Virus record (IMG/VR): IMGVR_UViG_3300050821_000522
Span: 1-49,172 of that record
Origin: a virus
Length of the DNA stretch: 49,172 nt
Direction: 5' to 3' (one strand)
A program made the translations under genes and the position numbers. A model generated the notes under the pieces. The model ran no database searches and had not been told where the DNA came from. It saw only the letters and a list, made by a program, of their open reading frames with translations. Position 1 is the first letter of the stretch. Each line of letters begins with the position of its first letter. Below, in pieces: positions 1 through 49,172 of the stretch.

Positions 1-98
1 AACTACTAGGGTTAGCAAAGATACCAGAACGAGAACCAGCACTAGAAGACTGTCCCATCGCAGACAGTTATCTATTAGACGAACGACCGTTCCCGTTC
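1..98. repeat. 98-bp direct repeat, left copy
   Basis: These bases are identical to the last 98 of the window. Two overlapping reading frames pass through the repeat and stay open when the right end is joined to position 99. This shows the copy is an overlap of a circular assembly, or a very short terminal redundancy, and not a second locus. The repeat lies inside coding sequence, which is unusual for a true packaging terminus. Confidence 0.95.
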
Positions 99-173
99 TT
101 ACCCAGGAGTCGGGAAGTCTGGTTACTGTCCCCACAGCCGCTGGCATATCAATCACTGTGGAAAGAAAATTAG
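1..173 (+). CDS. Small membrane protein overlapping the peptidase gene, C-terminal part
   Basis: This is the end of the 81-aa frame that starts at 49002 and stops with TAG at 171-173. The stretch encodes an acidic, Pro-rich soluble tail (with PEREPALEDCP and DERPFPFLPRS). It overlaps the peptidase gene in a different frame throughout. Confidence 0.6.
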   Translation, partial: LLGLAKIPEREPALEDCPIADSYLLDERPFPFLPRSREVWLLSPQPLAYQSLWKEN

Positions 174-574
174 TTAATCAGTTCCAAGGATTCATTGACG
201 ACTTAGTTAAAATAGGGTATACTCCTAAACACATAGGTTGTTGGGCACCTGTCGGTACTCATGTCCCTAACTCTAACCACTACCATGGAGGAGCCTGTGA
301 CTTCGATCAAACCGGATGGGGGCGTACTGCAAATACCATGTACCATATCGGGGAGTTTGCTACCAAGTGGGGACTTCGAGATGGCTGTTCATTCCACAGG
401 CCAGACTGTGGACATGTCGACGATGGTACAAATATTGGCTGGAAACATCCAGGTAATCTTATCGCTCGATACATTGACTTTCAAAATACCCCAATCTCCA
501 GTGCTCAAAGACCCCCCACAACACTATCCCAGATCGTTCGATCCCCGGCAGTCTTAGATAACTTTGAGGAGTAG
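1..574 (+). CDS. Secreted M15-type peptidase, C-terminal part (starts at 48947)
   Basis: This is the end of the 233-aa protein that begins at 48947. The frame is open from position 2, so an internal GTG at 158 is not the true start. The domain carries a zinc-peptidase pattern of the M15 / D-Ala-D-Ala carboxypeptidase or L-Ala-D-Glu endopeptidase type: SNHYHGGACDFD (His, then Asp seven residues later) and, downstream, DCGHVDDG supplying a second His. Four Cys residues (CW, ACDF, CSFH, DCGH) could form disulphides, which fits an exported enzyme. It is probably an accessory lysin distinct from the GH108 endolysin of the late operon. The fold assignment is by motif only. Confidence 0.7.
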   Translation, partial: TTRVSKDTRTRTSTRRLSHRRQLSIRRTTVPVLTQESGSLVTVPTAAGISITVERKLVNQFQGFIDDLVKIGYTPKHIGCWAPVGTHVPNSNHYHGGACDFDQTGWGRTANTMYHIGEFATKWGLRDGCSFHRPDCGHVDDGTNIGWKHPGNLIARYIDFQNTPISSAQRPPTTLSQIVRSPAVLDNFEE

Positions 575-577
575 GAC

Positions 578-703
578 ATGAACGTATCGCAGTACGTCTT
601 AGATCGTAGAGCTAACCCGGAGTTGATGGATGAGAAAGATCATCAAAGACTTGCTCAGGCAGAAGAGAAACGATTAAGAAAACGTTTGAAAAGAAAGAAA
701 TGA
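578..703 (+). CDS. 41-aa hypothetical, basic C-terminus
   Basis: ATG 578 lies four bases after the peptidase stop and is preceded by GAGGAGTAGG. The product ends in a highly basic helix (RLRKRLKRKK). Its stop codon overlaps the ATG of the next frame (ATGA), which fits a translationally coupled operon. It resembles nothing I recognise. Base composition suggests a nucleic-acid-contacting peptide. Confidence 0.55.
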   Translation: MNVSQYVLDRRANPELMDEKDHQRLAQAEEKRLRKRLKRKK

Positions 704-849
704 CTATCTCCTGGCGGGACCTATGTGCCCGAAGTTATTGAAGGAACTACGATCTGCCTTGCCACATCAAGGACCGACGGGTCTGGGCTGGGCAGGGAGC
801 GAGATCAGTAACTAAAGAGCCGGTTGCCTGTCCTCGGCCCGGAGTCTAG
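700..849 (+). pseudogene. 50-codon frame interrupted by an in-frame TGA
   Basis: ATG 700 overlaps the previous stop (ATGA). The frame reads sensibly for 13 codons, meets TGA at 739-741, then reads sensibly again to TAG 847-849. Both halves look like one small protein: WRDLCARSY before the stop, then RNYDLPCHIKDRRVWAGQG and ACPRPGV. Three Cys and one His suggest zinc binding. It is either a gene broken by a nonsense change, a readthrough gene, or two peptides. TGA is a normal stop elsewhere in this genome. The 704-891 gap holds nothing else I can support. Confidence 0.4.
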
Positions 850-891
850 AGAGGCCAGGAACTATAAGTATCGGATTTCTAGGAGATAGCA

Positions 892-1071
892 TTGTCACAT
901 AAAAGTAGAAAGCGTCGAGACCAAAGACGGAGAGCCATTGAAAGAGTTCAATGGTGGAAAGACCACCGCAAAGCAGAAGCGGACCGAGCGTTTGAAGATT
1001 GGAAATTAATTAATGAACACTTATTAGAGATTAATCGACTTGAAATGCGTACTGGACATCGAGACCAATAA
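892..1071 (+). CDS. 59-aa basic hypothetical
   Basis: Starts at TTG 892, five bases after AGGAGA, and ends with TAA at 1069-1071, overlapping the first 32 bases of the DNA polymerase gene. The N-terminus is strongly basic (KSRKRRDQRRR) and the rest is predicted helical with Trp pairs (QWWKDHRK). It is too short for family assignment. The position and overlap suggest translational coupling to the polymerase. Confidence 0.5.
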   Translation: MSHKSRKRRDQRRRAIERVQWWKDHRKAEADRAFEDWKLINEHLLEINRLEMRTGHRDQ

Positions 1072-2992
1072 ACTTTATGACCCGACAGAGATATGGGTTA
1101 TTGTCTGTAAAGATATAGATACAGACAATTATTATATATTTAGAGAGGTTACAAAGAGTGAAGAAGAGAAGCAGCGTTTCCTTACATTTGCACAGGGCAT
1201 TGACCTTTGGATTGGCCATAACATTATCGAGTTTGATTACCCTGTCCTCAGACGACTTCTGGACTTATCGGTACCTGACATCGCCCATAGAAGCATTGAT
1301 ACCCTTATTGTTAGCAGGTTGGTTAATTACACTAGAGAATACGGGCACTCTCTAGAATCATGGGGAATAGAGCTTGGTCTAGACAAAGTCTGGTTCAAGG
1401 ACTTCTCTGCCTACTCGAAAGAGATGGAGGAGTATTGTGTACGAGACGTTGATGTTTGTCATAGGTTGTATCTACGCTTTCTGGATACTATCTCTGATCC
1501 TGCTTGGCGTCCAAGTATATCGCTTGAGCAGCAATTCCAACTCATTCTTAATAGCGTACATGATCGTGGCTTTGCTTTTAATTCTACCGATGCTATGGCC
1601 TTATTGGATCAAGTAAAAGGAGAGCTAAATGCACTCGACCACGAGATACAGGAAGCCTTCCCGGACAGACTACGATTGGTCAAAGAAGTTCATCCAAAAC
1701 TTACCCGATACGGCACTCTACATAGAGGTGACTTCCGCTGGGTTAAGGGTGGTGATCTTACCGAATTCAACGGAGGGCCATTCAGTAGATGTAAGTGGGT
1801 TCCCTTCAATCCGGCTTCTCATAAGCAAGTTATTGAAGTTCTCGTTGATGCAGCATGGGCTCCCGTTGAGAAGACAGATACCCACATCCAAACCCTCCGA
1901 GAAATAAATAAGCTTAAAAGAAGTAAAGATCCAAAGAAAGTACTTGACTTAGAGAAATTATCTGCTAAACTAATTTCATTAGAGAAATATGGTTTTCGCG
2001 TTAACGAAAACAACCTCGCAACTCTCCCCGCCTCTGCCCCTCCTACTGCCCTCCTACTACATCGTAGGATCCTCCGTGAGTCCAGGCGTCGAACCCTGAC
2101 CGAATGGCTTTCTCTCCTTTCCCCAAGCGGTCGAATTCACTGTGAGTTCCAAGGGATCGGTGCCTGGACCATGAGGATGGCTCATCAGAAGCCTAACCTC
2201 GCCAACATCCCTAATGAGTTTGTCAATTCTACGGGGGCTGTCAAGTATCTAGGCAAGGAGTTACGGTCCTTATGGACTCATACTCCAGGTAGAATACTAT
2301 GGGGGGTAGATGCAGATAGTATTCAATTCAGAGTAGCTGCACATTACATTAACGACAAGAATTTAACTGAGAGAATTGTCAATGGACGAAAAGCTGATAA
2401 AACCGATACCCATTCCTTTAATCAAAGACTCCTCGGCAAGGCTTGCAAGTCTAGACAAGCGGCTAAACAATTCCTTTACTCTGCCTTTCTTGGTGCAGGC
2501 ATTGGCAAACTTAGTGAAATTCTGGACTCCACAGAAAGGGAAGCAGAAAAGGCTCTCGCTGTCCTGCTCAGAGAATATCCTGGGATTGACTACGTTAAGC
2601 GAGAAGTCGCTACAAGTGACGCTAAACAAGGATATTTTATTGGCCTCGACGGACGACGAGTTCCAATTCCAGGAGATACAATTGGAGAAAGAAAACACCT
2701 TGCACCCAGTGGATACCTCCAGTGTGGAGAAGCCATTGTCATTAAGACAGCGGCGTGCCATTGCGCACCTAAGCTCGAAGTCTTAGATAGTTTCTTAGTA
2801 GATATAGTTCATGATGAATACCAGGGCGAGTCTCCTAATAAAGAGATTGCTTTAGAAGCTTGTCAAATAGTCTCGGACTCAATCGCATGGGCAGGTGAAG
2901 AACTTAAGCTTCATTGTCCGATGAAAGGGAGCTTTTACGATGAAGACCATCAACGTTATACAATTGGTTCGTGTTGGTATTCGACGCATTAA
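1040..2992 (+). CDS. T7-like family A DNA polymerase with 3'-5' exonuclease
   Basis: This 650-aa protein starts at TTG 1040, giving MKCVLDIETN, the usual position of exonuclease motif I at the extreme N-terminus. Exo II appears as GHNIIEFDYPVL and Exo III as YCVRDVDVCH. The polymerase half shows motif A (DADSIQFRVAAHY), motif B with the O-helix (RQAAKQFLYSAFLGAGIG) and motif C (VHDEYQGE). The size is close to T7 gp5 (704 aa), and there is no 5'-nuclease domain. It replicates the phage genome with the primase-helicase at 45987. The start overlaps the small upstream gene and the 3' end overlaps the next gene by 53 bp. Confidence 0.95.
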   Translation: MKCVLDIETNKLYDPTEIWVIVCKDIDTDNYYIFREVTKSEEEKQRFLTFAQGIDLWIGHNIIEFDYPVLRRLLDLSVPDIAHRSIDTLIVSRLVNYTREYGHSLESWGIELGLDKVWFKDFSAYSKEMEEYCVRDVDVCHRLYLRFLDTISDPAWRPSISLEQQFQLILNSVHDRGFAFNSTDAMALLDQVKGELNALDHEIQEAFPDRLRLVKEVHPKLTRYGTLHRGDFRWVKGGDLTEFNGGPFSRCKWVPFNPASHKQVIEVLVDAAWAPVEKTDTHIQTLREINKLKRSKDPKKVLDLEKLSAKLISLEKYGFRVNENNLATLPASAPPTALLLHRRILRESRRRTLTEWLSLLSPSGRIHCEFQGIGAWTMRMAHQKPNLANIPNEFVNSTGAVKYLGKELRSLWTHTPGRILWGVDADSIQFRVAAHYINDKNLTERIVNGRKADKTDTHSFNQRLLGKACKSRQAAKQFLYSAFLGAGIGKLSEILDSTEREAEKALAVLLREYPGIDYVKREVATSDAKQGYFIGLDGRRVPIPGDTIGERKHLAPSGYLQCGEAIVIKTAACHCAPKLEVLDSFLVDIVHDEYQGESPNKEIALEACQIVSDSIAWAGEELKLHCPMKGSFYDEDHQRYTIGSCWYSTH

Positions 2993-3134
2993 CTGTCTTC
3001 CTAAGAAACGGTTCGAAGACATTAAGGCAGCTTCGAAGGAATGTGAACTTGCCTATTATGCTTCGGAGAAAGTACTGACAATTACCCGTTGTCCATTTTG
3101 CAACGGCTACCATTTAACCAGTAGAAGGAAGTAA
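2940..3134 (+). CDS. 64-aa protein with C-terminal zinc-knuckle motif
   Basis: ATG 2940 lies inside the end of the polymerase gene. The C-terminus reads ITRCPFCNGYHLTSRRK, a Cys-x2-Cys-x2-Tyr-His arrangement common in small phage and host nucleic-acid-binding proteins. The middle is helical. Function is unknown; close coupling to the polymerase suggests a replication accessory role. Confidence 0.65.
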   Translation: MKTINVIQLVRVGIRRINCLPKKRFEDIKAASKECELAYYASEKVLTITRCPFCNGYHLTSRRK

Positions 3135-3136
3135 GA

Positions 3137-3277
3137 ATGCTTGCAACTGACTTAACATTAGACGAAGAGACTACTATTCGGCATGTCTTGCACGATTGGG
3201 GTCTTCAAGATGCATACTTCTATGCAGATTATGATAAAGTAGAAGCATTGAAAAAGAAGTTGGAGATTGATTCATGA
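3137..3277 (+). CDS. 46-aa acidic hypothetical
   Basis: ATG 3137 follows GAAGGAAGTAAG, two bases after the previous stop. The product is acidic with an aromatic patch (DAYFYADYDK) and a Lys-rich end. Its stop overlaps the next start (ATGA). I do not recognise the family. Confidence 0.5.
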   Translation: MLATDLTLDEETTIRHVLHDWGLQDAYFYADYDKVEALKKKLEIDS

Positions 3278-3411
3278 GAATTGCAGACCAGTTGAGTGAA
3301 GACCTGTGCATTTATGGGCATGCATTCTGTACTAAGATTGATGAACCTGATCTATTTCAGATCGAACGTATTCCGCCATCTATTATTCTGGGAGGTTTCT
3401 ATTATGCCTAA
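3274..3411 (+). CDS. 45-aa hypothetical
   Basis: Starts at ATG 3274 within the ATGA overlap of the previous gene and ends at TAA 3409, overlapping the next start by eight bases. The sequence (with DLCIYGHAFC and ERIPPSIILGG) resembles no family I know. The support is the tight coupling on both sides. Confidence 0.45.
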   Translation: MRIADQLSEDLCIYGHAFCTKIDEPDLFQIERIPPSIILGGFYYA

Positions 3412-3571
3412 GTATGAAGTTGAGTTGTCCGGTTCTGTAGTTGTCGATGCTCCGTCTGAGGTCGATGCCGAAGACTTGGCCATGAACCTGATCCATGGCG
3501 ATATTTCTGTCTGGGCCAATACCGAAGCAGAGATTGAATTTGATGTTAATGCAGTTAAGGAGATTGATTAA
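3404..3571 (+). CDS. 55-aa acidic beta-rich hypothetical
   Basis: ATG 3404 with GGGAGG eight bases upstream is chosen over an earlier in-frame start at 3296, because the sequence before it belongs to the overlapping 45-aa gene. The product (MPKYEVELSGSVVVDAPSEV) is acidic and reads like the small phage proteins with the pattern of a beta strand, then an alanine-rich helix, that are often found beside SSB genes. No function assigned. Confidence 0.6.
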   Translation: MPKYEVELSGSVVVDAPSEVDAEDLAMNLIHGDISVWANTEAEIEFDVNAVKEID

Positions 3572-3576
3572 TCAGT

Positions 3577-4047
3577 ATGTCTACCCAGTCATTTAAGTTT
3601 ACAGGTAAGGTCAAGTGGTGTCGTCCAGACCAGACGAACGAGTGGGGCAAGTTCTCCACTCGTTTCTACCCTGATAATAAATCATTAGAAGAGATGAAGA
3701 AGCTTGCCATTAAGAACACATGGAGTACAGACGAAGACGGAGAATTCACTAACGTCTCTTGTCCTAAGGAAAAGGACTATAGAGGACGTAAGATAATTAA
3801 TAAGATTGTAGTCATAGGTCCAGATGGCAATGACCACTACTCTGATGTCCATGGCTTTGTCGGAGATGGATCTGATGTTGAGTTATGGATTGACTACTAC
3901 GACCACCCTATTGCAGGGAGTATGCGTCGTGGACATGCCATTAAGTGGACTGGAATGAAGATTATTAACTTAGCCCCTCCGTATACTAAAGAACAAGAAG
4001 TTAAACCAATGCCTGAGTGGGGGGAACAGGCAGTTATGGTTCCATGA
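3577..4047 (+). CDS. Probable single-stranded DNA-binding protein
   Basis: A 156-aa protein with alternating beta pattern and aromatic residues typical of an OB fold: FKFTGKVKWC at the N-terminus, then DVHGFVGDGSDVELWIDYYD, where phage SSBs carry a G-N-G-S-x-V turn, and ending in an acidic and Pro-rich segment. Size and position beside the polymerase fit an SSB. A T7 gp2.5-type acidic aromatic tail is not obvious; the end is MPEWGEQAVMVP. The assignment rests on the pattern, not on a diagnostic motif. Confidence 0.55.
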   Translation: MSTQSFKFTGKVKWCRPDQTNEWGKFSTRFYPDNKSLEEMKKLAIKNTWSTDEDGEFTNVSCPKEKDYRGRKIINKIVVIGPDGNDHYSDVHGFVGDGSDVELWIDYYDHPIAGSMRRGHAIKWTGMKIINLAPPYTKEQEVKPMPEWGEQAVMVP

Positions 4048-4112
4048 TTTGGTTAGGTCCTTTACCAGTGGAAGAAAGTAAGCGTAATGGCGAGCCTTGC
4101 CTGGACTATTAA
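4044..4112 (+). CDS. Possible 22-aa peptide
   Basis: ATG 4044 overlaps the SSB stop (ATGA) and reads 22 codons to TAA 4110. Most of the frame lies within the hairpin at 4056-4118, so the apparent frame may be incidental to RNA structure. Confidence 0.25.
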   Translation: MIWLGPLPVEESKRNGEPCLDY

Positions 4113-4118
4113 AGGACC
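4056..4118 (+). promoter_or_regulatory. Long hairpin between SSB and the next gene
   Basis: GGTCCTTTA at 4056-4064 is perfectly complementary to TAAAGGACC at 4110-4118, and the next four bases CCAG pair with CTGG at 4101-4104 across a small bulge. No T-tract follows, so it is not an ordinary terminator. It may be an mRNA-processing or stability element. Confidence 0.5.
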
Positions 4119-4145
4119 TTTCCATTAACACAGAGGGACATCGGC

Positions 4146-4493
4146 ATGATGAAAAAGCAGAAGTCCCACTTACAGGAGTTTATTATGGGCAGGAAGAATA
4201 GGTTCACAAACACCACCTTGGCCGGCGCAGATGAGATGTTCTACGCCGTGACAATGGACAATGGAAAGAGCAGCCCTGCTCTTAATGCCAAGCAAGAGGT
4301 CTTGGATTGGTTGGATGAACATTTCGTTAATACAGTGACTGATGTCAGTCAGATCACAGTCAAGAGAAAGAAGAGGAAGTCTGCCTTACTCCGAGAAGCA
4401 GAGCGAGCGTCAGAGATCGCTATCTTGGAGAGGAGACTAGAGTTCCTCAAGGAACAGCCTCCTGTCTTCAAAGAAGGATCGGAGGCCATGTAA
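4146..4493 (+). CDS. 115-aa basic helical hypothetical
   Basis: ATG 4146 has GAGGG upstream; an internal ATG at 4185 with GGAG is the alternative and gives MGRKNRFTNTTLAG. The protein has a globular N-terminal half and a basic, probably coiled-coil C-terminal half (KRKKRKSALLREAERAS). Function is unknown. It is the last coding sequence before the gene-free 4494-5475 region. Confidence 0.6.
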   Translation: MMKKQKSHLQEFIMGRKNRFTNTTLAGADEMFYAVTMDNGKSSPALNAKQEVLDWLDEHFVNTVTDVSQITVKRKKRKSALLREAERASEIAILERRLEFLKEQPPVFKEGSEAM

Positions 4494-5475
4494 TCCGGCT
4501 GAGTACCAGCCCGGCTGTTGACCGGTGATTGGGAGAGTCGACCGCGATGACCTGCTAACGCGGAGAAGACAAGGTAGCAATACCAAAGTAGGATGGAAAG
4601 GGACACTCTGATGTCTGTGGTTCCGCCACGCACTACAGTGGAAAGTCCTAGCTGAGGGCGGCCGTCTCCTTAAGTGGCCTGGTCGGAAGACTACGGCACA
4701 TCAGCGTCTCTAGTCCATATAGAGATCCAGGTAGGTTGCAAAGATTGATGACATGTCCGCTTTGTTGATGATGCGCAAATCGACAGAGAAGTAGCAAACA
4801 GCCCGTATGGCGTCCGGTTCGACTCCGGTTCGTTGAGGTAAACCCATACGAAGATCTTATAGGCGGTCCAGATTAAGGCCAAGAGGCACGATACTGGCTA
4901 GGCCTAGGATACTAACTCGATGTCGAAACCTGAGTATAACCTAAGTAGTCCCTGATCCGGGGACGTAAGTTCCGAAAGTACGAGTGCACAGTAGGTTCAA
5001 TTCCTTACTCCATGAACTGGAGACTGGCGGTGCATAGAAGGTAGTCAAAGAGAACTCCATCCTTTGGGTAGAGGCTTTGACATGACGAATAGGAACGTGG
5101 GTTGATTGCCAGTCCTGAATAGACTGGACTGAGGGTCATATTCCCTCTACATCCGAGTTCATCGACTAGAGAAAGTAGAGGCAGCTGAGTTGTCTCTGTC
5201 AGCAAGCTGTCCCGAGAGATAAAGAGGCCCCTAAAGGCTGCATGTTAAGTCCTATGCTAATCCCTGGGGAAGGGAGCATACCTGGTAGGCACATGATCCT
5301 CGTACTAATTCTACGTCAGTTCTTATCCGTCTGGTTAGAGATGCTAAACAGAATGGATTAAGGGACGAAGCTGTATCAACTATACAGAGAGGTGACCTGA
5401 CATGACTAGGAACCTTCTTCGCCCCATCAGACCACCCTAAGTTAACTTGGGGATGGGACCTTCAGAAAGGAATTC
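4494..5475 (+). ncRNA. Candidate ~980-nt structured non-coding RNA
   Basis: No credible gene exists here on either strand, although the rest of the genome is packed. The region is rich in local hairpins: GGTA-GCAA-TACC (4573-4584) and GGGAC-GTAA-GTTCC (about 4957-4972), both capped by GNRA loops; CCGCG/CGCGG near 4541-4563; TCTCTA/TAGAGA (4707-4725); CCAGTC/GACTGG (5109-5127); CTCCA/TGGAG (5008-5022); GTCAAAG/CTTTGAC (5043-5080); TCCCT/AGGGA (5261-5275); CTGTAT/ATACAG (5371-5387). A terminal nested hairpin, CCCAT outside CCCTAAG-TTAA-CTTGGGG, ends near 5457. Two hairpins copy the tRNA T-loop. Size, gene-free state and residence in a tRNA-bearing phage recall the GOLLD and ROOL classes of large RNA; homology is not shown. 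The ends are set by flanking genes. Confidence 0.65.
4804..4850 (+). ncRNA. tRNA T-arm-like domain inside the large RNA
   Basis: CCGG (4814-4817), TTCGACT, CCGG (4825-4828) copies a T-arm with the standard seven-base loop. It is enclosed by a 7-bp helix, CGTATGG (4804-4810) with CCATACG (4844-4850). No acceptor, D or anticodon arm can be built around it, so it is not a tRNA. T-loops commonly serve as tertiary contacts in large RNAs. Confidence 0.55.
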
Positions 5476-5694
5476 ATGACTTTAGAAGAACAAACTAAAC
5501 ATCTTCTTGCTACTCACAAAGGCATAGGTATGATCCCTCCTTTCTATGCAGAGACGGCTAGTGTAAAAGAAGATCAGAGCTGGCCTTATTGGATAATTAG
5601 AAATAAGTCTTGTAATTCTTTTGGATGTTTCTTTTCAAGAGTTGATGCAGAAGCTTTAGCTCCTATGTTAAATAAGCTTACCAAGGCCCAATAA
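5476..5694 (+). CDS. 72-aa hypothetical
   Basis: ATG 5476 has AAAGGAATTC upstream, just after the hairpin that closes the structured region. The product includes WPYWIIRNKSCNSFGCFFSR, a pattern suggesting a small alpha/beta domain with two Cys, and ends with a Leu-rich helix. Similar small proteins of unknown role occur in many phages. Its placement behind the structured RNA raises the possibility that the RNA is also its leader. Confidence 0.55.
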   Translation: MTLEEQTKHLLATHKGIGMIPPFYAETASVKEDQSWPYWIIRNKSCNSFGCFFSRVDAEALAPMLNKLTKAQ

Positions 5695-5709
5695 TAATGG
5701 AGAAGAACA

Positions 5710-6000
5710 ATGGGCAGGTGGCATTACGAACCCTATGATGAAGATGATGATTATCGTCCTCGTCGTAATAGACCTAGAGTAGAGATTCCTCCTGGTGTAG
5801 ATCCTATTAGAATTATGGAGTTTATGGATCGAGTCCAGAGACGTAAATCCAAAGAACCTAAGAAAGAGGAAAAGAAGAAGGAGTTAGCCAAAGAAGCCTT
5901 ATGGTATTTCCAGGCTGCATGTATTCTATATTTCCTGTCTCCGCCCATAGCTGCCTTACATCAGCTTATTGCAACTCTAACTACATCGGCACTTAAATAA
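5710..6000 (+). CDS. 96-aa basic protein with C-terminal membrane segment
   Basis: ATG 5710 follows TGGAGAAGAAC. The first half is charged (DEDDDYRPRRNRPR), the middle is Lys-rich (KSKEPKKEEKKK), and residues ~66-93 are hydrophobic (ALWYFQAACILYFLSPPIAA), consistent with a tail anchor. The next gene begins one base after its stop. Function is unknown; it may tether something to the inner membrane. Confidence 0.6.
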   Translation: MGRWHYEPYDEDDDYRPRRNRPRVEIPPGVDPIRIMEFMDRVQRRKSKEPKKEEKKKELAKEALWYFQAACILYFLSPPIAALHQLIATLTTSALK

Positions 6001-6001
6001 C

Positions 6002-6883
6002 TTGAAATCAATTACTACTCTTATAACAGATATCTACCAAGTCTTGGAGGCTAGAGATGGAAACTTCTCTCCTGAGATTGTTAGTGACTTATCCTCGGGT
6101 ATCTCTAGCCGCCTTCACGGACAGTTGGGTGAAAGACCCGAAGGGCAGAAGGCTGCTCTCAGACTGTCAGCTATGGGTCCAAAATGTCCAAAGGCTCTCT
6201 GGTACTCTATACATCACCCAGAACTTGCCGAGCCTCTACCGCCGTGGGTCCACGCTAAATTCTCGTTTGGACACATACTTGAGGCATTCGGGATAGCTCT
6301 ATGTAAAGCAGCAGGACACACAGTCACAGGAGAGCAAGATGAACTCTGGGTGGACGGTGTGGCCGGCCATAGAGACGCTGTGGTGGATGGCTGTATTGTG
6401 GATTTCAAGTCTTGTAACAGTCGTTCTTTTGAGACTATTAAACGTAAACAGATGGTTAACGATCCTTTTCTTTCTAGCTATCTGGACCAGATGGACGGAT
6501 ATCTGGTGGGCTCACTTGAAGACCCTCTTGTTACAGTAAAGGATAAGGGGTATATATTTGCCATTGATAAAACATTAGGACATATGTGCTTATATGAACA
6601 TTGCATTAGGGAGTCATCAATTAGGGAGCGCATTGGACGATCTAAGTGGATCGTTGCTCAACCTAGCCCGCCTGACTGTACTTGTGGAGTTCAGCCAGAC
6701 GGAGAAAGCGGAAATATTAGACTTGACGCAAAAGCTAGTTACTCTAACTTCAAACATTCTTGTTTCCCGCATCTTAGAACCTTCTTATATTCAGAAGGAC
6801 CTAGATACTTAACAGTAGTAAAACGGAGACCTGCCGATCATGTCCGAGAGATCGACGCCAAAGGCAACACTGTCTACCATTAA
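6002..6883 (+). CDS. Cas4/RecB-type PD-(D/E)XK exonuclease
   Basis: A 293-aa protein from TTG 6002. The core shows KCPKALWYSIHHP near residue 60, a Cys position used for the iron-sulphur cluster in Cas4-like nucleases, then GHRDAVVDG supplying the metal-binding Asp and CIVDFKSC supplying the D-x-K catalytic pair. A C-terminal Cys group (CTCG and a later C) could complete the cluster. Phage homologues degrade DNA ends in recombination and host-DNA breakdown. With endonuclease I just downstream it forms a recombination and genome-processing pair. It overlaps the next gene by 44 bp. Confidence 0.8.
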   Translation: MKSITTLITDIYQVLEARDGNFSPEIVSDLSSGISSRLHGQLGERPEGQKAALRLSAMGPKCPKALWYSIHHPELAEPLPPWVHAKFSFGHILEAFGIALCKAAGHTVTGEQDELWVDGVAGHRDAVVDGCIVDFKSCNSRSFETIKRKQMVNDPFLSSYLDQMDGYLVGSLEDPLVTVKDKGYIFAIDKTLGHMCLYEHCIRESSIRERIGRSKWIVAQPSPPDCTCGVQPDGESGNIRLDAKASYSNFKHSCFPHLRTFLYSEGPRYLTVVKRRPADHVREIDAKGNTVYH

Positions 6884-7034
6884 CGGTGCCTTTACTATTA
6901 CTGGCTCTGTAGAACAGGTCATGAAGACAGGAGAAGAGTTTGAGAAGTTCATGGAAGACTTAAGGAAAGAAGGCCTTAAGATTAAACAATTTAGGTATGA
7001 TGTAAATTTAAGTGATAAAGAAGAAGAAAACTAG
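6840..7034 (+). CDS. 64-aa hypothetical between two nucleases
   Basis: ATG 6840 lies within the end of the exonuclease gene, and the 3' end overlaps endonuclease I by 23 bp. The product reads as a beta hairpin followed by an amphipathic helix (GEEFEKFMEDLRKEGLKIKQ). Because it is wedged between two nucleases, a regulatory or partner role is possible, but nothing in the sequence proves one. Confidence 0.55.
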   Translation: MSERSTPKATLSTINGAFTITGSVEQVMKTGEEFEKFMEDLRKEGLKIKQFRYDVNLSDKEEEN

Positions 7035-7365
7035 AAATCGTTTCGAAGCTAAGATTGAAAGACAGCTTAAGAGAAGTAGAATTGTATTTAAGTACGAGAC
7101 TGAACGTATCCCTTACATTCTAGCACGGCACTATGTCCCTGATTTCATCCTTACTACACCGACGGGCAAAGTGTACATAGAGTGTAAGGGATACCTAAGA
7201 CCCGAAGATAAGTGTAAACTAATTGCTGTTAAGAAATATAACCCTCATCTAGATATCAGGATAGTATTCTATGAGTCCAGGAAGAAGTACATAGCCTGGG
7301 CTGAACGTGCAGGGTTTAGATGGTCAATAGGGATTGTCCCTAAAGATTGGTTGGTCGGGCTATGA
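7012..7365 (+). CDS. T7 endonuclease I-like Holliday junction resolvase
   Basis: A 117-aa protein from GTG 7012. It carries the endonuclease I signature: RHYVPDFIL followed by KVYIECKGYLR, the P-D-F and E-x-K-G metal-binding residues of this PD-(D/E)XK family. A basic N-terminus and an upstream Glu (YETERIPY) complete the usual active site. T7 gp3 is 149 aa, so this is a compact version. It resolves branched replication intermediates before packaging and helps degrade host DNA. Confidence 0.9.
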   Translation: MIKKKKTRNRFEAKIERQLKRSRIVFKYETERIPYILARHYVPDFILTTPTGKVYIECKGYLRPEDKCKLIAVKKYNPHLDIRIVFYESRKKYIAWAERAGFRWSIGIVPKDWLVGL

Positions 7366-7505
7366 AGTTAAAGAATTGGATTTATACACAAATGTGTGTA
7401 GCTGCTGAACAAAACGACAAGAAAAGACTTACTGAACTGTGGAAGATGAAAGAGGCACGTCCTGATCTTTATCCTGAATTAAAGGAATGGTCTAATGGAA
7501 GGTAG
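7362..7505 (+). CDS. 47-aa hypothetical
   Basis: ATG 7362 overlaps the endonuclease I stop (ATGA). The product is basic and helical with several Trp (KNWIYTQM, LTELWKMKE, LKEWSNGR). No known family. Tight coupling supports translation. Confidence 0.5.
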   Translation: MKLKNWIYTQMCVAAEQNDKKRLTELWKMKEARPDLYPELKEWSNGR

Positions 7506-7584
7506 TCATGTTGCTTATTTCTTTGCAGGAGTTATTACCTGCTTCATTGTCCTACTCTTAGTAGGTTTATATTTAGGTGTATAG
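7495..7584 (+). CDS. 29-aa single-pass membrane peptide
   Basis: ATG 7495 overlaps the previous gene by 11 bases. Almost the whole product is one membrane span (AYFFAGVITCFIVLLLVGLY) after a six-residue start. Tiny membrane peptides in phage early regions often modify host functions, but no role can be inferred here. Confidence 0.5.
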   Translation: MEGSHVAYFFAGVITCFIVLLLVGLYLGV

Positions 7585-7586
7585 TT

Positions 7587-7724
7587 ATGATTAAACATCC
7601 TCAGACTAGAGCAGAGAGATTAAGGTTAAAGAAATTACATGAGAAGAAACACAGGCCAGAAGACGCAGCCCCCTCGGAAGGAGCGCGACCAGATGAAGCC
7701 GATCAGGAAGATCTCAGTAGTTAA
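7587..7724 (+). CDS. 45-aa charged hypothetical
   Basis: ATG 7587 is two bases after the previous stop. A basic N-terminal helix (ERLRLKKLHEKKHRP) is followed by an acidic tail (DEADQEDLSS). The 3' end overlaps the next gene by 32 bp. Confidence 0.45.
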   Translation: MIKHPQTRAERLRLKKLHEKKHRPEDAAPSEGARPDEADQEDLSS

Positions 7725-7923
7725 AGAAGCATTCCCTACTTTCGTCGATAGAGAGACTTTAGCTGATTTACTTCATGTCCATTGGTCTTCTATGAAGGTC
7801 ATAGGAGATGATGATGAAGTAGAGATAATTGAGAACCTTCCTCAAATGATCAATGTCAAGATAACCATTAAGAAAGGTAAAGATAGCCGGTCTAGGTATC
7901 GAGTGTTGAATGACGGAACGTGA
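7693..7923 (+). CDS. 76-aa hypothetical
   Basis: ATG 7693 with GGAG upstream is preferred to an in-frame ATG at 7639, because the extra N-terminal residues coincide with the 45-aa gene in another frame. The product (MKPIRKISVVKEAFPTF, then DDDEVEIIENLP) is a mixed alpha/beta domain with a basic end. Function is unknown. Confidence 0.55.
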   Translation: MKPIRKISVVKEAFPTFVDRETLADLLHVHWSSMKVIGDDDEVEIIENLPQMINVKITIKKGKDSRSRYRVLNDGT

Positions 7924-8170
7924 AAGAGTCTATAAGAAAGGCTCCCCAGGAAGTGAGTACGACTCATACCACGGGAAGCCAGAGCAGATTAAGCGTAGAG
8001 CTGAGCGTAATGCAGCTAGACGTAAAGCAGTTAAGTCTGGTAGAGTGCGTCCAGGAGACGGTAAGGAGGTCGACCATAGCGGTAGTCACCGTAAAGGCTC
8101 CCTAGCTAGGGTACGTACTCATATTGTTCCTAGAGTAGTTAATAGACGTAGGCAACCTAAGAGGTCTTAA
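7910..8170 (+). CDS. 86-aa basic HNH-like DNA-binding protein
   Basis: ATG 7910 overlaps the preceding gene by 14 bp. The protein is very basic, with QIKRRAERNAARRK, then PGDGKEVDHSGSH and a C-terminal RVVNRRRQPKR. This order (Arg-rich helix, G-D-G-K-x-V-D-H, then an N-R-R-R end) is typical of a small phage family with an HNH-like beta-beta-alpha turn. Only a partial HNH core is visible, so it may bind DNA without cutting. Confidence 0.6.
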   Translation: MTERERVYKKGSPGSEYDSYHGKPEQIKRRAERNAARRKAVKSGRVRPGDGKEVDHSGSHRKGSLARVRTHIVPRVVNRRRQPKRS

Positions 8171-8171
8171 C

Positions 8172-8582
8172 ATGTCAGAGAAGGTCGCAGATCAAGTAGC
8201 CGAAGACATCAAAGGCATGAACCCTGATGTCAAGACTGCACTGGTTGATGCTCTGGTTGACAGAGAGAAGGTCAAGAGGGTTGATGCTCTGGTCATATGC
8301 TATGACAAGTGGCAGAAGCTTCGCGGAGAGATGCGCAAGGCTGAGCGCCCGGACAATGTCACCATGGACAAAGACGGCAAGGTAGTCTCTGAGAGTTTCT
8401 CTAAGAAGGCTTATGAAGCCTTAAAGACTCTTCGTGAGAAGGCTGATAAGATTGCCAAGGCCATCGAGAAGGCTCTGAACGGAGATGTCAGCGATGCCTA
8501 CAATATTGCAAGAGATAAGGGAGACGGTGGAGAGAAGGGTAAGGCAGGAACTGATACCTCTGCTACTGAAGAAAGCAATTGA
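8172..8582 (+). CDS. 136-aa helical hypothetical with disordered tail
   Basis: ATG 8172 follows AAGAGGTC. The first ~115 residues are helical and charged (KVKRVDALVICYDKWQKL); the last ~20 are Gly/Lys/Thr-rich and probably disordered. The codons are richer in G and C than those of neighbouring small genes. Function is unknown. The next gene begins inside its 3' end in another frame. Confidence 0.6.
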   Translation: MSEKVADQVAEDIKGMNPDVKTALVDALVDREKVKRVDALVICYDKWQKLRGEMRKAERPDNVTMDKDGKVVSESFSKKAYEALKTLREKADKIAKAIEKALNGDVSDAYNIARDKGDGGEKGKAGTDTSATEESN

Positions 8583-8820
8583 CAGACACACAGGACGCGG
8601 CATTAACTATGCCTGCGACTGTGAGTTCTGTATTGCTAAGAGGGAACATACCAAAATCATAGGTACTGCGCATTACTTAATGCGTAGAGCGACTAGCAGA
8701 CCAGCTTCCTTGCATGCTTATATGATTGATCCTTACGCCATGGAAAACTGGATATGGATGCTTCGCAGAGGCGCAAGGAGAATAGCCCGAGAAGAACTCA
8801 AACAACTGAAGGAAAAGTAA
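8494..8820 (+). CDS. 108-aa hypothetical with Cys pair
   Basis: ATG 8494 is nine bases after GGAG; ATG 8485 in the same frame is the alternative. The product includes NYACDCEFCIAKREH, a Cys-x-Cys-x2-Cys...His cluster suggesting metal binding, then basic helices (RRGARRIAREELKQLKEK). It overlaps the previous gene by 89 bp and the next by one base (TAATG). Confidence 0.5.
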   Translation: MPTILQEIRETVERRVRQELIPLLLKKAIDRHTGRGINYACDCEFCIAKREHTKIIGTAHYLMRRATSRPASLHAYMIDPYAMENWIWMLRRGARRIAREELKQLKEK

Positions 8821-8972
8821 TGGATACCAAAGAGACAGAACTCCCTGAGATCCCAGAGTCGTTGAGACGAGTTCCCTTAGAACTGGAGATTATTCCAGAT
8901 GCCGCCATCGAGATAGAACGACAGTTCGTCACTGTCGAGGAAGAAGGCGGGATTCCCGTAAATAAGGAGTAA
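8820..8972 (+). CDS. 50-aa acidic hypothetical
   Basis: ATG 8820 overlaps the preceding TAA (TAATG) and has AAGGAAAAG upstream. The product is acidic and Pro-rich (TELPEIPESLRRVPLELEII), and probably extended rather than globular. Confidence 0.5.
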   Translation: MDTKETELPEIPESLRRVPLELEIIPDAAIEIERQFVTVEEEGGIPVNKE

Positions 8973-8976
8973 TTAG

Positions 8977-9522
8977 ATGCGTGGAAATTCTATCAATGAC
9001 GTTATTGAGAATAGTTTCATTGCCTTTGACACTTGCGCTAAGCAGGCGTCTTTGCAGAAGTGCATAGAAGCACTTCCAAGAAAAGGAAACGATAACATGT
9101 ACGTCGAACAGAACATGACTGTCAAGGAGAAGACCACCGAGGATACTCGTCGGGAGCATTTCCTGAGTGAGATCAGCAGCATCTTCAACAAGAAGAATAT
9201 GGAGCTTCGTGAGAAGTTTGGTCTGGATGTTGCAAAACATCCGACGTCTCCTAAGGAGCTTGTCGAGTGGATCAAGTCTGGGAACTATACGTTCATCAAG
9301 AGCTATGATCCGGACGATGACGAAGAGACTTGGTGTCGGTATGAGAACCCAATGCATGGGTTCCGTTGGACCAAGGTCAAGGAAGATCGCAAGGGCTATG
9401 ATGCTGCCCGTGAACTTCTGGATGCCGAGCATTCCAAGTTCAAGAACGAGATCTGGGCTGAGGTCGAGCCTGCGAACTTCATCAAGATCCTGGAGAAGTT
9501 CGAGAAGTCCAAGCTTCATTGA
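8977..9522 (+). CDS. 181-aa hypothetical, last gene of the rightward operon
   Basis: ATG 8977 follows AAGGAGTAATT. The protein is acidic, with a helical N-terminus, an aspartate cluster (YDPDDDEETWCRYENP) and a helical end. I do not recognise it. A small structured segment (CTGGAC pairing with GTCCAG, 9525-9560) and a terminator follow. Confidence 0.6.
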   Translation: MRGNSINDVIENSFIAFDTCAKQASLQKCIEALPRKGNDNMYVEQNMTVKEKTTEDTRREHFLSEISSIFNKKNMELREKFGLDVAKHPTSPKELVEWIKSGNYTFIKSYDPDDDEETWCRYENPMHGFRWTKVKEDRKGYDAARELLDAEHSKFKNEIWAEVEPANFIKILEKFEKSKLH

Positions 9523-9621
9523 CACTGGACCACCTGGTCCTCCCTCGTGGGGTGAGTCCAGATAAGGTCTGTTTGTCCTAGGGAAGGTTTGAATACCTGA
9601 CGATCTAGGAAAGCAGATAAG

Positions 9622-9659
9622 CTAAAGGCCCCTGTCCTTACGGATGGGGGCCTTTTTTA
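9622..9659 (+). terminator. Intrinsic terminator between converging operons
   Basis: AAAGGCCCC (9624-9632) pairs with GGGGCCTTT around 9647-9655, with an inner GTCC-TTAC-GGAT extension, followed by a T-tract. It ends the rightward transcript. In the leftward direction the same stem is followed only by a short T run, so it may be partly bidirectional and stop the late transcript coming from the other side. Confidence 0.9.
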
Positions 9660-9680
9660 TTGTCTTGTAGCTTCTGGAGT

Positions 9681-11015
9681 CTATTTGGGTGCGTTTAACT
9701 GTCTACTTCTAGGCACATCCTCTGTCGATCTAGGAGACCTAAATGCTCTTTCATATTCATTGAAGTCTCTACGAGTCTGTACATTACGAGACTCTACTTC
9801 ACCGCTTACATTACGATAAGCCTCATAAGCTGCATCTGTTCTTTCAAAACTTGGTGCATATTGTTTAGTTCTACGTAAAGCTTCATCTACATAAGGATTC
9901 ATTCTTCTGGGAGAGGCCCCTTGTATAAAGCCTTCTTTTCTTTGGATAATATGCTGTATTTCATGTAATAAAGCTGATCGAGTTGCTTCTTCACCCATAT
10001 TACTTAAGTAGATTGTCTTACTATCTACACTAACTCCTGCTATAGTATTTGGATACCTAGCAGGCATCGTATAAACTTGAATGTCTTTCAACTCTGGATA
10101 TGCTTTAAATAGTTCAGGATGATGGAATACTTCATTCAATTTCATAATTGGATCAAACATAGTTTGAGTATGAATGTCTCTAAATGCAGGCTTCATACGA
10201 GAATTAATATCAGGAATCTCAAACCTAGGCTTACCTTCTGCACCTGCCCACCACTTCTCTGCACTAGCTGCAGTCTTAGCATTTATTCCGCCAAATAATC
10301 CTAAGGCAGTCTGTGCATCTGGGTTTGTTAAAGCATGCGAAAGACTTTCACCCGGAGGATTAAGTCCTGCTTCTTTAGCTACTCCGAATAATCCTTTACT
10401 TGCAAATGCAGGAAGAGCGTGCTTCATAACATCTATTGTGCTCTCAGCCACATTGCCTTTAGGCGGTGTTCCAAACTCTCTGCCTAATTCAGCCTCATCT
10501 AGACCATGCTTTGTCGTATGAGCGTCTGGGTGCCTAGGACGGTCTGTCGGCTCTGCCGCTATACTAGCTGCATCTCTCCAGTGCTGCTTATAGTCTTCTA
10601 GGCCCTTCTCTCCGTACTCTGCGGTGACAGCAGCAGACTCTCTGGCAGTAGACCAGTCATGGGCCTTATGGTAAGCATCTTGAGAAGACATACCATTCTT
10701 GACTAAGTCATTCATGTAGTCATTCTCATAAGCCTCGTGGTTCCAGAGATGCTTCTCGTACCTTGGGTTAGGAGGTATACGATGGTCTATGGCCATACCG
10801 TACATCTGCCCGTCTTTATCTGTCAGGGCAGACGCTACAAGGGGCACATGATGCCCTCTATCGATCGTAGCCCCAGGTGTGATAGGAACGGCAGATTTAG
10901 ACTCACCAGCGGGCTTCCTAGAGGCTTTATCACCCTCTTTATCATCGACAACATGATTGCCGATTTCTACGTCAAAGTCCTCTTCATACTGCTTACCTGT
11001 AGACGAGCCGATCAT
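9681..11015 (-). CDS. Virion-associated protein with zincin metallopeptidase motif
   Basis: A 444-aa protein, last gene of the leftward late operon. Residues ~300-400 hold a zincin-like domain: TIYLSNMGEEATRSALLHEI then QHIIQRKEG, in which HEIQH is an HExxH zinc site. The first third is polar and contains an acidic segment. This domain type is seen in large polyvalent proteins and ejected virion proteins of phages. Position after two large internal proteins suggests co-ejection. The stop-start junction with the upstream gene is ATGA. Confidence 0.65.
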   Translation of the reverse strand: MIGSSTGKQYEEDFDVEIGNHVVDDKEGDKASRKPAGESKSAVPITPGATIDRGHHVPLVASALTDKDGQMYGMAIDHRIPPNPRYEKHLWNHEAYENDYMNDLVKNGMSSQDAYHKAHDWSTARESAAVTAEYGEKGLEDYKQHWRDAASIAAEPTDRPRHPDAHTTKHGLDEAELGREFGTPPKGNVAESTIDVMKHALPAFASKGLFGVAKEAGLNPPGESLSHALTNPDAQTALGLFGGINAKTAASAEKWWAGAEGKPRFEIPDINSRMKPAFRDIHTQTMFDPIMKLNEVFHHPELFKAYPELKDIQVYTMPARYPNTIAGVSVDSKTIYLSNMGEEATRSALLHEIQHIIQRKEGFIQGASPRRMNPYVDEALRRTKQYAPSFERTDAAYEAYRNVSGEVESRNVQTRRDFNEYERAFRSPRSTEDVPRSRQLNAPK

Positions 11016-13129
11016 TGTCCCTTAAAACCTACGCCGCCTTGATACGAAGCTCTGATAGCTCCTAGCATCTTCCAAATCATACTTCCTTCTTCAGAAGGAT
11101 AACTCTCTTTGAGATGCTGATAAAGAAGTACGGATGGGTCTACAGTACCTTTAGGATCATGTTGATCGACTACTACAAGTCTATGAAGATTGGCTGCAAC
11201 CTGATCAAATTGCATCTTAGCTGATCTAGATGTGCCGGGTCCTTGCGCCTTACTTGAAAAGGTCCCCTCTTTATTATTATAATAGACATCCAATCCTTCC
11301 GGACGAGACTCCCGGGTCTTTGGATTAAATGGTACTTGAGCCGCTGTTAAGTACTCATGCGGCATCATTACCGCTACATTAGTTGCTACAGAGTTTCTGA
11401 GATGTTCATAGAGTTCTGGCTTATCTTTAGCCATCTTCTCTACCATCTTAACATTTGCATCTGAGTACATCTGATCGTAGACAAACTGTCTACCTTTAGC
11501 TGTACCGCCCCTATAGTTACGAATCTTCTCGTCGTTTATAAAGGCCTGTAAATACTTAGCTCCATCAGGATCACCAAATACATTATTAATTAATGCTTCT
11601 CTAGCTGCAGGGGCTATTGCATCTTTACCTGTCTTTCCAAGAAGTGGAATCATATCCGCCATAGCTCCATGGAAAGCTGGCGAAACATTCTTATGTAGAG
11701 CCTCCTCTTGCATTTCTGAGAAAGGTCTACCACCTAATGTAGGAGGAGTAGTAGCATCAATCATTTGTTTAGACAGATAAGGAACTAAAGCAGATTCTAC
11801 TTTATTAGCTGCTTGTGTAACTTCTTGATACAAAGTAGGATCTGTTTTTCTAAGAGTTTCTCTACGTTGTATGGTAGATCCGTACTGTTTATCTGTCATA
11901 AGAACATTCAAGTCATCTTCTGCTCTGCCTTTATTCATCTCAAAATGACGCTTAGCAGCAGCATAGTTTCCTTCAGTTAAAGCATTCCCATAAGGATCCC
12001 AGAACATCTTACGTTCTGTCTCTACTTGTTGCTCTATTTGTTTATCAGTTATTTGAGAACGTACGTCTTCATCTATTGCACTGGTTGTCGGCCCCCCAGA
12101 AGACTTAGTATTTAAAGCATCCCTAATTTGTTTAGTTCTTGCGACCATGGCTGCTTCGCCTTGAGATTTAAACCAAGAACCAACTGCAGTCGCTTCCTCA
12201 TCTCCCATATCTGGAATCTTCTCTCCGCGTTCTATAGCCTGAGCATCTGCATTCCACTTAGGATTATGCAAATCAATAGACATAGCTAACCCATGCCCAG
12301 CTGCATTCCACCAATGCTTTGAAGAAGAAGACGCATACTGCTGAAATGCTTTATCCTCTACTTCTTTACTAACTTGCATCTGGTCTCTTTGTGCTCTAGA
12401 ATTAGCTGCATATTCTTGAGTATCGTGGTCAGCAGCCATATTCTCATTTAGCCACTTTAGAGCCATAGGACCATTCAAGTCTGGGTTCTTCTTATAGGCA
12501 GCGTAGATATTATCAAACCCATGATATTTAAGACCATTAGTCATAAGGTGAGTTTCTAAAGAATCTCTCTTAGCTTGCTTACCGGCTATGAAGCTATCAA
12601 TGTCTCCAATAACAGAACGAATATATTGATTAGCTGAGTCACGTCCAGTTACCCGTTTAAACTCTTCATCTACATATTGCCTAAACCCAGGATACTTACC
12701 TCGTATTTCTTTAGCCAATGCAGTAAGACGAGCATCATAATCAGTCTGAGACAACTTACCATTCTGTCTAGCACTATCTAATGTCCCTAAGGTTCTAGGT
12801 AAACCTTTGACATCATGAGGAGCATCTCTGCCTAAAGGATCCGGAGTATCTCGTCCTTGAAGAGCTTGGTCTGCAGAATGTAATTGACCAATATATGCAT
12901 CACGCACAGGATCTACAGCAGCATATATACTATTCTGAATACCCTTCTCGTAAGCTGCAGTAATACCTTGTACGCCTTCTCGCACTGCAGACCCACCTGC
13001 TTGTAAGGCACTCCCAATCGCCTTGCCTTTTATTTCACCGGAGATATCAGGCTTAGGCTCAGAGGTAGGTCTAGACCAAAAATATGGTTGGTCAGGTTGA
13101 CCTTGTACGGGAGTAGCTATGTCTGCCAT
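11012..13129 (-). CDS. 705-aa internal virion / ejection protein
   Basis: A large helical, polar protein with a coiled-coil tendency (EVEDKAFQQYASSSSKHWW) and no enzymatic motif I can identify. It sits between the giant structural protein and the zincin protein, after the tail nozzle, which is where podoviruses encode internal core proteins ejected with DNA. The start overlaps the previous stop (TAATG). Confidence 0.65.
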   Translation of the reverse strand: MADIATPVQGQPDQPYFWSRPTSEPKPDISGEIKGKAIGSALQAGGSAVREGVQGITAAYEKGIQNSIYAAVDPVRDAYIGQLHSADQALQGRDTPDPLGRDAPHDVKGLPRTLGTLDSARQNGKLSQTDYDARLTALAKEIRGKYPGFRQYVDEEFKRVTGRDSANQYIRSVIGDIDSFIAGKQAKRDSLETHLMTNGLKYHGFDNIYAAYKKNPDLNGPMALKWLNENMAADHDTQEYAANSRAQRDQMQVSKEVEDKAFQQYASSSSKHWWNAAGHGLAMSIDLHNPKWNADAQAIERGEKIPDMGDEEATAVGSWFKSQGEAAMVARTKQIRDALNTKSSGGPTTSAIDEDVRSQITDKQIEQQVETERKMFWDPYGNALTEGNYAAAKRHFEMNKGRAEDDLNVLMTDKQYGSTIQRRETLRKTDPTLYQEVTQAANKVESALVPYLSKQMIDATTPPTLGGRPFSEMQEEALHKNVSPAFHGAMADMIPLLGKTGKDAIAPAAREALINNVFGDPDGAKYLQAFINDEKIRNYRGGTAKGRQFVYDQMYSDANVKMVEKMAKDKPELYEHLRNSVATNVAVMMPHEYLTAAQVPFNPKTRESRPEGLDVYYNNKEGTFSSKAQGPGTSRSAKMQFDQVAANLHRLVVVDQHDPKGTVDPSVLLYQHLKESYPSEEGSMIWKMLGAIRASYQGGVGFKGQ

Positions 13130-16100
13130 TACTGGACCCTCTGCTGTTTCATCTCTTGTATTTTATTATACATATTCTGTTGTCGTTCTCGATCTGCATC
13201 AGGCATACGAGGATCATGAGCATAAGACCATTGTATCCGGTCAACTAAAGGTTGGCTCTCTCCTGCAATCCTAGCGATAGCTCTAGCTCGCTCTTGCATA
13301 GGCATCATCTGTAGTAATATAGCTGCGTTCTTACCATATGCATCTGCTTGGTCAGGGTTATTATCTACCATAGCTTGGAAGTATCTTTGCATTACTTGAG
13401 AGTACTGTCTAAAAGCCAGACCCTCCATCTTTCTTCGTTCAGAAATAGTCTGTGTCTGTTTATAAATATCTGCTACTGATTGATCTGATAGACCTGTTAT
13501 CCCAGACAATATTCCCCACTCAGGGGAAGTAGACTCTAAGTAAGTTCCATTACGAGACATAAACTTACCTGTCTCTGCAGCCATATACGCACGCCAAGCA
13601 TAGTTAACTGAAGATACTTCAGATAACATCTGTATCCAGTCTTGCGGAGTGATGTTGTAAGGTGCTTCACCTTTGAGCATATTCATCATAGCCAGTCTAA
13701 ATGGTGAACTATTTGCCCAAGTATTAGATAGGGTACTAAATGCAGCACCGCCAAAGAACTCCCAGACTGTTGAGTCTTGGTCTAATGTCCTTTCAATAAC
13801 TTCTAAGTCTTTTGCCCCGTAAGATTCTCCTAGATTCGGTACGTGTCCTGTAAGCGCCCCAGATGTTGCTGCAGGTATACCTTCCATTATTGCTGTCGAG
13901 AGGAAGTTATAGCCTGGCACATACTCACTGAGTCCTGGCACGTTTCCTTTATCAACTTGTGATCGTAATAGAGAAGAGAGGCCAAATATGCCGCCAGCAG
14001 TAGGAGCGCCAAAGATACCCATATATCCAAAGAACAGCCTTGCTTTCTCCGGGTTCGATAATCGTTTTCCAGTCAACAACTCCGCTATTCTAAGGTTATA
14101 AGAAGAGAACTGTGCTCCGAAAGTCATGACCCCTTTCTGGATACTAGACGTAGAAGCCCTAGACATATTGTGAGAAAGGTCATTAGCTCTTAGAAGGATC
14201 TTCTCTATATCCTTTCTAGCTAAGGGACCCGTAGGGTTTAAATCTCTATATTCTTTAAAGGCTGTATACCAAGAAGCAGTCTTAAGAGATTGAACACCTT
14301 TCTTGAATGGTGTCATACCTAAGTCTAAGAACTGACTCCATTTATTAGAAATTAAACTAGTCTTTGTAGGATCATCTAATAGAGCTATTTGACCAGACTC
14401 GACATGAAAATAATTAGTACTTAGCCCAGCTTGATGCGCTTCTAACCATTCACCTGGCTTCCAACCCATCTTAGAAGCTCTTTCATCTAAGTGAGCTAAT
14501 ACAGCAGGATCTCGATTAAGAGCAGTCCATCCATGAAACATAGCTCCAGACATTCCCTGTCCTGCGTACTTAGGCGCTATTAAGGCAGCGTTTACGAAAG
14601 TAGCAAAATGGATTAAGAATTGTCTAGGAGAGAAGAATCCCATCTTAGTATTATATAGAACAGACCTTAAGAACCTAGGTCCATCAGACAAAGCAGACAG
14701 CCTCCACAAAGGCTCTAGTTTAAGTGCCTTAGGGCCATACTTACCATAGATAGAATCAGAGATATGTTGTTCTAATGAATGTAGATAAGTATCCATCTTA
14801 CTAGGGACACCTACGAAAGCTTTGATCTTCATTCTATCTGCTTCTAAGGCAGATGCTACATTACCTGGTGTTGCGGAACTAAGACGCCCATGTTGAAAGT
14901 AATAATGTGGAGAAAGCCTTAACGCTGCGTCAGTATCTTCTTTACCTCTGTTCAAATATTCCGCTGCACCTACAAGCTTAGTAGGATCCGCTGCACTAGG
15001 AACATGGGCTCCATGAAGCCAATCCCTAACTGCAGAGAACTTATAATCATCCATGAATAAACTATTAATGATACGGCCTAAGCCTCTGTTCATCATAGCT
15101 ATGCCGTCTATATAAGGATCTTGCTGCGTCTTAAATATAGGATTATACTTAGTACCTACATCCCTAAGCCCTTCAAAGTCAAAAGAATCTCTCTCACCTG
15201 TAAACTGTACGGCTTGAGAACGTGCAGGATTACCTGTTTTGGTTCCGTCTATTAACCCGCCTAAGTCTTTGTACCTGTCTTGAAGAACACTTTGTCCCAT
15301 ATCCATCAAGCTCTTATCTTTAGATCTAGCTTGAATAGGCTCCCTTAGGTTTAGACGAGGAGGAACTACTTTACCTTTTATATCCCTTGTCGGATCAAAC
15401 GCACCCCAGACTTTCTTAAAATCCATACCGGCAACGATATTTTTACTCCAGAACGCTCTGGCACCTTCTTCATCATTTGCAATCTTAAATAAACGCATCT
15501 GGTCCAAGACCTTAGATGCTATTAAAGCCTGCCCGTGGTGCATGACCCCAAAGAGATTGTTATCCCTTAGGTATATAAATCTTTTAGTTATAGGGTTCTG
15601 GTGAACATGCGCTTGGCTTATGTAGTGATCGTATTCACGGTCTAAATGACCACCTTCGGTACGACCTAGTTTACCCCAAGATAAACCTCTGTCTTTAGCA
15701 TTATAAGATAAAACATATTGTACTCTATCCGTTTCCCCTACTCCGAAATGACCGGCAAGCTCATTTAAGTCTGTATTCCAGACTTTAATTAACTGGGCTT
15801 TACCAGTGCTAATATCATTCTGGATATCTTCATAGTTAAACTTATTGGCAGCCTGTACTTTACCTTCGCCCTTACTAGGAATATGAGCTACAATTGCATC
15901 TGGGCTGCGAGGAAATACTTGCTCTCTCTTGCCTGTCACCCAAGGAGATTTAAGTTGATCTGTCTCTCCTTTAGAACTGAACTGCCATTCTTGATTGCCA
16001 TCTTGTAAGGCATTTCTATGTAAGGCTACTTCTCTAAACCAGTAGTCGGCTTCCATAGCTCCTCTGAATTCAAAATATGCTTGAGTAGTTCTCTCTGAAG

Positions 16101-18204
16101 GTAGGCCTCCTTCTAGACGTAGGTAAGAATCATTAAACTCATTAATATCCTTAAAGAAGTAACCCATCTTCCCGAGTTCTTTATTAGGAATATTCTGTCC
16201 GGCAGCTATAATTCTCTTTAATGCTGTAGCTTCCTTTCTAGATAGTTTAGGAATAGTGGAAGTATAGTCAGACATAAACGAATAGAACTTAGAAGGACCT
16301 TCAGTAGCGATCAACCTCTTAGCTCTCTGATCAGTAGACATAGAATTCTCAGGAGTACTTACCCAGTCAAAGAATGCCTTAATAGGGCCCCAAGGAGCTT
16401 TAGACTCTGCGGTGCTCCCTATAAACTGCTGCATAATCGGCTTATTCAAATCTACTGGAAGATATTTAGCTACATACCAACCACCATTCTCGCTCTCGAC
16501 AGTAGCTCCAGAAGTAGTAATCTTACGCTCTTGTTTAAGAGAAGTAGGATCTACTTCCTGTTTAGATAATTCAATACTAGCATGATCCGCCCAACTTCTA
16601 GCCTTAGCCTCTCCATCTACTCCAGTAAAGAACCCTCCATCGCTTTCACCTAAGATCATCTTAGCATAATAAGTATTGGTTATAGGTTCATGAACTATGT
16701 CTTGAAGATTAATAACATGCGAATCTAACTCAGGGTTCTCTTTCCTAATTAGATCTAGGACAGCTCGCTTAGCTAAAGGATTACCTGTAAGTTCTGAACT
16801 TAGATCAGGACGTAGCTGACTTCCTAAAAGATCTCCTAGTTGAGTTCCCATATTCTCTAGACGCTCTCTAATTCTAATTAGAGCGTCTCTGCCTACATTA
16901 CCTGCAGCAGAACCCATTGTATCTGCAATTCTTTTGAATGCAGAGGCCATGTCATCTTTAGCTTGCTGGGTAGGATTAAACTTACCTAAGACTTTAAGCT
17001 CATCTTCCTTTACTGACTGCTGTACTGCCGCTTCAGGTAAATCTCCAGTAGATAAAGGTTTAGCTACTTCAGGACTTATAGTCCAAGGAGCTTTACCTTG
17101 TTGTTGTTGCTGAAGTTGAGGAACCATTCTTTCTTCAGAAGCATCATGAATAGGACCTTCATCCCCCATCTGTACTTCAGGTATTTTAGTAACTGTATCT
17201 GGAAGACCTTGCGAAGCTGTAGCGTATTGAGCTACCTCATCAGTTGCCTCTTTCCCGACACCGACATGTTTAGATAACTCTTCAGCATCCTTTGCAGCCT
17301 GGGCCGCATGTGCAAACTTAACCGTAAGCTTTAATGCTTTGCTGGCAGTCGAAGCTAAGCCACCGCCAATCATAGCAGCAGTCCAGAAGTTATCCCAATT
17401 AGGAGACTCAGAGTTTAAGACATAAGATAAGAACTTATGTTGTAAGTCAGGATTACCTTTAAGGCTCTCTAATGTTTTATCTAGTTTAGCCGTAAAGCCT
17501 TCTAAGTAAGGTTCTGAATTAATTGCATCTGCTTGTTCTTTTATGTCAGAGCCTAACATTCTTAAGGCAAAAGTATTAGCTCCGGCAGTATTACCTCTAA
17601 GTTTAAATTCATTATAAGGTTGGAACATTTCTAAAGCCTGGTCTACCCCCCAGCCTATCCAACTCTGATTCTTTAGAGTATCGCTGACGCCTTCAAGTTT
17701 AGTTAAAGCATATTGTCTTTTAGATATAGAGTCCTTCGTAAACCTATGAAGCTCTTCTGCATGAGTCGGAAGCTGTTTATAAATATCTGCCATAATACCA
17801 TCCGGGTCATCTCTCTTAAAGAGATCCGCAGTAAAGCCATTGGCAAATGATTTCTCAATTACAGTAGAGGGATTAGTAGGTTCAGGACTTTGTAATAATT
17901 CTTTAGGAAGTGGTTGTCCTTTTTGAGCTAGATCCTGTATAGCCCCAACTCTAGCCTTCTCATTAAAGTTATCTACAGCCAAAGCTGATTTAGTTCTAAA
18001 TTCATCTTCTCCGCCTGGTTGTGCAATCTGAGCAGCAATCTCGGGTTGCTTCATATCCATAAGTACAGATAGACCCACAGCAGCTCTTGTTCCTCTATTC
18101 TGTGCAGTTGTAGGAAGAGGCGGCGGAGTATCACTTGAAGGAATAGCTATTCCCGGAGCTGTAGGCTGAGCCGGTGGTTGAATGTTGATCGGATCTTGAT
18201 CCAT
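13129..18204 (-). CDS. 1691-aa giant internal virion / DNA-ejection protein
   Basis: The start is set at ATG 18204 (MDQDPINIQPPAQP), which overlaps the TAA of the preceding gene; an upstream in-frame start at 18270 would lie inside that gene. The first ~130 residues are Pro/Gln-rich, residues ~390 include a poly-Gln run, and the rest is long and helical. Hydrophobic stretches in the C-terminal third (FFGYMGIFGAPTAGGIFGLS) could insert in membranes. Size and position match T7 gp16-like ejection proteins, but no transglycosylase motif was seen. Confidence 0.7.
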   Translation of the reverse strand: MDQDPINIQPPAQPTAPGIAIPSSDTPPPLPTTAQNRGTRAAVGLSVLMDMKQPEIAAQIAQPGGEDEFRTKSALAVDNFNEKARVGAIQDLAQKGQPLPKELLQSPEPTNPSTVIEKSFANGFTADLFKRDDPDGIMADIYKQLPTHAEELHRFTKDSISKRQYALTKLEGVSDTLKNQSWIGWGVDQALEMFQPYNEFKLRGNTAGANTFALRMLGSDIKEQADAINSEPYLEGFTAKLDKTLESLKGNPDLQHKFLSYVLNSESPNWDNFWTAAMIGGGLASTASKALKLTVKFAHAAQAAKDAEELSKHVGVGKEATDEVAQYATASQGLPDTVTKIPEVQMGDEGPIHDASEERMVPQLQQQQQGKAPWTISPEVAKPLSTGDLPEAAVQQSVKEDELKVLGKFNPTQQAKDDMASAFKRIADTMGSAAGNVGRDALIRIRERLENMGTQLGDLLGSQLRPDLSSELTGNPLAKRAVLDLIRKENPELDSHVINLQDIVHEPITNTYYAKMILGESDGGFFTGVDGEAKARSWADHASIELSKQEVDPTSLKQERKITTSGATVESENGGWYVAKYLPVDLNKPIMQQFIGSTAESKAPWGPIKAFFDWVSTPENSMSTDQRAKRLIATEGPSKFYSFMSDYTSTIPKLSRKEATALKRIIAAGQNIPNKELGKMGYFFKDINEFNDSYLRLEGGLPSERTTQAYFEFRGAMEADYWFREVALHRNALQDGNQEWQFSSKGETDQLKSPWVTGKREQVFPRSPDAIVAHIPSKGEGKVQAANKFNYEDIQNDISTGKAQLIKVWNTDLNELAGHFGVGETDRVQYVLSYNAKDRGLSWGKLGRTEGGHLDREYDHYISQAHVHQNPITKRFIYLRDNNLFGVMHHGQALIASKVLDQMRLFKIANDEEGARAFWSKNIVAGMDFKKVWGAFDPTRDIKGKVVPPRLNLREPIQARSKDKSLMDMGQSVLQDRYKDLGGLIDGTKTGNPARSQAVQFTGERDSFDFEGLRDVGTKYNPIFKTQQDPYIDGIAMMNRGLGRIINSLFMDDYKFSAVRDWLHGAHVPSAADPTKLVGAAEYLNRGKEDTDAALRLSPHYYFQHGRLSSATPGNVASALEADRMKIKAFVGVPSKMDTYLHSLEQHISDSIYGKYGPKALKLEPLWRLSALSDGPRFLRSVLYNTKMGFFSPRQFLIHFATFVNAALIAPKYAGQGMSGAMFHGWTALNRDPAVLAHLDERASKMGWKPGEWLEAHQAGLSTNYFHVESGQIALLDDPTKTSLISNKWSQFLDLGMTPFKKGVQSLKTASWYTAFKEYRDLNPTGPLARKDIEKILLRANDLSHNMSRASTSSIQKGVMTFGAQFSSYNLRIAELLTGKRLSNPEKARLFFGYMGIFGAPTAGGIFGLSSLLRSQVDKGNVPGLSEYVPGYNFLSTAIMEGIPAATSGALTGHVPNLGESYGAKDLEVIERTLDQDSTVWEFFGGAAFSTLSNTWANSSPFRLAMMNMLKGEAPYNITPQDWIQMLSEVSSVNYAWRAYMAAETGKFMSRNGTYLESTSPEWGILSGITGLSDQSVADIYKQTQTISERRKMEGLAFRQYSQVMQRYFQAMVDNNPDQADAYGKNAAILLQMMPMQERARAIARIAGESQPLVDRIQWSYAHDPRMPDADRERQQNMYNKIQEMKQQRVQ

Positions 18205-18833
18205 TAATATAAACCGCCTGTCGCTCCAAAAGACATGCCTTGTGATGTAGATGTCTGTGATCCTTGCCAAGAAGGATCTTGTTTATTTCCAAAGAAGTTA
18301 CCTAGAATATTACCTAAAGGTCCTGCAGAGTTAGCCAGTGAGCCTCCTAAGGCCCCTATCCCCTGAAACATACTAGATTGACCTTGAAGAGTATTCATCT
18401 GTCCTTGTAGACCGGCCATCTGTATCTGGTTCTGGCTCTGTTGACCTTGTAACCCGAAGAGTTGATTACCTATGGCTAAGTTCTGATTTACACCTTGTAG
18501 GTTATAAGCTCCGCCTGAAGCGGCTCCTTGCTGACCAGCTTGAACTCCAGTTCCTGAAGTACCTCCAGTCTGGGCTACGCCTGCAGATAGATTACGAGCA
18601 GCAGTCATCTGTGCAGTTCGGACATCTTGTGTCTGCTGTCTACGAGCTGATATCTGCATCGCTAATTGACGTTGAGCATTCTCCTGTATCTGTAGTTGAG
18701 TATTCTGCTGAGATAGAGCAGTTTCTTGTTGAGATATACCTGCTTCTTGACTGGCAGCCCCAAAAGCACCTCCAGCTCCGAAGAGCTGCATACCTAAACC
18801 TGCAATACCAATAGCTGCTGTAATAGGGTCCAT
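18204..18833 (-). CDS. 209-aa Gln/Gly-rich internal virion protein
   Basis: The protein begins with a hydrophobic Gly-rich segment (PITAAIGIAGLGMQLFGAGG), then a Gln-rich helical repeat region (ISQQETALSQQNTQLQIQEN), and ends Gly/Ser-rich. Similar small Ala/Gln-rich proteins occur between the nozzle and large ejection proteins of podoviruses. Start and stop are both coupled to neighbours. Confidence 0.65.
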   Translation of the reverse strand: MDPITAAIGIAGLGMQLFGAGGAFGAASQEAGISQQETALSQQNTQLQIQENAQRQLAMQISARRQQTQDVRTAQMTAARNLSAGVAQTGGTSGTGVQAGQQGAASGGAYNLQGVNQNLAIGNQLFGLQGQQSQNQIQMAGLQGQMNTLQGQSSMFQGIGALGGSLANSAGPLGNILGNFFGNKQDPSWQGSQTSTSQGMSFGATGGLY

Positions 18834-21208
18834 TATTGTATACCTATGGTGTCAAGGACACTCCAACCAGCAAAGCTAAAGGGCTTGCCTGTAACTGAAG
18901 TTATATTATACTGGAGGACATAGCCATTGCCTCTTATTCTTATTCTCCGTAAGTCCTTAGAATAAAATGGTTTGTTTCCTATAATAATCTGTTCTGTTGA
19001 AAATCTATTAGACGCTGGAGTAGCGGCAAAATCCCAAATACCTTGTATCTTATATTGATACGTGGGTATCTCTGAATACATGTATATGTATTGAGGTTGA
19101 AATTTCCTTTGTCCTTGTCCTTTTAAGCTATACGAAGTAGTAAAACTACTTATATAATTAACTAAAGTACCTGAAGAATTCCAATCTTGCCAATTAATAT
19201 TATCTCTTTCTTCAGAGAATGTAATGGTGTTTGAGTTGGTATTAGTTAAATATTTAAATGTAGGAGCTGGGGCACTATTAATATAGTCTACAAAATCTAA
19301 GCCAATTATTGTCGCGCCAGAAGATATAGTCCAGTTATAGAAAGCTTCTGTATATGTAAGAAAGTTGAGTATGGAATCAAACTTATAACGATCTCCTATT
19401 CCTGTTTCTTGAGTACTTTTATACAACCACTGAATAGTCCCTGTAAGATGATTGTATGACCCACGTGCATACTGTTTACTAGACAGAGGAATACTTTGAT
19501 AAAAGCTCTTAATAGTCGGAAGTGTTAAATTTTTAACTTCTAAACCTCTCTGCCCAGAAGTATATGATTGTCCTGGAACTACTGTATATATGTTATCTGC
19601 ATTCCAGAATATTGGAGATCCTTGGACATCAACAAAGGATGTAGGAGATAGTGCATGCTCTCCAGATACTTTAGTCACTACATAATCTGTGGCCGTAAAA
19701 CCTATTCCTGAACTACCTGTAATAAACCATATTCCATTAGCAGCAAAAACTAGTACACCATTCTGCATAGGAAATAGTTTATATATTGAACCGCTACCTT
19801 GGATAGTTATTACCCCGCCATCAGAAGGAAGAAGATCAAATAGTGTTTCAGAGGTAGGGTCGTTCGTCTGGTAACATCTAGAAAACTGAGCAGTACTTGT
19901 AACTATCTGAGAGAAGTAGATATTTTCTGTCCAGGTAGAGAAAGGTTCATCTCCTGAAGGATTAAAAGAAGAATCTACTCCTGAATACCAAACACGGCCT
20001 TGGAACCAAGCTCCTGTCTTTGGTCTAGAAGTTGTTGTTACGTCTGTGAGACCTGCAATAGCAGAGAGAACACTTCTTTGCTGATTAAAAGCATTTAATA
20101 TATAAAATCCTTTAGGAGCTGGACCTGAACCTAAAGTAACGTTATTTACTGTAGTAGATGGAGCAAATACATTAGAGGAATTCTTAAAAGTCCACCATAC
20201 GTCTGCGTTAGATGGATAATTTCCGACAGCAGAAAACCAAGTGCTTATGTATCCTGTATTTGATGGAGTAATCGTCCAAGCTTCAGTAGCTCCAATACTC
20301 CAAGGGGTTCCTGAAGAAGAAGAAGAGGATGTTATATTAATTACTAATGTAGTTCCTGAATAAGAATTAACAATTCCAGAAGCATTAATATTTACATGAG
20401 TTCCGTTTGTAAAGATGTAACCAGAAACAGTTACTGCCTGTCCATTGCTTATTCCTGTAATTCCAGAAGCAACAGTAAAAGATGTATTACCTAGAGAAAA
20501 TGTCATAGGGGTATTAAACGGAATAGCCATTGTCGTTGAATTAGCTATCCAAGCGGAACCTTGCGTCCATCCCTGATTTTGTAAATTATATTGATGTTCT
20601 GCAGACAGGGCCCCAGGACGTACATTATCAGCAACCCCAGGCTCAGAAATGCCTACAAAATCTCTGACTTGAATTGTAATGCCAAAGCTATTAATAGTTC
20701 CTGCGGAATATGTACAATAGAAAGGATCGTTAGTAGAATTGAAAACAAATAAGTACCCATTACCTGATGCAAACTGACACTCGACAGTTGCATTATTAAC
20801 CATTGGAAGAACAGTTGCTAATTTTGTAGTAGATAAAGGAGATAAAACCGTAGCATTTGTTATATTATAGAAATATAAGTTCTGGCCTACTTGGACTACG
20901 TATATTTTAGTATTACCGTCTCCTCCGGCATTAGTCCATATAAATGTAGAAATAGCTTGATTAGTAATGCCTATAGAACTTGTAGCAAAGCCAGCTTCGT
21001 AATCTATACCGTTACGACGCATTACATTACCAACCCTAGTGAACGTACAGTTCTGCGTAGCAGTACATGCATGCTCAGGGAAGTTAAGTCCCGTATACTC
21101 AGTTTTAAGACCAGCTACAAAGCTGTTCTCTAGATAGGGAACAGACGGTTGAGGCTGGCCTTGGGATAACTTAAATTGGGAAGTTTTACGTCCAGACGGT
21201 TTAGCCAC
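18833..21208 (-). CDS. Tail nozzle (T7 gp12 / tail tubular B-like)
   Basis: A 791-aa beta-rich protein. Features typical of the gp12 family are CTFTRVGNVMRRNG near residue 55, the EHQYNLQNQGW segment around residue 205, FQGRVWYSGV around 395 and a repeated pattern of short beta strands with tryptophans (SGEHALSPTSFVDVQGSPIF). Its length matches T7 gp12 (794 aa). It forms the distal tail tube below the adaptor encoded at 21533. Confidence 0.8.
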   Translation of the reverse strand: MAKPSGRKTSQFKLSQGQPQPSVPYLENSFVAGLKTEYTGLNFPEHACTATQNCTFTRVGNVMRRNGIDYEAGFATSSIGITNQAISTFIWTNAGGDGNTKIYVVQVGQNLYFYNITNATVLSPLSTTKLATVLPMVNNATVECQFASGNGYLFVFNSTNDPFYCTYSAGTINSFGITIQVRDFVGISEPGVADNVRPGALSAEHQYNLQNQGWTQGSAWIANSTTMAIPFNTPMTFSLGNTSFTVASGITGISNGQAVTVSGYIFTNGTHVNINASGIVNSYSGTTLVINITSSSSSSGTPWSIGATEAWTITPSNTGYISTWFSAVGNYPSNADVWWTFKNSSNVFAPSTTVNNVTLGSGPAPKGFYILNAFNQQRSVLSAIAGLTDVTTTSRPKTGAWFQGRVWYSGVDSSFNPSGDEPFSTWTENIYFSQIVTSTAQFSRCYQTNDPTSETLFDLLPSDGGVITIQGSGSIYKLFPMQNGVLVFAANGIWFITGSSGIGFTATDYVVTKVSGEHALSPTSFVDVQGSPIFWNADNIYTVVPGQSYTSGQRGLEVKNLTLPTIKSFYQSIPLSSKQYARGSYNHLTGTIQWLYKSTQETGIGDRYKFDSILNFLTYTEAFYNWTISSGATIIGLDFVDYINSAPAPTFKYLTNTNSNTITFSEERDNINWQDWNSSGTLVNYISSFTTSYSLKGQGQRKFQPQYIYMYSEIPTYQYKIQGIWDFAATPASNRFSTEQIIIGNKPFYSKDLRRIRIRGNGYVLQYNITSVTGKPFSFAGWSVLDTIGIQ

Positions 21209-21209
21209 T

Positions 21210-21545
21210 TTAGTCTATAACTTCCTTTATGCGAATGTTACGGGTATTGAAATATTGTTCTAAGTATTTCTGTGCTTGATCAAACTTAGTGAACCTGACA
21301 CCTTCTAAATGTCCTGGAAGACTGCCTTTGTCATATTTAAAGTACCAGAGGTTAAAAGACATCTCGTCTCTTACCGCATGGATCTTATTATCTCCAGTAA
21401 ATAATCTTTTATCGACTAGACCTGTAGAACCAATAGGAGCCTTATCGTCAATCTGTTCTAAGACAAAAGCACGGTCATTGCCCCTCATCTTAGTATTCTT
21501 ATTAGGGTCAATAAATGTATTTGAATAATAGCCTAGGGCCACCAT
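21210..21545 (-). CDS. 111-aa tail-region hypothetical
   Basis: ATG 21545 overlaps the end of the adaptor gene by 13 bp, and the stop is one base from the nozzle start. The product is mixed alpha/beta (NLWYFKYDKGSLPGHLEGVR). Its position between adaptor and nozzle suggests a tail-assembly or minor tail part. No family recognised. Confidence 0.6.
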   Translation of the reverse strand: MVALGYYSNTFIDPNKNTKMRGNDRAFVLEQIDDKAPIGSTGLVDKRLFTGDNKIHAVRDEMSFNLWYFKYDKGSLPGHLEGVRFTKFDQAQKYLEQYFNTRNIRIKEVID

Positions 21546-22408
21546 CGTCGTCTCCCAAAGTTAGGTAGTTGGTCAAACCAACTTGGTTTATTTACAACAG
21601 ACTTAGTCTTCTGTAGAGCTACCCATTGTCTGTCAATCTCACGCTCTGCATGAGGATGTATAGTCTGTTTAAGCTCATAGAAGGCAGCTGCTTTAGCTTC
21701 ATTTAATAAGAGAGGTACAGCCCAATCATCCAAGTCAGGGATGAAGGTGTCTACCATCTGCCAAGACGGAGTAATGAAACCAGAGCATAAGGTCTTACTA
21801 GTTTGTAGTGTACTGTCTTGGGTCTTATCGAATGAGTCGAATATAAAGTAGTAATTCTGTATTACACAGCAGTATTGAGGCTGTTTATCATTCCTATAGT
21901 TGAATACGAAGTTGTCTTTAATCTCGGAAGTAGTTAACTGATCTGAGAAGACAAAGCTTCCCACATTAGACTGTGTAGTGTCTAGGCTATTGACCATAGC
22001 AATGAAGTCTTCGACAGGAAGTATCTGGACATATGAGAAGGCAGGAGGCGAAGCACCTCCAAGCCCTACGTCGCTTTCACTTAGATCTAAGTCTAAGTCA
22101 TGTTTCATACTTCCTTCGCCAGTAGTTGAGCCTGTAGCGTTAGAGTTAAAGTACTGGACATAGTTAAGTTTAGCTACACCTTCATTAGGCCTGAACATAA
22201 GGACAGGCTTAGTAGGATCTCCTGAAGACGTAAGTTGAAATAGCTTGTCATGCTCAGGTAACTCAGCTCGACCTAAGATGTTGTAGTACGTAGTCCTAAG
22301 TATCTCGGCTACTTGAAGAGACTCGGTTGTATCGCCAATAGAATTTACTTCAGCTGAGTTTAAACTCGATAGGATACTTTGAGTATAATCTAGAAGAGTT
22401 CTCTTCAT
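21533..22408 (-). CDS. Tail adaptor (tail tubular A-like)
   Basis: A 291-aa protein with the adaptor pattern: helical N-terminus (LLDYTQSILSSLNSAEVNSI, then AEILRTTYYNILGRAEL), a strand-rich middle (RPNEGVAKLNYVQYF) and a helical end (EREIDRQWVALQKTKS). This arrangement fits gp11-type head-to-tail adaptors and precedes a gp12-like gene as in T7. The start overlaps the previous stop (ATGA). Confidence 0.75.
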   Translation of the reverse strand: MKRTLLDYTQSILSSLNSAEVNSIGDTTESLQVAEILRTTYYNILGRAELPEHDKLFQLTSSGDPTKPVLMFRPNEGVAKLNYVQYFNSNATGSTTGEGSMKHDLDLDLSESDVGLGGASPPAFSYVQILPVEDFIAMVNSLDTTQSNVGSFVFSDQLTTSEIKDNFVFNYRNDKQPQYCCVIQNYYFIFDSFDKTQDSTLQTSKTLCSGFITPSWQMVDTFIPDLDDWAVPLLLNEAKAAAFYELKQTIHPHAEREIDRQWVALQKTKSVVNKPSWFDQLPNFGRRRWWP

Positions 22409-22830
22409 TTGCCTCTGGCCATAGAATGTACAAAATAGAAACCTAAAGCAACAGACATGACAAGTACCATATTAACATCTAGACCGTCGGTCTGAAATAT
22501 CATACAAGTACCTGGATCAGTATGTCCATTACACCCTACAAAGGAACCAATGACTTTATCCCAGGCAAAATATTTAACTATATAAGAAGCTACTCCAGCT
22601 CCAATTGCAGATCTAATATAGATATCTAGATTTGAATGCTTTGCGTCCTCTACTAATACATCCCTGGCAGACTGTAGAGCAGAGATACGTTCCTGGGCTG
22701 CTACTTTCTCTTGGTCTGTGACAGCATTGATCTGAGCTATCTTCTCATTAGAAATAGCGTTAGTAATATTATCAATAGTATCAAAGGCTTTAGGCAGTAA
22801 ACCTAATAGGCCTAATATGCCGCTAAGCAT
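22405..22830 (-). CDS. Holin of the three-membrane-segment type
   Basis: 141 aa. The N-terminus is hydrophobic (LSGILGLLGLLPKAF), then a charged helix (TDQEKVAAQERISALQSARD), a hydrophobic stretch (YIRSAIGAGVASYIVKYFAW) and a final membrane span (MVLVMSVALGFYFVHSMA). This order matches the 3TM holin family first described in gene-transfer agents. With the adjacent 89-aa membrane protein and the endolysin it forms the lysis cassette. Confidence 0.65.
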   Translation of the reverse strand: MLSGILGLLGLLPKAFDTIDNITNAISNEKIAQINAVTDQEKVAAQERISALQSARDVLVEDAKHSNLDIYIRSAIGAGVASYIVKYFAWDKVIGSFVGCNGHTDPGTCMIFQTDGLDVNMVLVMSVALGFYFVHSMARGK

Positions 22831-23099
22831 TAGATTACCTTAGGAGTATTAGTCCTATCGCTTAGATTATGAAACCAGAAGGCCATGGTAAACAATACTG
22901 TAGTGGCAATGGCTACTTGAGTTCCAGTCATGAATTCAGAGAGAGGAAGACCACTGATATACTCTTGCATTACTGCAGCGAAAGAACCTAAGGCGCCTAA
23001 GAAGGTGACTAAGTAGGTCTTAAGACCAGGCATGATCTTAGCCACTTCGCCTTCAAACCAATTCCAAGTATTCTTAATTGAAGTCCATATAGAGGACAT
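22830..23099 (-). CDS. 89-aa membrane protein, putative holin or pinholin
   Basis: Two hydrophobic stretches (YLVTFLGALGSFAAVM and VAIATTVLFTMAFWF) follow a Trp-rich amphipathic start. It starts two bases downstream of the endolysin gene, and its stop touches the next membrane protein. A second holin or antiholin is the likely role. Confidence 0.6.
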   Translation of the reverse strand: MSSIWTSIKNTWNWFEGEVAKIMPGLKTYLVTFLGALGSFAAVMQEYISGLPLSEFMTGTQVAIATTVLFTMAFWFHNLSDRTNTPKVI

Positions 23100-23100
23100 G

Positions 23101-23823
23101 TTAAACCTTTCGGGTTACAAAGTAGTGAACAATAAATCCAATGACAATGGCAGCTGCAATAGCACCAAAGAAAATTAGGGGTGAACTATAGTGAGAAGCA
23201 GCGACAGTACCTACTACAACAGTAGCAGCACCAGCAGAAGGACCATGCGGAGGAATAGCTGGCTTCTTATCTAGAGGATTAGCCTGAGGAGAAGAAACAT
23301 GAGTTCCAATCATAGATAAAGCTTCCTTCCGGCAAGCTTCATTTCTACTGGTCCATCCTTTGCCATATCTTGAGAACTGAGCTAAGCCTTTATAGAAGTT
23401 CTCTCTTTCATCGCAGAATTCATTTATAACAGAGAGTATATTTCGCCCTTCCCAAGCTAGGACTGTAGTGCTTGTCTGTGGGCCCCATATACCATCTACC
23501 GTACATCCTAAAGCCTTCTGCAAAGTTTTGATGGCTTGCTTAGGGCCAGCATTCACTGCGAAATCAAAATAAACAAGATCAAGGCCAGCAGGCAGAGCGG
23601 GGCAATGTGGCATCCAATACGAATCATGGTATATAGTCCTGATGTCTGCATCTGGTGCTTTCCATACGTCCGAAGGTAGACCTGGGTGGGTAATTAAATA
23701 CTTATCCCATTCACGTTGGATTATACCTCTTGAAGTACGACCCCCATGATCATTAGGGTCATCGTCATTGCCGCCTTCTTCTTTGAGAACGAAGGCTAAG
23801 CATTTGTCAAAGTTACTATCCAT
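23101..23823 (-). CDS. GH108 endolysin with C-terminal membrane anchor
   Basis: 240 aa. The catalytic domain has EEGGNDDDPNDHGGRTSRGI, the Glu-Gly-Gly and D-x-G-G-x-T pattern of glycoside hydrolase 108 muramidases. A peptidoglycan-binding segment follows (KTLQKALGCTVDGIWGPQTS). Residues ~213-236 are hydrophobic (SPLIFFGAIAAAIVIGFIVH), then a short basic tail. A C-terminal span is unusual for GH108 lysins and predicts a membrane-tethered enzyme, with holin-linked release still to be shown. Confidence 0.85.
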   Translation of the reverse strand: MDSNFDKCLAFVLKEEGGNDDDPNDHGGRTSRGIIQREWDKYLITHPGLPSDVWKAPDADIRTIYHDSYWMPHCPALPAGLDLVYFDFAVNAGPKQAIKTLQKALGCTVDGIWGPQTSTTVLAWEGRNILSVINEFCDERENFYKGLAQFSRYGKGWTSRNEACRKEALSMIGTHVSSPQANPLDKKPAIPPHGPSAGAATVVVGTVAASHYSSPLIFFGAIAAAIVIGFIVHYFVTRKV

Positions 23824-23832
23824 TTCAATTCC

Positions 23833-25797
23833 TTAGACGATTGTGTATGAAAAATTAAAGTTAAAGGTAATAGTACTCATAGTTGCGTTTGTTATCGAAG
23901 CACCAGTTACAGTATTTAACACAAAGAATGTAGTTGCATTCTTATTCGGCTGTACTTGCAACCCTATGGTCCCATTACTATTTGCTACTCCAGGTACAGA
24001 TGAATAGTTTTGATTTGCAGTTGTAAAAGGAAGACCACCTATAGAAATGTTCGAACCATTTGCTGTCGAAGGGAAAGTAAATCTACCGTAAACAAAAACC
24101 ATATTTCCTATTTTGGTATAATTAGTACTTACATTTGTAAATGTTAAACTTGCTCCACTTTGGTCTGAAGGAGTCCAAGAACCAGCTTCCGTAACGTCAG
24201 ATAGATCTGTACTAGCAAGTTGTGCACTTATAAAGTTTGTACCATTACCACGTAGAACGTTGCCAGTTGTAGCCGTACCTCCAATTTGAAAACCACTTGA
24301 TACGTTTAATATTCCGCCAGAAGTAAGACGGGCTTGTGAGATATACCCTCCACCATTGATCTGCGAACTAAAGAATAGTTGTGTAGATGGATTAGCAGAA
24401 CCTTGCTGCGGATTGTTATTAATAATCCAATCTACAGTTTGACTGGCAGAAGTATTAGTTTCAAAACCTTGTCCAATAAAATGTAAACTAGGACTATTTT
24501 GTGAAGTTCCAAGAATAGAGGCAGTTGTATTTTGAAGAATCAAACCATCGGCTTGACCTGAACCTATTGAGTCCAATTCTTGGGTAAGAGTCCCTGAAGC
24601 TCCGATAGTAAATCTTAAAAGCTCTGCACTGCCACCTACAGGTGTAGTAAAGAATCTAATGCTAGTAGGCCAAGAAGAACTAGTAAAATTACCGGCAGAA
24701 GTAAACTGCATGTTGGCAGTGCCGAAAGTACGTACTCCTGGAGCACTATTATACCAACCAGAAGAACTGATTATACCTAATATATTTCCATTTTGTGTTG
24801 CTGTTGGTGTAGAAGGAGAATCGTTTGTATAGATAGTAGATCCACCTGATACTGTGCCTGAATTACTAAGATTGTAAGTACCTGCTCCACCCACACCAGT
24901 ACCAAAAGAAATAATCGTTGTAGCTGGAGGTAAACCTGTAGCAATAACAAGTTGACCTGTAGCAATAGTACCGGAAGATTGCGAAGTAACAGTAAGAACT
25001 GTACCTGTTACGGAGCCTACGTTAACACTTCCACCTCCACTTTTGGACATGGAAATAGTTCCATTAGCATTTCCTCCAAAAGTATCGAAGAAAAGTATAG
25101 TTTCTCCTTGCGTAGCTATATCTTGACCACCAGACAATGTTATCATAGGTCTTTCAGAATTAACAAAAGCAGGCAATATAAAATTGCTATTATTAATACT
25201 TAAAGCACTAGCACCAGCTGGTAAGTTAGGAGATCCAATAACTAAAGGCTGTGCAACATTGCTTGCACTATCTCCTACAACACCATTTGCATTGTATAAA
25301 AATCCGTAGTGCGTGGCATTACTGCCACCTCCTAAAACAGTACTTGTGCCTATGTTAATTGCTTGTACTGCTTGAAGACTTTGCCAAGAAATATCAAAAT
25401 TAGTTCCACTGTTCTTAGTTAAGACTTGATTAAGAGTGCCGCCTATAGGGATAGGGTACTGCCAAGATACATCAAAGTTTGTGCTGCTATTCTTTGTTAA
25501 AACTTGACTTACAACACCTGCAGTAGGAAGTGGGGATACTGTGATACCACCTGTATTTATAGTACTAACATCAATAGTTCTTAAGGGAGAATAGTTACTA
25601 GTAGGGGTAGGAAGATTTATAATTTGATTAGAGTTCATATCTAGATTAGCACTCATTTGATTGGGTAAAGTGCCATCTCTAGACAACGTATTATCTAACG
25701 CAGCAGTTAAGGCAGTATTGTTCGCGTTATACTGTGTTACTGCCGTAGTATCATTTTGAAAACTGGCAATACTGCCTAAAACTACTTTATCAGTCAT
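23833..25797 (-). CDS. Tail fibre, module B (654 aa)
   Basis: The N-terminus (MTDKVVLGSIASFQNDTTAV followed by AALDNTLSRDG) is typical of podovirus fibre-attachment ends. Two internal repeats, SQVLTKNSSTNFDVSWQ and NQVLTKNSGTNFDISWQ (residues ~97-140), lead into a Gly/Ser/Thr/Asn-rich beta-helical body. It probably binds host receptors. A 54-aa coiled-coil gene overlaps its start, an arrangement repeated at fibre module A (34735). Confidence 0.75.
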   Translation of the reverse strand: MTDKVVLGSIASFQNDTTAVTQYNANNTALTAALDNTLSRDGTLPNQMSANLDMNSNQIINLPTPTSNYSPLRTIDVSTINTGGITVSPLPTAGVVSQVLTKNSSTNFDVSWQYPIPIGGTLNQVLTKNSGTNFDISWQSLQAVQAINIGTSTVLGGGSNATHYGFLYNANGVVGDSASNVAQPLVIGSPNLPAGASALSINNSNFILPAFVNSERPMITLSGGQDIATQGETILFFDTFGGNANGTISMSKSGGGSVNVGSVTGTVLTVTSQSSGTIATGQLVIATGLPPATTIISFGTGVGGAGTYNLSNSGTVSGGSTIYTNDSPSTPTATQNGNILGIISSSGWYNSAPGVRTFGTANMQFTSAGNFTSSSWPTSIRFFTTPVGGSAELLRFTIGASGTLTQELDSIGSGQADGLILQNTTASILGTSQNSPSLHFIGQGFETNTSASQTVDWIINNNPQQGSANPSTQLFFSSQINGGGYISQARLTSGGILNVSSGFQIGGTATTGNVLRGNGTNFISAQLASTDLSDVTEAGSWTPSDQSGASLTFTNVSTNYTKIGNMVFVYGRFTFPSTANGSNISIGGLPFTTANQNYSSVPGVANSNGTIGLQVQPNKNATTFFVLNTVTGASITNATMSTITFNFNFSYTIV

Positions 25798-25954
25798 TCT
25801 TACTCTCTTTTAATTTATTTTCTTCCTCTTCAATATGAGAAAGCCAATGTCTGTTATCTTGAATAGCACCTTCATAAGCAATTAAATTGTTCTTTAATTG
25901 CTCCCGTTCAGATTCAAGAAGTTTAATACGTTCTTCTATTTTTTCTCTATTCAT
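25790..25954 (-). CDS. 54-aa coiled-coil protein, paralogue B
   Basis: ATG 25954 overlaps the stop of the 19-aa frame (ATGA), and its own stop overlaps the fibre start. The product (MNREKIEERIKLLESEREQL, then AYEGAIQ and RHWLSHIEEEENK) is a clear coiled coil. It is closely similar to the 53-aa protein at 34735-34896, which also precedes a fibre module. A fibre-assembly chaperone or a trimerising partner are possible roles. Confidence 0.7.
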   Translation of the reverse strand: MNREKIEERIKLLESEREQLKNNLIAYEGAIQDNRHWLSHIEEEENKLKESKND

Positions 25955-26010
25955 GATTTAGACGTTGCCTGCGTTATATCCGAAACGCTTGATAATGTTA
26001 TTTTACTCAT
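25951..26010 (-). CDS. 19-aa frame resembling a fibre N-terminus
   Basis: ATG 26010 overlaps the stop of the upstream gene (TAATG) and the stop overlaps the next start (ATGA). The peptide MSKITLSSVSDITQATSKS looks like the first residues of podovirus tail fibres, including the one encoded at 23833. It may be a remnant of a fibre start or only a coupling peptide. Confidence 0.35.
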   Translation of the reverse strand: MSKITLSSVSDITQATSKS

Positions 26011-26534
26011 TAGCCAACCGTATCAGAGAATGGTGTAGCTGCAGTACCAGACTGAGAAGTCTGACCTTCGCATTGCCAGACGTTAGTAGCAATGTCTCGA
26101 AGAGTAATCCTTTCTCCAATGGTTACTGAGCCTGTCGTAGTTCTATTCAAAGTAATAGTATCTGTATCCGCCACAGCAAACCAGGTATTATTGGTCGTAG
26201 GTGTTCCTGAAAGAGTAGATACGATAAACCCTTGGATATTATCTGTGGCGTTAGCACACTGAATTATATGTGAGTTTGATGTCGCTAAGACAGTGACAAT
26301 AAAAGTATATGTAGTCCCTGAACCAGTTGCAGTAGGAAGAGTCACTACACTTCCGGTCAGCGCATTTAAAGCGATAGTACGTGAAACTGTAGTATTAGGG
26401 CTAATTGTAAGAGTGCTGCCTGCATTAATGACTGGAGGTACACTTACCCCTCCGCCGCCATACCCTGCAAAAGCTACACCAGGCGTGAAGGTGTTGGCGA
26501 TGACATCGCAACCCCCCAAGTCAACTATAGGCAT
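26010..26534 (-). CDS. 174-aa beta-rich virion or fibre-like protein
   Basis: The protein is Thr/Ser/Gly/Ala-rich with short beta strands (STLTISPNTTVSRTIALNAL), ending in a beta domain with ERITLRDIATNVWQCEGQ, a pattern seen at the ends of head or tail fibres. It follows a GC-rich hairpin and lies between the capsid genes and the fibre module. It may be a capsid decoration or short fibre. Confidence 0.5.
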   Translation of the reverse strand: MPIVDLGGCDVIANTFTPGVAFAGYGGGGVSVPPVINAGSTLTISPNTTVSRTIALNALTGSVVTLPTATGSGTTYTFIVTVLATSNSHIIQCANATDNIQGFIVSTLSGTPTTNNTWFAVADTDTITLNRTTTGSVTIGERITLRDIATNVWQCEGQTSQSGTAATPFSDTVG

Positions 26535-26557
26535 ATTTAAATTCCTTTTCTAGGAGA

Positions 26558-26577
26558 AGCCCCCAGTTACGGGGGCA
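26558..26577 (-). terminator. GC hairpin below the capsid genes
   Basis: On the leftward transcript GCCCCC (26576-26571) and GGGGGC (26564-26559) form a 6-bp stem with a six-base loop. Only a mixed pyrimidine run follows, so it is probably a partial terminator or a 3' end stabiliser that lowers expression downstream of the capsid region. Confidence 0.5.
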
Positions 26578-26596
26578 CTCCATTTATATACCCATA

Positions 26597-27316
26597 TTAA
26601 TAGGGTATGTTTCCGTAGACCGTGTAACGTACACGCATCTTAATAAGTCCGTTGGTAAACGTACCTGTCTGGATCGTAGAGAAGTATGCACTCGAAGGAA
26701 GAGGCACAATTGCATTAGTCACCAAAGGCATGTTAGTCCCAACCCAAGTACCACCACCAGCGACGGGGGTAGCACCGACACTCCACACCAATCCGGTAGT
26801 CCCGGGCTGAGTGAAGGAGACTCGCTGTCCAGCAACCATATTCGCAGCGAGCAGACCATTGATGATCTGAACACCTGCGTTAGGAGTTACTTGAACAAAC
26901 GAAGAGTTAGGAGTACCAGGAGAGCCTGTTACCAAGCCTACTGAGATACTTGTACCGCCCGCTGCAGTAACCAATCCTTCGACAGTCACTTCTTCAATGA
27001 AGAGTTGGGGATTGCTGAGGATAAGAGTACCGCTTGTAGTTGTAACTACAGGAGCAGTCTGTTGTAGTGGAAAGATTGTAGTCAGCGACTGGATACCTGC
27101 AGCTGCTGCAGTAGTCGTTCCGGAGAACGTCGTCTGCGCCGGAGCCGGGACAGGTTGTCCGGACGCCGTCAGCTGAAAGGGAACCAGAGGAATGAGTTGC
27201 TCAATCTCTCGTGTTTCGCCATAGATAAGATAATCACCACCAATTTCTGGGACAGCTTTTTGAGTCCCATACTGTAGATAGAGATTATCTTGATTAAGCC
27301 AAGTTCCTGAAACCAT
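26597..27316 (-). CDS. 239-aa virion protein downstream of the capsid
   Basis: A polar, beta-rich protein with a Thr/Ala/Pro-rich middle. The N-terminus (SGTWLNQDNLYLQYGTQKA) and the end (LIKMRVRYTVYGNIPY) look like a small jelly-roll or Ig-like structural protein. The position right after the capsid suggests a head decoration protein; no motif proves this. Confidence 0.55.
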   Translation of the reverse strand: MVSGTWLNQDNLYLQYGTQKAVPEIGGDYLIYGETREIEQLIPLVPFQLTASGQPVPAPAQTTFSGTTTAAAAGIQSLTTIFPLQQTAPVVTTTSGTLILSNPQLFIEEVTVEGLVTAAGGTSISVGLVTGSPGTPNSSFVQVTPNAGVQIINGLLAANMVAGQRVSFTQPGTTGLVWSVGATPVAGGGTWVGTNMPLVTNAIVPLPSSAYFSTIQTGTFTNGLIKMRVRYTVYGNIPY

Positions 27317-27334
27317 GTTTCTATTCTCCTATAA

Positions 27335-28306
27335 TTAGCTCGGAACGACCGAGGTGTTGGTGAGAATGGTGACAAAGTTCTCAGGACGGTAGAGCTTAAA
27401 GCCCCATTCTGCAATCGTCAGGTATTCCTCCTGCTGGAGATCTTTATTGAACTCCGAGTAGACAGTAGGCATCTGACGGAAAGCACCGACGAAAGGCATT
27501 GTATCGCCAGGAGCCGCAGAGAAGAAGTAATTAGCTACACCATTAGTTACAGTACCTGCAACACCACCACTGGTAATAGTTTCCGAGGCAATGCTGGGAA
27601 GGTAGTTCGACACATAGACGTCGAAGCCAAACACATTGAAACGGAACTTAAATCCAGTGACAGCGCCATCATGAACGACCGATTGCCACATGCGATCAGG
27701 AGTTAACAATGATACGATGTTGGCCTGAGTCTGAAGTGTATAAGCGACAGACGGGTCAACAATTGCAATCAGGTTCGTCAGTGGCACATTAGCTTTGGTT
27801 AGAGCGTAGTGTGCACGGGCGAAGTCCTGATAAGTAATAGCAGCAGTAGTGCCGGAACCAACCCATCGGTGATCCGCTGTATTGATAGCATTAACATTGC
27901 TAGCTGTTTGTCCTGCGTTGCCCTTTGCTAAGATATTACTCTCAACAGCTTCCATAAGAGCACGATGTTGACGAGGCACAAAGGCCGCGACTACATCTGC
28001 ACTATAGAAAGAATCACGCTTAAACTTCTCGGAGATTGCGTTAGCAGAGTACTTGTAGTTATCGAAGGAGAAGGTAAAGTTACCTGTATCCATCGCATTG
28101 TACTTAATTGCTTGACCTTCTGTAAAGTCAGCTGTTTCCGCTTCGCCAATCGACGGGATGTTTAACGTAACGCCATCTGGAAAATCAGACACGATACGGA
28201 CAAACTTCATAGCATTTAGTTCATCTAACAACAGCTCCTTAATCTGCCGGGACCAAATATTAGTCCTTAACAGATATTGAGTGTTGTTGGTATTAAAACC
28301 AGCCAT
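27335..28306 (-). CDS. Major capsid protein
   Basis: 323 aa, a size expected for HK97-fold capsids of podoviruses. Residues TNIWSRQIKELLLDELNAMK near the start, the FTFSFDNYKYSANAISEKFK segment (residues 77-96, E-loop and spine region) and IAIVDPSVAYTLQ near 185 fit this fold. It lies directly below the scaffold gene in the standard order portal, scaffold, capsid. Confidence 0.85.
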   Translation of the reverse strand: MAGFNTNNTQYLLRTNIWSRQIKELLLDELNAMKFVRIVSDFPDGVTLNIPSIGEAETADFTEGQAIKYNAMDTGNFTFSFDNYKYSANAISEKFKRDSFYSADVVAAFVPRQHRALMEAVESNILAKGNAGQTASNVNAINTADHRWVGSGTTAAITYQDFARAHYALTKANVPLTNLIAIVDPSVAYTLQTQANIVSLLTPDRMWQSVVHDGAVTGFKFRFNVFGFDVYVSNYLPSIASETITSGGVAGTVTNGVANYFFSAAPGDTMPFVGAFRQMPTVYSEFNKDLQQEEYLTIAEWGFKLYRPENFVTILTNTSVVPS

Positions 28307-28322
28307 TAAGTTGTCTCTCTAG

Positions 28323-29084
28323 TTAAAAAGCAGACTGTTGCCCATAGGCTAGAAAGTTACCATCTTCGAATTTAGGTCCGAGACGTGTATAGTCTTTCAA
28401 CATCTGCTCTTGAATTTTAGGGGACCGGAAAGTATTAGGATCTTTCTTTTGAAGATCGTCATAGTAAGCCCAAGTACGCTCTGGCTGTGCCATAGGGGAA
28501 AAGTGAACACTCTTCCTCGGAGGCGTATCAAAGCTTTCTTTCTGAGGAGCTTGATCTAAACCTAGTGTCCTGAAGAAGGCTCTAGGTGCAGTCTCTGCTA
28601 AATAGTTCACAGCTTCCTTAGTTAATCCTAACTCTTCGGTCTGTTTCTGAAGAACCTCTGGAAATGAATGTCCATAACGTTCTTTAAGTGCATCCGTAAC
28701 AGCCTTAACATTCTGCTCCTTGGTCTTAGAAGCTTCATATTCCTTAATTCGTTTATCGAACATAGGTTCAAGTTGTCTGGGATCGAATGGCGAGACATCT
28801 GCTGGCTTAGGGTTGGTGCCGTCTGATGTTGGACGAGCGCTTGCTGAAGCACTCTTAGTAAGTTGGTCTACGTACTCTTCCAGTTTAGCCTTAGTCATAT
28901 TATCTTCTTTAAGTAAGAGATTAGTAGAACGAAGTTCCCTATTCTCTTGTTCAAGAGTAGTTATATGACGGTCTTTCTCATATGCTCCCTTAGCTAATTC
29001 ATCTAAGCTTTTATATTTAGATGTTTCAGAAGGGATATACGCAGCGATTTGGGATTGGTCATCATTAGTAAATAAATCTGTCAT
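28323..29084 (-). CDS. Capsid scaffold protein
   Basis: A 253-aa acidic and helical protein with coiled-coil segments (RHITTLEQENRELRSTNLLL) and a Pro/Ser-rich linker. Position between portal and major capsid is the classic scaffold location. It begins one base from the portal stop. It is expected to be absent from mature virions. Confidence 0.75.
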   Translation of the reverse strand: MTDLFTNDDQSQIAAYIPSETSKYKSLDELAKGAYEKDRHITTLEQENRELRSTNLLLKEDNMTKAKLEEYVDQLTKSASASARPTSDGTNPKPADVSPFDPRQLEPMFDKRIKEYEASKTKEQNVKAVTDALKERYGHSFPEVLQKQTEELGLTKEAVNYLAETAPRAFFRTLGLDQAPQKESFDTPPRKSVHFSPMAQPERTWAYYDDLQKKDPNTFRSPKIQEQMLKDYTRLGPKFEDGNFLAYGQQSAF

Positions 29085-30956
29085 TTATTGTGTTCCGAGC
29101 ATTCCTCCAGGTTCTGCACCTGCAGGCGGCTGTCGCCTTAAGTTAAATGGTTCTTGGGGTTTAGGCTTCTGAGGATGAGGACCTTCTAGGTCAAAGTCTT
29201 CTCCCATGCCTGTAGCTGTCTGGGTCTGTTGAGCTAATTGCTCTTGAAGAGCTTGGACTAGCTTCTGACCTTCAGCTTGTTCTGCCAGAGCTACGAAAGG
29301 AGTCACCAGTTCATAGTCTTTAAGATCGAATATATCTTCAATTATCTTAGCTAGCTTCTTTCCGGAGAAATGGGCCTGTACGGCTTGCCATAGGCCAGAG
29401 CCAGTTAAGTTAGTTAAGTTCTGTATGATCTCTGCTTGTTCAGCAAAGTGTCTGGCAGCTATAGGCTTAATACGTCCTACGCCAGTTATGTCTTCTACAG
29501 TCAGTTCTTGGAATGAAGCTACCTTGAAGTCATCATCAAAGACACGGATAGCTGTAGTTCCTACTAGATTTCGTCTAGCAAGTTCTAGCATTGCATTAAG
29601 AAGAGGCTCGATTATTTGCTCTTCAAACTGATTGATTTTATTTTGATAAATGCGAGACGCAGCGTTCTCAAGTCTTTGAACTTCATATTTGGTCTTCTCA
29701 CCAGGAGATCTAAAGCCCATCGCCTCCTTGGGAGCGCCTGCCATTGCTTCCATCGTGTCTTCAAGGCGTTGCATTTCCATGTTTAATTGAAGAGGCTGAA
29801 CTTCAGGTACTATTAGTTCTACATCACCTTCATCTGAAGTGAAGATCTTTTCACCTGGTTGCCAAATGAATTCTTCTACAAAGCCTTTAATCTTCTGGAC
29901 AGGATATGTACACAAGTCTACAATATCAGCCTTCATATTCTCCATATGGTCGAGGCGATATTGCATTCCAATGAGATTATCTAAAGGACCCATACCCCAT
30001 AGATTATCTTGCTTCTTACGCCACGGGGCATGGAATATCGGAGGGTAGCCAAAGAAACTCGGATTCGGTTTATTAGAGATAAGTTTGTGTCTATCCACAA
30101 CCATAATGACCCGGTTCTTTTCGAATGTATCGTTAATATAGTCGAACCAGTCTCCGTAGAAGGTAAGGACTTCAACAAAGTCAGAGAGTAAGTAGGCGCG
30201 GAAGTTTGTGAACCCATCCATGTCATAGAGACGGTCCCTTTGGGTCCAGTCTCCTTCGAAGGTTCTGGCGTGGAATCTAATATTCTTGAGGTATTCGTAG
30301 AGTTGTTCATAAGACTCTCTGTTCTCGTCAGTAGACATCCTCTGTAACATTTCTCTGAGTTCACCCATAGAAATTACAGAACGAACTAACTTAGGAGCCT
30401 GCAGGAAGTTCTCTGCAGTAGGGTTCATTACTAGATCAAGAGGGTTTATTCTTCGAATGGTTGGACCGACAAAGCCGGCTTGAGTTCTATTGTCCTGTTG
30501 GAGTACTCTTTGATCTGTCCACTCCACAGTAGCAAAGCAATTACCAAAATCGATATAGTCAAGGATAATCTTATCAATCTCATGCTTGAAACTCGGTTGG
30601 TCGATGCACCAAGCCATATAATTGATGATGGCATCTCTCTTCTGTACGGAATTAGAGTCCTTCTCATTAGCTTCCCACTCTAGCCACTTACGTTTAGGAA
30701 AGAGCGTCGCCGTGTAATTGGAGTATAGGTTATCCCTGATTTGGCACAGCTTTGGGATAGTTGTTTTATTTTTCCAAGGTAACTGAGCATTAGTGGTGTA
30801 TGTGGTGTCTGTTGCGTATACATACCTTCTAATCTCTTCCTTATCTGTCTTCCAGTTACGACGTAGTGTCTCCCACTCTATCCAACGCTCTGTGAGCCTT
30901 GTTGCTAATAAATCAGGACTAATGATGTTAAGTAATTCGAGTGCGCGCCCAGTCAT
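29085..30956 (-). CDS. Portal protein
   Basis: 623 aa. Portal-like segments include NYTATLFPKRKWLEWEANEK near residue 80, YIDFGNCFATVEW near 150, GYPPIFHAPWRKKQDNLWGM near 300-320 and the GEKTKYEVQRLENAA helix near 420, where podovirus portals have the long stem helix. The C-terminus is Pro/Gln-rich. It forms the dodecameric packaging vertex and docks the large terminase encoded upstream. Confidence 0.85.
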   Translation of the reverse strand: MTGRALELLNIISPDLLATRLTERWIEWETLRRNWKTDKEEIRRYVYATDTTYTTNAQLPWKNKTTIPKLCQIRDNLYSNYTATLFPKRKWLEWEANEKDSNSVQKRDAIINYMAWCIDQPSFKHEIDKIILDYIDFGNCFATVEWTDQRVLQQDNRTQAGFVGPTIRRINPLDLVMNPTAENFLQAPKLVRSVISMGELREMLQRMSTDENRESYEQLYEYLKNIRFHARTFEGDWTQRDRLYDMDGFTNFRAYLLSDFVEVLTFYGDWFDYINDTFEKNRVIMVVDRHKLISNKPNPSFFGYPPIFHAPWRKKQDNLWGMGPLDNLIGMQYRLDHMENMKADIVDLCTYPVQKIKGFVEEFIWQPGEKIFTSDEGDVELIVPEVQPLQLNMEMQRLEDTMEAMAGAPKEAMGFRSPGEKTKYEVQRLENAASRIYQNKINQFEEQIIEPLLNAMLELARRNLVGTTAIRVFDDDFKVASFQELTVEDITGVGRIKPIAARHFAEQAEIIQNLTNLTGSGLWQAVQAHFSGKKLAKIIEDIFDLKDYELVTPFVALAEQAEGQKLVQALQEQLAQQTQTATGMGEDFDLEGPHPQKPKPQEPFNLRRQPPAGAEPGGMLGTQ

Positions 30957-30959
30957 TGT

Positions 30960-31505
30960 TTAGCCCCACTGCTCCGCCATTGCATTTGCAATTCCTAATA
31001 AAGTTCTACTTCGTCTTTTCCAACGATCGGCACTAGGGGATTCAAAATGCACTCTAGGTTTTCTTTCTTTTACAATTTCAGTAGGTATTAGTTTAGGTAA
31101 ATTATTTAGCCATAAACACGTTGCTTTTGTCTCTCCGTGCCCAAACATCCAAGGTTGAATAATTTGATCTGGTTTTCTTATCTTAGTTGAAATAATGCTT
31201 ATTGGGTTTTCAAGAGCAATATGTCCTATTGGAGCATTTAGTAATAATTGAACGAACTCCAGTGCATCTTTCTGTTCAGTTTGTTTATTCTTAAACCAAC
31301 GTGCGCCACTTACAGCTAAATGCGTACAAGGAGGATGGGCAATCATTAAATTCCATTCATCATTTAGATGTTCTAGAACATTACCTTGAATATGCTCTCC
31401 TTTGTCTTCTGAAGGAAGCAAGTCACAAGACCAAGCCTCATGTCCTCTATTTCTAAAAGCAGTACGCACTATACCTGAAAATTCACAAGCAATAAGAACT
31501 TTCAG
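30960..31505 (-). CDS. DNA cytosine methyltransferase-like protein (CTG start)
   Basis: The conserved N-terminus KVLIACEFSGIVRTAFRNR is in frame only from a CTG at 31505-31503 that overlaps the terminase TGA; an internal GTG at 31469 would remove the SAM-binding strand. The protein has 181 aa. It contains DLLPSE, MIAHPPCTHLAVSGARW (the P-P-C catalytic loop type) and IALENPIS. It is about half the length of a 5-methylcytosine methyltransferase and lacks a target-recognition domain, as in a known phage family of uncertain activity. It sits between terminase and portal. Confidence 0.65.
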   Translation of the reverse strand: MKVLIACEFSGIVRTAFRNRGHEAWSCDLLPSEDKGEHIQGNVLEHLNDEWNLMIAHPPCTHLAVSGARWFKNKQTEQKDALEFVQLLLNAPIGHIALENPISIISTKIRKPDQIIQPWMFGHGETKATCLWLNNLPKLIPTEIVKERKPRVHFESPSADRWKRRSRTLLGIANAMAEQWG

Positions 31506-33070
31506 TTAACACCGCCCCAGCGTGCGTTATATGTAATTGGATTCACTCTTTGTCTCATAATGGAAAATGTAGGTGCTTGTGCGAAGTCTATGCACGATGC
31601 TAGTGCATCTTTGATATCATCGTGTGGAGGATTGAAGTAAATCAATTCCTCCTCTAATAACTGACAGTTACCTGAAGGGTAGTGCCATATCTGATGGTTG
31701 GCATACTTAGGTTCGAGAACAGCCATAATGCGTTCATCTTTAGAACCTTGCCATCTAGAAGGTCTGAAGTCTTCAACCGCTAATGCTAGGCCGTAAGGTT
31801 TGATGTAGCTTTCTTTTAAGTCTTTGACTATTACTGATTGGGCTACCGAAACCTCGGCTCTAATTTTTCTAAATCCCCATTTTTGGTGAAGACGTAGTAT
31901 ATGGTTGAAGTATTCAGATATCTTATCTGTTTTAAATCTGTCTATGTCTAAGACGTAGTAGTTGCTTGATCCATCGACTCCTGCGACGACGATTGACGTC
32001 GAGTCCGCTTTGGTCGCTTGAGAGTAGGCGAAGTCAACTGCTGCGAAGACGTTAAGCTGGTTGTGTTTGTAGAACCAACGGGTATCTCGTTTGAAGAGGT
32101 TGTTGGGATCGTAGTACTGGAAGAGTTCTCTTTTGATCGGGGACGACTCGACGTCGTGCGGATCGTTATAGTATTGGGCCCGGAAGTGTAGCTGGTTAAT
32201 GTAACTCGATCTCTTTTCTGACAAGATCTTTCTATCGAACCCAAACCACTTACCATCTGAGCGGCGTTGACGTGGCCAAAGAAATTCCCCAGAACCGTCT
32301 CCAATTGATTCAACCTGTCTTTCAAGAACCTCGAATAAAGGATTTGATTTTGTAACATTCCCCAATTCATCATACTCTTTCATCTCCAAATTTACTAAGT
32401 CCGAATAAAGATCTAGAGGGTGGTACCGAGTACCTACAACCCACTCCCCAGCATCTGCTGCCTCCACCGATGATAGGAAGGAGTACTGATCTTTAACTTT
32501 ATCGCGACCTTCTTTAGTGTATGCATTACCTTGCTCTACAATATCATCTAGAGCAGCTCTATCGCAGTGTAATCCTACAATATTAGAAGTTAACCCAGCA
32601 GTGAATATAGACGGATCTCTAATAGACTCTAAGGCCCTTAGTGGATGATCTACTGAGATTTCTCTCTCTGTCCATTTCTCTCTCTTCGCTTCATCTTTAT
32701 TGACCATCTCTGGCCATAGCATTCTATACTTATCTGAAGTAAGGATGTCTTTAATGAACTTAAGCTGTTTAGTAGCTAAGTTAGAAGTAGAAGATATTAA
32801 TAGAATTCTAAGTGTAGGGTCTTTAGTTAACTCCCAAGCAATCCTATAAGCCAGTAATGCTGACTTCATATGATCGCGAGGAAGAAGCAGAAGCTGTTTA
32901 TTCTTAGCTTCTGGTCTAGTCCACCACCTAATTACCTCCCTATGGACGTTACCTAGAATACGCCTAGGATGCACAAACTCTATGAAATACTCTAAGTCTG
33001 CTTCAGCTCTATCTCTATGAGATAGACGCTCTGCAGACATTTCTATTTTGGTGCGGCGAATGCGAGGCAT
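31502..33070 (-). CDS. Terminase large subunit
   Basis: 522 aa. The ATPase domain shows LLLLPRDHMKSALLAYRIAW, a variant Walker A seen in T7-like terminases, and RAALDDIVEQ as Walker B with catalytic acid. The nuclease domain shows FAAVDFAYSQATKADSTSIV (first metal-binding Asp), EVSVAQSVIVKDL and PPHDDIKDALASCIDFA (last Asp pair). It packages DNA through the portal. No obvious small terminase gene lies upstream. Confidence 0.9.
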   Translation of the reverse strand: MPRIRRTKIEMSAERLSHRDRAEADLEYFIEFVHPRRILGNVHREVIRWWTRPEAKNKQLLLLPRDHMKSALLAYRIAWELTKDPTLRILLISSTSNLATKQLKFIKDILTSDKYRMLWPEMVNKDEAKREKWTEREISVDHPLRALESIRDPSIFTAGLTSNIVGLHCDRAALDDIVEQGNAYTKEGRDKVKDQYSFLSSVEAADAGEWVVGTRYHPLDLYSDLVNLEMKEYDELGNVTKSNPLFEVLERQVESIGDGSGEFLWPRQRRSDGKWFGFDRKILSEKRSSYINQLHFRAQYYNDPHDVESSPIKRELFQYYDPNNLFKRDTRWFYKHNQLNVFAAVDFAYSQATKADSTSIVVAGVDGSSNYYVLDIDRFKTDKISEYFNHILRLHQKWGFRKIRAEVSVAQSVIVKDLKESYIKPYGLALAVEDFRPSRWQGSKDERIMAVLEPKYANHQIWHYPSGNCQLLEEELIYFNPPHDDIKDALASCIDFAQAPTFSIMRQRVNPITYNARWGGVN

Positions 33071-33339
33071 TACACAGGGGTAATTACACTAACTCCAGCA
33101 AGAGCCGTTGAAGTTGCATTCTGAGATTCAAAATTAAGTACACTAGCTATTGTATTATTTATCATTTCTGTAGCCCAAGCTAACAACACTTGTGCTCTAG
33201 TGGCGGCTCCATTGATAAGAACATTGCCTTTCTGTTGATAAGCTAATACTAACCTATCCACATTTGCATCTGGAAGTGTATACGTTTTAGTGGCCGTCGT
33301 CTGTCCAGTCTCAACAACTTGAAATGTAATTGTTGCCAT
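33070..33339 (-). CDS. 89-aa virion-region hypothetical
   Basis: The stop overlaps the terminase start by one base. The protein has a beta-strand start (ATITFQVVETGQTTATKTYT) followed by helices with VLLAWATEMINNTIASVLNF. A small terminase is conceivable from position, but the composition does not look DNA-binding. Left unassigned. Confidence 0.5.
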   Translation of the reverse strand: MATITFQVVETGQTTATKTYTLPDANVDRLVLAYQQKGNVLINGAATRAQVLLAWATEMINNTIASVLNFESQNATSTALAGVSVITPV

Positions 33340-33348
33340 ATCCCCCTC

Positions 33349-34569
33349 TTATAAGTACCAAGTCGTGTTAGCTGCACGATAGATTCCACTGAATTGAGAA
33401 CCTATTGCAGCAGAAGTAGGATTACCTTTTATAGAATTACCATTCCCAGAGACAGTTAAAGATGTAATTACTTGACTAAACCTTACATCGACATATTGAC
33501 CGTCGATTGGAGCAGCTGGCATATTGACGGTTAAGGTCGCTAAAGTACCTGCAGGATCGACAATGGTATGGTATTTTGTATTAGAAAGAGTAACTGTACC
33601 CCCAGTTGCTGGAGTCTGGTAATCGTAACTGCCGTCTGCTACTGCAGCGGCAGTAATAACAGTTTGCGTACCGCCTTTAAGAGTTAATGCGGTAGCCAAA
33701 GTATTCTGTGAACCGGATGCAGCATTGCTTAGGGTAGTCTGTAAAACAACATCTCCGCCCCCGGAGCCATTAGATTTGGAACCTCCGACTGTAAATGTTG
33801 CGCCAGCTGTATTAGCATTACCAGCAACAACAGATTGGGCTTGAAGCGTTTGGGCTGTGGGAGCAGCAGCGTCTGCTCCTCCTATTTGAATAGTTCCTCC
33901 GGCAGGGCTTGAAATTTGACCTCGGCCGTTCCAATTAAAACCACTCGACGCGTTGATAATAATAGAACCGCCAAGGAACATATTACCGTTTGACTGAATA
34001 CTACTTGAAGTCCCTCCGGGATAAAATGTAATAATACCGGCATTTGAAATACCGTAGTCAAACTGATCTACTCCATTCACAGAGAATCCAAGGCCAGTTG
34101 TGCTAACACTATAAAGCCCGGTTGTACTATTTCCGACTGCAATAGATGGTGTATTCGCTGCGCCAGCCGAGGTTGCTCGCAGAGTTGTAAAAGTTCCTGC
34201 TGCGGCAGCTGTGCCTCCAATAGCTGGTGGGCTAGCTAGGTATGTTGAGAAGCCGGTTCCAAACACTGTAGATGACGCAGAAAGAGTCGTAAACGCGCCA
34301 GTTGAAGCAATAATCGAACCTACTGGAGAATTATCTAACGTTGTCCCGCTAATGCTTGTAGGGGTAATAGCGCCTAATGTTAAAGTAATTGCTGGGGTAG
34401 TTGTTGGGGTTGCTACTGAACCTGAAACACCATTAGCGGTGGTTACTGAAACAGAAGTAACCGTACCACTACCTCCTGAAACAGAAAGAAGATTTCCGTT
34501 GCCGTCTGTCAGCGTTACATAATCACTTCCATCCGGAGCTTGGCAGCCACCTAATTGTTTTGCGGTCAT
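33349..34569 (-). CDS. Fibre or spike protein, module A (406 aa)
   Basis: The protein begins with QAPDGSDYVTLTDGNGNLLS, a unit also found twice in the small gene just upstream. A Ser/Thr/Ala/Gly-rich body follows, with GTVTSVSVTTANGVSGSVA, a signature common in tail-fibre proteins, and a beta-rich C-terminal domain ending in GIYRAANTTWYL. It is likely a receptor-binding fibre. The start overlaps the previous stop (ATGA). Confidence 0.6.
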   Translation of the reverse strand: MTAKQLGGCQAPDGSDYVTLTDGNGNLLSVSGGSGTVTSVSVTTANGVSGSVATPTTTPAITLTLGAITPTSISGTTLDNSPVGSIIASTGAFTTLSASSTVFGTGFSTYLASPPAIGGTAAAAGTFTTLRATSAGAANTPSIAVGNSTTGLYSVSTTGLGFSVNGVDQFDYGISNAGIITFYPGGTSSSIQSNGNMFLGGSIIINASSGFNWNGRGQISSPAGGTIQIGGADAAAPTAQTLQAQSVVAGNANTAGATFTVGGSKSNGSGGGDVVLQTTLSNAASGSQNTLATALTLKGGTQTVITAAAVADGSYDYQTPATGGTVTLSNTKYHTIVDPAGTLATLTVNMPAAPIDGQYVDVRFSQVITSLTVSGNGNSIKGNPTSAAIGSQFSGIYRAANTTWYL

Positions 34570-34757
34570 GTTAAGTTTCCGTTCCCATCGGTAACAGTTA
34601 TATACTCTGAACCATCAGGAGCTTGAAAACCAGTTTTTTTAGTCCCCGAGCCTGCTGAAGTAACCAAAGATTGAAGATTTCCATTCCCATCTGTAAAGCA
34701 GACATATTTACTCCCATCCGGAGCCTCAACACTATTAGGCGCTTGCTTCAACGTCAT
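34566..34757 (-). CDS. 63-aa protein made of two fibre repeats
   Basis: It consists of two units, EAPDGSKYVCFTDGNGNLQS and QAPDGSEYITVTDGNGNL, joined by a short Gly/Ser/Lys linker. The same unit begins the 406-aa fibre protein. It could be a separate small fibre base or the result of a frame change splitting a longer protein. Its start overlaps the coiled-coil gene by 23 bp. Confidence 0.6.
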   Translation of the reverse strand: MTLKQAPNSVEAPDGSKYVCFTDGNGNLQSLVTSAGSGTKKTGFQAPDGSEYITVTDGNGNLT

Positions 34758-34896
34758 TTTCTTGTTTCTCTTCTAATTGAGACAGCCAGTGTCTACTCTC
34801 TTGAATAGCTCCTTCATAAGCAAGAACTGTATTCTTTACTTGTTCACGTTCGGTTTCTAAAAGCTTAAGCCTAGTTTCTAACTTCTCTCGATCCAT
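34735..34896 (-). CDS. 53-aa coiled-coil protein, paralogue A
   Basis: ATG 34896 is inside the preceding gene. The product (MDREKLETRLKLLETEREQV, then VLAYEGAIQ and RHWLSQLEEKQEN) matches the protein at 25790-25954 along its length, with conservative changes. Both lie just upstream of a fibre module and overlap its first gene, which suggests a shared role in fibre folding or attachment. Confidence 0.7.
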   Translation of the reverse strand: MDREKLETRLKLLETEREQVKNTVLAYEGAIQESRHWLSQLEEKQENDVEASA

Positions 34897-35155
34897 GTTC
34901 TTTTCCATTAAGTTTTAAACCGTCCAAAGCAGCGTTTCTGACTCTTATTGCCCAGATATCGTTACGTATATCTTGGAATCTAGTATCATCGTGCTTCTCA
35001 TGGTATTCTAATTTCTCTAAGATTTCATCCTTCATCTTATAAATTAGATCTCGGGTAGACCTGAACTGAGACGCAAGCCACCAGACCATAGACCCGACAA
35101 AGGTTATAGCTCCGGCAATCCATGCTACGATTGTAGCCAATGTAGCGAAATCCAT
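34871..35155 (-). CDS. 94-aa membrane-anchored coiled-coil protein
   Basis: Residues ~4-28 form a membrane span (ATLATIVAWIAGAITFVGSM), followed by a charged helix (KMKDEILEKLEYHEKHDDTR). A single N-terminal span with a long periplasmic helix is compatible with an i-spanin or an inner-membrane lysis protein, although the lysis cassette lies elsewhere. The next gene upstream ends one base away. Confidence 0.55.
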   Translation of the reverse strand: MDFATLATIVAWIAGAITFVGSMVWWLASQFRSTRDLIYKMKDEILEKLEYHEKHDDTRFQDIRNDIWAIRVRNAALDGLKLNGKEHGSREVRN

Positions 35156-35416
35156 TTAATAGAAGTCTTCCCCCGAAGGATTATTACCCATTGCTACACC
35201 TATTCTACCTAGGTCCATAGGATGTCCAGGTTGCCCTGGGTTAATTAATGGAGACTGTCCGATGGGCGTTGCAGTAGGTAATTGTTGATCATGACCTAAT
35301 TGATCACCACCTACTCCTTTAAAGACATCAGAACGTGAGCCATGGAGTTCAGAGAAGCTCTTAAACTTCTTAACGCTTCCTTTGGAAGCAGCAGGTCTAG
35401 CTGATCGTTTAGCCAT
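35156..35416 (-). CDS. 86-aa basic, disordered hypothetical
   Basis: A basic N-terminus (KRSARPAASKGSVKKFKSFS) is followed by a Gly/Pro/Gln-rich low-complexity segment and NNPSGEDFY at the end. Such small unstructured proteins are common in the first part of podovirus late operons. Function unknown. Confidence 0.5.
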   Translation of the reverse strand: MAKRSARPAASKGSVKKFKSFSELHGSRSDVFKGVGGDQLGHDQQLPTATPIGQSPLINPGQPGHPMDLGRIGVAMGNNPSGEDFY

Positions 35417-35501
35417 TGGGATTCTCGCCTGAAAGATGCCGTATTAGTTCATAGATCAAACCAAATACCCAATTAAAGAAATCAAAGAATGGGTTTAGCA
35501 T
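35409..35501 (-). CDS. 30-aa hydrophobic peptide
   Basis: ATG 35501 overlaps the preceding TAA (TAATG) and the 3' end overlaps the next gene by 8 bp. The peptide is aromatic and hydrophobic (LNPFFDFFNWVFGLIYELIR), probably membrane-associated. Confidence 0.45.
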   Translation of the reverse strand: MLNPFFDFFNWVFGLIYELIRHLSGENPNG

Positions 35502-35728
35502 TAGAATCTACGCTTTAGTTCACCGGCTGCGTGAGAATGAGACTTGTTAGTCTCTCTGCCGCCACGAGTCTCGGTAGAACCTTCCATAGAGACCTTATCC
35601 ATCAGATCCTCACCAAATGAGTGGGTCTGATACCCCGGGAAGTTGCGCCGCTCCGTATCCTGATCTGTAACGGGAAGTTTAAAAGCCGAGAGTTCACAGC
35701 TCTCGGGACCAGTGATTTCATGTTTCAT
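35501..35728 (-). CDS. 75-aa hydrophilic hypothetical
   Basis: It starts next to the previous stop (TAATATG) and is polar throughout (GYQTHSFGEDLMDKVSMEGS), with a basic end (AAGELKRRF). No family recognised. Confidence 0.5.
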   Translation of the reverse strand: MKHEITGPESCELSAFKLPVTDQDTERRNFPGYQTHSFGEDLMDKVSMEGSTETRGGRETNKSHSHAAGELKRRF

Positions 35729-35729
35729 A

Positions 35730-35882
35730 TTACATCATCCCGCCGCCACCGGCGTTATGCCCAGGAGCTTCACCACGTGAATGTTTGGCAGTTACGTGAC
35801 GATCCCCGCCCTTCTTCTGCAAGTGTCCGTAAGACTCTGAAGACTTAGGATGGATGTGATTATAATCTTGTGCTGTAGCCAT
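35730..35882 (-). CDS. 50-aa His/Gly-rich hypothetical
   Basis: ATG 35882 lies three bases after the previous stop. The product has five His and a C-terminal Gly run (GHNAGGGGMM). Its stop is next to the following start. Too short to classify. Confidence 0.45.
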   Translation of the reverse strand: MATAQDYNHIHPKSSESYGHLQKKGGDRHVTAKHSRGEAPGHNAGGGGMM

Positions 35883-35885
35883 TAT

Positions 35886-35984
35886 TTACTTCTTCTTTCC
35901 CTTATTTGGATCTTTTACGGGGCCCCCTACTTTAGAACCTCCCTTAGGACTCTTAGACTTACCCTTCTTAGTTTCTTTCTTCAT
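35886..35984 (-). CDS. 32-aa Lys/Gly-rich peptide
   Basis: ATG 35984 opens a strongly basic peptide (KKETKKGKSKSPKGGSK, ending NKGKKK). It may bind nucleic acid or stabilise packaged DNA. The only support is its place in a coupled gene string. Confidence 0.4.
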   Translation of the reverse strand: MKKETKKGKSKSPKGGSKVGGPVKDPNKGKKK

Positions 35985-35986
35985 AG

Positions 35987-36199
35987 TTACGCCGGAGTTG
36001 TAATTGGTACTGGAGTTGGGTTAACCACTGCTTCTAGAGCATTAGCTGCCTTAGCCAAAGCTGCGACCTGCGCTTCTACATCTGCATCTGCAACTGCGCT
36101 GGCAGGCAGAGCCGACGTCAGCTTAGTAATTGCAGTCTGGATATCTGTGGAAAGACGAGTCACTACGGTCTGAAGGTCTGTAAGTGCTTGATCTACCAT
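35987..36199 (-). CDS. 70-aa Ala-rich coiled-coil protein
   Basis: ATG 36199 with AGAGGA upstream is chosen over an in-frame GTG at 36238. The product is helical (VDQALTDLQTVVTRLSTDIQ), then Ala/Val-rich with heptad spacing, ending Pro-rich. Function unknown. Confidence 0.5.
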   Translation of the reverse strand: MVDQALTDLQTVVTRLSTDIQTAITKLTSALPASAVADADVEAQVAALAKAANALEAVVNPTPVPITTPA

Positions 36200-36239
36200 A
36201 TTTAATTTATCCTCTATTATTTTTAATTGTTTAAACACA

Positions 36240-36692
36240 TTATTTACTCCCTAATGGCATAGGGATTAATCGTTCTCTTAGTGTATTAATTTCTGTCTGT
36301 AGTTCTTTCATACGATCTGCTATTGTCACAGAAGAATTAATTTCTTTAGCTAAATCATCATGTTCTTTCTTAAGTGAGTCTATTTCCTTCTCTAGAGAAT
36401 GTATATGTTCTATTGAGCCAGCTCTTATCTGCTGTTCTGAATGAACTCCATCCATTTCTTTAGTTAGAATATCTAATCTATGATCTAAGTCTTGTTGATA
36501 TTGATTATGTTCACGAAGAGTAAGATAATTAGCAAATGTACTTTTAAGTTCTGAGATAGAAGATCTAGGATCAGCTAATTGCCAGAATCCTGCAAACATT
36601 GTCAATACAACGACCATAGTACTGATTATAGTCGGTAGAAGACTACTATACCCATTCCCATTTCCGTTCATTGGTTTCTTATTTACCGCCAC
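36240..36692 (-). CDS. 150-aa membrane-anchored coiled-coil protein
   Basis: A single span (LLPTIISTMVVVLTMFAGFW, residues ~18-40) is followed by about 100 residues of charged helix (EKEIDSLKKEHDDLAKEINS). This looks like an inner-membrane spanin (Rz-like) or a virion protein of similar shape. There is no nested lipoprotein frame that I can see, so spanin identity is unproven. Confidence 0.55.
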   Translation of the reverse strand: MAVNKKPMNGNGNGYSSLLPTIISTMVVVLTMFAGFWQLADPRSSISELKSTFANYLTLREHNQYQQDLDHRLDILTKEMDGVHSEQQIRAGSIEHIHSLEKEIDSLKKEHDDLAKEINSSVTIADRMKELQTEINTLRERLIPMPLGSK

Positions 36693-36828
36693 GTCCCTTT
36701 TTCTTCCTCTTAGGAAGCTTCTTACCTTTGGAAGACCTATTCCATTCGTCTACGTTAACGCCCTTCTTCTCTAGTTCCTTCTTATGGATGTTGAAGTAGG
36801 CTTCTTGGGCTTTAGATTTATACGGCAT
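36679..36828 (-). CDS. 49-aa basic hypothetical
   Basis: ATG 36828 overlaps the preceding stop (TAATG). The product begins PYKSKAQEAYFNIHKKELEK and ends in a Lys/Arg/Gly tail (PKRKKKGRGGK). Similar small basic proteins starting with a K-S-K-A-Q element are frequent in podoviruses. Role unknown. Confidence 0.6.
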   Translation of the reverse strand: MPYKSKAQEAYFNIHKKELEKKGVNVDEWNRSSKGKKLPKRKKKGRGGK

Positions 36829-36950
36829 TACACCCTAGGCAGGTTTCTAGGCGGATTGGGACCCAGAGACCGCACGTAGGGCATCTCCAATGAGTTCCTA
36901 AATATGAAGTCATTTCTTAAAGAATCTCGTTGACGTCCTTGTCCGTTCAT
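36828..36950 (-). CDS. 40-aa Arg-rich hypothetical
   Basis: ATG 36950 opens a peptide rich in Arg, Asn and Pro (MNGQGRQRDSLRNDFIFRNS). No ribosome site is obvious, but the stop overlaps the next start. Its place in the coupled string supports it weakly. Confidence 0.4.
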   Translation of the reverse strand: MNGQGRQRDSLRNDFIFRNSLEMPYVRSLGPNPPRNLPRV

Positions 36951-36954
36951 GCTA

Positions 36955-37041
36955 TTATTGTTTCTTGGATCCACATTTAGGACAACGGTCTAGATACGTC
37001 CATATTCTGCACTTGGTACAATACCAAGTATTATTGGGCAT
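36955..37041 (-). CDS. 28-aa zinc-ribbon peptide, first gene of the late operon
   Basis: ATG 37041 has GAGG upstream. The peptide holds two Cys pairs, WYCTKCRIW and RCPKCGSK, a compact zinc ribbon. It is the first gene after the late promoter (37119-37091). An inverted repeat at 37012-37028 lies inside this frame and is probably coding. Confidence 0.6.
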   Translation of the reverse strand: MPNNTWYCTKCRIWTYLDRCPKCGSKKQ

Positions 37042-37090
37042 TCCTCTGGGAATTGTGTTATAAATCCTATATTCTGAGCACACGGAGCCT

Positions 37091-37119
37091 ATATTAGCAC
37101 AAATAAAATCATTTGTCAA
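37091..37119 (-). promoter_or_regulatory. Sigma-70 promoter for the leftward late operon
   Basis: Read leftward, TTGACA (37119-37114), a 17-bp spacer and TAATAT (37096-37091) give a near-perfect host-type promoter. Transcription would start near 37084, about 43 bases before the zinc-ribbon gene. This is the only strong leftward promoter that I found for 27 kb of late genes. I see no clear rightward partner for the genes at 37149. Confidence 0.8.
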
Positions 37120-37148
37120 GTCTTATTTTTAATAAGAGGGAAATAAAT

Positions 37149-37316
37149 ATGAAATCAGTATTTGAAGAAATAGCAGAAACAATAGAAGAAGATAGACTAA
37201 GAGACGAAGAGTTTACTTTAAAGCTTAGATCCTTAGTCAAAGAATATTACCCTTTTAACATAGGACATGAAATATCTATTACATGGCCTAAGGGAATGAA
37301 AAGAAAGTTTATATGA
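37149..37316 (+). CDS. 55-aa acidic hypothetical
   Basis: ATG 37149 with AAGAGGG upstream. The product is helical and acidic (SVFEEIAETIEEDRLRDEEF), then basic at the end. It is the first of four overlapping small genes. Function unknown. Confidence 0.55.
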   Translation: MKSVFEEIAETIEEDRLRDEEFTLKLRSLVKEYYPFNIGHEISITWPKGMKRKFI

Positions 37317-37630
37317 AACTAGAACATGCAGACTTAATAAGTAAAAACGCAGTCCTTAAGGTTAATATGGAAGACTTAGATAAAAGATCTAAGACTCCTA
37401 TTCTTACGTATTGTAGAAAGTTAATTAAACTAGGATATGCCCCAGAGATAAAATTACATGTTTTTAGAGAAAATCACTCAGATCCAGACGTAATTGTAAA
37501 TTCCATCGGAGATGCTGCAAAATTAACGGTGAAAGAGACACCGCTCCTTAGTCCTACATTCGTTAAATTTGAAGATAAGGGCCATCTTACCAAGTATGAT
37601 AAAAAGAATAAACTAGAGGAAGGAGCATGA
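37313..37630 (+). CDS. 105-aa hypothetical
   Basis: ATG 37313 overlaps the previous stop (ATGA). A mixed alpha/beta protein (VLKVNMEDLDKRSKTPILTY) with basic ends. The next gene starts within ATGA at its end. No family recognised. Confidence 0.55.
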   Translation: MKLEHADLISKNAVLKVNMEDLDKRSKTPILTYCRKLIKLGYAPEIKLHVFRENHSDPDVIVNSIGDAAKLTVKETPLLSPTFVKFEDKGHLTKYDKKNKLEEGA

Positions 37631-37719
37631 AATGTAATTGCGGTAATGAAATTGTAGGGGAATATGATATTTGCTCCTACTGCTGGGTAAAACAACTAAT
37701 GAAAAGGAAAAGTAAATGA
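37627..37719 (+). CDS. 30-aa zinc-ribbon peptide
   Basis: ATG 37627 within an ATGA overlap. Two Cys pairs, KCNCGN and DICSYCW, form a likely zinc ribbon, followed by a Lys-rich end. It may bind nucleic acid or a host protein. Confidence 0.55.
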   Translation: MKCNCGNEIVGEYDICSYCWVKQLMKRKSK

Positions 37720-37838
37720 ATTGGCAATGTTTCTTTGGAATACATGATTGGGATTCTTGGATATGGAATCCTGAACTAGGGTATTCAACTAAAGTTTGTA
37801 CAAGATGTGGTAAAATTGTAGTTCAGAACCATGAATAA
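37716..37838 (+). CDS. 40-aa zinc-binding Trp-rich peptide
   Basis: ATG 37716 overlaps the previous stop (ATGA). The sequence MNWQCFFGIHDWDSWIW is followed by VCTRCGKIVV, the C...H...C-x2-C pattern of small phage proteins seen in many genomes. Role unknown. Confidence 0.6.
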   Translation: MNWQCFFGIHDWDSWIWNPELGYSTKVCTRCGKIVVQNHE

Positions 37839-38225
37839 AATTTCTGGCCGATATTTTTACGGGTTAATTCATTTGCGGCGAGGAGGGGGTACCGCCCCCT
37901 GCCTAGGGGAGGGTCTGATCGATCGATCCAGGCACAAAGCATGCTTTTGCTCTAGTCGAGTACAATACAATCAAAGGCAAGAAGTGTGCCAAGTGCACGC
38001 GGCTCTGGTAATTAATAGACCCTCATAAGAGACTATGATACTATATGTCTACCAGTAATTACTGGTCTACTAGTATCCTTAGAGCCTAAGGACTAAGATG
38101 GGGCGCTTAGGTAAACGGCCGCTTACATAACGTATGGTTATAAGCTATTAGAATACGTTGTTTATACTAATTTTATATTTGTAAGATGTAAATATCGTAT
38201 AAACATGTAATCACGACTTTGTGAT
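37839..38225. promoter_or_regulatory. Palindrome-rich regulatory region, possible origin
   Basis: There is no supported gene in this stretch. It holds GGGGG/CCCCC hairpin bases near 37884-37899, the palindrome GATCGATCGATC (37917-37928), a perfect 16-bp palindrome ACCAGTAATTACTGGT (38051-38066), TCCTTAG/CTAAGGA (38076-38092), AACGTAT/ATACGTT (38129-38159), an AT-rich hairpin with arms GTTTATAC and GTATAAAC (38160-38204) and AATCAC/GTGATT (38209-38226) touching the -35 box. The density of dyads plus AT-richness suggests operators, an origin, or both. Confidence 0.55.
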
Positions 38226-38254
38226 TTGACAAATGAGACTATCATCATTATATA
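38226..38254 (+). promoter_or_regulatory. Sigma-70 early promoter
   Basis: TTGACA (38226-38231), 17-bp spacer, TATATA (38249-38254). The first 11 bases, TTGACAAATGA, closely match the late promoter (TTGACAAATGA on the other strand). An inverted repeat abuts the -35 box and could be a repressor or activator site. It drives a ~165-nt leader and the genes at 38424 and 38681. Confidence 0.8.
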
Positions 38255-38313
38255 AGAGATTGGTACAAGAGACTTAGAGATCAGCCTGGCCTTAGCGCCC
38301 TAGTCAACCTGAT

Positions 38314-38416
38314 CCTGCTGTTTGACAACGCTCTATCGACCATCAGCAGGCATGGGCTTGCCGTCGATACAGCTACATCTGTCTGTCGGTCCTTCCCTAG
38401 GGAGCATGGGGAAGGA
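38314..38416 (+). promoter_or_regulatory. Structured leader with ribosome-site hairpin
   Basis: CCTGCTG (38314-38320) pairs with CAGCAGG (38344-38350). CCTTCCC (38391-38397) pairs with GGGAAGG (38409-38415), which contains the ribosome site AAGG for the gene at 38424. Translation of that gene is therefore likely to be hindered unless the hairpin opens. Confidence 0.55.
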
Positions 38417-38423
38417 ATAGCCT

Positions 38424-38621
38424 ATGATTACAATCGTGGTTCAAAACTTTGGTAAACGACTAATCTATGCCCAATGTGACGGGCCTAGAGATTTCTGCAA
38501 CGTACCGCATGAGTACGTTTGTGGTCGGTTGCCACCTCACTACCCGGTGCCTGCGACACACGCAATGTACGTAGATAAAACCAATGGCGAATGGTTTTAT
38601 GAACGAGTAGACGGTTGTTAA
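38424..38621 (+). CDS. 65-aa early protein of unknown function
   Basis: ATG 38424 follows GGGGAAGGAATAG. The product contains four Cys (QCDGPRDFCNVPHEYVC and a final C) and is beta-rich, so metal or disulphide binding is possible. The gene lies between complementary 13-base segments at 38380 and 38646, so its mRNA could be looped out. Its place as the first gene of a strong early promoter suggests a host-takeover role. Confidence 0.6.
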   Translation: MITIVVQNFGKRLIYAQCDGPRDFCNVPHEYVCGRLPPHYPVPATHAMYVDKTNGEWFYERVDGC

Positions 38622-38680
38622 CATAACTAACCGCTCCCTAGAGATGGGCCGACAGACATAACACGGAAAGGACTAATGCT

Positions 38681-40027
38681 ATGATTAAGACCAATATCGA
38701 ATTGGGCTTTCGTGCTAACTGTGACTATGAGGCAATCGAAGTCGAAGAAGGTCAGCAGTTGACACGAGCACCCGTCATCGTCGCCTATTTCAACCTCGCG
38801 TTTAAAGAGTGGGCGGAGGAAGAATTGGGCCTGTCATCTGATGAAGTCGTCGCCACAATTAATGGCGTCGAATTCACGGATGGCATGGATGACGAAGCGC
38901 GCGAGATTGCGGTGCTCGATGCACTGAATGCTCGGAAGCGTGGCGAGACTGGCGCAGACGTGTCGCCCATCATGGATGTTATCTCTGCCCAAAAGGTACG
39001 GGCCGATGCATCCAACTACGGCGCCAAGCTTCCCAAGACGTTCACCGATCATGTGAACGTGTACTTGGACGCCATCGACGACGTGAAGCTTGCGTGTCTG
39101 GTCTGCCTGGACGACGTTGCAGGCCGGGTCTGGACGAATACCGATCCGGGACGCAATTGGAAGGGCGGTGCATGGTCCAAAGAAGATATCATGCGTCTAC
39201 CAGTTCCAGGTACGAAGGCCCCCAAGGGTACCGAAATCACGGAAAGCAATCGGCACCAATGGGATTCCTACCGCTACAAGACTTCGACGAAGGAGGTCAT
39301 CAATTCGTCGTTCTACCTGGACGCGGCCATCGCTACGGAACCGGGTTCGACTATTTGGGACCGACTGCAAGAGCTTACCGGCTCTACAGACGCCCTTAAG
39401 TCGGACGCGGACAAGAAAGAGAAAGAGACTTTGCGCAAGAGACTGAATAATTGCGCCAAGTTTCTCCGCGATGGTGTCACTGTCGCTAAGGCTCTAATCG
39501 AGTTCGAGAGGCTTGGCGGTAAGCTCGTCTATGAGGTCCAGCGGGACGAAGATGGCTCGCCGGAGAAAGGCACGCCATACCCGGTCCGCATTTGGCCCCA
39601 AGGTGCAAGCGGCAAGGCAGAGAGTTGCACCCTCTCAAACATGAAAACCATGCTTAAGCTTGATGCGAAGGGCTTGAATGTGGTGGACGTGGCCATATCG
39701 AAGGGCGGCAAGTTCGCCGACTTTAAGGCAGCCATGCCGCAGAAAGAGCGCGGCAAGGACAAGACGACCAAGGTGAACAACGGTAAGCAGTTCTTTTTCG
39801 GCCTGGATGCTTTCACTGCCTTCCTTAATTCGGGTGGCGATATTCAAGCGAATAAGAGGCTTCAGGACAAAGAAACGGGCCTTGGTGACATCGAAAGCCT
39901 CGGCAACTTCATGGCATTGATCGGCCCTATCTGGGAAAGCTACAAGGCCGACTATGCCGAATTGAAGGCCCGCGAGCGTACTGCTACCGCTCGAAAGATC
40001 GCTGACAAGCACAACAAGGCAGCCTGA
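38681..40027 (+). CDS. 448-aa highly expressed early protein, unknown
   Basis: ATG 38681 follows GGAAAGGAC. The protein is acidic in its N-terminal third (VEEGQQLTRAPVIVAYFNLA), contains helical and Lys/Glu-rich segments (SDADKKEKETLRKRLNNCAK) and ends in a basic helix. No enzyme motif is visible. The gene uses codons with more G and C than its neighbours and is flanked by a strong promoter and a strong terminator, so it forms a near-private transcription unit. It could be an early host-control or DNA-binding protein. Confidence 0.7.
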   Translation: MIKTNIELGFRANCDYEAIEVEEGQQLTRAPVIVAYFNLAFKEWAEEELGLSSDEVVATINGVEFTDGMDDEAREIAVLDALNARKRGETGADVSPIMDVISAQKVRADASNYGAKLPKTFTDHVNVYLDAIDDVKLACLVCLDDVAGRVWTNTDPGRNWKGGAWSKEDIMRLPVPGTKAPKGTEITESNRHQWDSYRYKTSTKEVINSSFYLDAAIATEPGSTIWDRLQELTGSTDALKSDADKKEKETLRKRLNNCAKFLRDGVTVAKALIEFERLGGKLVYEVQRDEDGSPEKGTPYPVRIWPQGASGKAESCTLSNMKTMLKLDAKGLNVVDVAISKGGKFADFKAAMPQKERGKDKTTKVNNGKQFFFGLDAFTAFLNSGGDIQANKRLQDKETGLGDIESLGNFMALIGPIWESYKADYAELKARERTATARKIADKHNKAA

Positions 40028-40045
40028 TTACTTAAGCAATATCAA

Positions 40046-40083
40046 CCCCTTAGGCCCTGAAAAGCCTAAGGGGTTTTTTCTTT
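40046..40083 (+). terminator. Strong intrinsic terminator
   Basis: CCCCTTAGGC (40046-40055) and GCCTAAGGGG (40064-40073) form a 10-bp stem with an eight-base loop, followed by TTTTTTCTTTT. It closes the early unit begun at 38226. Confidence 0.95.
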
Positions 40084-40207
40084 TGTCCTTTTTACCACCT
40101 ATCTCCGTACAATCAAGGGCGGCAAATAAATATATAAATAAATATACCTCTTGACAGTAATATTAGCAATCAAGGGCCGAAATAATTAATAATAGATGTA
40201 AATGGTT

Positions 40208-40234
40208 TTGCTTAACAAGGAATGGGTTTATAAT
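40208..40234 (+). promoter_or_regulatory. Possible promoter for 40271
   Basis: A perfect TATAAT lies at 40229-40234, but the -35 region is poor (TTGCTT is 15 bases upstream). In the same gap, 40084-40264, the string ATCAAGGGC occurs twice in similar AT-rich surroundings and a third time inside the gene. A TTGACA at 40151 lacks a suitable -10 box. Confidence 0.35.
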
Positions 40235-40270
40235 GAAGGAGTAGGGAATTGCATTTAATGGGGAATGGAA

Positions 40271-40504
40271 ATGAGTGAACATAAACCTAGAAAGGGAGAT
40301 AAGTTCTATGATCAAGGGCGGGAGGGTCAGCCTAATGGTCGTATTATTATGATTGACTGGCAAGAAAAGGAAGTGACCGTCCAGTTCCTTGATGAAGATC
40401 AGACGTGGAAACAATATAGTTTCTACGAGATTGAAGACTATTATGATCCGGTGGCATTCGGAGGGGGCTACTATATCTACAATAGAGTATCGAAGCTCAT
40501 CTAG
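40271..40504 (+). CDS. 77-aa acidic hypothetical
   Basis: ATG 40271 with GGGGAATGGAA upstream is preferred over ATG 40265. The product is rich in Tyr, Asp and Glu (WKQYSFYEIEDYYDPVAFGG) and has a small beta-barrel appearance (GRIIMIDWQEKEVTVQF). Function unknown. Confidence 0.6.
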   Translation: MSEHKPRKGDKFYDQGREGQPNGRIIMIDWQEKEVTVQFLDEDQTWKQYSFYEIEDYYDPVAFGGGYYIYNRVSKLI

Positions 40505-40595
40505 CTTATAATCCGTCGTTTGGGGTATGGGTTATAAATTAGATATGGTACTATTAGTAGTGGGAAGTTGGATATCGAACCAAGGGGAACAAGAG

Positions 40596-41132
40596 ATGGG
40601 CAAGAGCAATCCACGGAACAAGGGTTTGCGTAAGGGGCAAATGAAGCGATTCTCTAGCACTATGGTCAATTCTGGCAAGGCCGCTAATCGTCTGGTGATC
40701 GGCGAGTATACTGCCCGAGCACGGACACTGGCTACTCCTCCCAAAGAAGCTAACTACTCCGATAACGAAGAGCATTATCGTGAACGGAGAATATTTGAGT
40801 TAAGGCCTATTGATGTCGTCTTGAATGCTTTGAAAGACTTGTGGACTACGGATTTCTGGCAAGGGTACGATACGTTTAATCGTATCTGCTTAGTTAATAC
40901 AGTGGATAGAAAACTATTTCTGTTCTTTTCAGGACCACGTTGGTTCTTCGTTCAAGAACGTAGAATAGAACGAGAAGCATCTAAAGATAATCATATGTTA
41001 AGAACATATTGGTTGTTACGACGGTCTATCATTTATCCTGACCGTGAGACTGCAATGCGTAGATACTATACCGCTGCGATATGTTGGTTTGAGAAGAGAG
41101 ATATTGAAAAGCCTCTATTTAGAGGCCTTTGA
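40596..41132 (+). CDS. 178-aa basic hypothetical
   Basis: ATG 40596 with AAGGGGAA upstream is chosen over an in-frame ATG at 40527 with no ribosome site. The N-terminus is basic (GKSNPRNKGLRKGQMKRFSS), the middle contains an aromatic helix (DLWTTDFWQGYDTFNR), and the end is Arg/Tyr-rich. The overall charge suggests nucleic-acid or membrane contact. No family recognised. Confidence 0.6.
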   Translation: MGKSNPRNKGLRKGQMKRFSSTMVNSGKAANRLVIGEYTARARTLATPPKEANYSDNEEHYRERRIFELRPIDVVLNALKDLWTTDFWQGYDTFNRICLVNTVDRKLFLFFSGPRWFFVQERRIEREASKDNHMLRTYWLLRRSIIYPDRETAMRRYYTAAICWFEKRDIEKPLFRGL

Positions 41133-41166
41133 TTAGGCAATTTTGCCAGAACCTAAGGAGGGTTAA

Positions 41167-41322
41167 ATGATCGATGCGGAACTCAAGTTCAGGATGCACT
41201 TGGAACGATACGAAGCTGGTGAGTATTCCAAGGACGAATTCATCCTGCATACGCTGAGCCTCATTTCGCCTCCGGAAGCTGCTGCCGAGGAACACACTCA
41301 CGAAGTGGAGACGGCAGCCTAA
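41167..41322 (+). CDS. 51-aa acidic early protein
   Basis: ATG 41167 is preceded by AGGAGGG. The product is helical at the start (AELKFRMHLERYEAGEYSKD) with a His/Glu-rich end. It is followed by the double-hairpin spacer at 41328-41443. Confidence 0.6.
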   Translation: MIDAELKFRMHLERYEAGEYSKDEFILHTLSLISPPEAAAEEHTHEVETAA

Positions 41323-41327
41323 GAGTT

Positions 41328-41401
41328 ATCTGAGGAGAAGCCCGAGTGGGAGTCTAGGCAACCCAGCCCGTCACCCATGCCTAGACTAGGCAGCCTCAGA
41401 T
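41328..41401 (+). ncRNA. Nested hairpin after the 51-aa gene
   Basis: ATCTGAGG (41328-41335) pairs with CCTCAGAT (41394-41401); inside, AGTCTAGGC (41351-41359) pairs perfectly with GCCTAGACT (41379-41387). The inner loop contains CCCAGCCCGTCACCC. The element precedes a terminator hairpin. It could be a small RNA, a 3'-end stabiliser or a processing site. Confidence 0.55.
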
Positions 41402-41406
41402 GACGG

Positions 41407-41458
41407 CGGGAGGGTAGTATGTGTCGTACCTGCTACTCTCCCGTTCGTCCTTTTGTTT
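41407..41458 (+). terminator. Terminator-like 11-bp hairpin
   Basis: CGGGAGGGTAG (41407-41417) and CTACTCTCCCG (41433-41443) form 11 pairs, including one G-U, with a 15-base loop, then TTCGTCCTTTTGTTTC. The T-tract is broken, so termination may be partial. Confidence 0.55.
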
Positions 41459-41493
41459 CATTAGGGAATTTTCCCAGGCAAGGAGGATTAGCT

Positions 41494-41661
41494 ATGAAGC
41501 GCATGACTCTGACTGCGGCTCTGAAGGATTACTTCGCGCCCGATCAGAAGGCGAGTGAGTTCCTTCAAGAGCTGAAGAAATTGACGCCAGAAGACAAACA
41601 GTATTTTCGCAATCTGTTGCCTTCCGTCGGATACGAGATCATTGACGCGATGGCAGCGTAG
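41494..41661 (+). CDS. 55-aa early protein
   Basis: ATG 41494 with AAGGAGG upstream is chosen; an in-frame ATG at 41419 lies within the preceding hairpin. The product is helical (MTLTAALKDYFAPDQKASEF, then LKKLTPEDKQYFRNLLPSVG), typical of small phage inhibitors or adaptors. Function unknown. A second two-hairpin spacer follows. Confidence 0.6.
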   Translation: MKRMTLTAALKDYFAPDQKASEFLQELKKLTPEDKQYFRNLLPSVGYEIIDAMAA

Positions 41662-41672
41662 TTAGTCAATTC

Positions 41673-41720
41673 TCCGGCTAGTTCACTTCCCCGGATATCC
41701 CATCCCCAGAGCTAGCCGGA
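41673..41720 (+). ncRNA. Hairpin after the 55-aa gene
   Basis: TCCGGCTAG (41673-41681) pairs perfectly with CTAGCCGGA (41712-41720); the loop is C-rich (CTTCCCC, CATCCCC). It matches in layout the nested hairpin at 41328-41401, though the sequences differ. Confidence 0.5.
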
Positions 41721-41725
41721 CTAGG

Positions 41726-41770
41726 AGGCCAGGCAGTTGCTCAGTAGAGTGACCAGCCTGGCCTTTCTGT
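41726..41770 (+). terminator. Terminator-like 9-bp hairpin
   Basis: AGGCCAGGC (41726-41734) and GCCTGGCCT (41756-41764) form nine pairs followed by TTCTGTT. It ends the unit containing the 55-aa gene, or reduces readthrough toward 41790. Confidence 0.65.
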
Positions 41771-41789
41771 TAAAGCAAAGGAGGATAGA

Positions 41790-42038
41790 ATGCCTGAAGA
41801 TAGAGAAATGACACTTTCTGAAAGACGTAAACTCAGACTTTCTAGGCTAGGCCCAACAAAAGCAGGACTAAAAGAGCAAGAGATTCTTTTAGAAATGCAA
41901 GCTCTTTTGCACAAGATAAGAACTGAAACGCATTTACATGTTAAGCCTGTTATGTGGTCTGATATTTTACATCATTTTGAATTAGCGATTGATTTATTAG
42001 AATTTCCGAGAGATTTACTCGAAAAGGAGAGCAAATGA
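41790..42038 (+). CDS. 82-aa helical protein with M-T-L-S-E-R-R motif
   Basis: ATG 41790 with AAAGGAGG upstream. The protein is helical, with EMTLSERRKLRLSRLG near the start. Close variants of this ten-residue motif occur twice in the large protein at 42886. The next gene overlaps by ATGA. Confidence 0.6.
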   Translation: MPEDREMTLSERRKLRLSRLGPTKAGLKEQEILLEMQALLHKIRTETHLHVKPVMWSDILHHFELAIDLLEFPRDLLEKESK

Positions 42039-42232
42039 TCATTGAATGTGCTTGTGGTCGATTAGAGACTCGGCACGATACCTCTAGTTATCGCATTAAA
42101 GGATTGTGTTCGAGATGTAGGGCCGTTAAGTTAGCCCGTATTCAATTCTTATCATCTAGGTACCCTACTGTATTTGCGCCTATTTTAAGGCATGTAGGTA
42201 AAGGAAAGCTAGCACGCGTGGCGAAACGGTAA
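42035..42232 (+). CDS. 65-aa zinc-ribbon protein
   Basis: ATG 42035 overlaps the previous stop (ATGA). ECACGR and LCSRCRAVK form a zinc ribbon, followed by a basic helical end (HVGKGKLARVAKR). The last 21 bases overlap the tRNA-Leu gene on the same strand. Confidence 0.6.
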   Translation: MIIECACGRLETRHDTSSYRIKGLCSRCRAVKLARIQFLSSRYPTVFAPILRHVGKGKLARVAKR

Positions 42233-42290
42233 ACGCGAGGGTCTTAAAAACCCTTGGGAAACCTTGTGGGTTCAAGTCCCACCGTGTGCA
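42212..42290 (+). tRNA. tRNA-Leu (anticodon UAA)
   Basis: The acceptor is GCACGCG with CGTGTGC, the anticodon stem AGGGT/ACCCT encloses CTTAAAA (anticodon TAA), the variable arm is short, and the T-arm is GTGGG-TTCAAGT-CCCAC. CCA is not encoded. It reads UUA, common in this genome and rare in GC-rich hosts. It overlaps the end of the upstream coding sequence. Confidence 0.9.
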
Positions 42291-42291
42291 C

Positions 42292-42366
42292 GGGCTCATA
42301 GCTCAATGGTAGAGCAAGCGGCATATAACCGTTAGGTTCCGGGTTCGAGTCCTGGTGGGCCTACCA
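42292..42366 (+). tRNA. tRNA-Ile (anticodon UAU), unusual base 33
   Basis: The acceptor is GGGCTCA with TGGGCCT, D-arm GCTC/GAGC, anticodon stem AGCGG/CCGTT, loop CATATAA, T-arm CCGGG-TTCGAGT-CCTGG, and CCA is encoded. The anticodon reads TAT (Ile, AUA). Position 33 is A where nearly all tRNAs have U. It begins two bases after tRNA-Leu. Confidence 0.85.
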
Positions 42367-42386
42367 TTAAAAGAGAGGAGAAAGGT

Positions 42387-42848
42387 ATGCAAAACCACTG
42401 GATGTGGTTAAAAGCAGTTCTTCGCCATGAGAAGTTTGGTTGGAACTGGTTGCGTAGACGTTTAGGAAGGTTTGCGTATCCAGTCAAGCTGATTAAGGGT
42501 TGGAAGCGGGCGAGGGACAAGAGGATGGGAACGAGGAAGGCGCTGGAGCGCTTCTGGACAGATGTAATCTGTAACGCAGGGGAAAATGCCATACACGCCG
42601 GGCAATTCACTCGTTCAGAGATCAATCAATGGTATCTACTGTTTGGGAAGCATATGAACTTGACCGATCTACTTCCCAAGCAGTTCGAGGTTACAATCAA
42701 GGATCAGAGAGCTTTGAAAGGAGCAATACTTAAACGTATTGGTCCTGAGACTAGAGAAGCTTTCAAGTCCAAGCAGAAAGAGAAGAAGACTACTGCTAAG
42801 GCCATTCGTTCTCAGTTCAGACGTGCGTTCAGGAAAGTAGCTGTCTGA
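42387..42848 (+). CDS. 153-aa basic hypothetical
   Basis: ATG 42387 with GAGGAGAAAGG upstream. The N-terminus is basic and aromatic (WMWLKAVLRHEKFGWNWLRR), the rest helical with a basic end. Charge suggests nucleic-acid binding. No family recognised. Confidence 0.6.
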   Translation: MQNHWMWLKAVLRHEKFGWNWLRRRLGRFAYPVKLIKGWKRARDKRMGTRKALERFWTDVICNAGENAIHAGQFTRSEINQWYLLFGKHMNLTDLLPKQFEVTIKDQRALKGAILKRIGPETREAFKSKQKEKKTTAKAIRSQFRRAFRKVAV

Positions 42849-42885
42849 CATCCGTTAGACAAAGAAAGAGAGAAGGAGAAGGTTA

Positions 42886-44469
42886 ATGTCTGCTCAATAC
42901 CAAGGGTTGATCGCAGAACTTTCAGCCAATGCCACGATACCAGGCAAGCAGCTGGAAGCGATCATGACGGCCTATCCGACATGCTGGGGGTATGCAGCGC
43001 CTGTCGAGGATAAGCAGGGGAACAAGAAGCTACTGATGGCTGCGACCAAGATACCGGATGGATGGGCAGCCAAAGACATTCAGGACATGAAGGCTGAGCT
43101 TCGAGGTACTCCCGAGATGATGGAGTACTTCGGAAAGTTCTCTGCAGATACAGATGATGTCTGTATGCAGCCTTTCCCTTGCTTGGAAGATGACAAAGGA
43201 AATACTCTTCTTTGTCTATTCCTGGAAGGAGATTTTGACCATTGGGCCAAGCCTGATGAGCCCCATCACACTCCCGAGTATATTTGCTATAGGGACAAGA
43301 TTTCTCCATTGGTGAATAAGTTTAACAAGATGTTAAACGGCAACGTCGCTGCCGTAGTCAAAGAGTTGGGATCGACTGAAATCCAGGATATCTTGGAAGG
43401 TACATTCGCTGACCGTGGCGTCATGTACTTCTTGTCCAATGCCGGGCACAGCCAAATGATTGAAGGAGGCAATGACAAGAGGAAGGACGAAGATTGGGGT
43501 TCTTTGTCCAATGAGGTTCCTGAGGTTCAGGGAACTACGGATACTGCTGTCAAAGAGACTATGACTTCTGAACTGCCTGAGATGTCTTTGGCAGAAAAGC
43601 GTAAGCTCAGGCAGGCTCAAAAGGAGAAGGTCAAAAGCACTCCTGAGGGCATTCACTCAACTGAGGCTACACCAAAGTCTGTGACACGTACGAAGGACAC
43701 AACTCATTCTGAACAGACGATTAAAGATAGTTTGAAGAACTCTACAGACGTTACGGCCAAAGGTCCTTTTCTCATTACTCTTCCTTCGATTATTAGGACG
43801 GTGGAAGAAGCTCTTACTTTCTGGAAGACTAACTTCGGAACCTGTCCGAATGAATACAAGATCAAACAGGCAGATGGGACTTGGTTACCCAGCTACAAGG
43901 CAGGGTTCCCATATGAGAAGTTGGCCAAGGGGTCAGCACTCAGAGATAAATACAATACGGATGGTAGTCCTAGGTCTACCGGTAAGGGCTTCGCTGCTCT
44001 GGATGACGTTGCTACCGGTAAGGGAACCGATGCCAAGGGTCCTGATCCTGACGCCGCTCGATCCGGTACGACCACGAGTAGAATTCCATTGATGCCTGTC
44101 GCTGTCAGAGACAAGGTCATTGAAGAGATTGTCAAACTGGATTTAAAGTCTCGACCGATAATGTCCAACGACGAAGTCAAGGATGTAGAGAAGAAACTCT
44201 CTAGCGTCTATGTTCAGTTGAACAATATGGAGGTCGAGGATACGTTCAAGATGTCCTTCGAAGAGATCGACAAATTGAACAAGACATACCCAGATTTCGG
44301 TAGCGTTTGGCTATTTGCACTGCGTAACTTCCAGAAGCTGAACTGGAAGACTGCGCAGCCTGAGCCCAAGCAAGAAGAACCGACCAAAGATACTGTCAAG
44401 GTCGAAGAGCTAGGGATGACTCTAGCTGAAAAGCGGGCTGCTAGGAAGAAGGCAGCTGCCGCAGCTTAG
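42886..44469 (+). CDS. 527-aa early protein with repeated M-S/T-L-A-E-K-R motif
   Basis: ATG 42886 with GAGAAGGAGAAGG upstream. The N-terminal ~200 residues look globular (PTCWGYAAPVEDKQGNKKLL and EGDFDHWAKPDE). A polar linker contains MSLAEKRKLRQAQKEK near residue 233, and the C-terminus repeats it as MTLAEKRAARKKA. A middle domain (PSIIRTVEEALTFWKTNFG) and acidic helices complete it. No enzymatic motif is visible. The repeated motif also occurs in the 82-aa protein at 41790, so it may be a docking element. Confidence 0.65.
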   Translation: MSAQYQGLIAELSANATIPGKQLEAIMTAYPTCWGYAAPVEDKQGNKKLLMAATKIPDGWAAKDIQDMKAELRGTPEMMEYFGKFSADTDDVCMQPFPCLEDDKGNTLLCLFLEGDFDHWAKPDEPHHTPEYICYRDKISPLVNKFNKMLNGNVAAVVKELGSTEIQDILEGTFADRGVMYFLSNAGHSQMIEGGNDKRKDEDWGSLSNEVPEVQGTTDTAVKETMTSELPEMSLAEKRKLRQAQKEKVKSTPEGIHSTEATPKSVTRTKDTTHSEQTIKDSLKNSTDVTAKGPFLITLPSIIRTVEEALTFWKTNFGTCPNEYKIKQADGTWLPSYKAGFPYEKLAKGSALRDKYNTDGSPRSTGKGFAALDDVATGKGTDAKGPDPDAARSGTTTSRIPLMPVAVRDKVIEEIVKLDLKSRPIMSNDEVKDVEKKLSSVYVQLNNMEVEDTFKMSFEEIDKLNKTYPDFGSVWLFALRNFQKLNWKTAQPEPKQEEPTKDTVKVEELGMTLAEKRAARKKAAAAA

Positions 44470-44489
44470 TAAGCGTAGCGTCTGCGTTA

Positions 44490-44567
44490 TGGGCGGAGAC
44501 AGGTTGTAAGACCACAAAGCTCATCGGTCCCCCGGCTGTCGAGCGTGGCTGGTCTGTTCTCCGCCCA
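44490..44567 (+). promoter_or_regulatory. Branched hairpin in the 44470-44595 gap
   Basis: TGGGCGGAGA (44490-44499) pairs with TCTCCGCCCA (44558-44567), and AGACCA (44509-44514) with TGGTCT (44550-44555), leaving an inner CCCCCGG-containing loop. CCCTTTTCC follows. It may terminate upstream transcription or protect an mRNA end. Confidence 0.5.
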
Positions 44568-44595
44568 CCCTTTTCCTTCCTCTGGAGTCTCCTCC

Positions 44596-45291
44596 ATGTT
44601 CGGCTTCAAGAAAACCCCCATCGTCCAGGTTGATTATAGTCTCTTGATCCAAGAAATGATTTGTCATGCTGCTCAGTGTAATAAGTTCACTCCGGACATA
44701 GACCAATTAGAACGGTCTGAGTTTCAGAGAGTGTTCATCTACAATGAGATGAAACATGGACACAGGGCTGCTGGGTTTCTCCCTGAGACTATAGCCGAGA
44801 GAGACGCTACCTGCTATACAGATGCGTACTTTGTCATGCACAAGAAACGGCTAGGGAAGGCCAGCCAAGCGATTGCTACTGATGGAGATGTCTGGCCCTT
44901 AGCAAACGGAGGGACTGCTGAGAGAGCCCGGATACAAGGAGAATTGTATATTGTAGCCTCAAAGCATATTCCTGTCTTAGATACTTATCACCAGAATACA
45001 TTAGAGTTTGAACGTAGACGGGTACGTATCCTTAGGCCTTGGAGACACGTTGTCAGGGCTAAGGATGGTTTCCCTCTGAATGGACAGATGTTAGATACTT
45101 TCAAGGCAAGAGGCATAGTGCACTCTATGCGTGGGTGCGCTACTATGGATTCTTGGATGTATGTCGGTAACCCTAATTACTGGGGTGAACAAGTCTCTTG
45201 GAACTTTAAGACTGTCTCTCAGTTCACTTCGCCTAATGAGAAGTGGTTGAATAACTATTATGCTTTCACCCCTAAGGAGTATGAGACGTGA
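44596..45291 (+). CDS. 231-aa protein, possible gamma-glutamylcyclotransferase fold
   Basis: ATG 44596 with TCTGGAGTC upstream is chosen over GTG 44545, which lies in the upstream hairpin. Residues ~125-165 (ARIQGELYIVASKHIPVLDT then FERRRVRILRPW) match the G-E-L-Y ... L-D-x-Y ... R-x-x-V pattern of the gamma-glutamylcyclotransferase/AIG2 fold. The glycine-rich N-terminal loop normally written Y-G-S-L is not visible, so catalysis is doubtful. Its stop overlaps the next start. Confidence 0.45.
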   Translation: MFGFKKTPIVQVDYSLLIQEMICHAAQCNKFTPDIDQLERSEFQRVFIYNEMKHGHRAAGFLPETIAERDATCYTDAYFVMHKKRLGKASQAIATDGDVWPLANGGTAERARIQGELYIVASKHIPVLDTYHQNTLEFERRRVRILRPWRHVVRAKDGFPLNGQMLDTFKARGIVHSMRGCATMDSWMYVGNPNYWGEQVSWNFKTVSQFTSPNEKWLNNYYAFTPKEYET

Positions 45292-45488
45292 CTAGCTACA
45301 AAGATGAGAAGGATTGTCCTGGATGCAGAGAAGCTGCGACTTGGCGTAAGCTAGTAGGGCAATTAAGGATCATAGACATACCGGGGCACTATGTCTATGA
45401 CGGGGCTACTAAGAAGAATATTTACATACAGCCTGTATTCTTTAGCTATATTGACTACGGAATTACGTCTAAATGGTTCGGTAAATGA
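45288..45488 (+). CDS. 66-aa hypothetical
   Basis: GTG 45288 overlaps the previous TGA. One Cys pair (CPGCREAATW) and an aromatic beta-rich end (YIQPVFFSYIDYGI). Function unknown. Confidence 0.5.
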   Translation: MTSYKDEKDCPGCREAATWRKLVGQLRIIDIPGHYVYDGATKKNIYIQPVFFSYIDYGITSKWFGK

Positions 45489-45536
45489 AAATAAATGCTA
45501 AATAGCAAATAAATGTTGCTGTTAGTACGATTTTAC

Positions 45537-45565
45537 TTGACAAGGGGTATTTTTTAGTATATATA
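45537..45565 (+). promoter_or_regulatory. Sigma-70 promoter for the replication operon
   Basis: TTGACA (45537-45542), 17-bp spacer, TATATA (45560-45565), overlapped by TATAAT two bases later. An AT-rich stretch with short inverted repeats lies upstream. The ~95-nt leader is pyrimidine-rich. Confidence 0.8.
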
Positions 45566-45620
45566 ATTTACTTCTCTTTTTCTCTTTTTTCTCTTGTTAT
45601 CAACATCCCTTAGTATATAG

Positions 45621-45660
45621 CCGCTAGGTTAACCGTACGGTAGAGTAGCGGTATTAAGGA
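45621..45660 (+). promoter_or_regulatory. Leader hairpin before the SLOG gene
   Basis: CCGCTA (45621-45626) pairs with TAGCGG (45646-45651), with an ACCGTACGGT palindrome between them. The stem ends just before the ribosome site AAGGAGG. Confidence 0.45.
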
Positions 45661-45667
45661 GGTTTCA

Positions 45668-46006
45668 ATGAGAGTACTTGTATGTGGAGGTAGAAAGTAT
45701 AATAACTCTATTAAGATTGAAGAGATATTATCTCAATATAAGATAGATTGTCTAATAGAAGGTGGAGCATGGGGCGCCGACTACCATGCAGCCCAGTATG
45801 CATATAAATACGGTATCTGGAATGAGAAGTACCCGGCTGAGTGGGCTCGTTACGGTAAGTCTGCCGGGATGATTAGAAATAGGCAGATGTTAACCGAAGG
45901 TAAGCCCGAGTTAGTCATTGCATTTCCTGGTGGACAAGGCACAGCAAATATGGTACAATGTGCTATAGATGCTGGAGTAACTGTACGTGTCATCGAAGAT
46001 AATTGA
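45668..46006 (+). CDS. SLOG-family protein (DUF2493 type)
   Basis: ATG 45668 with AAGGAGG upstream. The 112-aa protein has the family landmarks: MRVLVCGGRKY, then IEGGAWGADYHAAQYA, YPAEWARYGKSAGMIRN and VIAFPGGQGTANM. This Rossmann-like fold binds nucleotide-type ligands. It is encoded just before the primase-helicase, whose gene overlaps it by 20 bp. A role in nucleotide sensing during replication is inferred. Confidence 0.85.
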   Translation: MRVLVCGGRKYNNSIKIEEILSQYKIDCLIEGGAWGADYHAAQYAYKYGIWNEKYPAEWARYGKSAGMIRNRQMLTEGKPELVIAFPGGQGTANMVQCAIDAGVTVRVIEDN

Positions 46007-47519
46007 ACAACATATTCCCTGTCCTAACTGTCCATCCTCAGATGCTTATTGTCTGTACGACGATGGACACGGTTATTGCTATTCATGTTTGACTTATACT
46101 AGAGGAGATCAAGTGGTTGATGAACGAGAATACACTTATGAATTTTACGGACGACGAGGCATTACGGCAGAGTGTTTTAGGCATTATGGCTGCCAGACTA
46201 AAGTTAATAGAGAAGGAAAACCTATCTCCGTTGGGTATCGTTATCCAAACGGGTCGGTTAAAATTAGAGATTTAGAAGAGAAGAAATTCCATTGGTTCGG
46301 TACTCCAGAGCCAGGTCTCTACGGCACAGATATTCATGCCTCTGGATCTAACAAATACTGTGTCGTTACTGAAGGAGAGGAAGATGCGCACAGCCTTTGG
46401 CAAGTTCTTAAGATTCCAGCTTGTAGCGTTCAATCTAGCGCTACTGCTAAGCGCGACTGTGTTGCTAGCTTCGCATGGCTATCTGGGTTCGACCGGGTCT
46501 ACCTATGCTTCGACAATGACGGACCAGGTCGAGAAGCTCTGGCAAGCGTCGCGAGACTGTTCGACTACAATAAAGTCTACGTGGTCCGACTCTCTCGGAA
46601 AGACGCTAACGAGCATCTCCAGCACGGAGAAGTAAACGAACTAGTGAACGTCTGGACTAACGCCAAGCGTTATACTCCAGACAACATCATCAGTACGTTC
46701 ACGGAGTTCGAGGATGCTCTCTCCAAGGACACCGCTAAAGGTATTCCATATCCGTGGCCCACCTTGTCTGAGATGACGGGTGGTATAAGACAATATGAGA
46801 CTGTCTTAGTCACTGCCCCAGAAGGAGTAGGCAAGACAGAGTGGATGAAGGCAGTCGAGTATCACCTCTTAAAGGAGACAGATGACAATGTCGGAGCCAT
46901 CTACATCGAAGAGCCCAAAGAGTGGCATCTCAGAAGCCTTGTCGGAATTGAACAAGGGAAACCCGTACATCTTCCAGACCAAGCCATTCCAGTACCTGAG
47001 CAGGTTGATACCCTCAGAAAGCTTCTCAAGAGAGATGAGCGTCTTTTTCTGTACTCTCACTTTGGGTCAGTTGATCCTGACACTCTCTTGGACACTATTA
47101 GGTTTCTGGTGTCTGCCTGTCTTTGTCGGTATATCCTGTTGGACCATATCACCATGGCTGTTACGGGCCTGGCCGGGGAAGACGAGAGAAGAGCCTTAGA
47201 CTATCTAATGTCTAGGCTAGAGATGATGGTCAAGGAACTAGGCTTTGCTCTAATCATAGTGAGCCATGTCAATGACTTTGGACAAACTCGTGGAAGTCGT
47301 GCTCCTGGTAAACTTGCTGATATCCGCATTGATCTTTCTAGAGATGTACTCAGTGCTGATCCCATTATACAGAGCACGATCACCCAAACGATTAGTAAAC
47401 CTTGTAGGTTTACAGGCCGTTCTGGCTTTGCTGGGAGCATTACCTTTAATAGTAATACTAGGAAGTTTACTGAAGTAGCCAATGATAATGCTGAGTGGAA
47501 AGGTACTGCATGTGCCTAG
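45987..47519 (+). CDS. T7 gp4-like primase-helicase
   Basis: 510 aa from GTG 45987. An N-terminal zinc ribbon (PCPNC and GYCYSC), a TOPRIM primase core with VVTEGEEDAHSLW and LCFDNDGPGREA, then a RecA-like helicase with Walker A APEGVGKTEW, Walker B YILLDHI, and IIVSHVND containing the conserved His. It synthesises primers and unwinds DNA ahead of the polymerase at 1040. The length is slightly below T7 gp4 (566 aa). It overlaps both neighbours. Confidence 0.92.
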   Translation: MSSKIIEQHIPCPNCPSSDAYCLYDDGHGYCYSCLTYTRGDQVVDEREYTYEFYGRRGITAECFRHYGCQTKVNREGKPISVGYRYPNGSVKIRDLEEKKFHWFGTPEPGLYGTDIHASGSNKYCVVTEGEEDAHSLWQVLKIPACSVQSSATAKRDCVASFAWLSGFDRVYLCFDNDGPGREALASVARLFDYNKVYVVRLSRKDANEHLQHGEVNELVNVWTNAKRYTPDNIISTFTEFEDALSKDTAKGIPYPWPTLSEMTGGIRQYETVLVTAPEGVGKTEWMKAVEYHLLKETDDNVGAIYIEEPKEWHLRSLVGIEQGKPVHLPDQAIPVPEQVDTLRKLLKRDERLFLYSHFGSVDPDTLLDTIRFLVSACLCRYILLDHITMAVTGLAGEDERRALDYLMSRLEMMVKELGFALIIVSHVNDFGQTRGSRAPGKLADIRIDLSRDVLSADPIIQSTITQTISKPCRFTGRSGFAGSITFNSNTRKFTEVANDNAEWKGTACA

Positions 47520-48169
47520 CCAAATGGAACCTTAAGTTCTTTGAGTCAGGGGAATGGCAAGTACTAGAGGAGAGACTCCGTGACCGCTTGGAACAGGGTA
47601 TTGTGGATAATCCTGACCGTGGAGATCTATTTGCTGCGTTGGATGCTGTTAGTCCTGAAAGGGTTAATGTGGCTATCCTTGGACAGGACCCGTATCCTCA
47701 GCATGATAATGCAACTGGCATTGCCTTTAGCATCCCGGTGGGCTCATCTAAGTTTCCTCCGACGCTCCTTAACATCCTTAAAGAATACTCAGAAGACTTA
47801 GGATATCCTTACCCTTCTTGCGGAAGCCTTTTACCGTGGTGCAAGCAGGGCGTACTGCTGTGGAATGCACTACCCACCTGTCAGGCAGGGCTTCCAGCAT
47901 CCCACAGGAATTGGCACGAGTGGTACTTCTTAACTCAGGAGATCATGGAGAAGCTCAATGAACAGAATACTCTGGTGGTTAGTCTTGGGTCTTTTGCTAA
48001 GTCTTTTTGTGGCGATGTTCGCCCCGATCATCTCCTCTCGTTCTCACACCCATCTCCACTCGCTGCTCTCAAAGGAAACAGGCCCTTCTCTGGTTCCCGC
48101 CTATTCTCCACCATCAATTCCAAATTAGTTAAGTTAGGTAAAGAAGCTATTGATTGGAGGCTGGAATGA
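47510..48169 (+). CDS. Family 1 uracil-DNA glycosylase
   Basis: 219 aa from ATG 47510, preceded by GGAAAGG; GTG 47495 in frame is an alternative. It shows the water-activating loop ILGQDPYPQ, the uracil-binding VLLWNALPT strand and the minor-groove loop SHPSPLAAL, all typical of family 1 enzymes. It removes uracil from DNA. Coupling with the primase-helicase by overlap implies repair at the fork. The genome therefore should not be uracil-substituted. Confidence 0.92.
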   Translation: MCLAKWNLKFFESGEWQVLEERLRDRLEQGIVDNPDRGDLFAALDAVSPERVNVAILGQDPYPQHDNATGIAFSIPVGSSKFPPTLLNILKEYSEDLGYPYPSCGSLLPWCKQGVLLWNALPTCQAGLPASHRNWHEWYFLTQEIMEKLNEQNTLVVSLGSFAKSFCGDVRPDHLLSFSHPSPLAALKGNRPFSGSRLFSTINSKLVKLGKEAIDWRLE

Positions 48170-48387
48170 GACGAGGTAGATACGGAAATAGGGTATCTTT
48201 CAGAGTTACTTTAGATACATACAACGACACTTCAATTGAAGAACTTAGACAAGCTATTGAAAAGGTAATAATCTTAAGAACAAATCCAACGGCTAAGGTT
48301 CATTGGCCTGCAGATTACCATGGGAGACCTTCTTATGCCCAAGAGGACATGGACTCCCGAAAAGATATGGATATTATTTCAAGGTAA
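48166..48387 (+). CDS. 73-aa basic hypothetical
   Basis: ATG 48166 overlaps the UDG stop (ATGA) and has GGAGG upstream. A mixed alpha/beta product (VSFRVTLDTYNDTSIEELRQ). The 3' end overlaps the next gene by 53 bp. Confidence 0.5.
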   Translation: MRRGRYGNRVSFRVTLDTYNDTSIEELRQAIEKVIILRTNPTAKVHWPADYHGRPSYAQEDMDSRKDMDIISR

Positions 48388-48526
48388 GAAGGATGGTAGG
48401 AGTATTGCTCAAATAGCCCAGGCATTAGGAAAGAGTAAGAATGAAGTAAATTGCTCTTGGAATAATTATGTCAGAAGACGTACCTGGTCTTGGGAGGAAA
48501 TAAAGAGGACTGTTCATGGAACCTAG
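48335..48526 (+). CDS. 63-aa HTH / SANT-like DNA-binding protein
   Basis: ATG 48335 with GGGAG upstream. RTWTPEKIWILFQGKKDGRS followed by IAQIAQALGKSKNEV reads as a Trp-capped three-helix domain with a helix-turn-helix, as in SANT/Myb or GcrA-like proteins. A possible transcription regulator of this phage. Confidence 0.6.
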   Translation: MPKRTWTPEKIWILFQGKKDGRSIAQIAQALGKSKNEVNCSWNNYVRRRTWSWEEIKRTVHGT

Positions 48527-48776
48527 ATTAGCAGTTAACAACGACTTCGGTCCTGGTCCTCCTATAGGAAACAAGGACTGGATCACTCCTTTACCCGTAG
48601 GCACCAGATTCTTGTGTATGGATAATAAGACTAAGAACATTCTGGAATTAGAAGTATTAGCCAGGAGTCCTGGCGATTATGTGAAGTTGATTGATCACGG
48701 AGATAGCAGTGTTTGTTGGCACATACCTGAAGCATTCTGTTTTCAGAAGACTTTCGCAGATATTTTAGAGGATTAA
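48516..48776 (+). CDS. 86-aa hypothetical
   Basis: ATG 48516 overlaps the previous gene by 11 bp. A beta-rich small domain (LPVGTRFLCMDNKTKNILEL) followed by WHIPEAFCF. Function unknown. Confidence 0.55.
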   Translation: MEPRLAVNNDFGPGPPIGNKDWITPLPVGTRFLCMDNKTKNILELEVLARSPGDYVKLIDHGDSSVCWHIPEAFCFQKTFADILED

Positions 48777-48935
48777 ATGAGTAACGTAGTTGATTATAAT
48801 ACCTTTAGTACTTTGTCTCTGTTAAGAGATTCCATTAAATGGTTTAAAGGACACAACAAAGAAGGTCTATTTGACTCTGCTATTAAAGTAGAAGAAGGGG
48901 CTTACCAAGAGTATCTTCGTTCAGCCAGACAATGA
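48777..48935 (+). CDS. 52-aa hypothetical
   Basis: ATG 48777 directly follows the previous TAA. The product is helical and polar (SLLRDSIKWFKGHNKEGLFD). Its end lies just before the peptidase gene. Confidence 0.5.
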   Translation: MSNVVDYNTFSTLSLLRDSIKWFKGHNKEGLFDSAIKVEEGAYQEYLRSARQ

Positions 48936-48946
48936 GGGAGGTTGGC

Positions 48947-49172
48947 ATGTTGAAGGGTATCTGCGTCGGGATACTACTTCTATTAACAATGGGGGAAGTG
49001 AATGCGCATAACAGACCACGAGTGGAAGCTCCTAGCAATAGTTGGTCTACTGGCTTCTCTGGCTATGTACAACCAACTACTAGGGTTAGCAAAGATACCA
49101 GAACGAGAACCAGCACTAGAAGACTGTCCCATCGCAGACAGTTATCTATTAGACGAACGACCGTTCCCGTTC
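48947..49172 (+). CDS. Secreted M15-type peptidase, N-terminal part (continues at position 1)
   Basis: The gene starts at ATG 48947, six bases after a GGGAGG ribosome site, and continues across the circular join to the TAA ending at 574, for 233 aa in all. The N-terminus looks like a signal peptide: Lys at residue 3, a run of Ile/Leu/Val (GICVGILLLL), then VNA as a plausible signal peptidase I site near residue 20. An Arg/Ser/Thr-rich linker follows, and its odd composition is probably forced by the second frame overlapping it (49002 to 173). The catalytic domain is at the left end of the window. A role in degrading host peptidoglycan from the periplasmic side is inferred. Confidence 0.75.
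   Translation, partial: MLKGICVGILLLLTMGEVNAHNRPRVEAPSNSWSTGFSGYVQPTTRVSKDTRTRTSTRRLSHRRQLSIRRTTVPV
49002..49172 (+). CDS. Small membrane protein overlapping the peptidase gene, N-terminal part
   Basis: ATG 49002 follows GGGGGAAGTG and opens an 82-codon frame ending at 173 after the join. The product begins MRITDHEWK and has one hydrophobic segment (LLAIVGLLASLAMYNQLLGL), then an acidic, Pro-rich tail. It lies entirely inside the peptidase gene in another frame. The clean membrane segment, the ribosome site and the low-complexity composition of the other frame in the shared region suggest this frame is really translated. The architecture recalls nested Rz/Rz1 spanin genes, but I see no lipobox, so a lysis role is only a guess. 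Confidence 0.6.
   Translation, partial: MRITDHEWKLLAIVGLLASLAMYNQLLGLAKIPEREPALEDCPIADSYLLDERPFPF
49075..49172. repeat. 98-bp direct repeat, right copy
   Basis: Exact copy of positions 1-98. Removing one copy gives a 49,074-bp circle in which the 233-aa peptidase gene and the 81-aa membrane gene are both intact and in frame. Confidence 0.95.

Follow-up and report, generated by a model that had tools for sequence, protein, structure and literature searches.

Very few natural RNAs reach the size considered here. Among the closest described systems, GOLLD has been linked with tRNA genes and, through pull-downs, with ribosome binding, and both GOLLD and ROOL form RNA-only nanocages (PMC12286853). 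OLE is a large structured RNA whose commonest immediate downstream neighbour is a small positively charged membrane protein (PMC12265935). With regard to translation, a Pro-Pro at the C-terminus was found in E. coli to arrest termination in every context that was tested, and cleavage at the stop codon and tagging by ssrA ensue (PMC3834316). We know of no other RNA in which permuted tRNA-like domains occur together with a conserved reading frame for ribosome arrest.

We analysed a 49,172-base virus record (IMG/VR IMGVR_UViG_3300050821_000522), the whole of which we call the window, and propose that its positions 4494-5475 are likely to hold a member of a previously undescribed family of very large structured RNAs, the copy in the window being about 0.98 kb long; transcription as one RNA is inferred. 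The window carries replication genes (DNA polymerase A, primase-helicase, a Cas4-domain exonuclease and endonuclease I) which are distant relatives of genes of roseophages, pelagiphages and related phages. The region is flanked upstream by a 115-aa gene to which no function is assigned (stop at 4493) and downstream by a 72-aa ORF (start at 5476), beyond which come a charged protein of 96 aa and then the Cas4-like exonuclease. Its GC content is 50% vs 43% across the window, and a search for promoters or terminators bounding the RNA gave nothing above chance. A sequence-only reading had described this region as free of genes on both strands. This mostly held, as there are only short mechanical ORFs between 4493 and 5476; of those that do not overlap the flanking genes, the two longest have 63 and 66 aa, both on the minus strand. 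The term gene-free nevertheless needs correcting, since the region contains an ORF of 12 codons that is preceded by a good Shine-Dalgarno sequence (Table 1).

By searching with the neighbouring proteins we found two close homologues, L002 and L005, both from IMG/VR phages, which have the gene order of the window and a stretch homologous to the region from end to end, with a DNA identity of about 71-72%; a further locus, L018, is identical to L005 across 1,200 aligned bases. The insertions and deletions that distinguish the window from L002 and L005 are not multiples of three, and the mini-ORF is the sole ORF common to them. The consensus fold, which was derived from these three sequences only (the window cluster), contains 256 pairs, of which 54-55 have changed on both sides and yet remain paired. 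Column-shuffled alignments gave 21.6±4.3 such double-change pairs (maximum 31) vs 55 in the real alignment, and the alifold z of the cluster relative to them is -8.8, showing that structure in the window cluster exceeds chance, albeit with three sequences only. As a separate observation, the DNA polymerases of L005 (107-2245) and L018 (2661-5018) carry an in-frame insertion of ~135 aa, beginning near DKNRCLLKLQNDEEN, which is missing from the window and from L002 and might represent an additional domain, an intein or an open intron.

Table 1 Features of the window RNA and of the genes that follow it. Positions are those of the window; paired strands are separated by a slash.
Feature	Position	Strand	Basis or remark
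Large structured RNA, approximate extent	4481-5463	+	Whole-length conservation in L002/L005, alifold z, double changes; transcript ends inferred
Terminal helix	4481-4488/5455-5463	+	Mean P 0.79, one double change
Hairpin, 7-nt loop CUGUUGA	4509-4526	+	6 bp, one double change
Hairpin CCGCG/CGCGG	4542-4563	+	Covaries in L002/L005
GCAA-capped hairpin	4573-4584	+	Consensus fold; altered in L002
Multi-branch domain	4632-4735	+	7 double-change pairs, mean pair probability 0.86-0.99
Helices of the 4632-4735 domain	4632-4641/4727-4735, 4651-4655/4701-4705, 4661-4665/4693-4697, 4706-4712/4720-4726	+	
10-bp hairpin	4760-4788	+	Four double-change pairs
tRNA-like module 1	4804-4850	+	Closing helix 4804-4813/4842-4850; G-C to A-U double change
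Module 1 T-arm, CCGG-UUCGACU-CCGG	4814-4828	+	T-arm motif scan, consensus fold
tRNA-like module 2, permuted order, degenerate	4984-5035	+	Closing helix 4984-4989/5030-5035; D-like strand ACUGGCG last
Module 2 T-arm, UUCAAUU loop	4991-5008	+	Precedes the acceptor-like hairpin
Module 2 capped acceptor-like hairpin	5008-5022	+	Two double-change pairs
6-bp hairpin	5109-5127	+	Four double-change pairs
5-bp hairpin	5131-5147	+	Two double-change pairs
Hairpin (5180-5185/5206-5211 and 5189-5192/5200-5203)	5180-5211	+	Covarying
16-bp hairpin	5323-5360	+	Four double-change pairs
Shine-Dalgarno of mini-ORF, GAGGUGA	5389-5395	+	Identical in L002 and L005
Mini-ORF MTRNLLRPIRPP and stop, 12 codons, Pro-Pro-stop ending	5402-5440	+	Same kind across the family
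Nested hairpin, outer stem CCCAUC/GAUGGG	5423-5457	+	Overlaps the Pro-Pro-stop codons; consensus fold
72-aa ORF with Shine-Dalgarno	5476-5694	+	No family match; missing at the same place in L002 and L005
96-aa small protein	5710-6000	+	Pro-rich N-terminus, K/E-rich middle, hydrophobic C-terminal segment; usual neighbour of the RNA
Cas4-domain exonuclease, phrog_1990	6002-6883	+	Family match; served as synteny marker

The many local hairpins reported by the sequence-only reading are borne out by this consensus, which consists of numerous hairpins and several multi-branch domains, most of them covarying. Of the two GNRA loops it had singled out, the GCAA-capped hairpin is real, being kept in L005 and altered in L002, and the GTAA loop sits in a helix that the consensus draws differently; given the change in L002, GNRA loops are not a defining feature. 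The nested hairpin that it had placed near a ribosome site was confirmed. Two of the outcomes that had been named as refutations were homologues that encode conserved proteins and homologues without covariation, and neither was met: the only shared ORF is the 12-codon mini-ORF, and compensatory changes occur beyond chance. The reading as a large structured phage RNA is thus supported by the homologues, through their conservation, their compensatory changes and strand-specific tRNA-arm motifs, although both the tRNA-like domains and the Pro-Pro-stop mini-ORF had been overlooked.

Not every element of the window fold is general. The 5' strand of the terminal helix overlaps the last codons of the upstream gene, and this helix is not found throughout the family. 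Of 66 loci, 31 have a hairpin of the same general kind as that at 4509-4526, which in about 20 cases is close to GGCUGUYUACC; the hairpin with the loop CUGUYNA recurs in many other loci. The form with a 7-nt loop near CUGUYUA on a variable stem, present in about one third of the loci at varying positions, resembles an anticodon arm; we do not claim it as an Asn or Asp anticodon arm, position 37 being often U.

The extent of the family was determined by an alignment of the nuclease, which yielded 73 loci, most of them distinct. Nearly all loci with enough upstream sequence have a gene-free stretch 5' of the nuclease, 1.0-2.7 kb in length (median 1.5 kb), and about 65 further phages with the Cas4-like nuclease carry a GC-rich gene-free stretch at the same position as in the window; boundaries at these other loci were drawn by an ORF rule. 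Most of the stretches have no detectable DNA similarity to the window. In comparisons of sequence profiles, clusters A, D and E are strongly connected, and the links to B, C and the window cluster are weaker. The profile of cluster A matches L002 at E 1e-5 and the window at E 6e-4, in both cases via the second T-arm element only, so that a link between the window cluster and cluster A is possible and no more than suggestive. The membership of the window in the family therefore rests mainly on position, T-arms and the mini-ORF. In four other sequence clusters, structure is conserved relative to shuffled alignments with z of -7.6 to -13.8, and we consider it very likely that the region is a real, conserved, structured RNA element. 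Since it is conserved in about 65 diverse phages despite RNA sequences that have diverged beyond recognition, it must matter to them. Within cluster A, the sequence UAAUGUAGUAGG, continuing to GAUAAAAGCGAGAYCC, is near-invariant directly 3' of a T-arm (e.g. L065, about 3983-4100), and a scan with this sequence brought in two further contigs, L090 and L095.

The family was not found outside these metagenomic phages in the sets we searched. The RNA region has no match among 50,697 cultured phage genomes (INPHARED), neither blastn nor the small protein yielded a cultured-phage homologue, and the nearest cultured relatives of the nuclease have no long gene-free region at the corresponding place. 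Bacterial genomes searched through the nuclease likewise gave no homologues. In the open-licence literature searched for permuted tRNAs, tRNA-like RNAs or large noncoding RNAs in phages, no such family is described.

We scanned 67 regions for a T-arm motif, defined as a stem of 5 with at least 4 pairs and the loop UUCRANY. The results show 99 T-arms on the sense strand and 0 on the antisense strand, against 0.43 expected from shuffled sequence, with at least one T-arm in 59 of the 67 regions; in 336 kb of downstream coding DNA the motif occurs only twice. At many loci a near-perfect D-arm (e.g. UGGCGAAAUGGUAAACGCG) lies 3' of the T-arm, separated from it by a short capped hairpin or by a linker of 5 nt, and at ~16 loci the T-arm sits within a circularly permuted, acceptor-capped tRNA-like cloverleaf. 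In these permuted elements a variable loop or a class-II-like variable arm precedes the T-arm, the acceptor is capped by a loop of 2-9 nt or replaced by 5 nt, and the strand upstream of the T-arm pairs just past the D-arm in a closing helix, equivalent to the anticodon stem, of 6-11 bp (14/16 elements). Eight closing helices exceed partner-swapped controls at P<0.05, and this control is conservative because several loci have similar closing sequences. The permuted order, as read from sequence, is that of a cloverleaf whose acceptor is closed and which opens at the anticodon stem instead. With the acceptor capped or missing, the tRNA-like domains are not chargeable.

A clear permuted cloverleaf is not present at every locus, and the form in the window is degenerate: the T-arm stem of module 2 is weak, with 3 pairs around a 7-nt loop or 5 around an 8-nt loop. 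The element order of this module is found also in cluster A and L006. ARAGORN detected no tRNA or tmRNA in the gene-free regions searched, and the wider loci of 60 relatives (4-11 kb) were likewise without an ARAGORN tRNA gene; one tRNA gene reaches the Rfam threshold in the L005 locus. A functional tRNA gene was rejected as an identity for the region, the order being permuted and no complete cloverleaf with a free 3' end being present. In four loci (L009, L047, L070 and L071) the variable arm or acceptor hairpin of a tRNA-like element shares the hairpin-loop sequence AGUAUCCUAGAA, which is possibly a tertiary-contact motif.

A covariance model built from 7 permuted elements found 11 more loci at E<1e-4, all on the plus strand and inside gene-free regions. 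The same model also matches, at 42266-42316 (E 4e-7), the junction between the window's own pair of real tRNA genes, one for Leu(UAA) and one for Ile(UAU), which lie back to back without spacer at 42212-42366. The model therefore recognises genuine tRNA parts, and order alone is no proof of permutation. This match speaks for the view that the regions are a graveyard of decayed tRNA genes, given that tandem tRNA genes also produce the order T-arm, acceptor, D-arm. It is flank pairing, not order, that separates the permuted elements from tandem tRNA genes: their acceptor strands pair together and their flanks pair as an anticodon stem, unlike those of tandem genes. Moreover, compensatory changes are kept, no standard tRNA remains in the gene-free regions searched, and decay would not conserve a Pro-Pro-stop ORF. 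The graveyard is all but excluded.

A very divergent permuted (two-piece) tmRNA would also place T-arm, acceptor and D-like strand in this order, followed by a short frame near the 3' end. On the other hand, neither ARAGORN nor the Rfam tmRNA models give a match, the D-stem is present in the clear examples, the frame has its own Shine-Dalgarno and start codon and ends in PP instead of an AA-type degradation tag, and 1-2.7 kb is far too long. The capping of the acceptor by 2-9 nt, or its replacement by 5 nt, largely refutes this alternative, which we regard as very unlikely.

The most conserved feature of the family is the Pro-Pro-stop ending of the mini-ORF. A fixed-coordinate scan found an ORF with this ending, led by a Shine-Dalgarno and 10-33 codons long, at the 3' end of the region in 61 of 66 loci, vs 0.12 loci in shuffles, 0 in antisense and 0-1 for other XX-stop pairs; four exceptions were re-examined and have such a mini-ORF slightly further on. 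The residue preceding Pro-Pro is Arg or Gln in 50/61 mini-ORFs and the stop is TAA in 59/61; the remaining residues show no conservation between clusters. A conserved CCTCCTTAA near the 3' end was considered as an anti-Shine-Dalgarno motif and rejected; it is the Pro-Pro-stop itself, because the third base varies freely (CCN CCT TAA) and a Shine-Dalgarno and start codon lie upstream. With its C-terminal Pro-Pro and Shine-Dalgarno, the mini-ORF meets the sequence feature of a termination-arrest peptide; that it is translated and arrests ribosomes is inferred. In almost all loci the 70 nt past the stop contain a strong hairpin (median -21 kcal/mol), and the Shine-Dalgarno of the next gene comes at a median distance of 64 nt from the stop. 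This next gene usually encodes a small K/E-rich protein with a hydrophobic C-terminal segment. In the window the 72-aa ORF separates the mini-ORF from the corresponding 96-aa protein, which has a net charge of about +5. The small protein is likely to be membrane-bound, with the reservation that its hydropathy is borderline for a membrane helix.

These observations also admit the main rival explanation, which remains possible: that the region is a giant cis-regulatory leader, in which, by analogy with CutF/CruR or TnaC, a ribosome arrested on the mini-ORF as leader peptide would control the downstream small protein and nuclease, and the large RNA would be the sensor part of the leader. In its favour are the succession of mini-ORF, strong hairpin and next Shine-Dalgarno at almost all loci, and the precedent of cutFOG, where proline-rich C-termini and a stem-loop control the next gene (PMC9973294). 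Furthermore, a general terminal helix enclosing the mini-ORF was not above swapped controls, so the mini-ORF is possibly a separate leader of the next gene and not part of the RNA. Against it, leaders of 1-2.7 kb are, to our knowledge, without precedent; the next gene's Shine-Dalgarno lies outside the hairpin in the window and cluster A, by inspection by eye only; the controlled gene is not constant, as the 72-aa gene comes next in the window; and tRNA-like domains with capped acceptors are left unexplained.

Taken together, the explanation that we prefer, with moderate confidence and with a mechanism that is partly inferred, is a modular, tRNA-mimicking RNA family at whose 3' end a ribosome arrests. 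Whether the RNA acts through the translation machinery is an inference we hold in the balance, for it rests on its two best-conserved features, the tRNA elbow parts and the termination-arrest ORF, both of which point there. In this proposal a ribosome would start on the mini-ORF and be arrested at termination on the Pro-Pro-stop, an arrest in the host that is inferred. The arrested ribosome would sit where the RNA ends on its 3' side, and may be held or captured there; the arrest may define or protect the 3' end of the RNA through stop-codon cleavage, and it may gate the next gene. The unchargeable tRNA-like domains would be bound by a recogniser of the tRNA elbow, such as the ribosome, RNase P, EF-Tu or a tRNA-modifying enzyme; such recognition is inferred, as is the role of the small charged neighbour as a plausible protein partner. 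The specific picture of a ribosome parked at the 3' end of the RNA together with an adjacent protein partner is inferred as well, and we are inclined to doubt it. A bolder reading, possible only, is that the giant RNA mimics the tRNA elbow with permuted unchargeable domains and captures the ribosome on its own 3' end; if true, a membrane-tethered complex of RNA, protein and ribosome would redirect or disable host translation or ribosome rescue. The parts of the family point to one machine, the ribosome or other tRNA-binding factors, and this offers a handle on the function of giant phage RNAs.

We compared the region with known RNA families. With the Rfam models of GOLLD and ROOL, positions 4300-5600 of the window gave no match at the gathering threshold, nor with the limit relaxed to E 10; 11 other loci gave none at the gathering threshold, and 7 loci none up to E 0.5; the OLE covariance model has no match in the window or in 7 loci. 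Membership in any Rfam family was rejected, with no matches even at lenient thresholds, and a resemblance by eye to fragments of 16S/23S rRNA and RNase P is without Rfam support. The sequence-only reading had left open a new family or a divergent member of GOLLD or ROOL, had asked for the Rfam search reported here and had pointed to nearby tRNAs. The evidence favours a new family, given the lack of a match even at lenient E-values, and the argument from tRNAs is weak for the window, whose tRNA genes lie about 37 kb from the RNA region. A GOLLD/ROOL-like structural RNA, that is an RNA-only cage or scaffold in which T- and D-arms are only tertiary modules and the mini-ORF is unrelated, would agree with the size, the phage setting, the high modularity and the unknown function, as well as with the nanocages and the GOLLD-ribosome pull-down cited above. 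T-loops are tertiary modules in many RNAs. Nevertheless, neither Rfam model matches, and a mini-ORF at essentially every locus is unexpected of an unrelated ORF, making this alternative unlikely. We conclude that the region likely represents a new RNA family, distinct from GOLLD, ROOL, OLE and tmRNA.

With GOLLD and ROOL the family shares the character of very large structured phage RNAs with complex modular folds and unknown function, but it is up to about three times longer and is located among replication genes, not in a tRNA island; it also has tRNA-like domains in permuted order, and a Pro-Pro-stop mini-ORF at essentially every locus. Its usual neighbour, a small charged protein whose C-terminal segment is hydrophobic, recalls OLE and OapA, with RNA binding inferred; however, OLE is about 600 nt long, occurs in Gram-positive bacteria and has no sequence similarity to the family, and OapA has four hydrophobic segments vs one in the phage protein. 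The permuted tRNA-like domain and the short frame toward the 3' end are shared with permuted two-piece tmRNA, whose chargeable CCA acceptor with alanine identity (G3-U70) the family lacks. Permuted tRNA genes (reviewed in PMC10085705) show the same circular permutation of tRNA order, yet known ones are processed to normal tRNAs, whereas the domain described here is part of a much larger RNA, and its acceptor-joining loop of 2-9 nt or missing acceptor means that no mature tRNA can come from it. In YbeL-PP, CutF and TnaC, too, C-terminal proline(s) before the stop hinder termination, sometimes with a hairpin and a regulated gene located downstream (PMC3834316, PMC9973294), but the peptide of the new family is no longer than 10-33 aa, is otherwise without conserved residues and ends a giant structured RNA. 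This combination of features was not found in any known family; if giant phage RNAs are counted as one kind, the family is a variant of that kind.

Follow-up and report, generated by a model that had tools for sequence, protein, structure and literature searches.

Two reading frames at the circular join

A soil phage appears to code an exported cell-wall enzyme and a small membrane protein from one stretch of DNA. The window, by which we mean the whole stretch analysed (49,172 bases), begins and ends with the same sequence. Because its first 98 bases are repeated exactly as its last 98 (positions 49075-49172), genes may be read round a circle of 49,074 bp. When the genome is re-read in this way, two overlapping plus-strand genes are open across the join, as the original prediction had claimed. 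The outer gene runs from 48947 to 574 (702 nt; 233 amino acids plus a stop), with a signal-peptide-like N-terminus and the start of a linker in its first part (48947-49172), and the rest of the linker, an M15-type catalytic domain, a C-terminal tail and the stop in its second (1-574). The nested gene runs from 49002 to 173 in the +1 frame relative to the outer one (246 nt; 81 amino acids plus a stop), where positions 49002-49172 encode an N-terminal transmembrane (TM) helix and positions 1-173 encode a Pro-rich, Cys-containing tail, predicted to be disordered, that ends in KEN before the stop. All 246 bp of the nested gene lie inside the outer gene. The pair also occurs in the interior of contigs from other viruses (L001, L002 with the identical L003, L004 and L005), and the finding is therefore no artefact of joined ends.

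The outer start at 48947 is preceded by 5 nt, and these by the Shine-Dalgarno sequence GGGAGG (48936-48941, plus strand; duplex of -13.3 kcal/mol), and the nested ATG is preceded by the Shine-Dalgarno-like stretch GGGGGAAG (48991-48998, plus strand; -8.4 kcal/mol). A duplex of -8 or better accompanies 9.4% of the 774 ATGs on the plus strand of the window, and the stretch before the nested start is not better than those of synonymous shuffles (P 0.24). The same holds for most of the pairs considered below, the best being that of L035 (P 0.047).

The pair is located among replication genes on the plus strand, in a slot between genes for a primase-helicase and a uracil-DNA glycosylase (47495-48169; PF03167, 4.7e-12) on the upstream side and the gene for DNA polymerase A (1040-2992; PF00476, 5.9e-30) on the downstream side. 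Two further conserved plus-strand genes, coding for 86 (48516-48776) and 51 (48780-48935) amino acids, precede it. The structural genes and a GH108 endolysin (endolysin PHROG match of 1.6e-38) are encoded on the minus strand. The polymerase is most similar to those of Roseobacter phages CRP-4 and CRP-5 (recorded as Zobellviridae; 37.6-39.3%), marine isolates in which the primase and polymerase genes are separated by no more than one small gene, and the portal protein to that of ICP2-group Vibrio phages (46.6%). Window positions 1-8000 had no nucleotide match among phage records.

The outer enzyme and the nested membrane protein

The outer protein begins with MLKGICVGILLLLTMGEVNA-H, continues with the basic, Arg/Ser/Thr-rich linker that had been anticipated for this frame, and ends in a compact domain. 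We take MLKGICVGILLLLTMGEVNA to be a plausible Sec signal peptide, with its cleavage placed by the -3/-1 rule of thumb, and the nested ATG at 49002 lies over the last two codons of this probably cleaved segment (48947-49006). A rule-based filter for such N-termini, which is loose and was applied to starts chosen to fit, was passed by 8/8 enzymes encoded in the slot and 42/42 encoded elsewhere. The proposed signal peptide is matched by a signal-peptide-like N-terminus in the outer protein.

With residues numbered along window:2-571, the putative zinc ligands are H93 of an SxHxxGxxxD motif (278-280), D100 (299-301) and H138 (413-415), and the likely catalytic residue is D135 of a DxxH motif (404-406). 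All four, like S91 and G96, are identical across 20/20 aligned rows. The spacing of the two motifs matches that of M15 enzymes, where our motif assignment follows Ply500 and the T5 endolysin. An AlphaFold2 model based on 20 sequences has a pLDDT above 90 over most of its core. The first 20 rows returned by Foldseek consist of VanY, Ply500 and Hedgehog (best E of 6.4e-3), and the best solved matches found with VIA-align are VanY, LdcB, Hedgehog and Ply500 (best Z of 7.7 over 101 residues). Although a Z below 8 is weak when considered alone, nearly all rows are LAS-type and the motif residues are invariant, which together point to an M15-type zinc peptidase.

Sequence-family searches gave little to add. 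Pfam returned no family for the peptidase of the window, PHROGs returned nothing convincing, a profile search of PDB sequences produced no matches, and only one of the 20 members has a Pfam M15 match (PF13539, M15_4, E 0.0023). On the strength of its residues and modelled fold, we regard the outer domain as an M15/LAS zinc peptidase similar to VanY and Ply500, with a predicted activity of that type, and the outer protein is very probably an exported M15-type enzyme, as had been proposed. We rejected a peptidase start downstream of the overlap, at GTG 158, because the confident core of the model begins upstream of that codon. Therefore, the overlap survives the objection that the enzyme might begin beyond it.

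The original prediction of a nested membrane-protein gene is borne out by a single predicted TM helix in the 81-amino-acid frame. In the model of the L004 homolog, one helix spans residues 5-29 and the remaining tail is of low confidence, such that the nested product is predicted to consist of one TM helix and a disordered tail. Identity to the window protein is 43% for L001, 77% for L002 and 78% for L004. Stops in this frame among relatives had been named as evidence against the gene, but L001, L002 and L004 have none, and both frames are open and in register in these three loci and the window. L005 also has a TM open reading frame (ORF) of matching frame and position, though at only 18% identity, and it is the sole exception among the eight in-slot nested proteins to the presence of a Cys after the TM helix (7/8). 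PHROGs contained no family for the nested proteins of the window, L002, L005 and L035 and only weak ones for L075 and L121, and Pfam matches were likewise weak. A nested-protein profile recovered no further homologs among the collected slot loci, and in the viral contig collection it recovered only the contigs of L001, L002, L003 and L004.

Selection on the nested frame and its recurrence before polA

A second frame under selection should leave its mark on the outer gene, where the third codon position is position 2 of the nested gene. Among the closest trio (the window, L002 and L004), outer third positions differ in 12/77 codons inside the overlap for window/L002, 14/80 for window/L004 and 17/77 for L002/L004, versus 55/127, 45/119 and 47/119 after it (Fisher P of 3.2e-5, 0.0025 and 0.013, respectively). 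Upstream of the nested start, the 18 codons of the signal peptide show 11, 9 and 9 third-position changes for the same pairs, and therefore the suppression begins with the nested gene. Outer dS is 0.21-0.28 inside the overlap versus 1.05-1.13 after it, while outer dN is about as high inside (0.18-0.27) as after (0.14-0.20). Recombination was rejected as the cause of the low dS, given that change at positions 1 and 2 between the window and L002 is not reduced in the overlap (29/154 versus 44/254).

We also compared the nested proteins with a null in which the outer proteins were fixed and synonymous codons were drawn at the post-overlap rate (5000 draws). Identical nested residues number 57/75 for window/L002, 61/79 for window/L004 and 52/75 for L002/L004, compared with null means of 36.3, 33.1 and 33.2, and 0/5000 draws reached the observed value for any of these pairs. 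Under the same null, pairs with L001 give P values of 0.012-0.037, and these pairs show no suppression of change at the outer third position (odds ratio of 1.55-1.80); window/L005 gives 0.37. Thus, conservation of the nested frame exceeds chance for the window, L002 and L004, is weaker with L001 and is not significant for L005 alone. The suspected selection on the second frame is upheld in the closest relatives, where the nested frame is under purifying selection.

The same layout recurs with another enzyme. A PolA-based scan, in which 80 loci were kept of 358 confirmed relatives, and a search with the L035/L075 enzyme that added L121, revealed three slots (L035, L075 and L121) whose exported-looking enzyme differs and carries PSAWCGW/RPSEWCGW and HH motifs. 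We tentatively call this enzyme CHAP-like: when Pfam was applied to the L035 and L075 proteins, only the latter matched, to CHAP with an E of 0.016 that is below the model cut-off, and tblastn with the L035 enzyme found no match in phage records. All three genes contain a +1 ORF of 66-75 amino acids that begins with ATG 55-73 nt after the outer ATG and encodes an N-terminal TM helix. Judging from these sequences, the nested layout is kept where the enzyme is CHAP-like rather than M15.

A TM ORF nested in this position is present in 8/8 in-slot enzymes versus 0/15 out-of-slot M15 and 0/27 out-of-slot CHAP-like homologs, counts that come from one criterion for all enzymes with duplicate loci counted once, but with thresholds fixed after the in-slot cases were known and with eight in-slot phages that are related and so are not independent trials. 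The 42 out-of-slot homologs also have signal-peptide-like N-termini and often a His-rich linker. This contrast supports all the nested frames together. Combined with the selection signature, it makes dual coding well supported, and we hold it to be real with little hesitation. Some out-of-slot M15 relatives are encoded near endolysins (a GH108 enzyme in L025 and an endolysin-type enzyme in L018), which fits a wall-directed role.

Small TM proteins are also encoded in this slot apart from enzymes. Of 49 anchored slot loci, 19 have a small TM ORF by a filter whose thresholds were set after earlier results and which narrowly missed the nested L034; five of these are nested (two with identical sequence) and 14 are not, and the same filter applied to the minus strand finds 2/49. 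The 14 loci suggest that the membrane protein might do without the enzyme. Separate single-TM ORFs of 36-48 amino acids occur in L040, L042, L044, L049, L052, L062 and L073, some with paired cysteines. Among those of L040, L044, L052, L062 and L073, only the last has a PHROG match, which is weak and to a family of unknown function. L051 (3503-3844) and L058 (3583-3921) encode similar-looking, exported-looking proteins of about 113 amino acids with His-rich linkers, right after the helicase gene, and the L051 protein matches no Pfam or PHROG family. These two slot proteins gave no nested TM ORF, and they are uncounted above since their passing of the signal-peptide filter is uncertain.

Possible roles of the pair

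We believe that the best explanation (probability of roughly 0.6) is that the dual-coded exported peptidase and the nested TM protein form an envelope-directed pair. Frame 0 would yield an M15/LAS-fold zinc peptidase with a signal-peptide-like N-terminus, and the +1 frame, starting over the cleavage site, would yield a protein of about 80 amino acids with one N-terminal TM helix. Sec would export the peptidase to the periplasm, where it might trim or cut the stem peptides of peptidoglycan. Ribosomes might start anew at the internal ATG or be coupled to translation of the outer gene, and the small protein would be inserted into the inner membrane, where its tail, which contains a Cys, would probably face the periplasm. 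Since the enzyme needs no holin, it would otherwise act at once, and the membrane protein might tether, restrain or time it. The chances that the two products cooperate in this manner seem to us evenly balanced. Both genes belong to the replication cluster and are separated from the GH108 endolysin, a placement suggesting that they act earlier than the main lysis cassette or together with it, and do not replace it.

The small membrane protein could either have its own job in the slot or work with the enzyme where one is present. Our modest preference is for a functional pair, since both of the unrelated kinds of enzyme have the nested start tied to the place where the signal peptide would be cleaved. 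More speculatively, exported wall enzymes before polA in this clade of soil podophages might always carry a +1 inner-membrane partner that starts at the cleavage site. The locus would then be one for a holin-independent enzyme and a membrane-bound regulator, in which the enzyme is exchangeable (M15 or CHAP-like) and the partner is kept or re-made. We consider this broader proposal tentative and somewhat doubtful. The pair offers a testable case of how a phage might control a wall enzyme whose export needs no holin. Gene callers routinely overlook small nested membrane genes, and this case combines a selection signature, the slot contrast and an exchange of the outer enzyme. It also supplies a search rule for more cases, namely to look for genes with a signal peptide and a linker whose +1 frame holds a TM ORF positioned at the cleavage site.

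Both genes might instead be real but independent, with the nested TM protein serving in host takeover or superinfection exclusion after overprinting in a tolerant linker. This reading, which we judge unlikely but worth serious consideration, draws on the 14 non-nested slot loci, on patterns such as G-I-x-Y-I-x-x-H-V that some separate slot TM ORFs share by eye, and on the replication-cluster location. A phage precedent also exists: in the available part of the report on Pseudomonas phage Fc02, the olg1 and olg2 genes have starts 25 nt apart, and one product excludes other phages (PMC9936078). Like our pair, they use two same-strand frames in one phage transcript, but that portion of the report describes no exported enzyme (PMC9936078). 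Against this reading, an inspection of the separate and nested TM proteins did not establish homology between them, and the nested gene occupies one and the same position in both of the unrelated kinds of enzyme, which suggests a link.

Alternatively, the two genes could form a lysis pair in which the nested protein acts on the inner membrane by damaging it or by signalling there, in the manner of a single-gene lysis (sgl) protein or a single-TM holin, and the peptidase is an auxiliary lysin. The ssRNA phages that use sgl proteins are not known to carry an endolysin. Their sgl ORFs, as described in the accessible portion of PMC7693330, are small TM genes with a Shine-Dalgarno sequence, often in +1 and fully inside the replicase gene. 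The likeness extends to a small TM ORF with a Shine-Dalgarno-like stretch fully inside an enzyme gene, whereas the present phage, a dsDNA podophage, encodes a GH108 endolysin of its own and has an outer enzyme that is itself directed at the envelope. The sgl precedent and the out-of-slot M15 homologs near endolysins in L025 and L018 favour this reading. However, the pair is located between the glycosylase and polA, whereas the other gene block holds the GH108 endolysin along with the TM genes next to it, and on balance we find a lysis pair rather improbable.

Far less probable is an untranslated nested frame that is open and hydrophobic only through the composition of the peptidase linker. It is true that His/Arg/Ser/Thr linkers by themselves make the +1 frame hydrophobic, and that the probability of an open frame under synonymous shuffling is 0.04-0.19 for a single sequence (open and TM: 0.15 for L075 and 0.002-0.03 for the other seven). 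Likewise, where the nested frame has motifs within the region of the catalytic domain, the outer frame partly dictates them. Nevertheless, third-position change is suppressed in the overlap only, nested identity is in excess, and 8/8 stands against 0/42 even though many of the 42 have His-rich linkers. An embedded-type two-component spanin with rearranged roles is scarcely credible, because its +1 nested layout, the TM helix with a Cys in the tail (7/8) and a helical-looking tail in L121 (by eye) are countered by an enzyme as the outer protein, by the absence of a lipobox on inspection of all eight outer proteins, and by a window whose lipobox pattern scan has one match, at 12884-13003, such that no lipoprotein ORF is near the pair.

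The dual-coded, envelope-directed pair that we prefer resembles several known systems in part. In lambda Rz/Rz1, the outer gene encodes the inner-membrane i-spanin and the inner gene an outer-membrane lipoprotein, according to the available text of PMC6139136. The original comparison to Rz/Rz1 therefore holds for architecture, a small envelope-protein gene wholly within another in +1, but fails for spanin membership: here an exported M15 or CHAP-like enzyme lies outside and a TM protein lacking a lipobox inside, among replication genes and not beside the GH108 endolysin. An enzyme as the outer partner is likewise correct for this locus but not unprecedented, given the sgl ORFs in +1 inside the replicase gene (PMC7693330, as far as its accessible text extends). 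M15 phage endolysins such as Ply500, and L-Ala-D-Glu or D,D peptidases, share the fold and zinc motif but differ in that our enzyme has a signal-peptide-like N-terminus, a long basic linker, a nested gene and a replication-cluster location. Thus, small membrane genes nested in +1 are already known as embedded spanins and ssRNA-phage lysis genes (PMC6139136 and PMC7693330, from the portions available), and what differs here is that the outer partner is an exported wall enzyme, that the nested start is placed at the cleavage site and that the arrangement persists when the enzyme changes. Within the literature available to us, much of it in part, we recognized no case of an exported phage wall enzyme whose gene contains, in another frame, a gene for a membrane protein.

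Several other elements were noted in these genomes. In the minus-strand block of the window, positions 36240-36692 encode a TM protein with coiled-coil-like character that is a possible i-spanin candidate, with weak coiled-coil matches only and an E of 0.094 to an Rz-like spanin PHROG. In L012 (about 5957-6328) and L075 (about 5804-6067), inserts of about 372 and 264 nt, respectively, split the DNA polymerase A gene at different sites. Rfam gave no intron match for either insert, and their open frame carries what we take to be an HNH/endonuclease VII-like motif. Finally, Rfam identifies two adjacent tRNA genes in the window, at 42212-42290 and 42292-42363.
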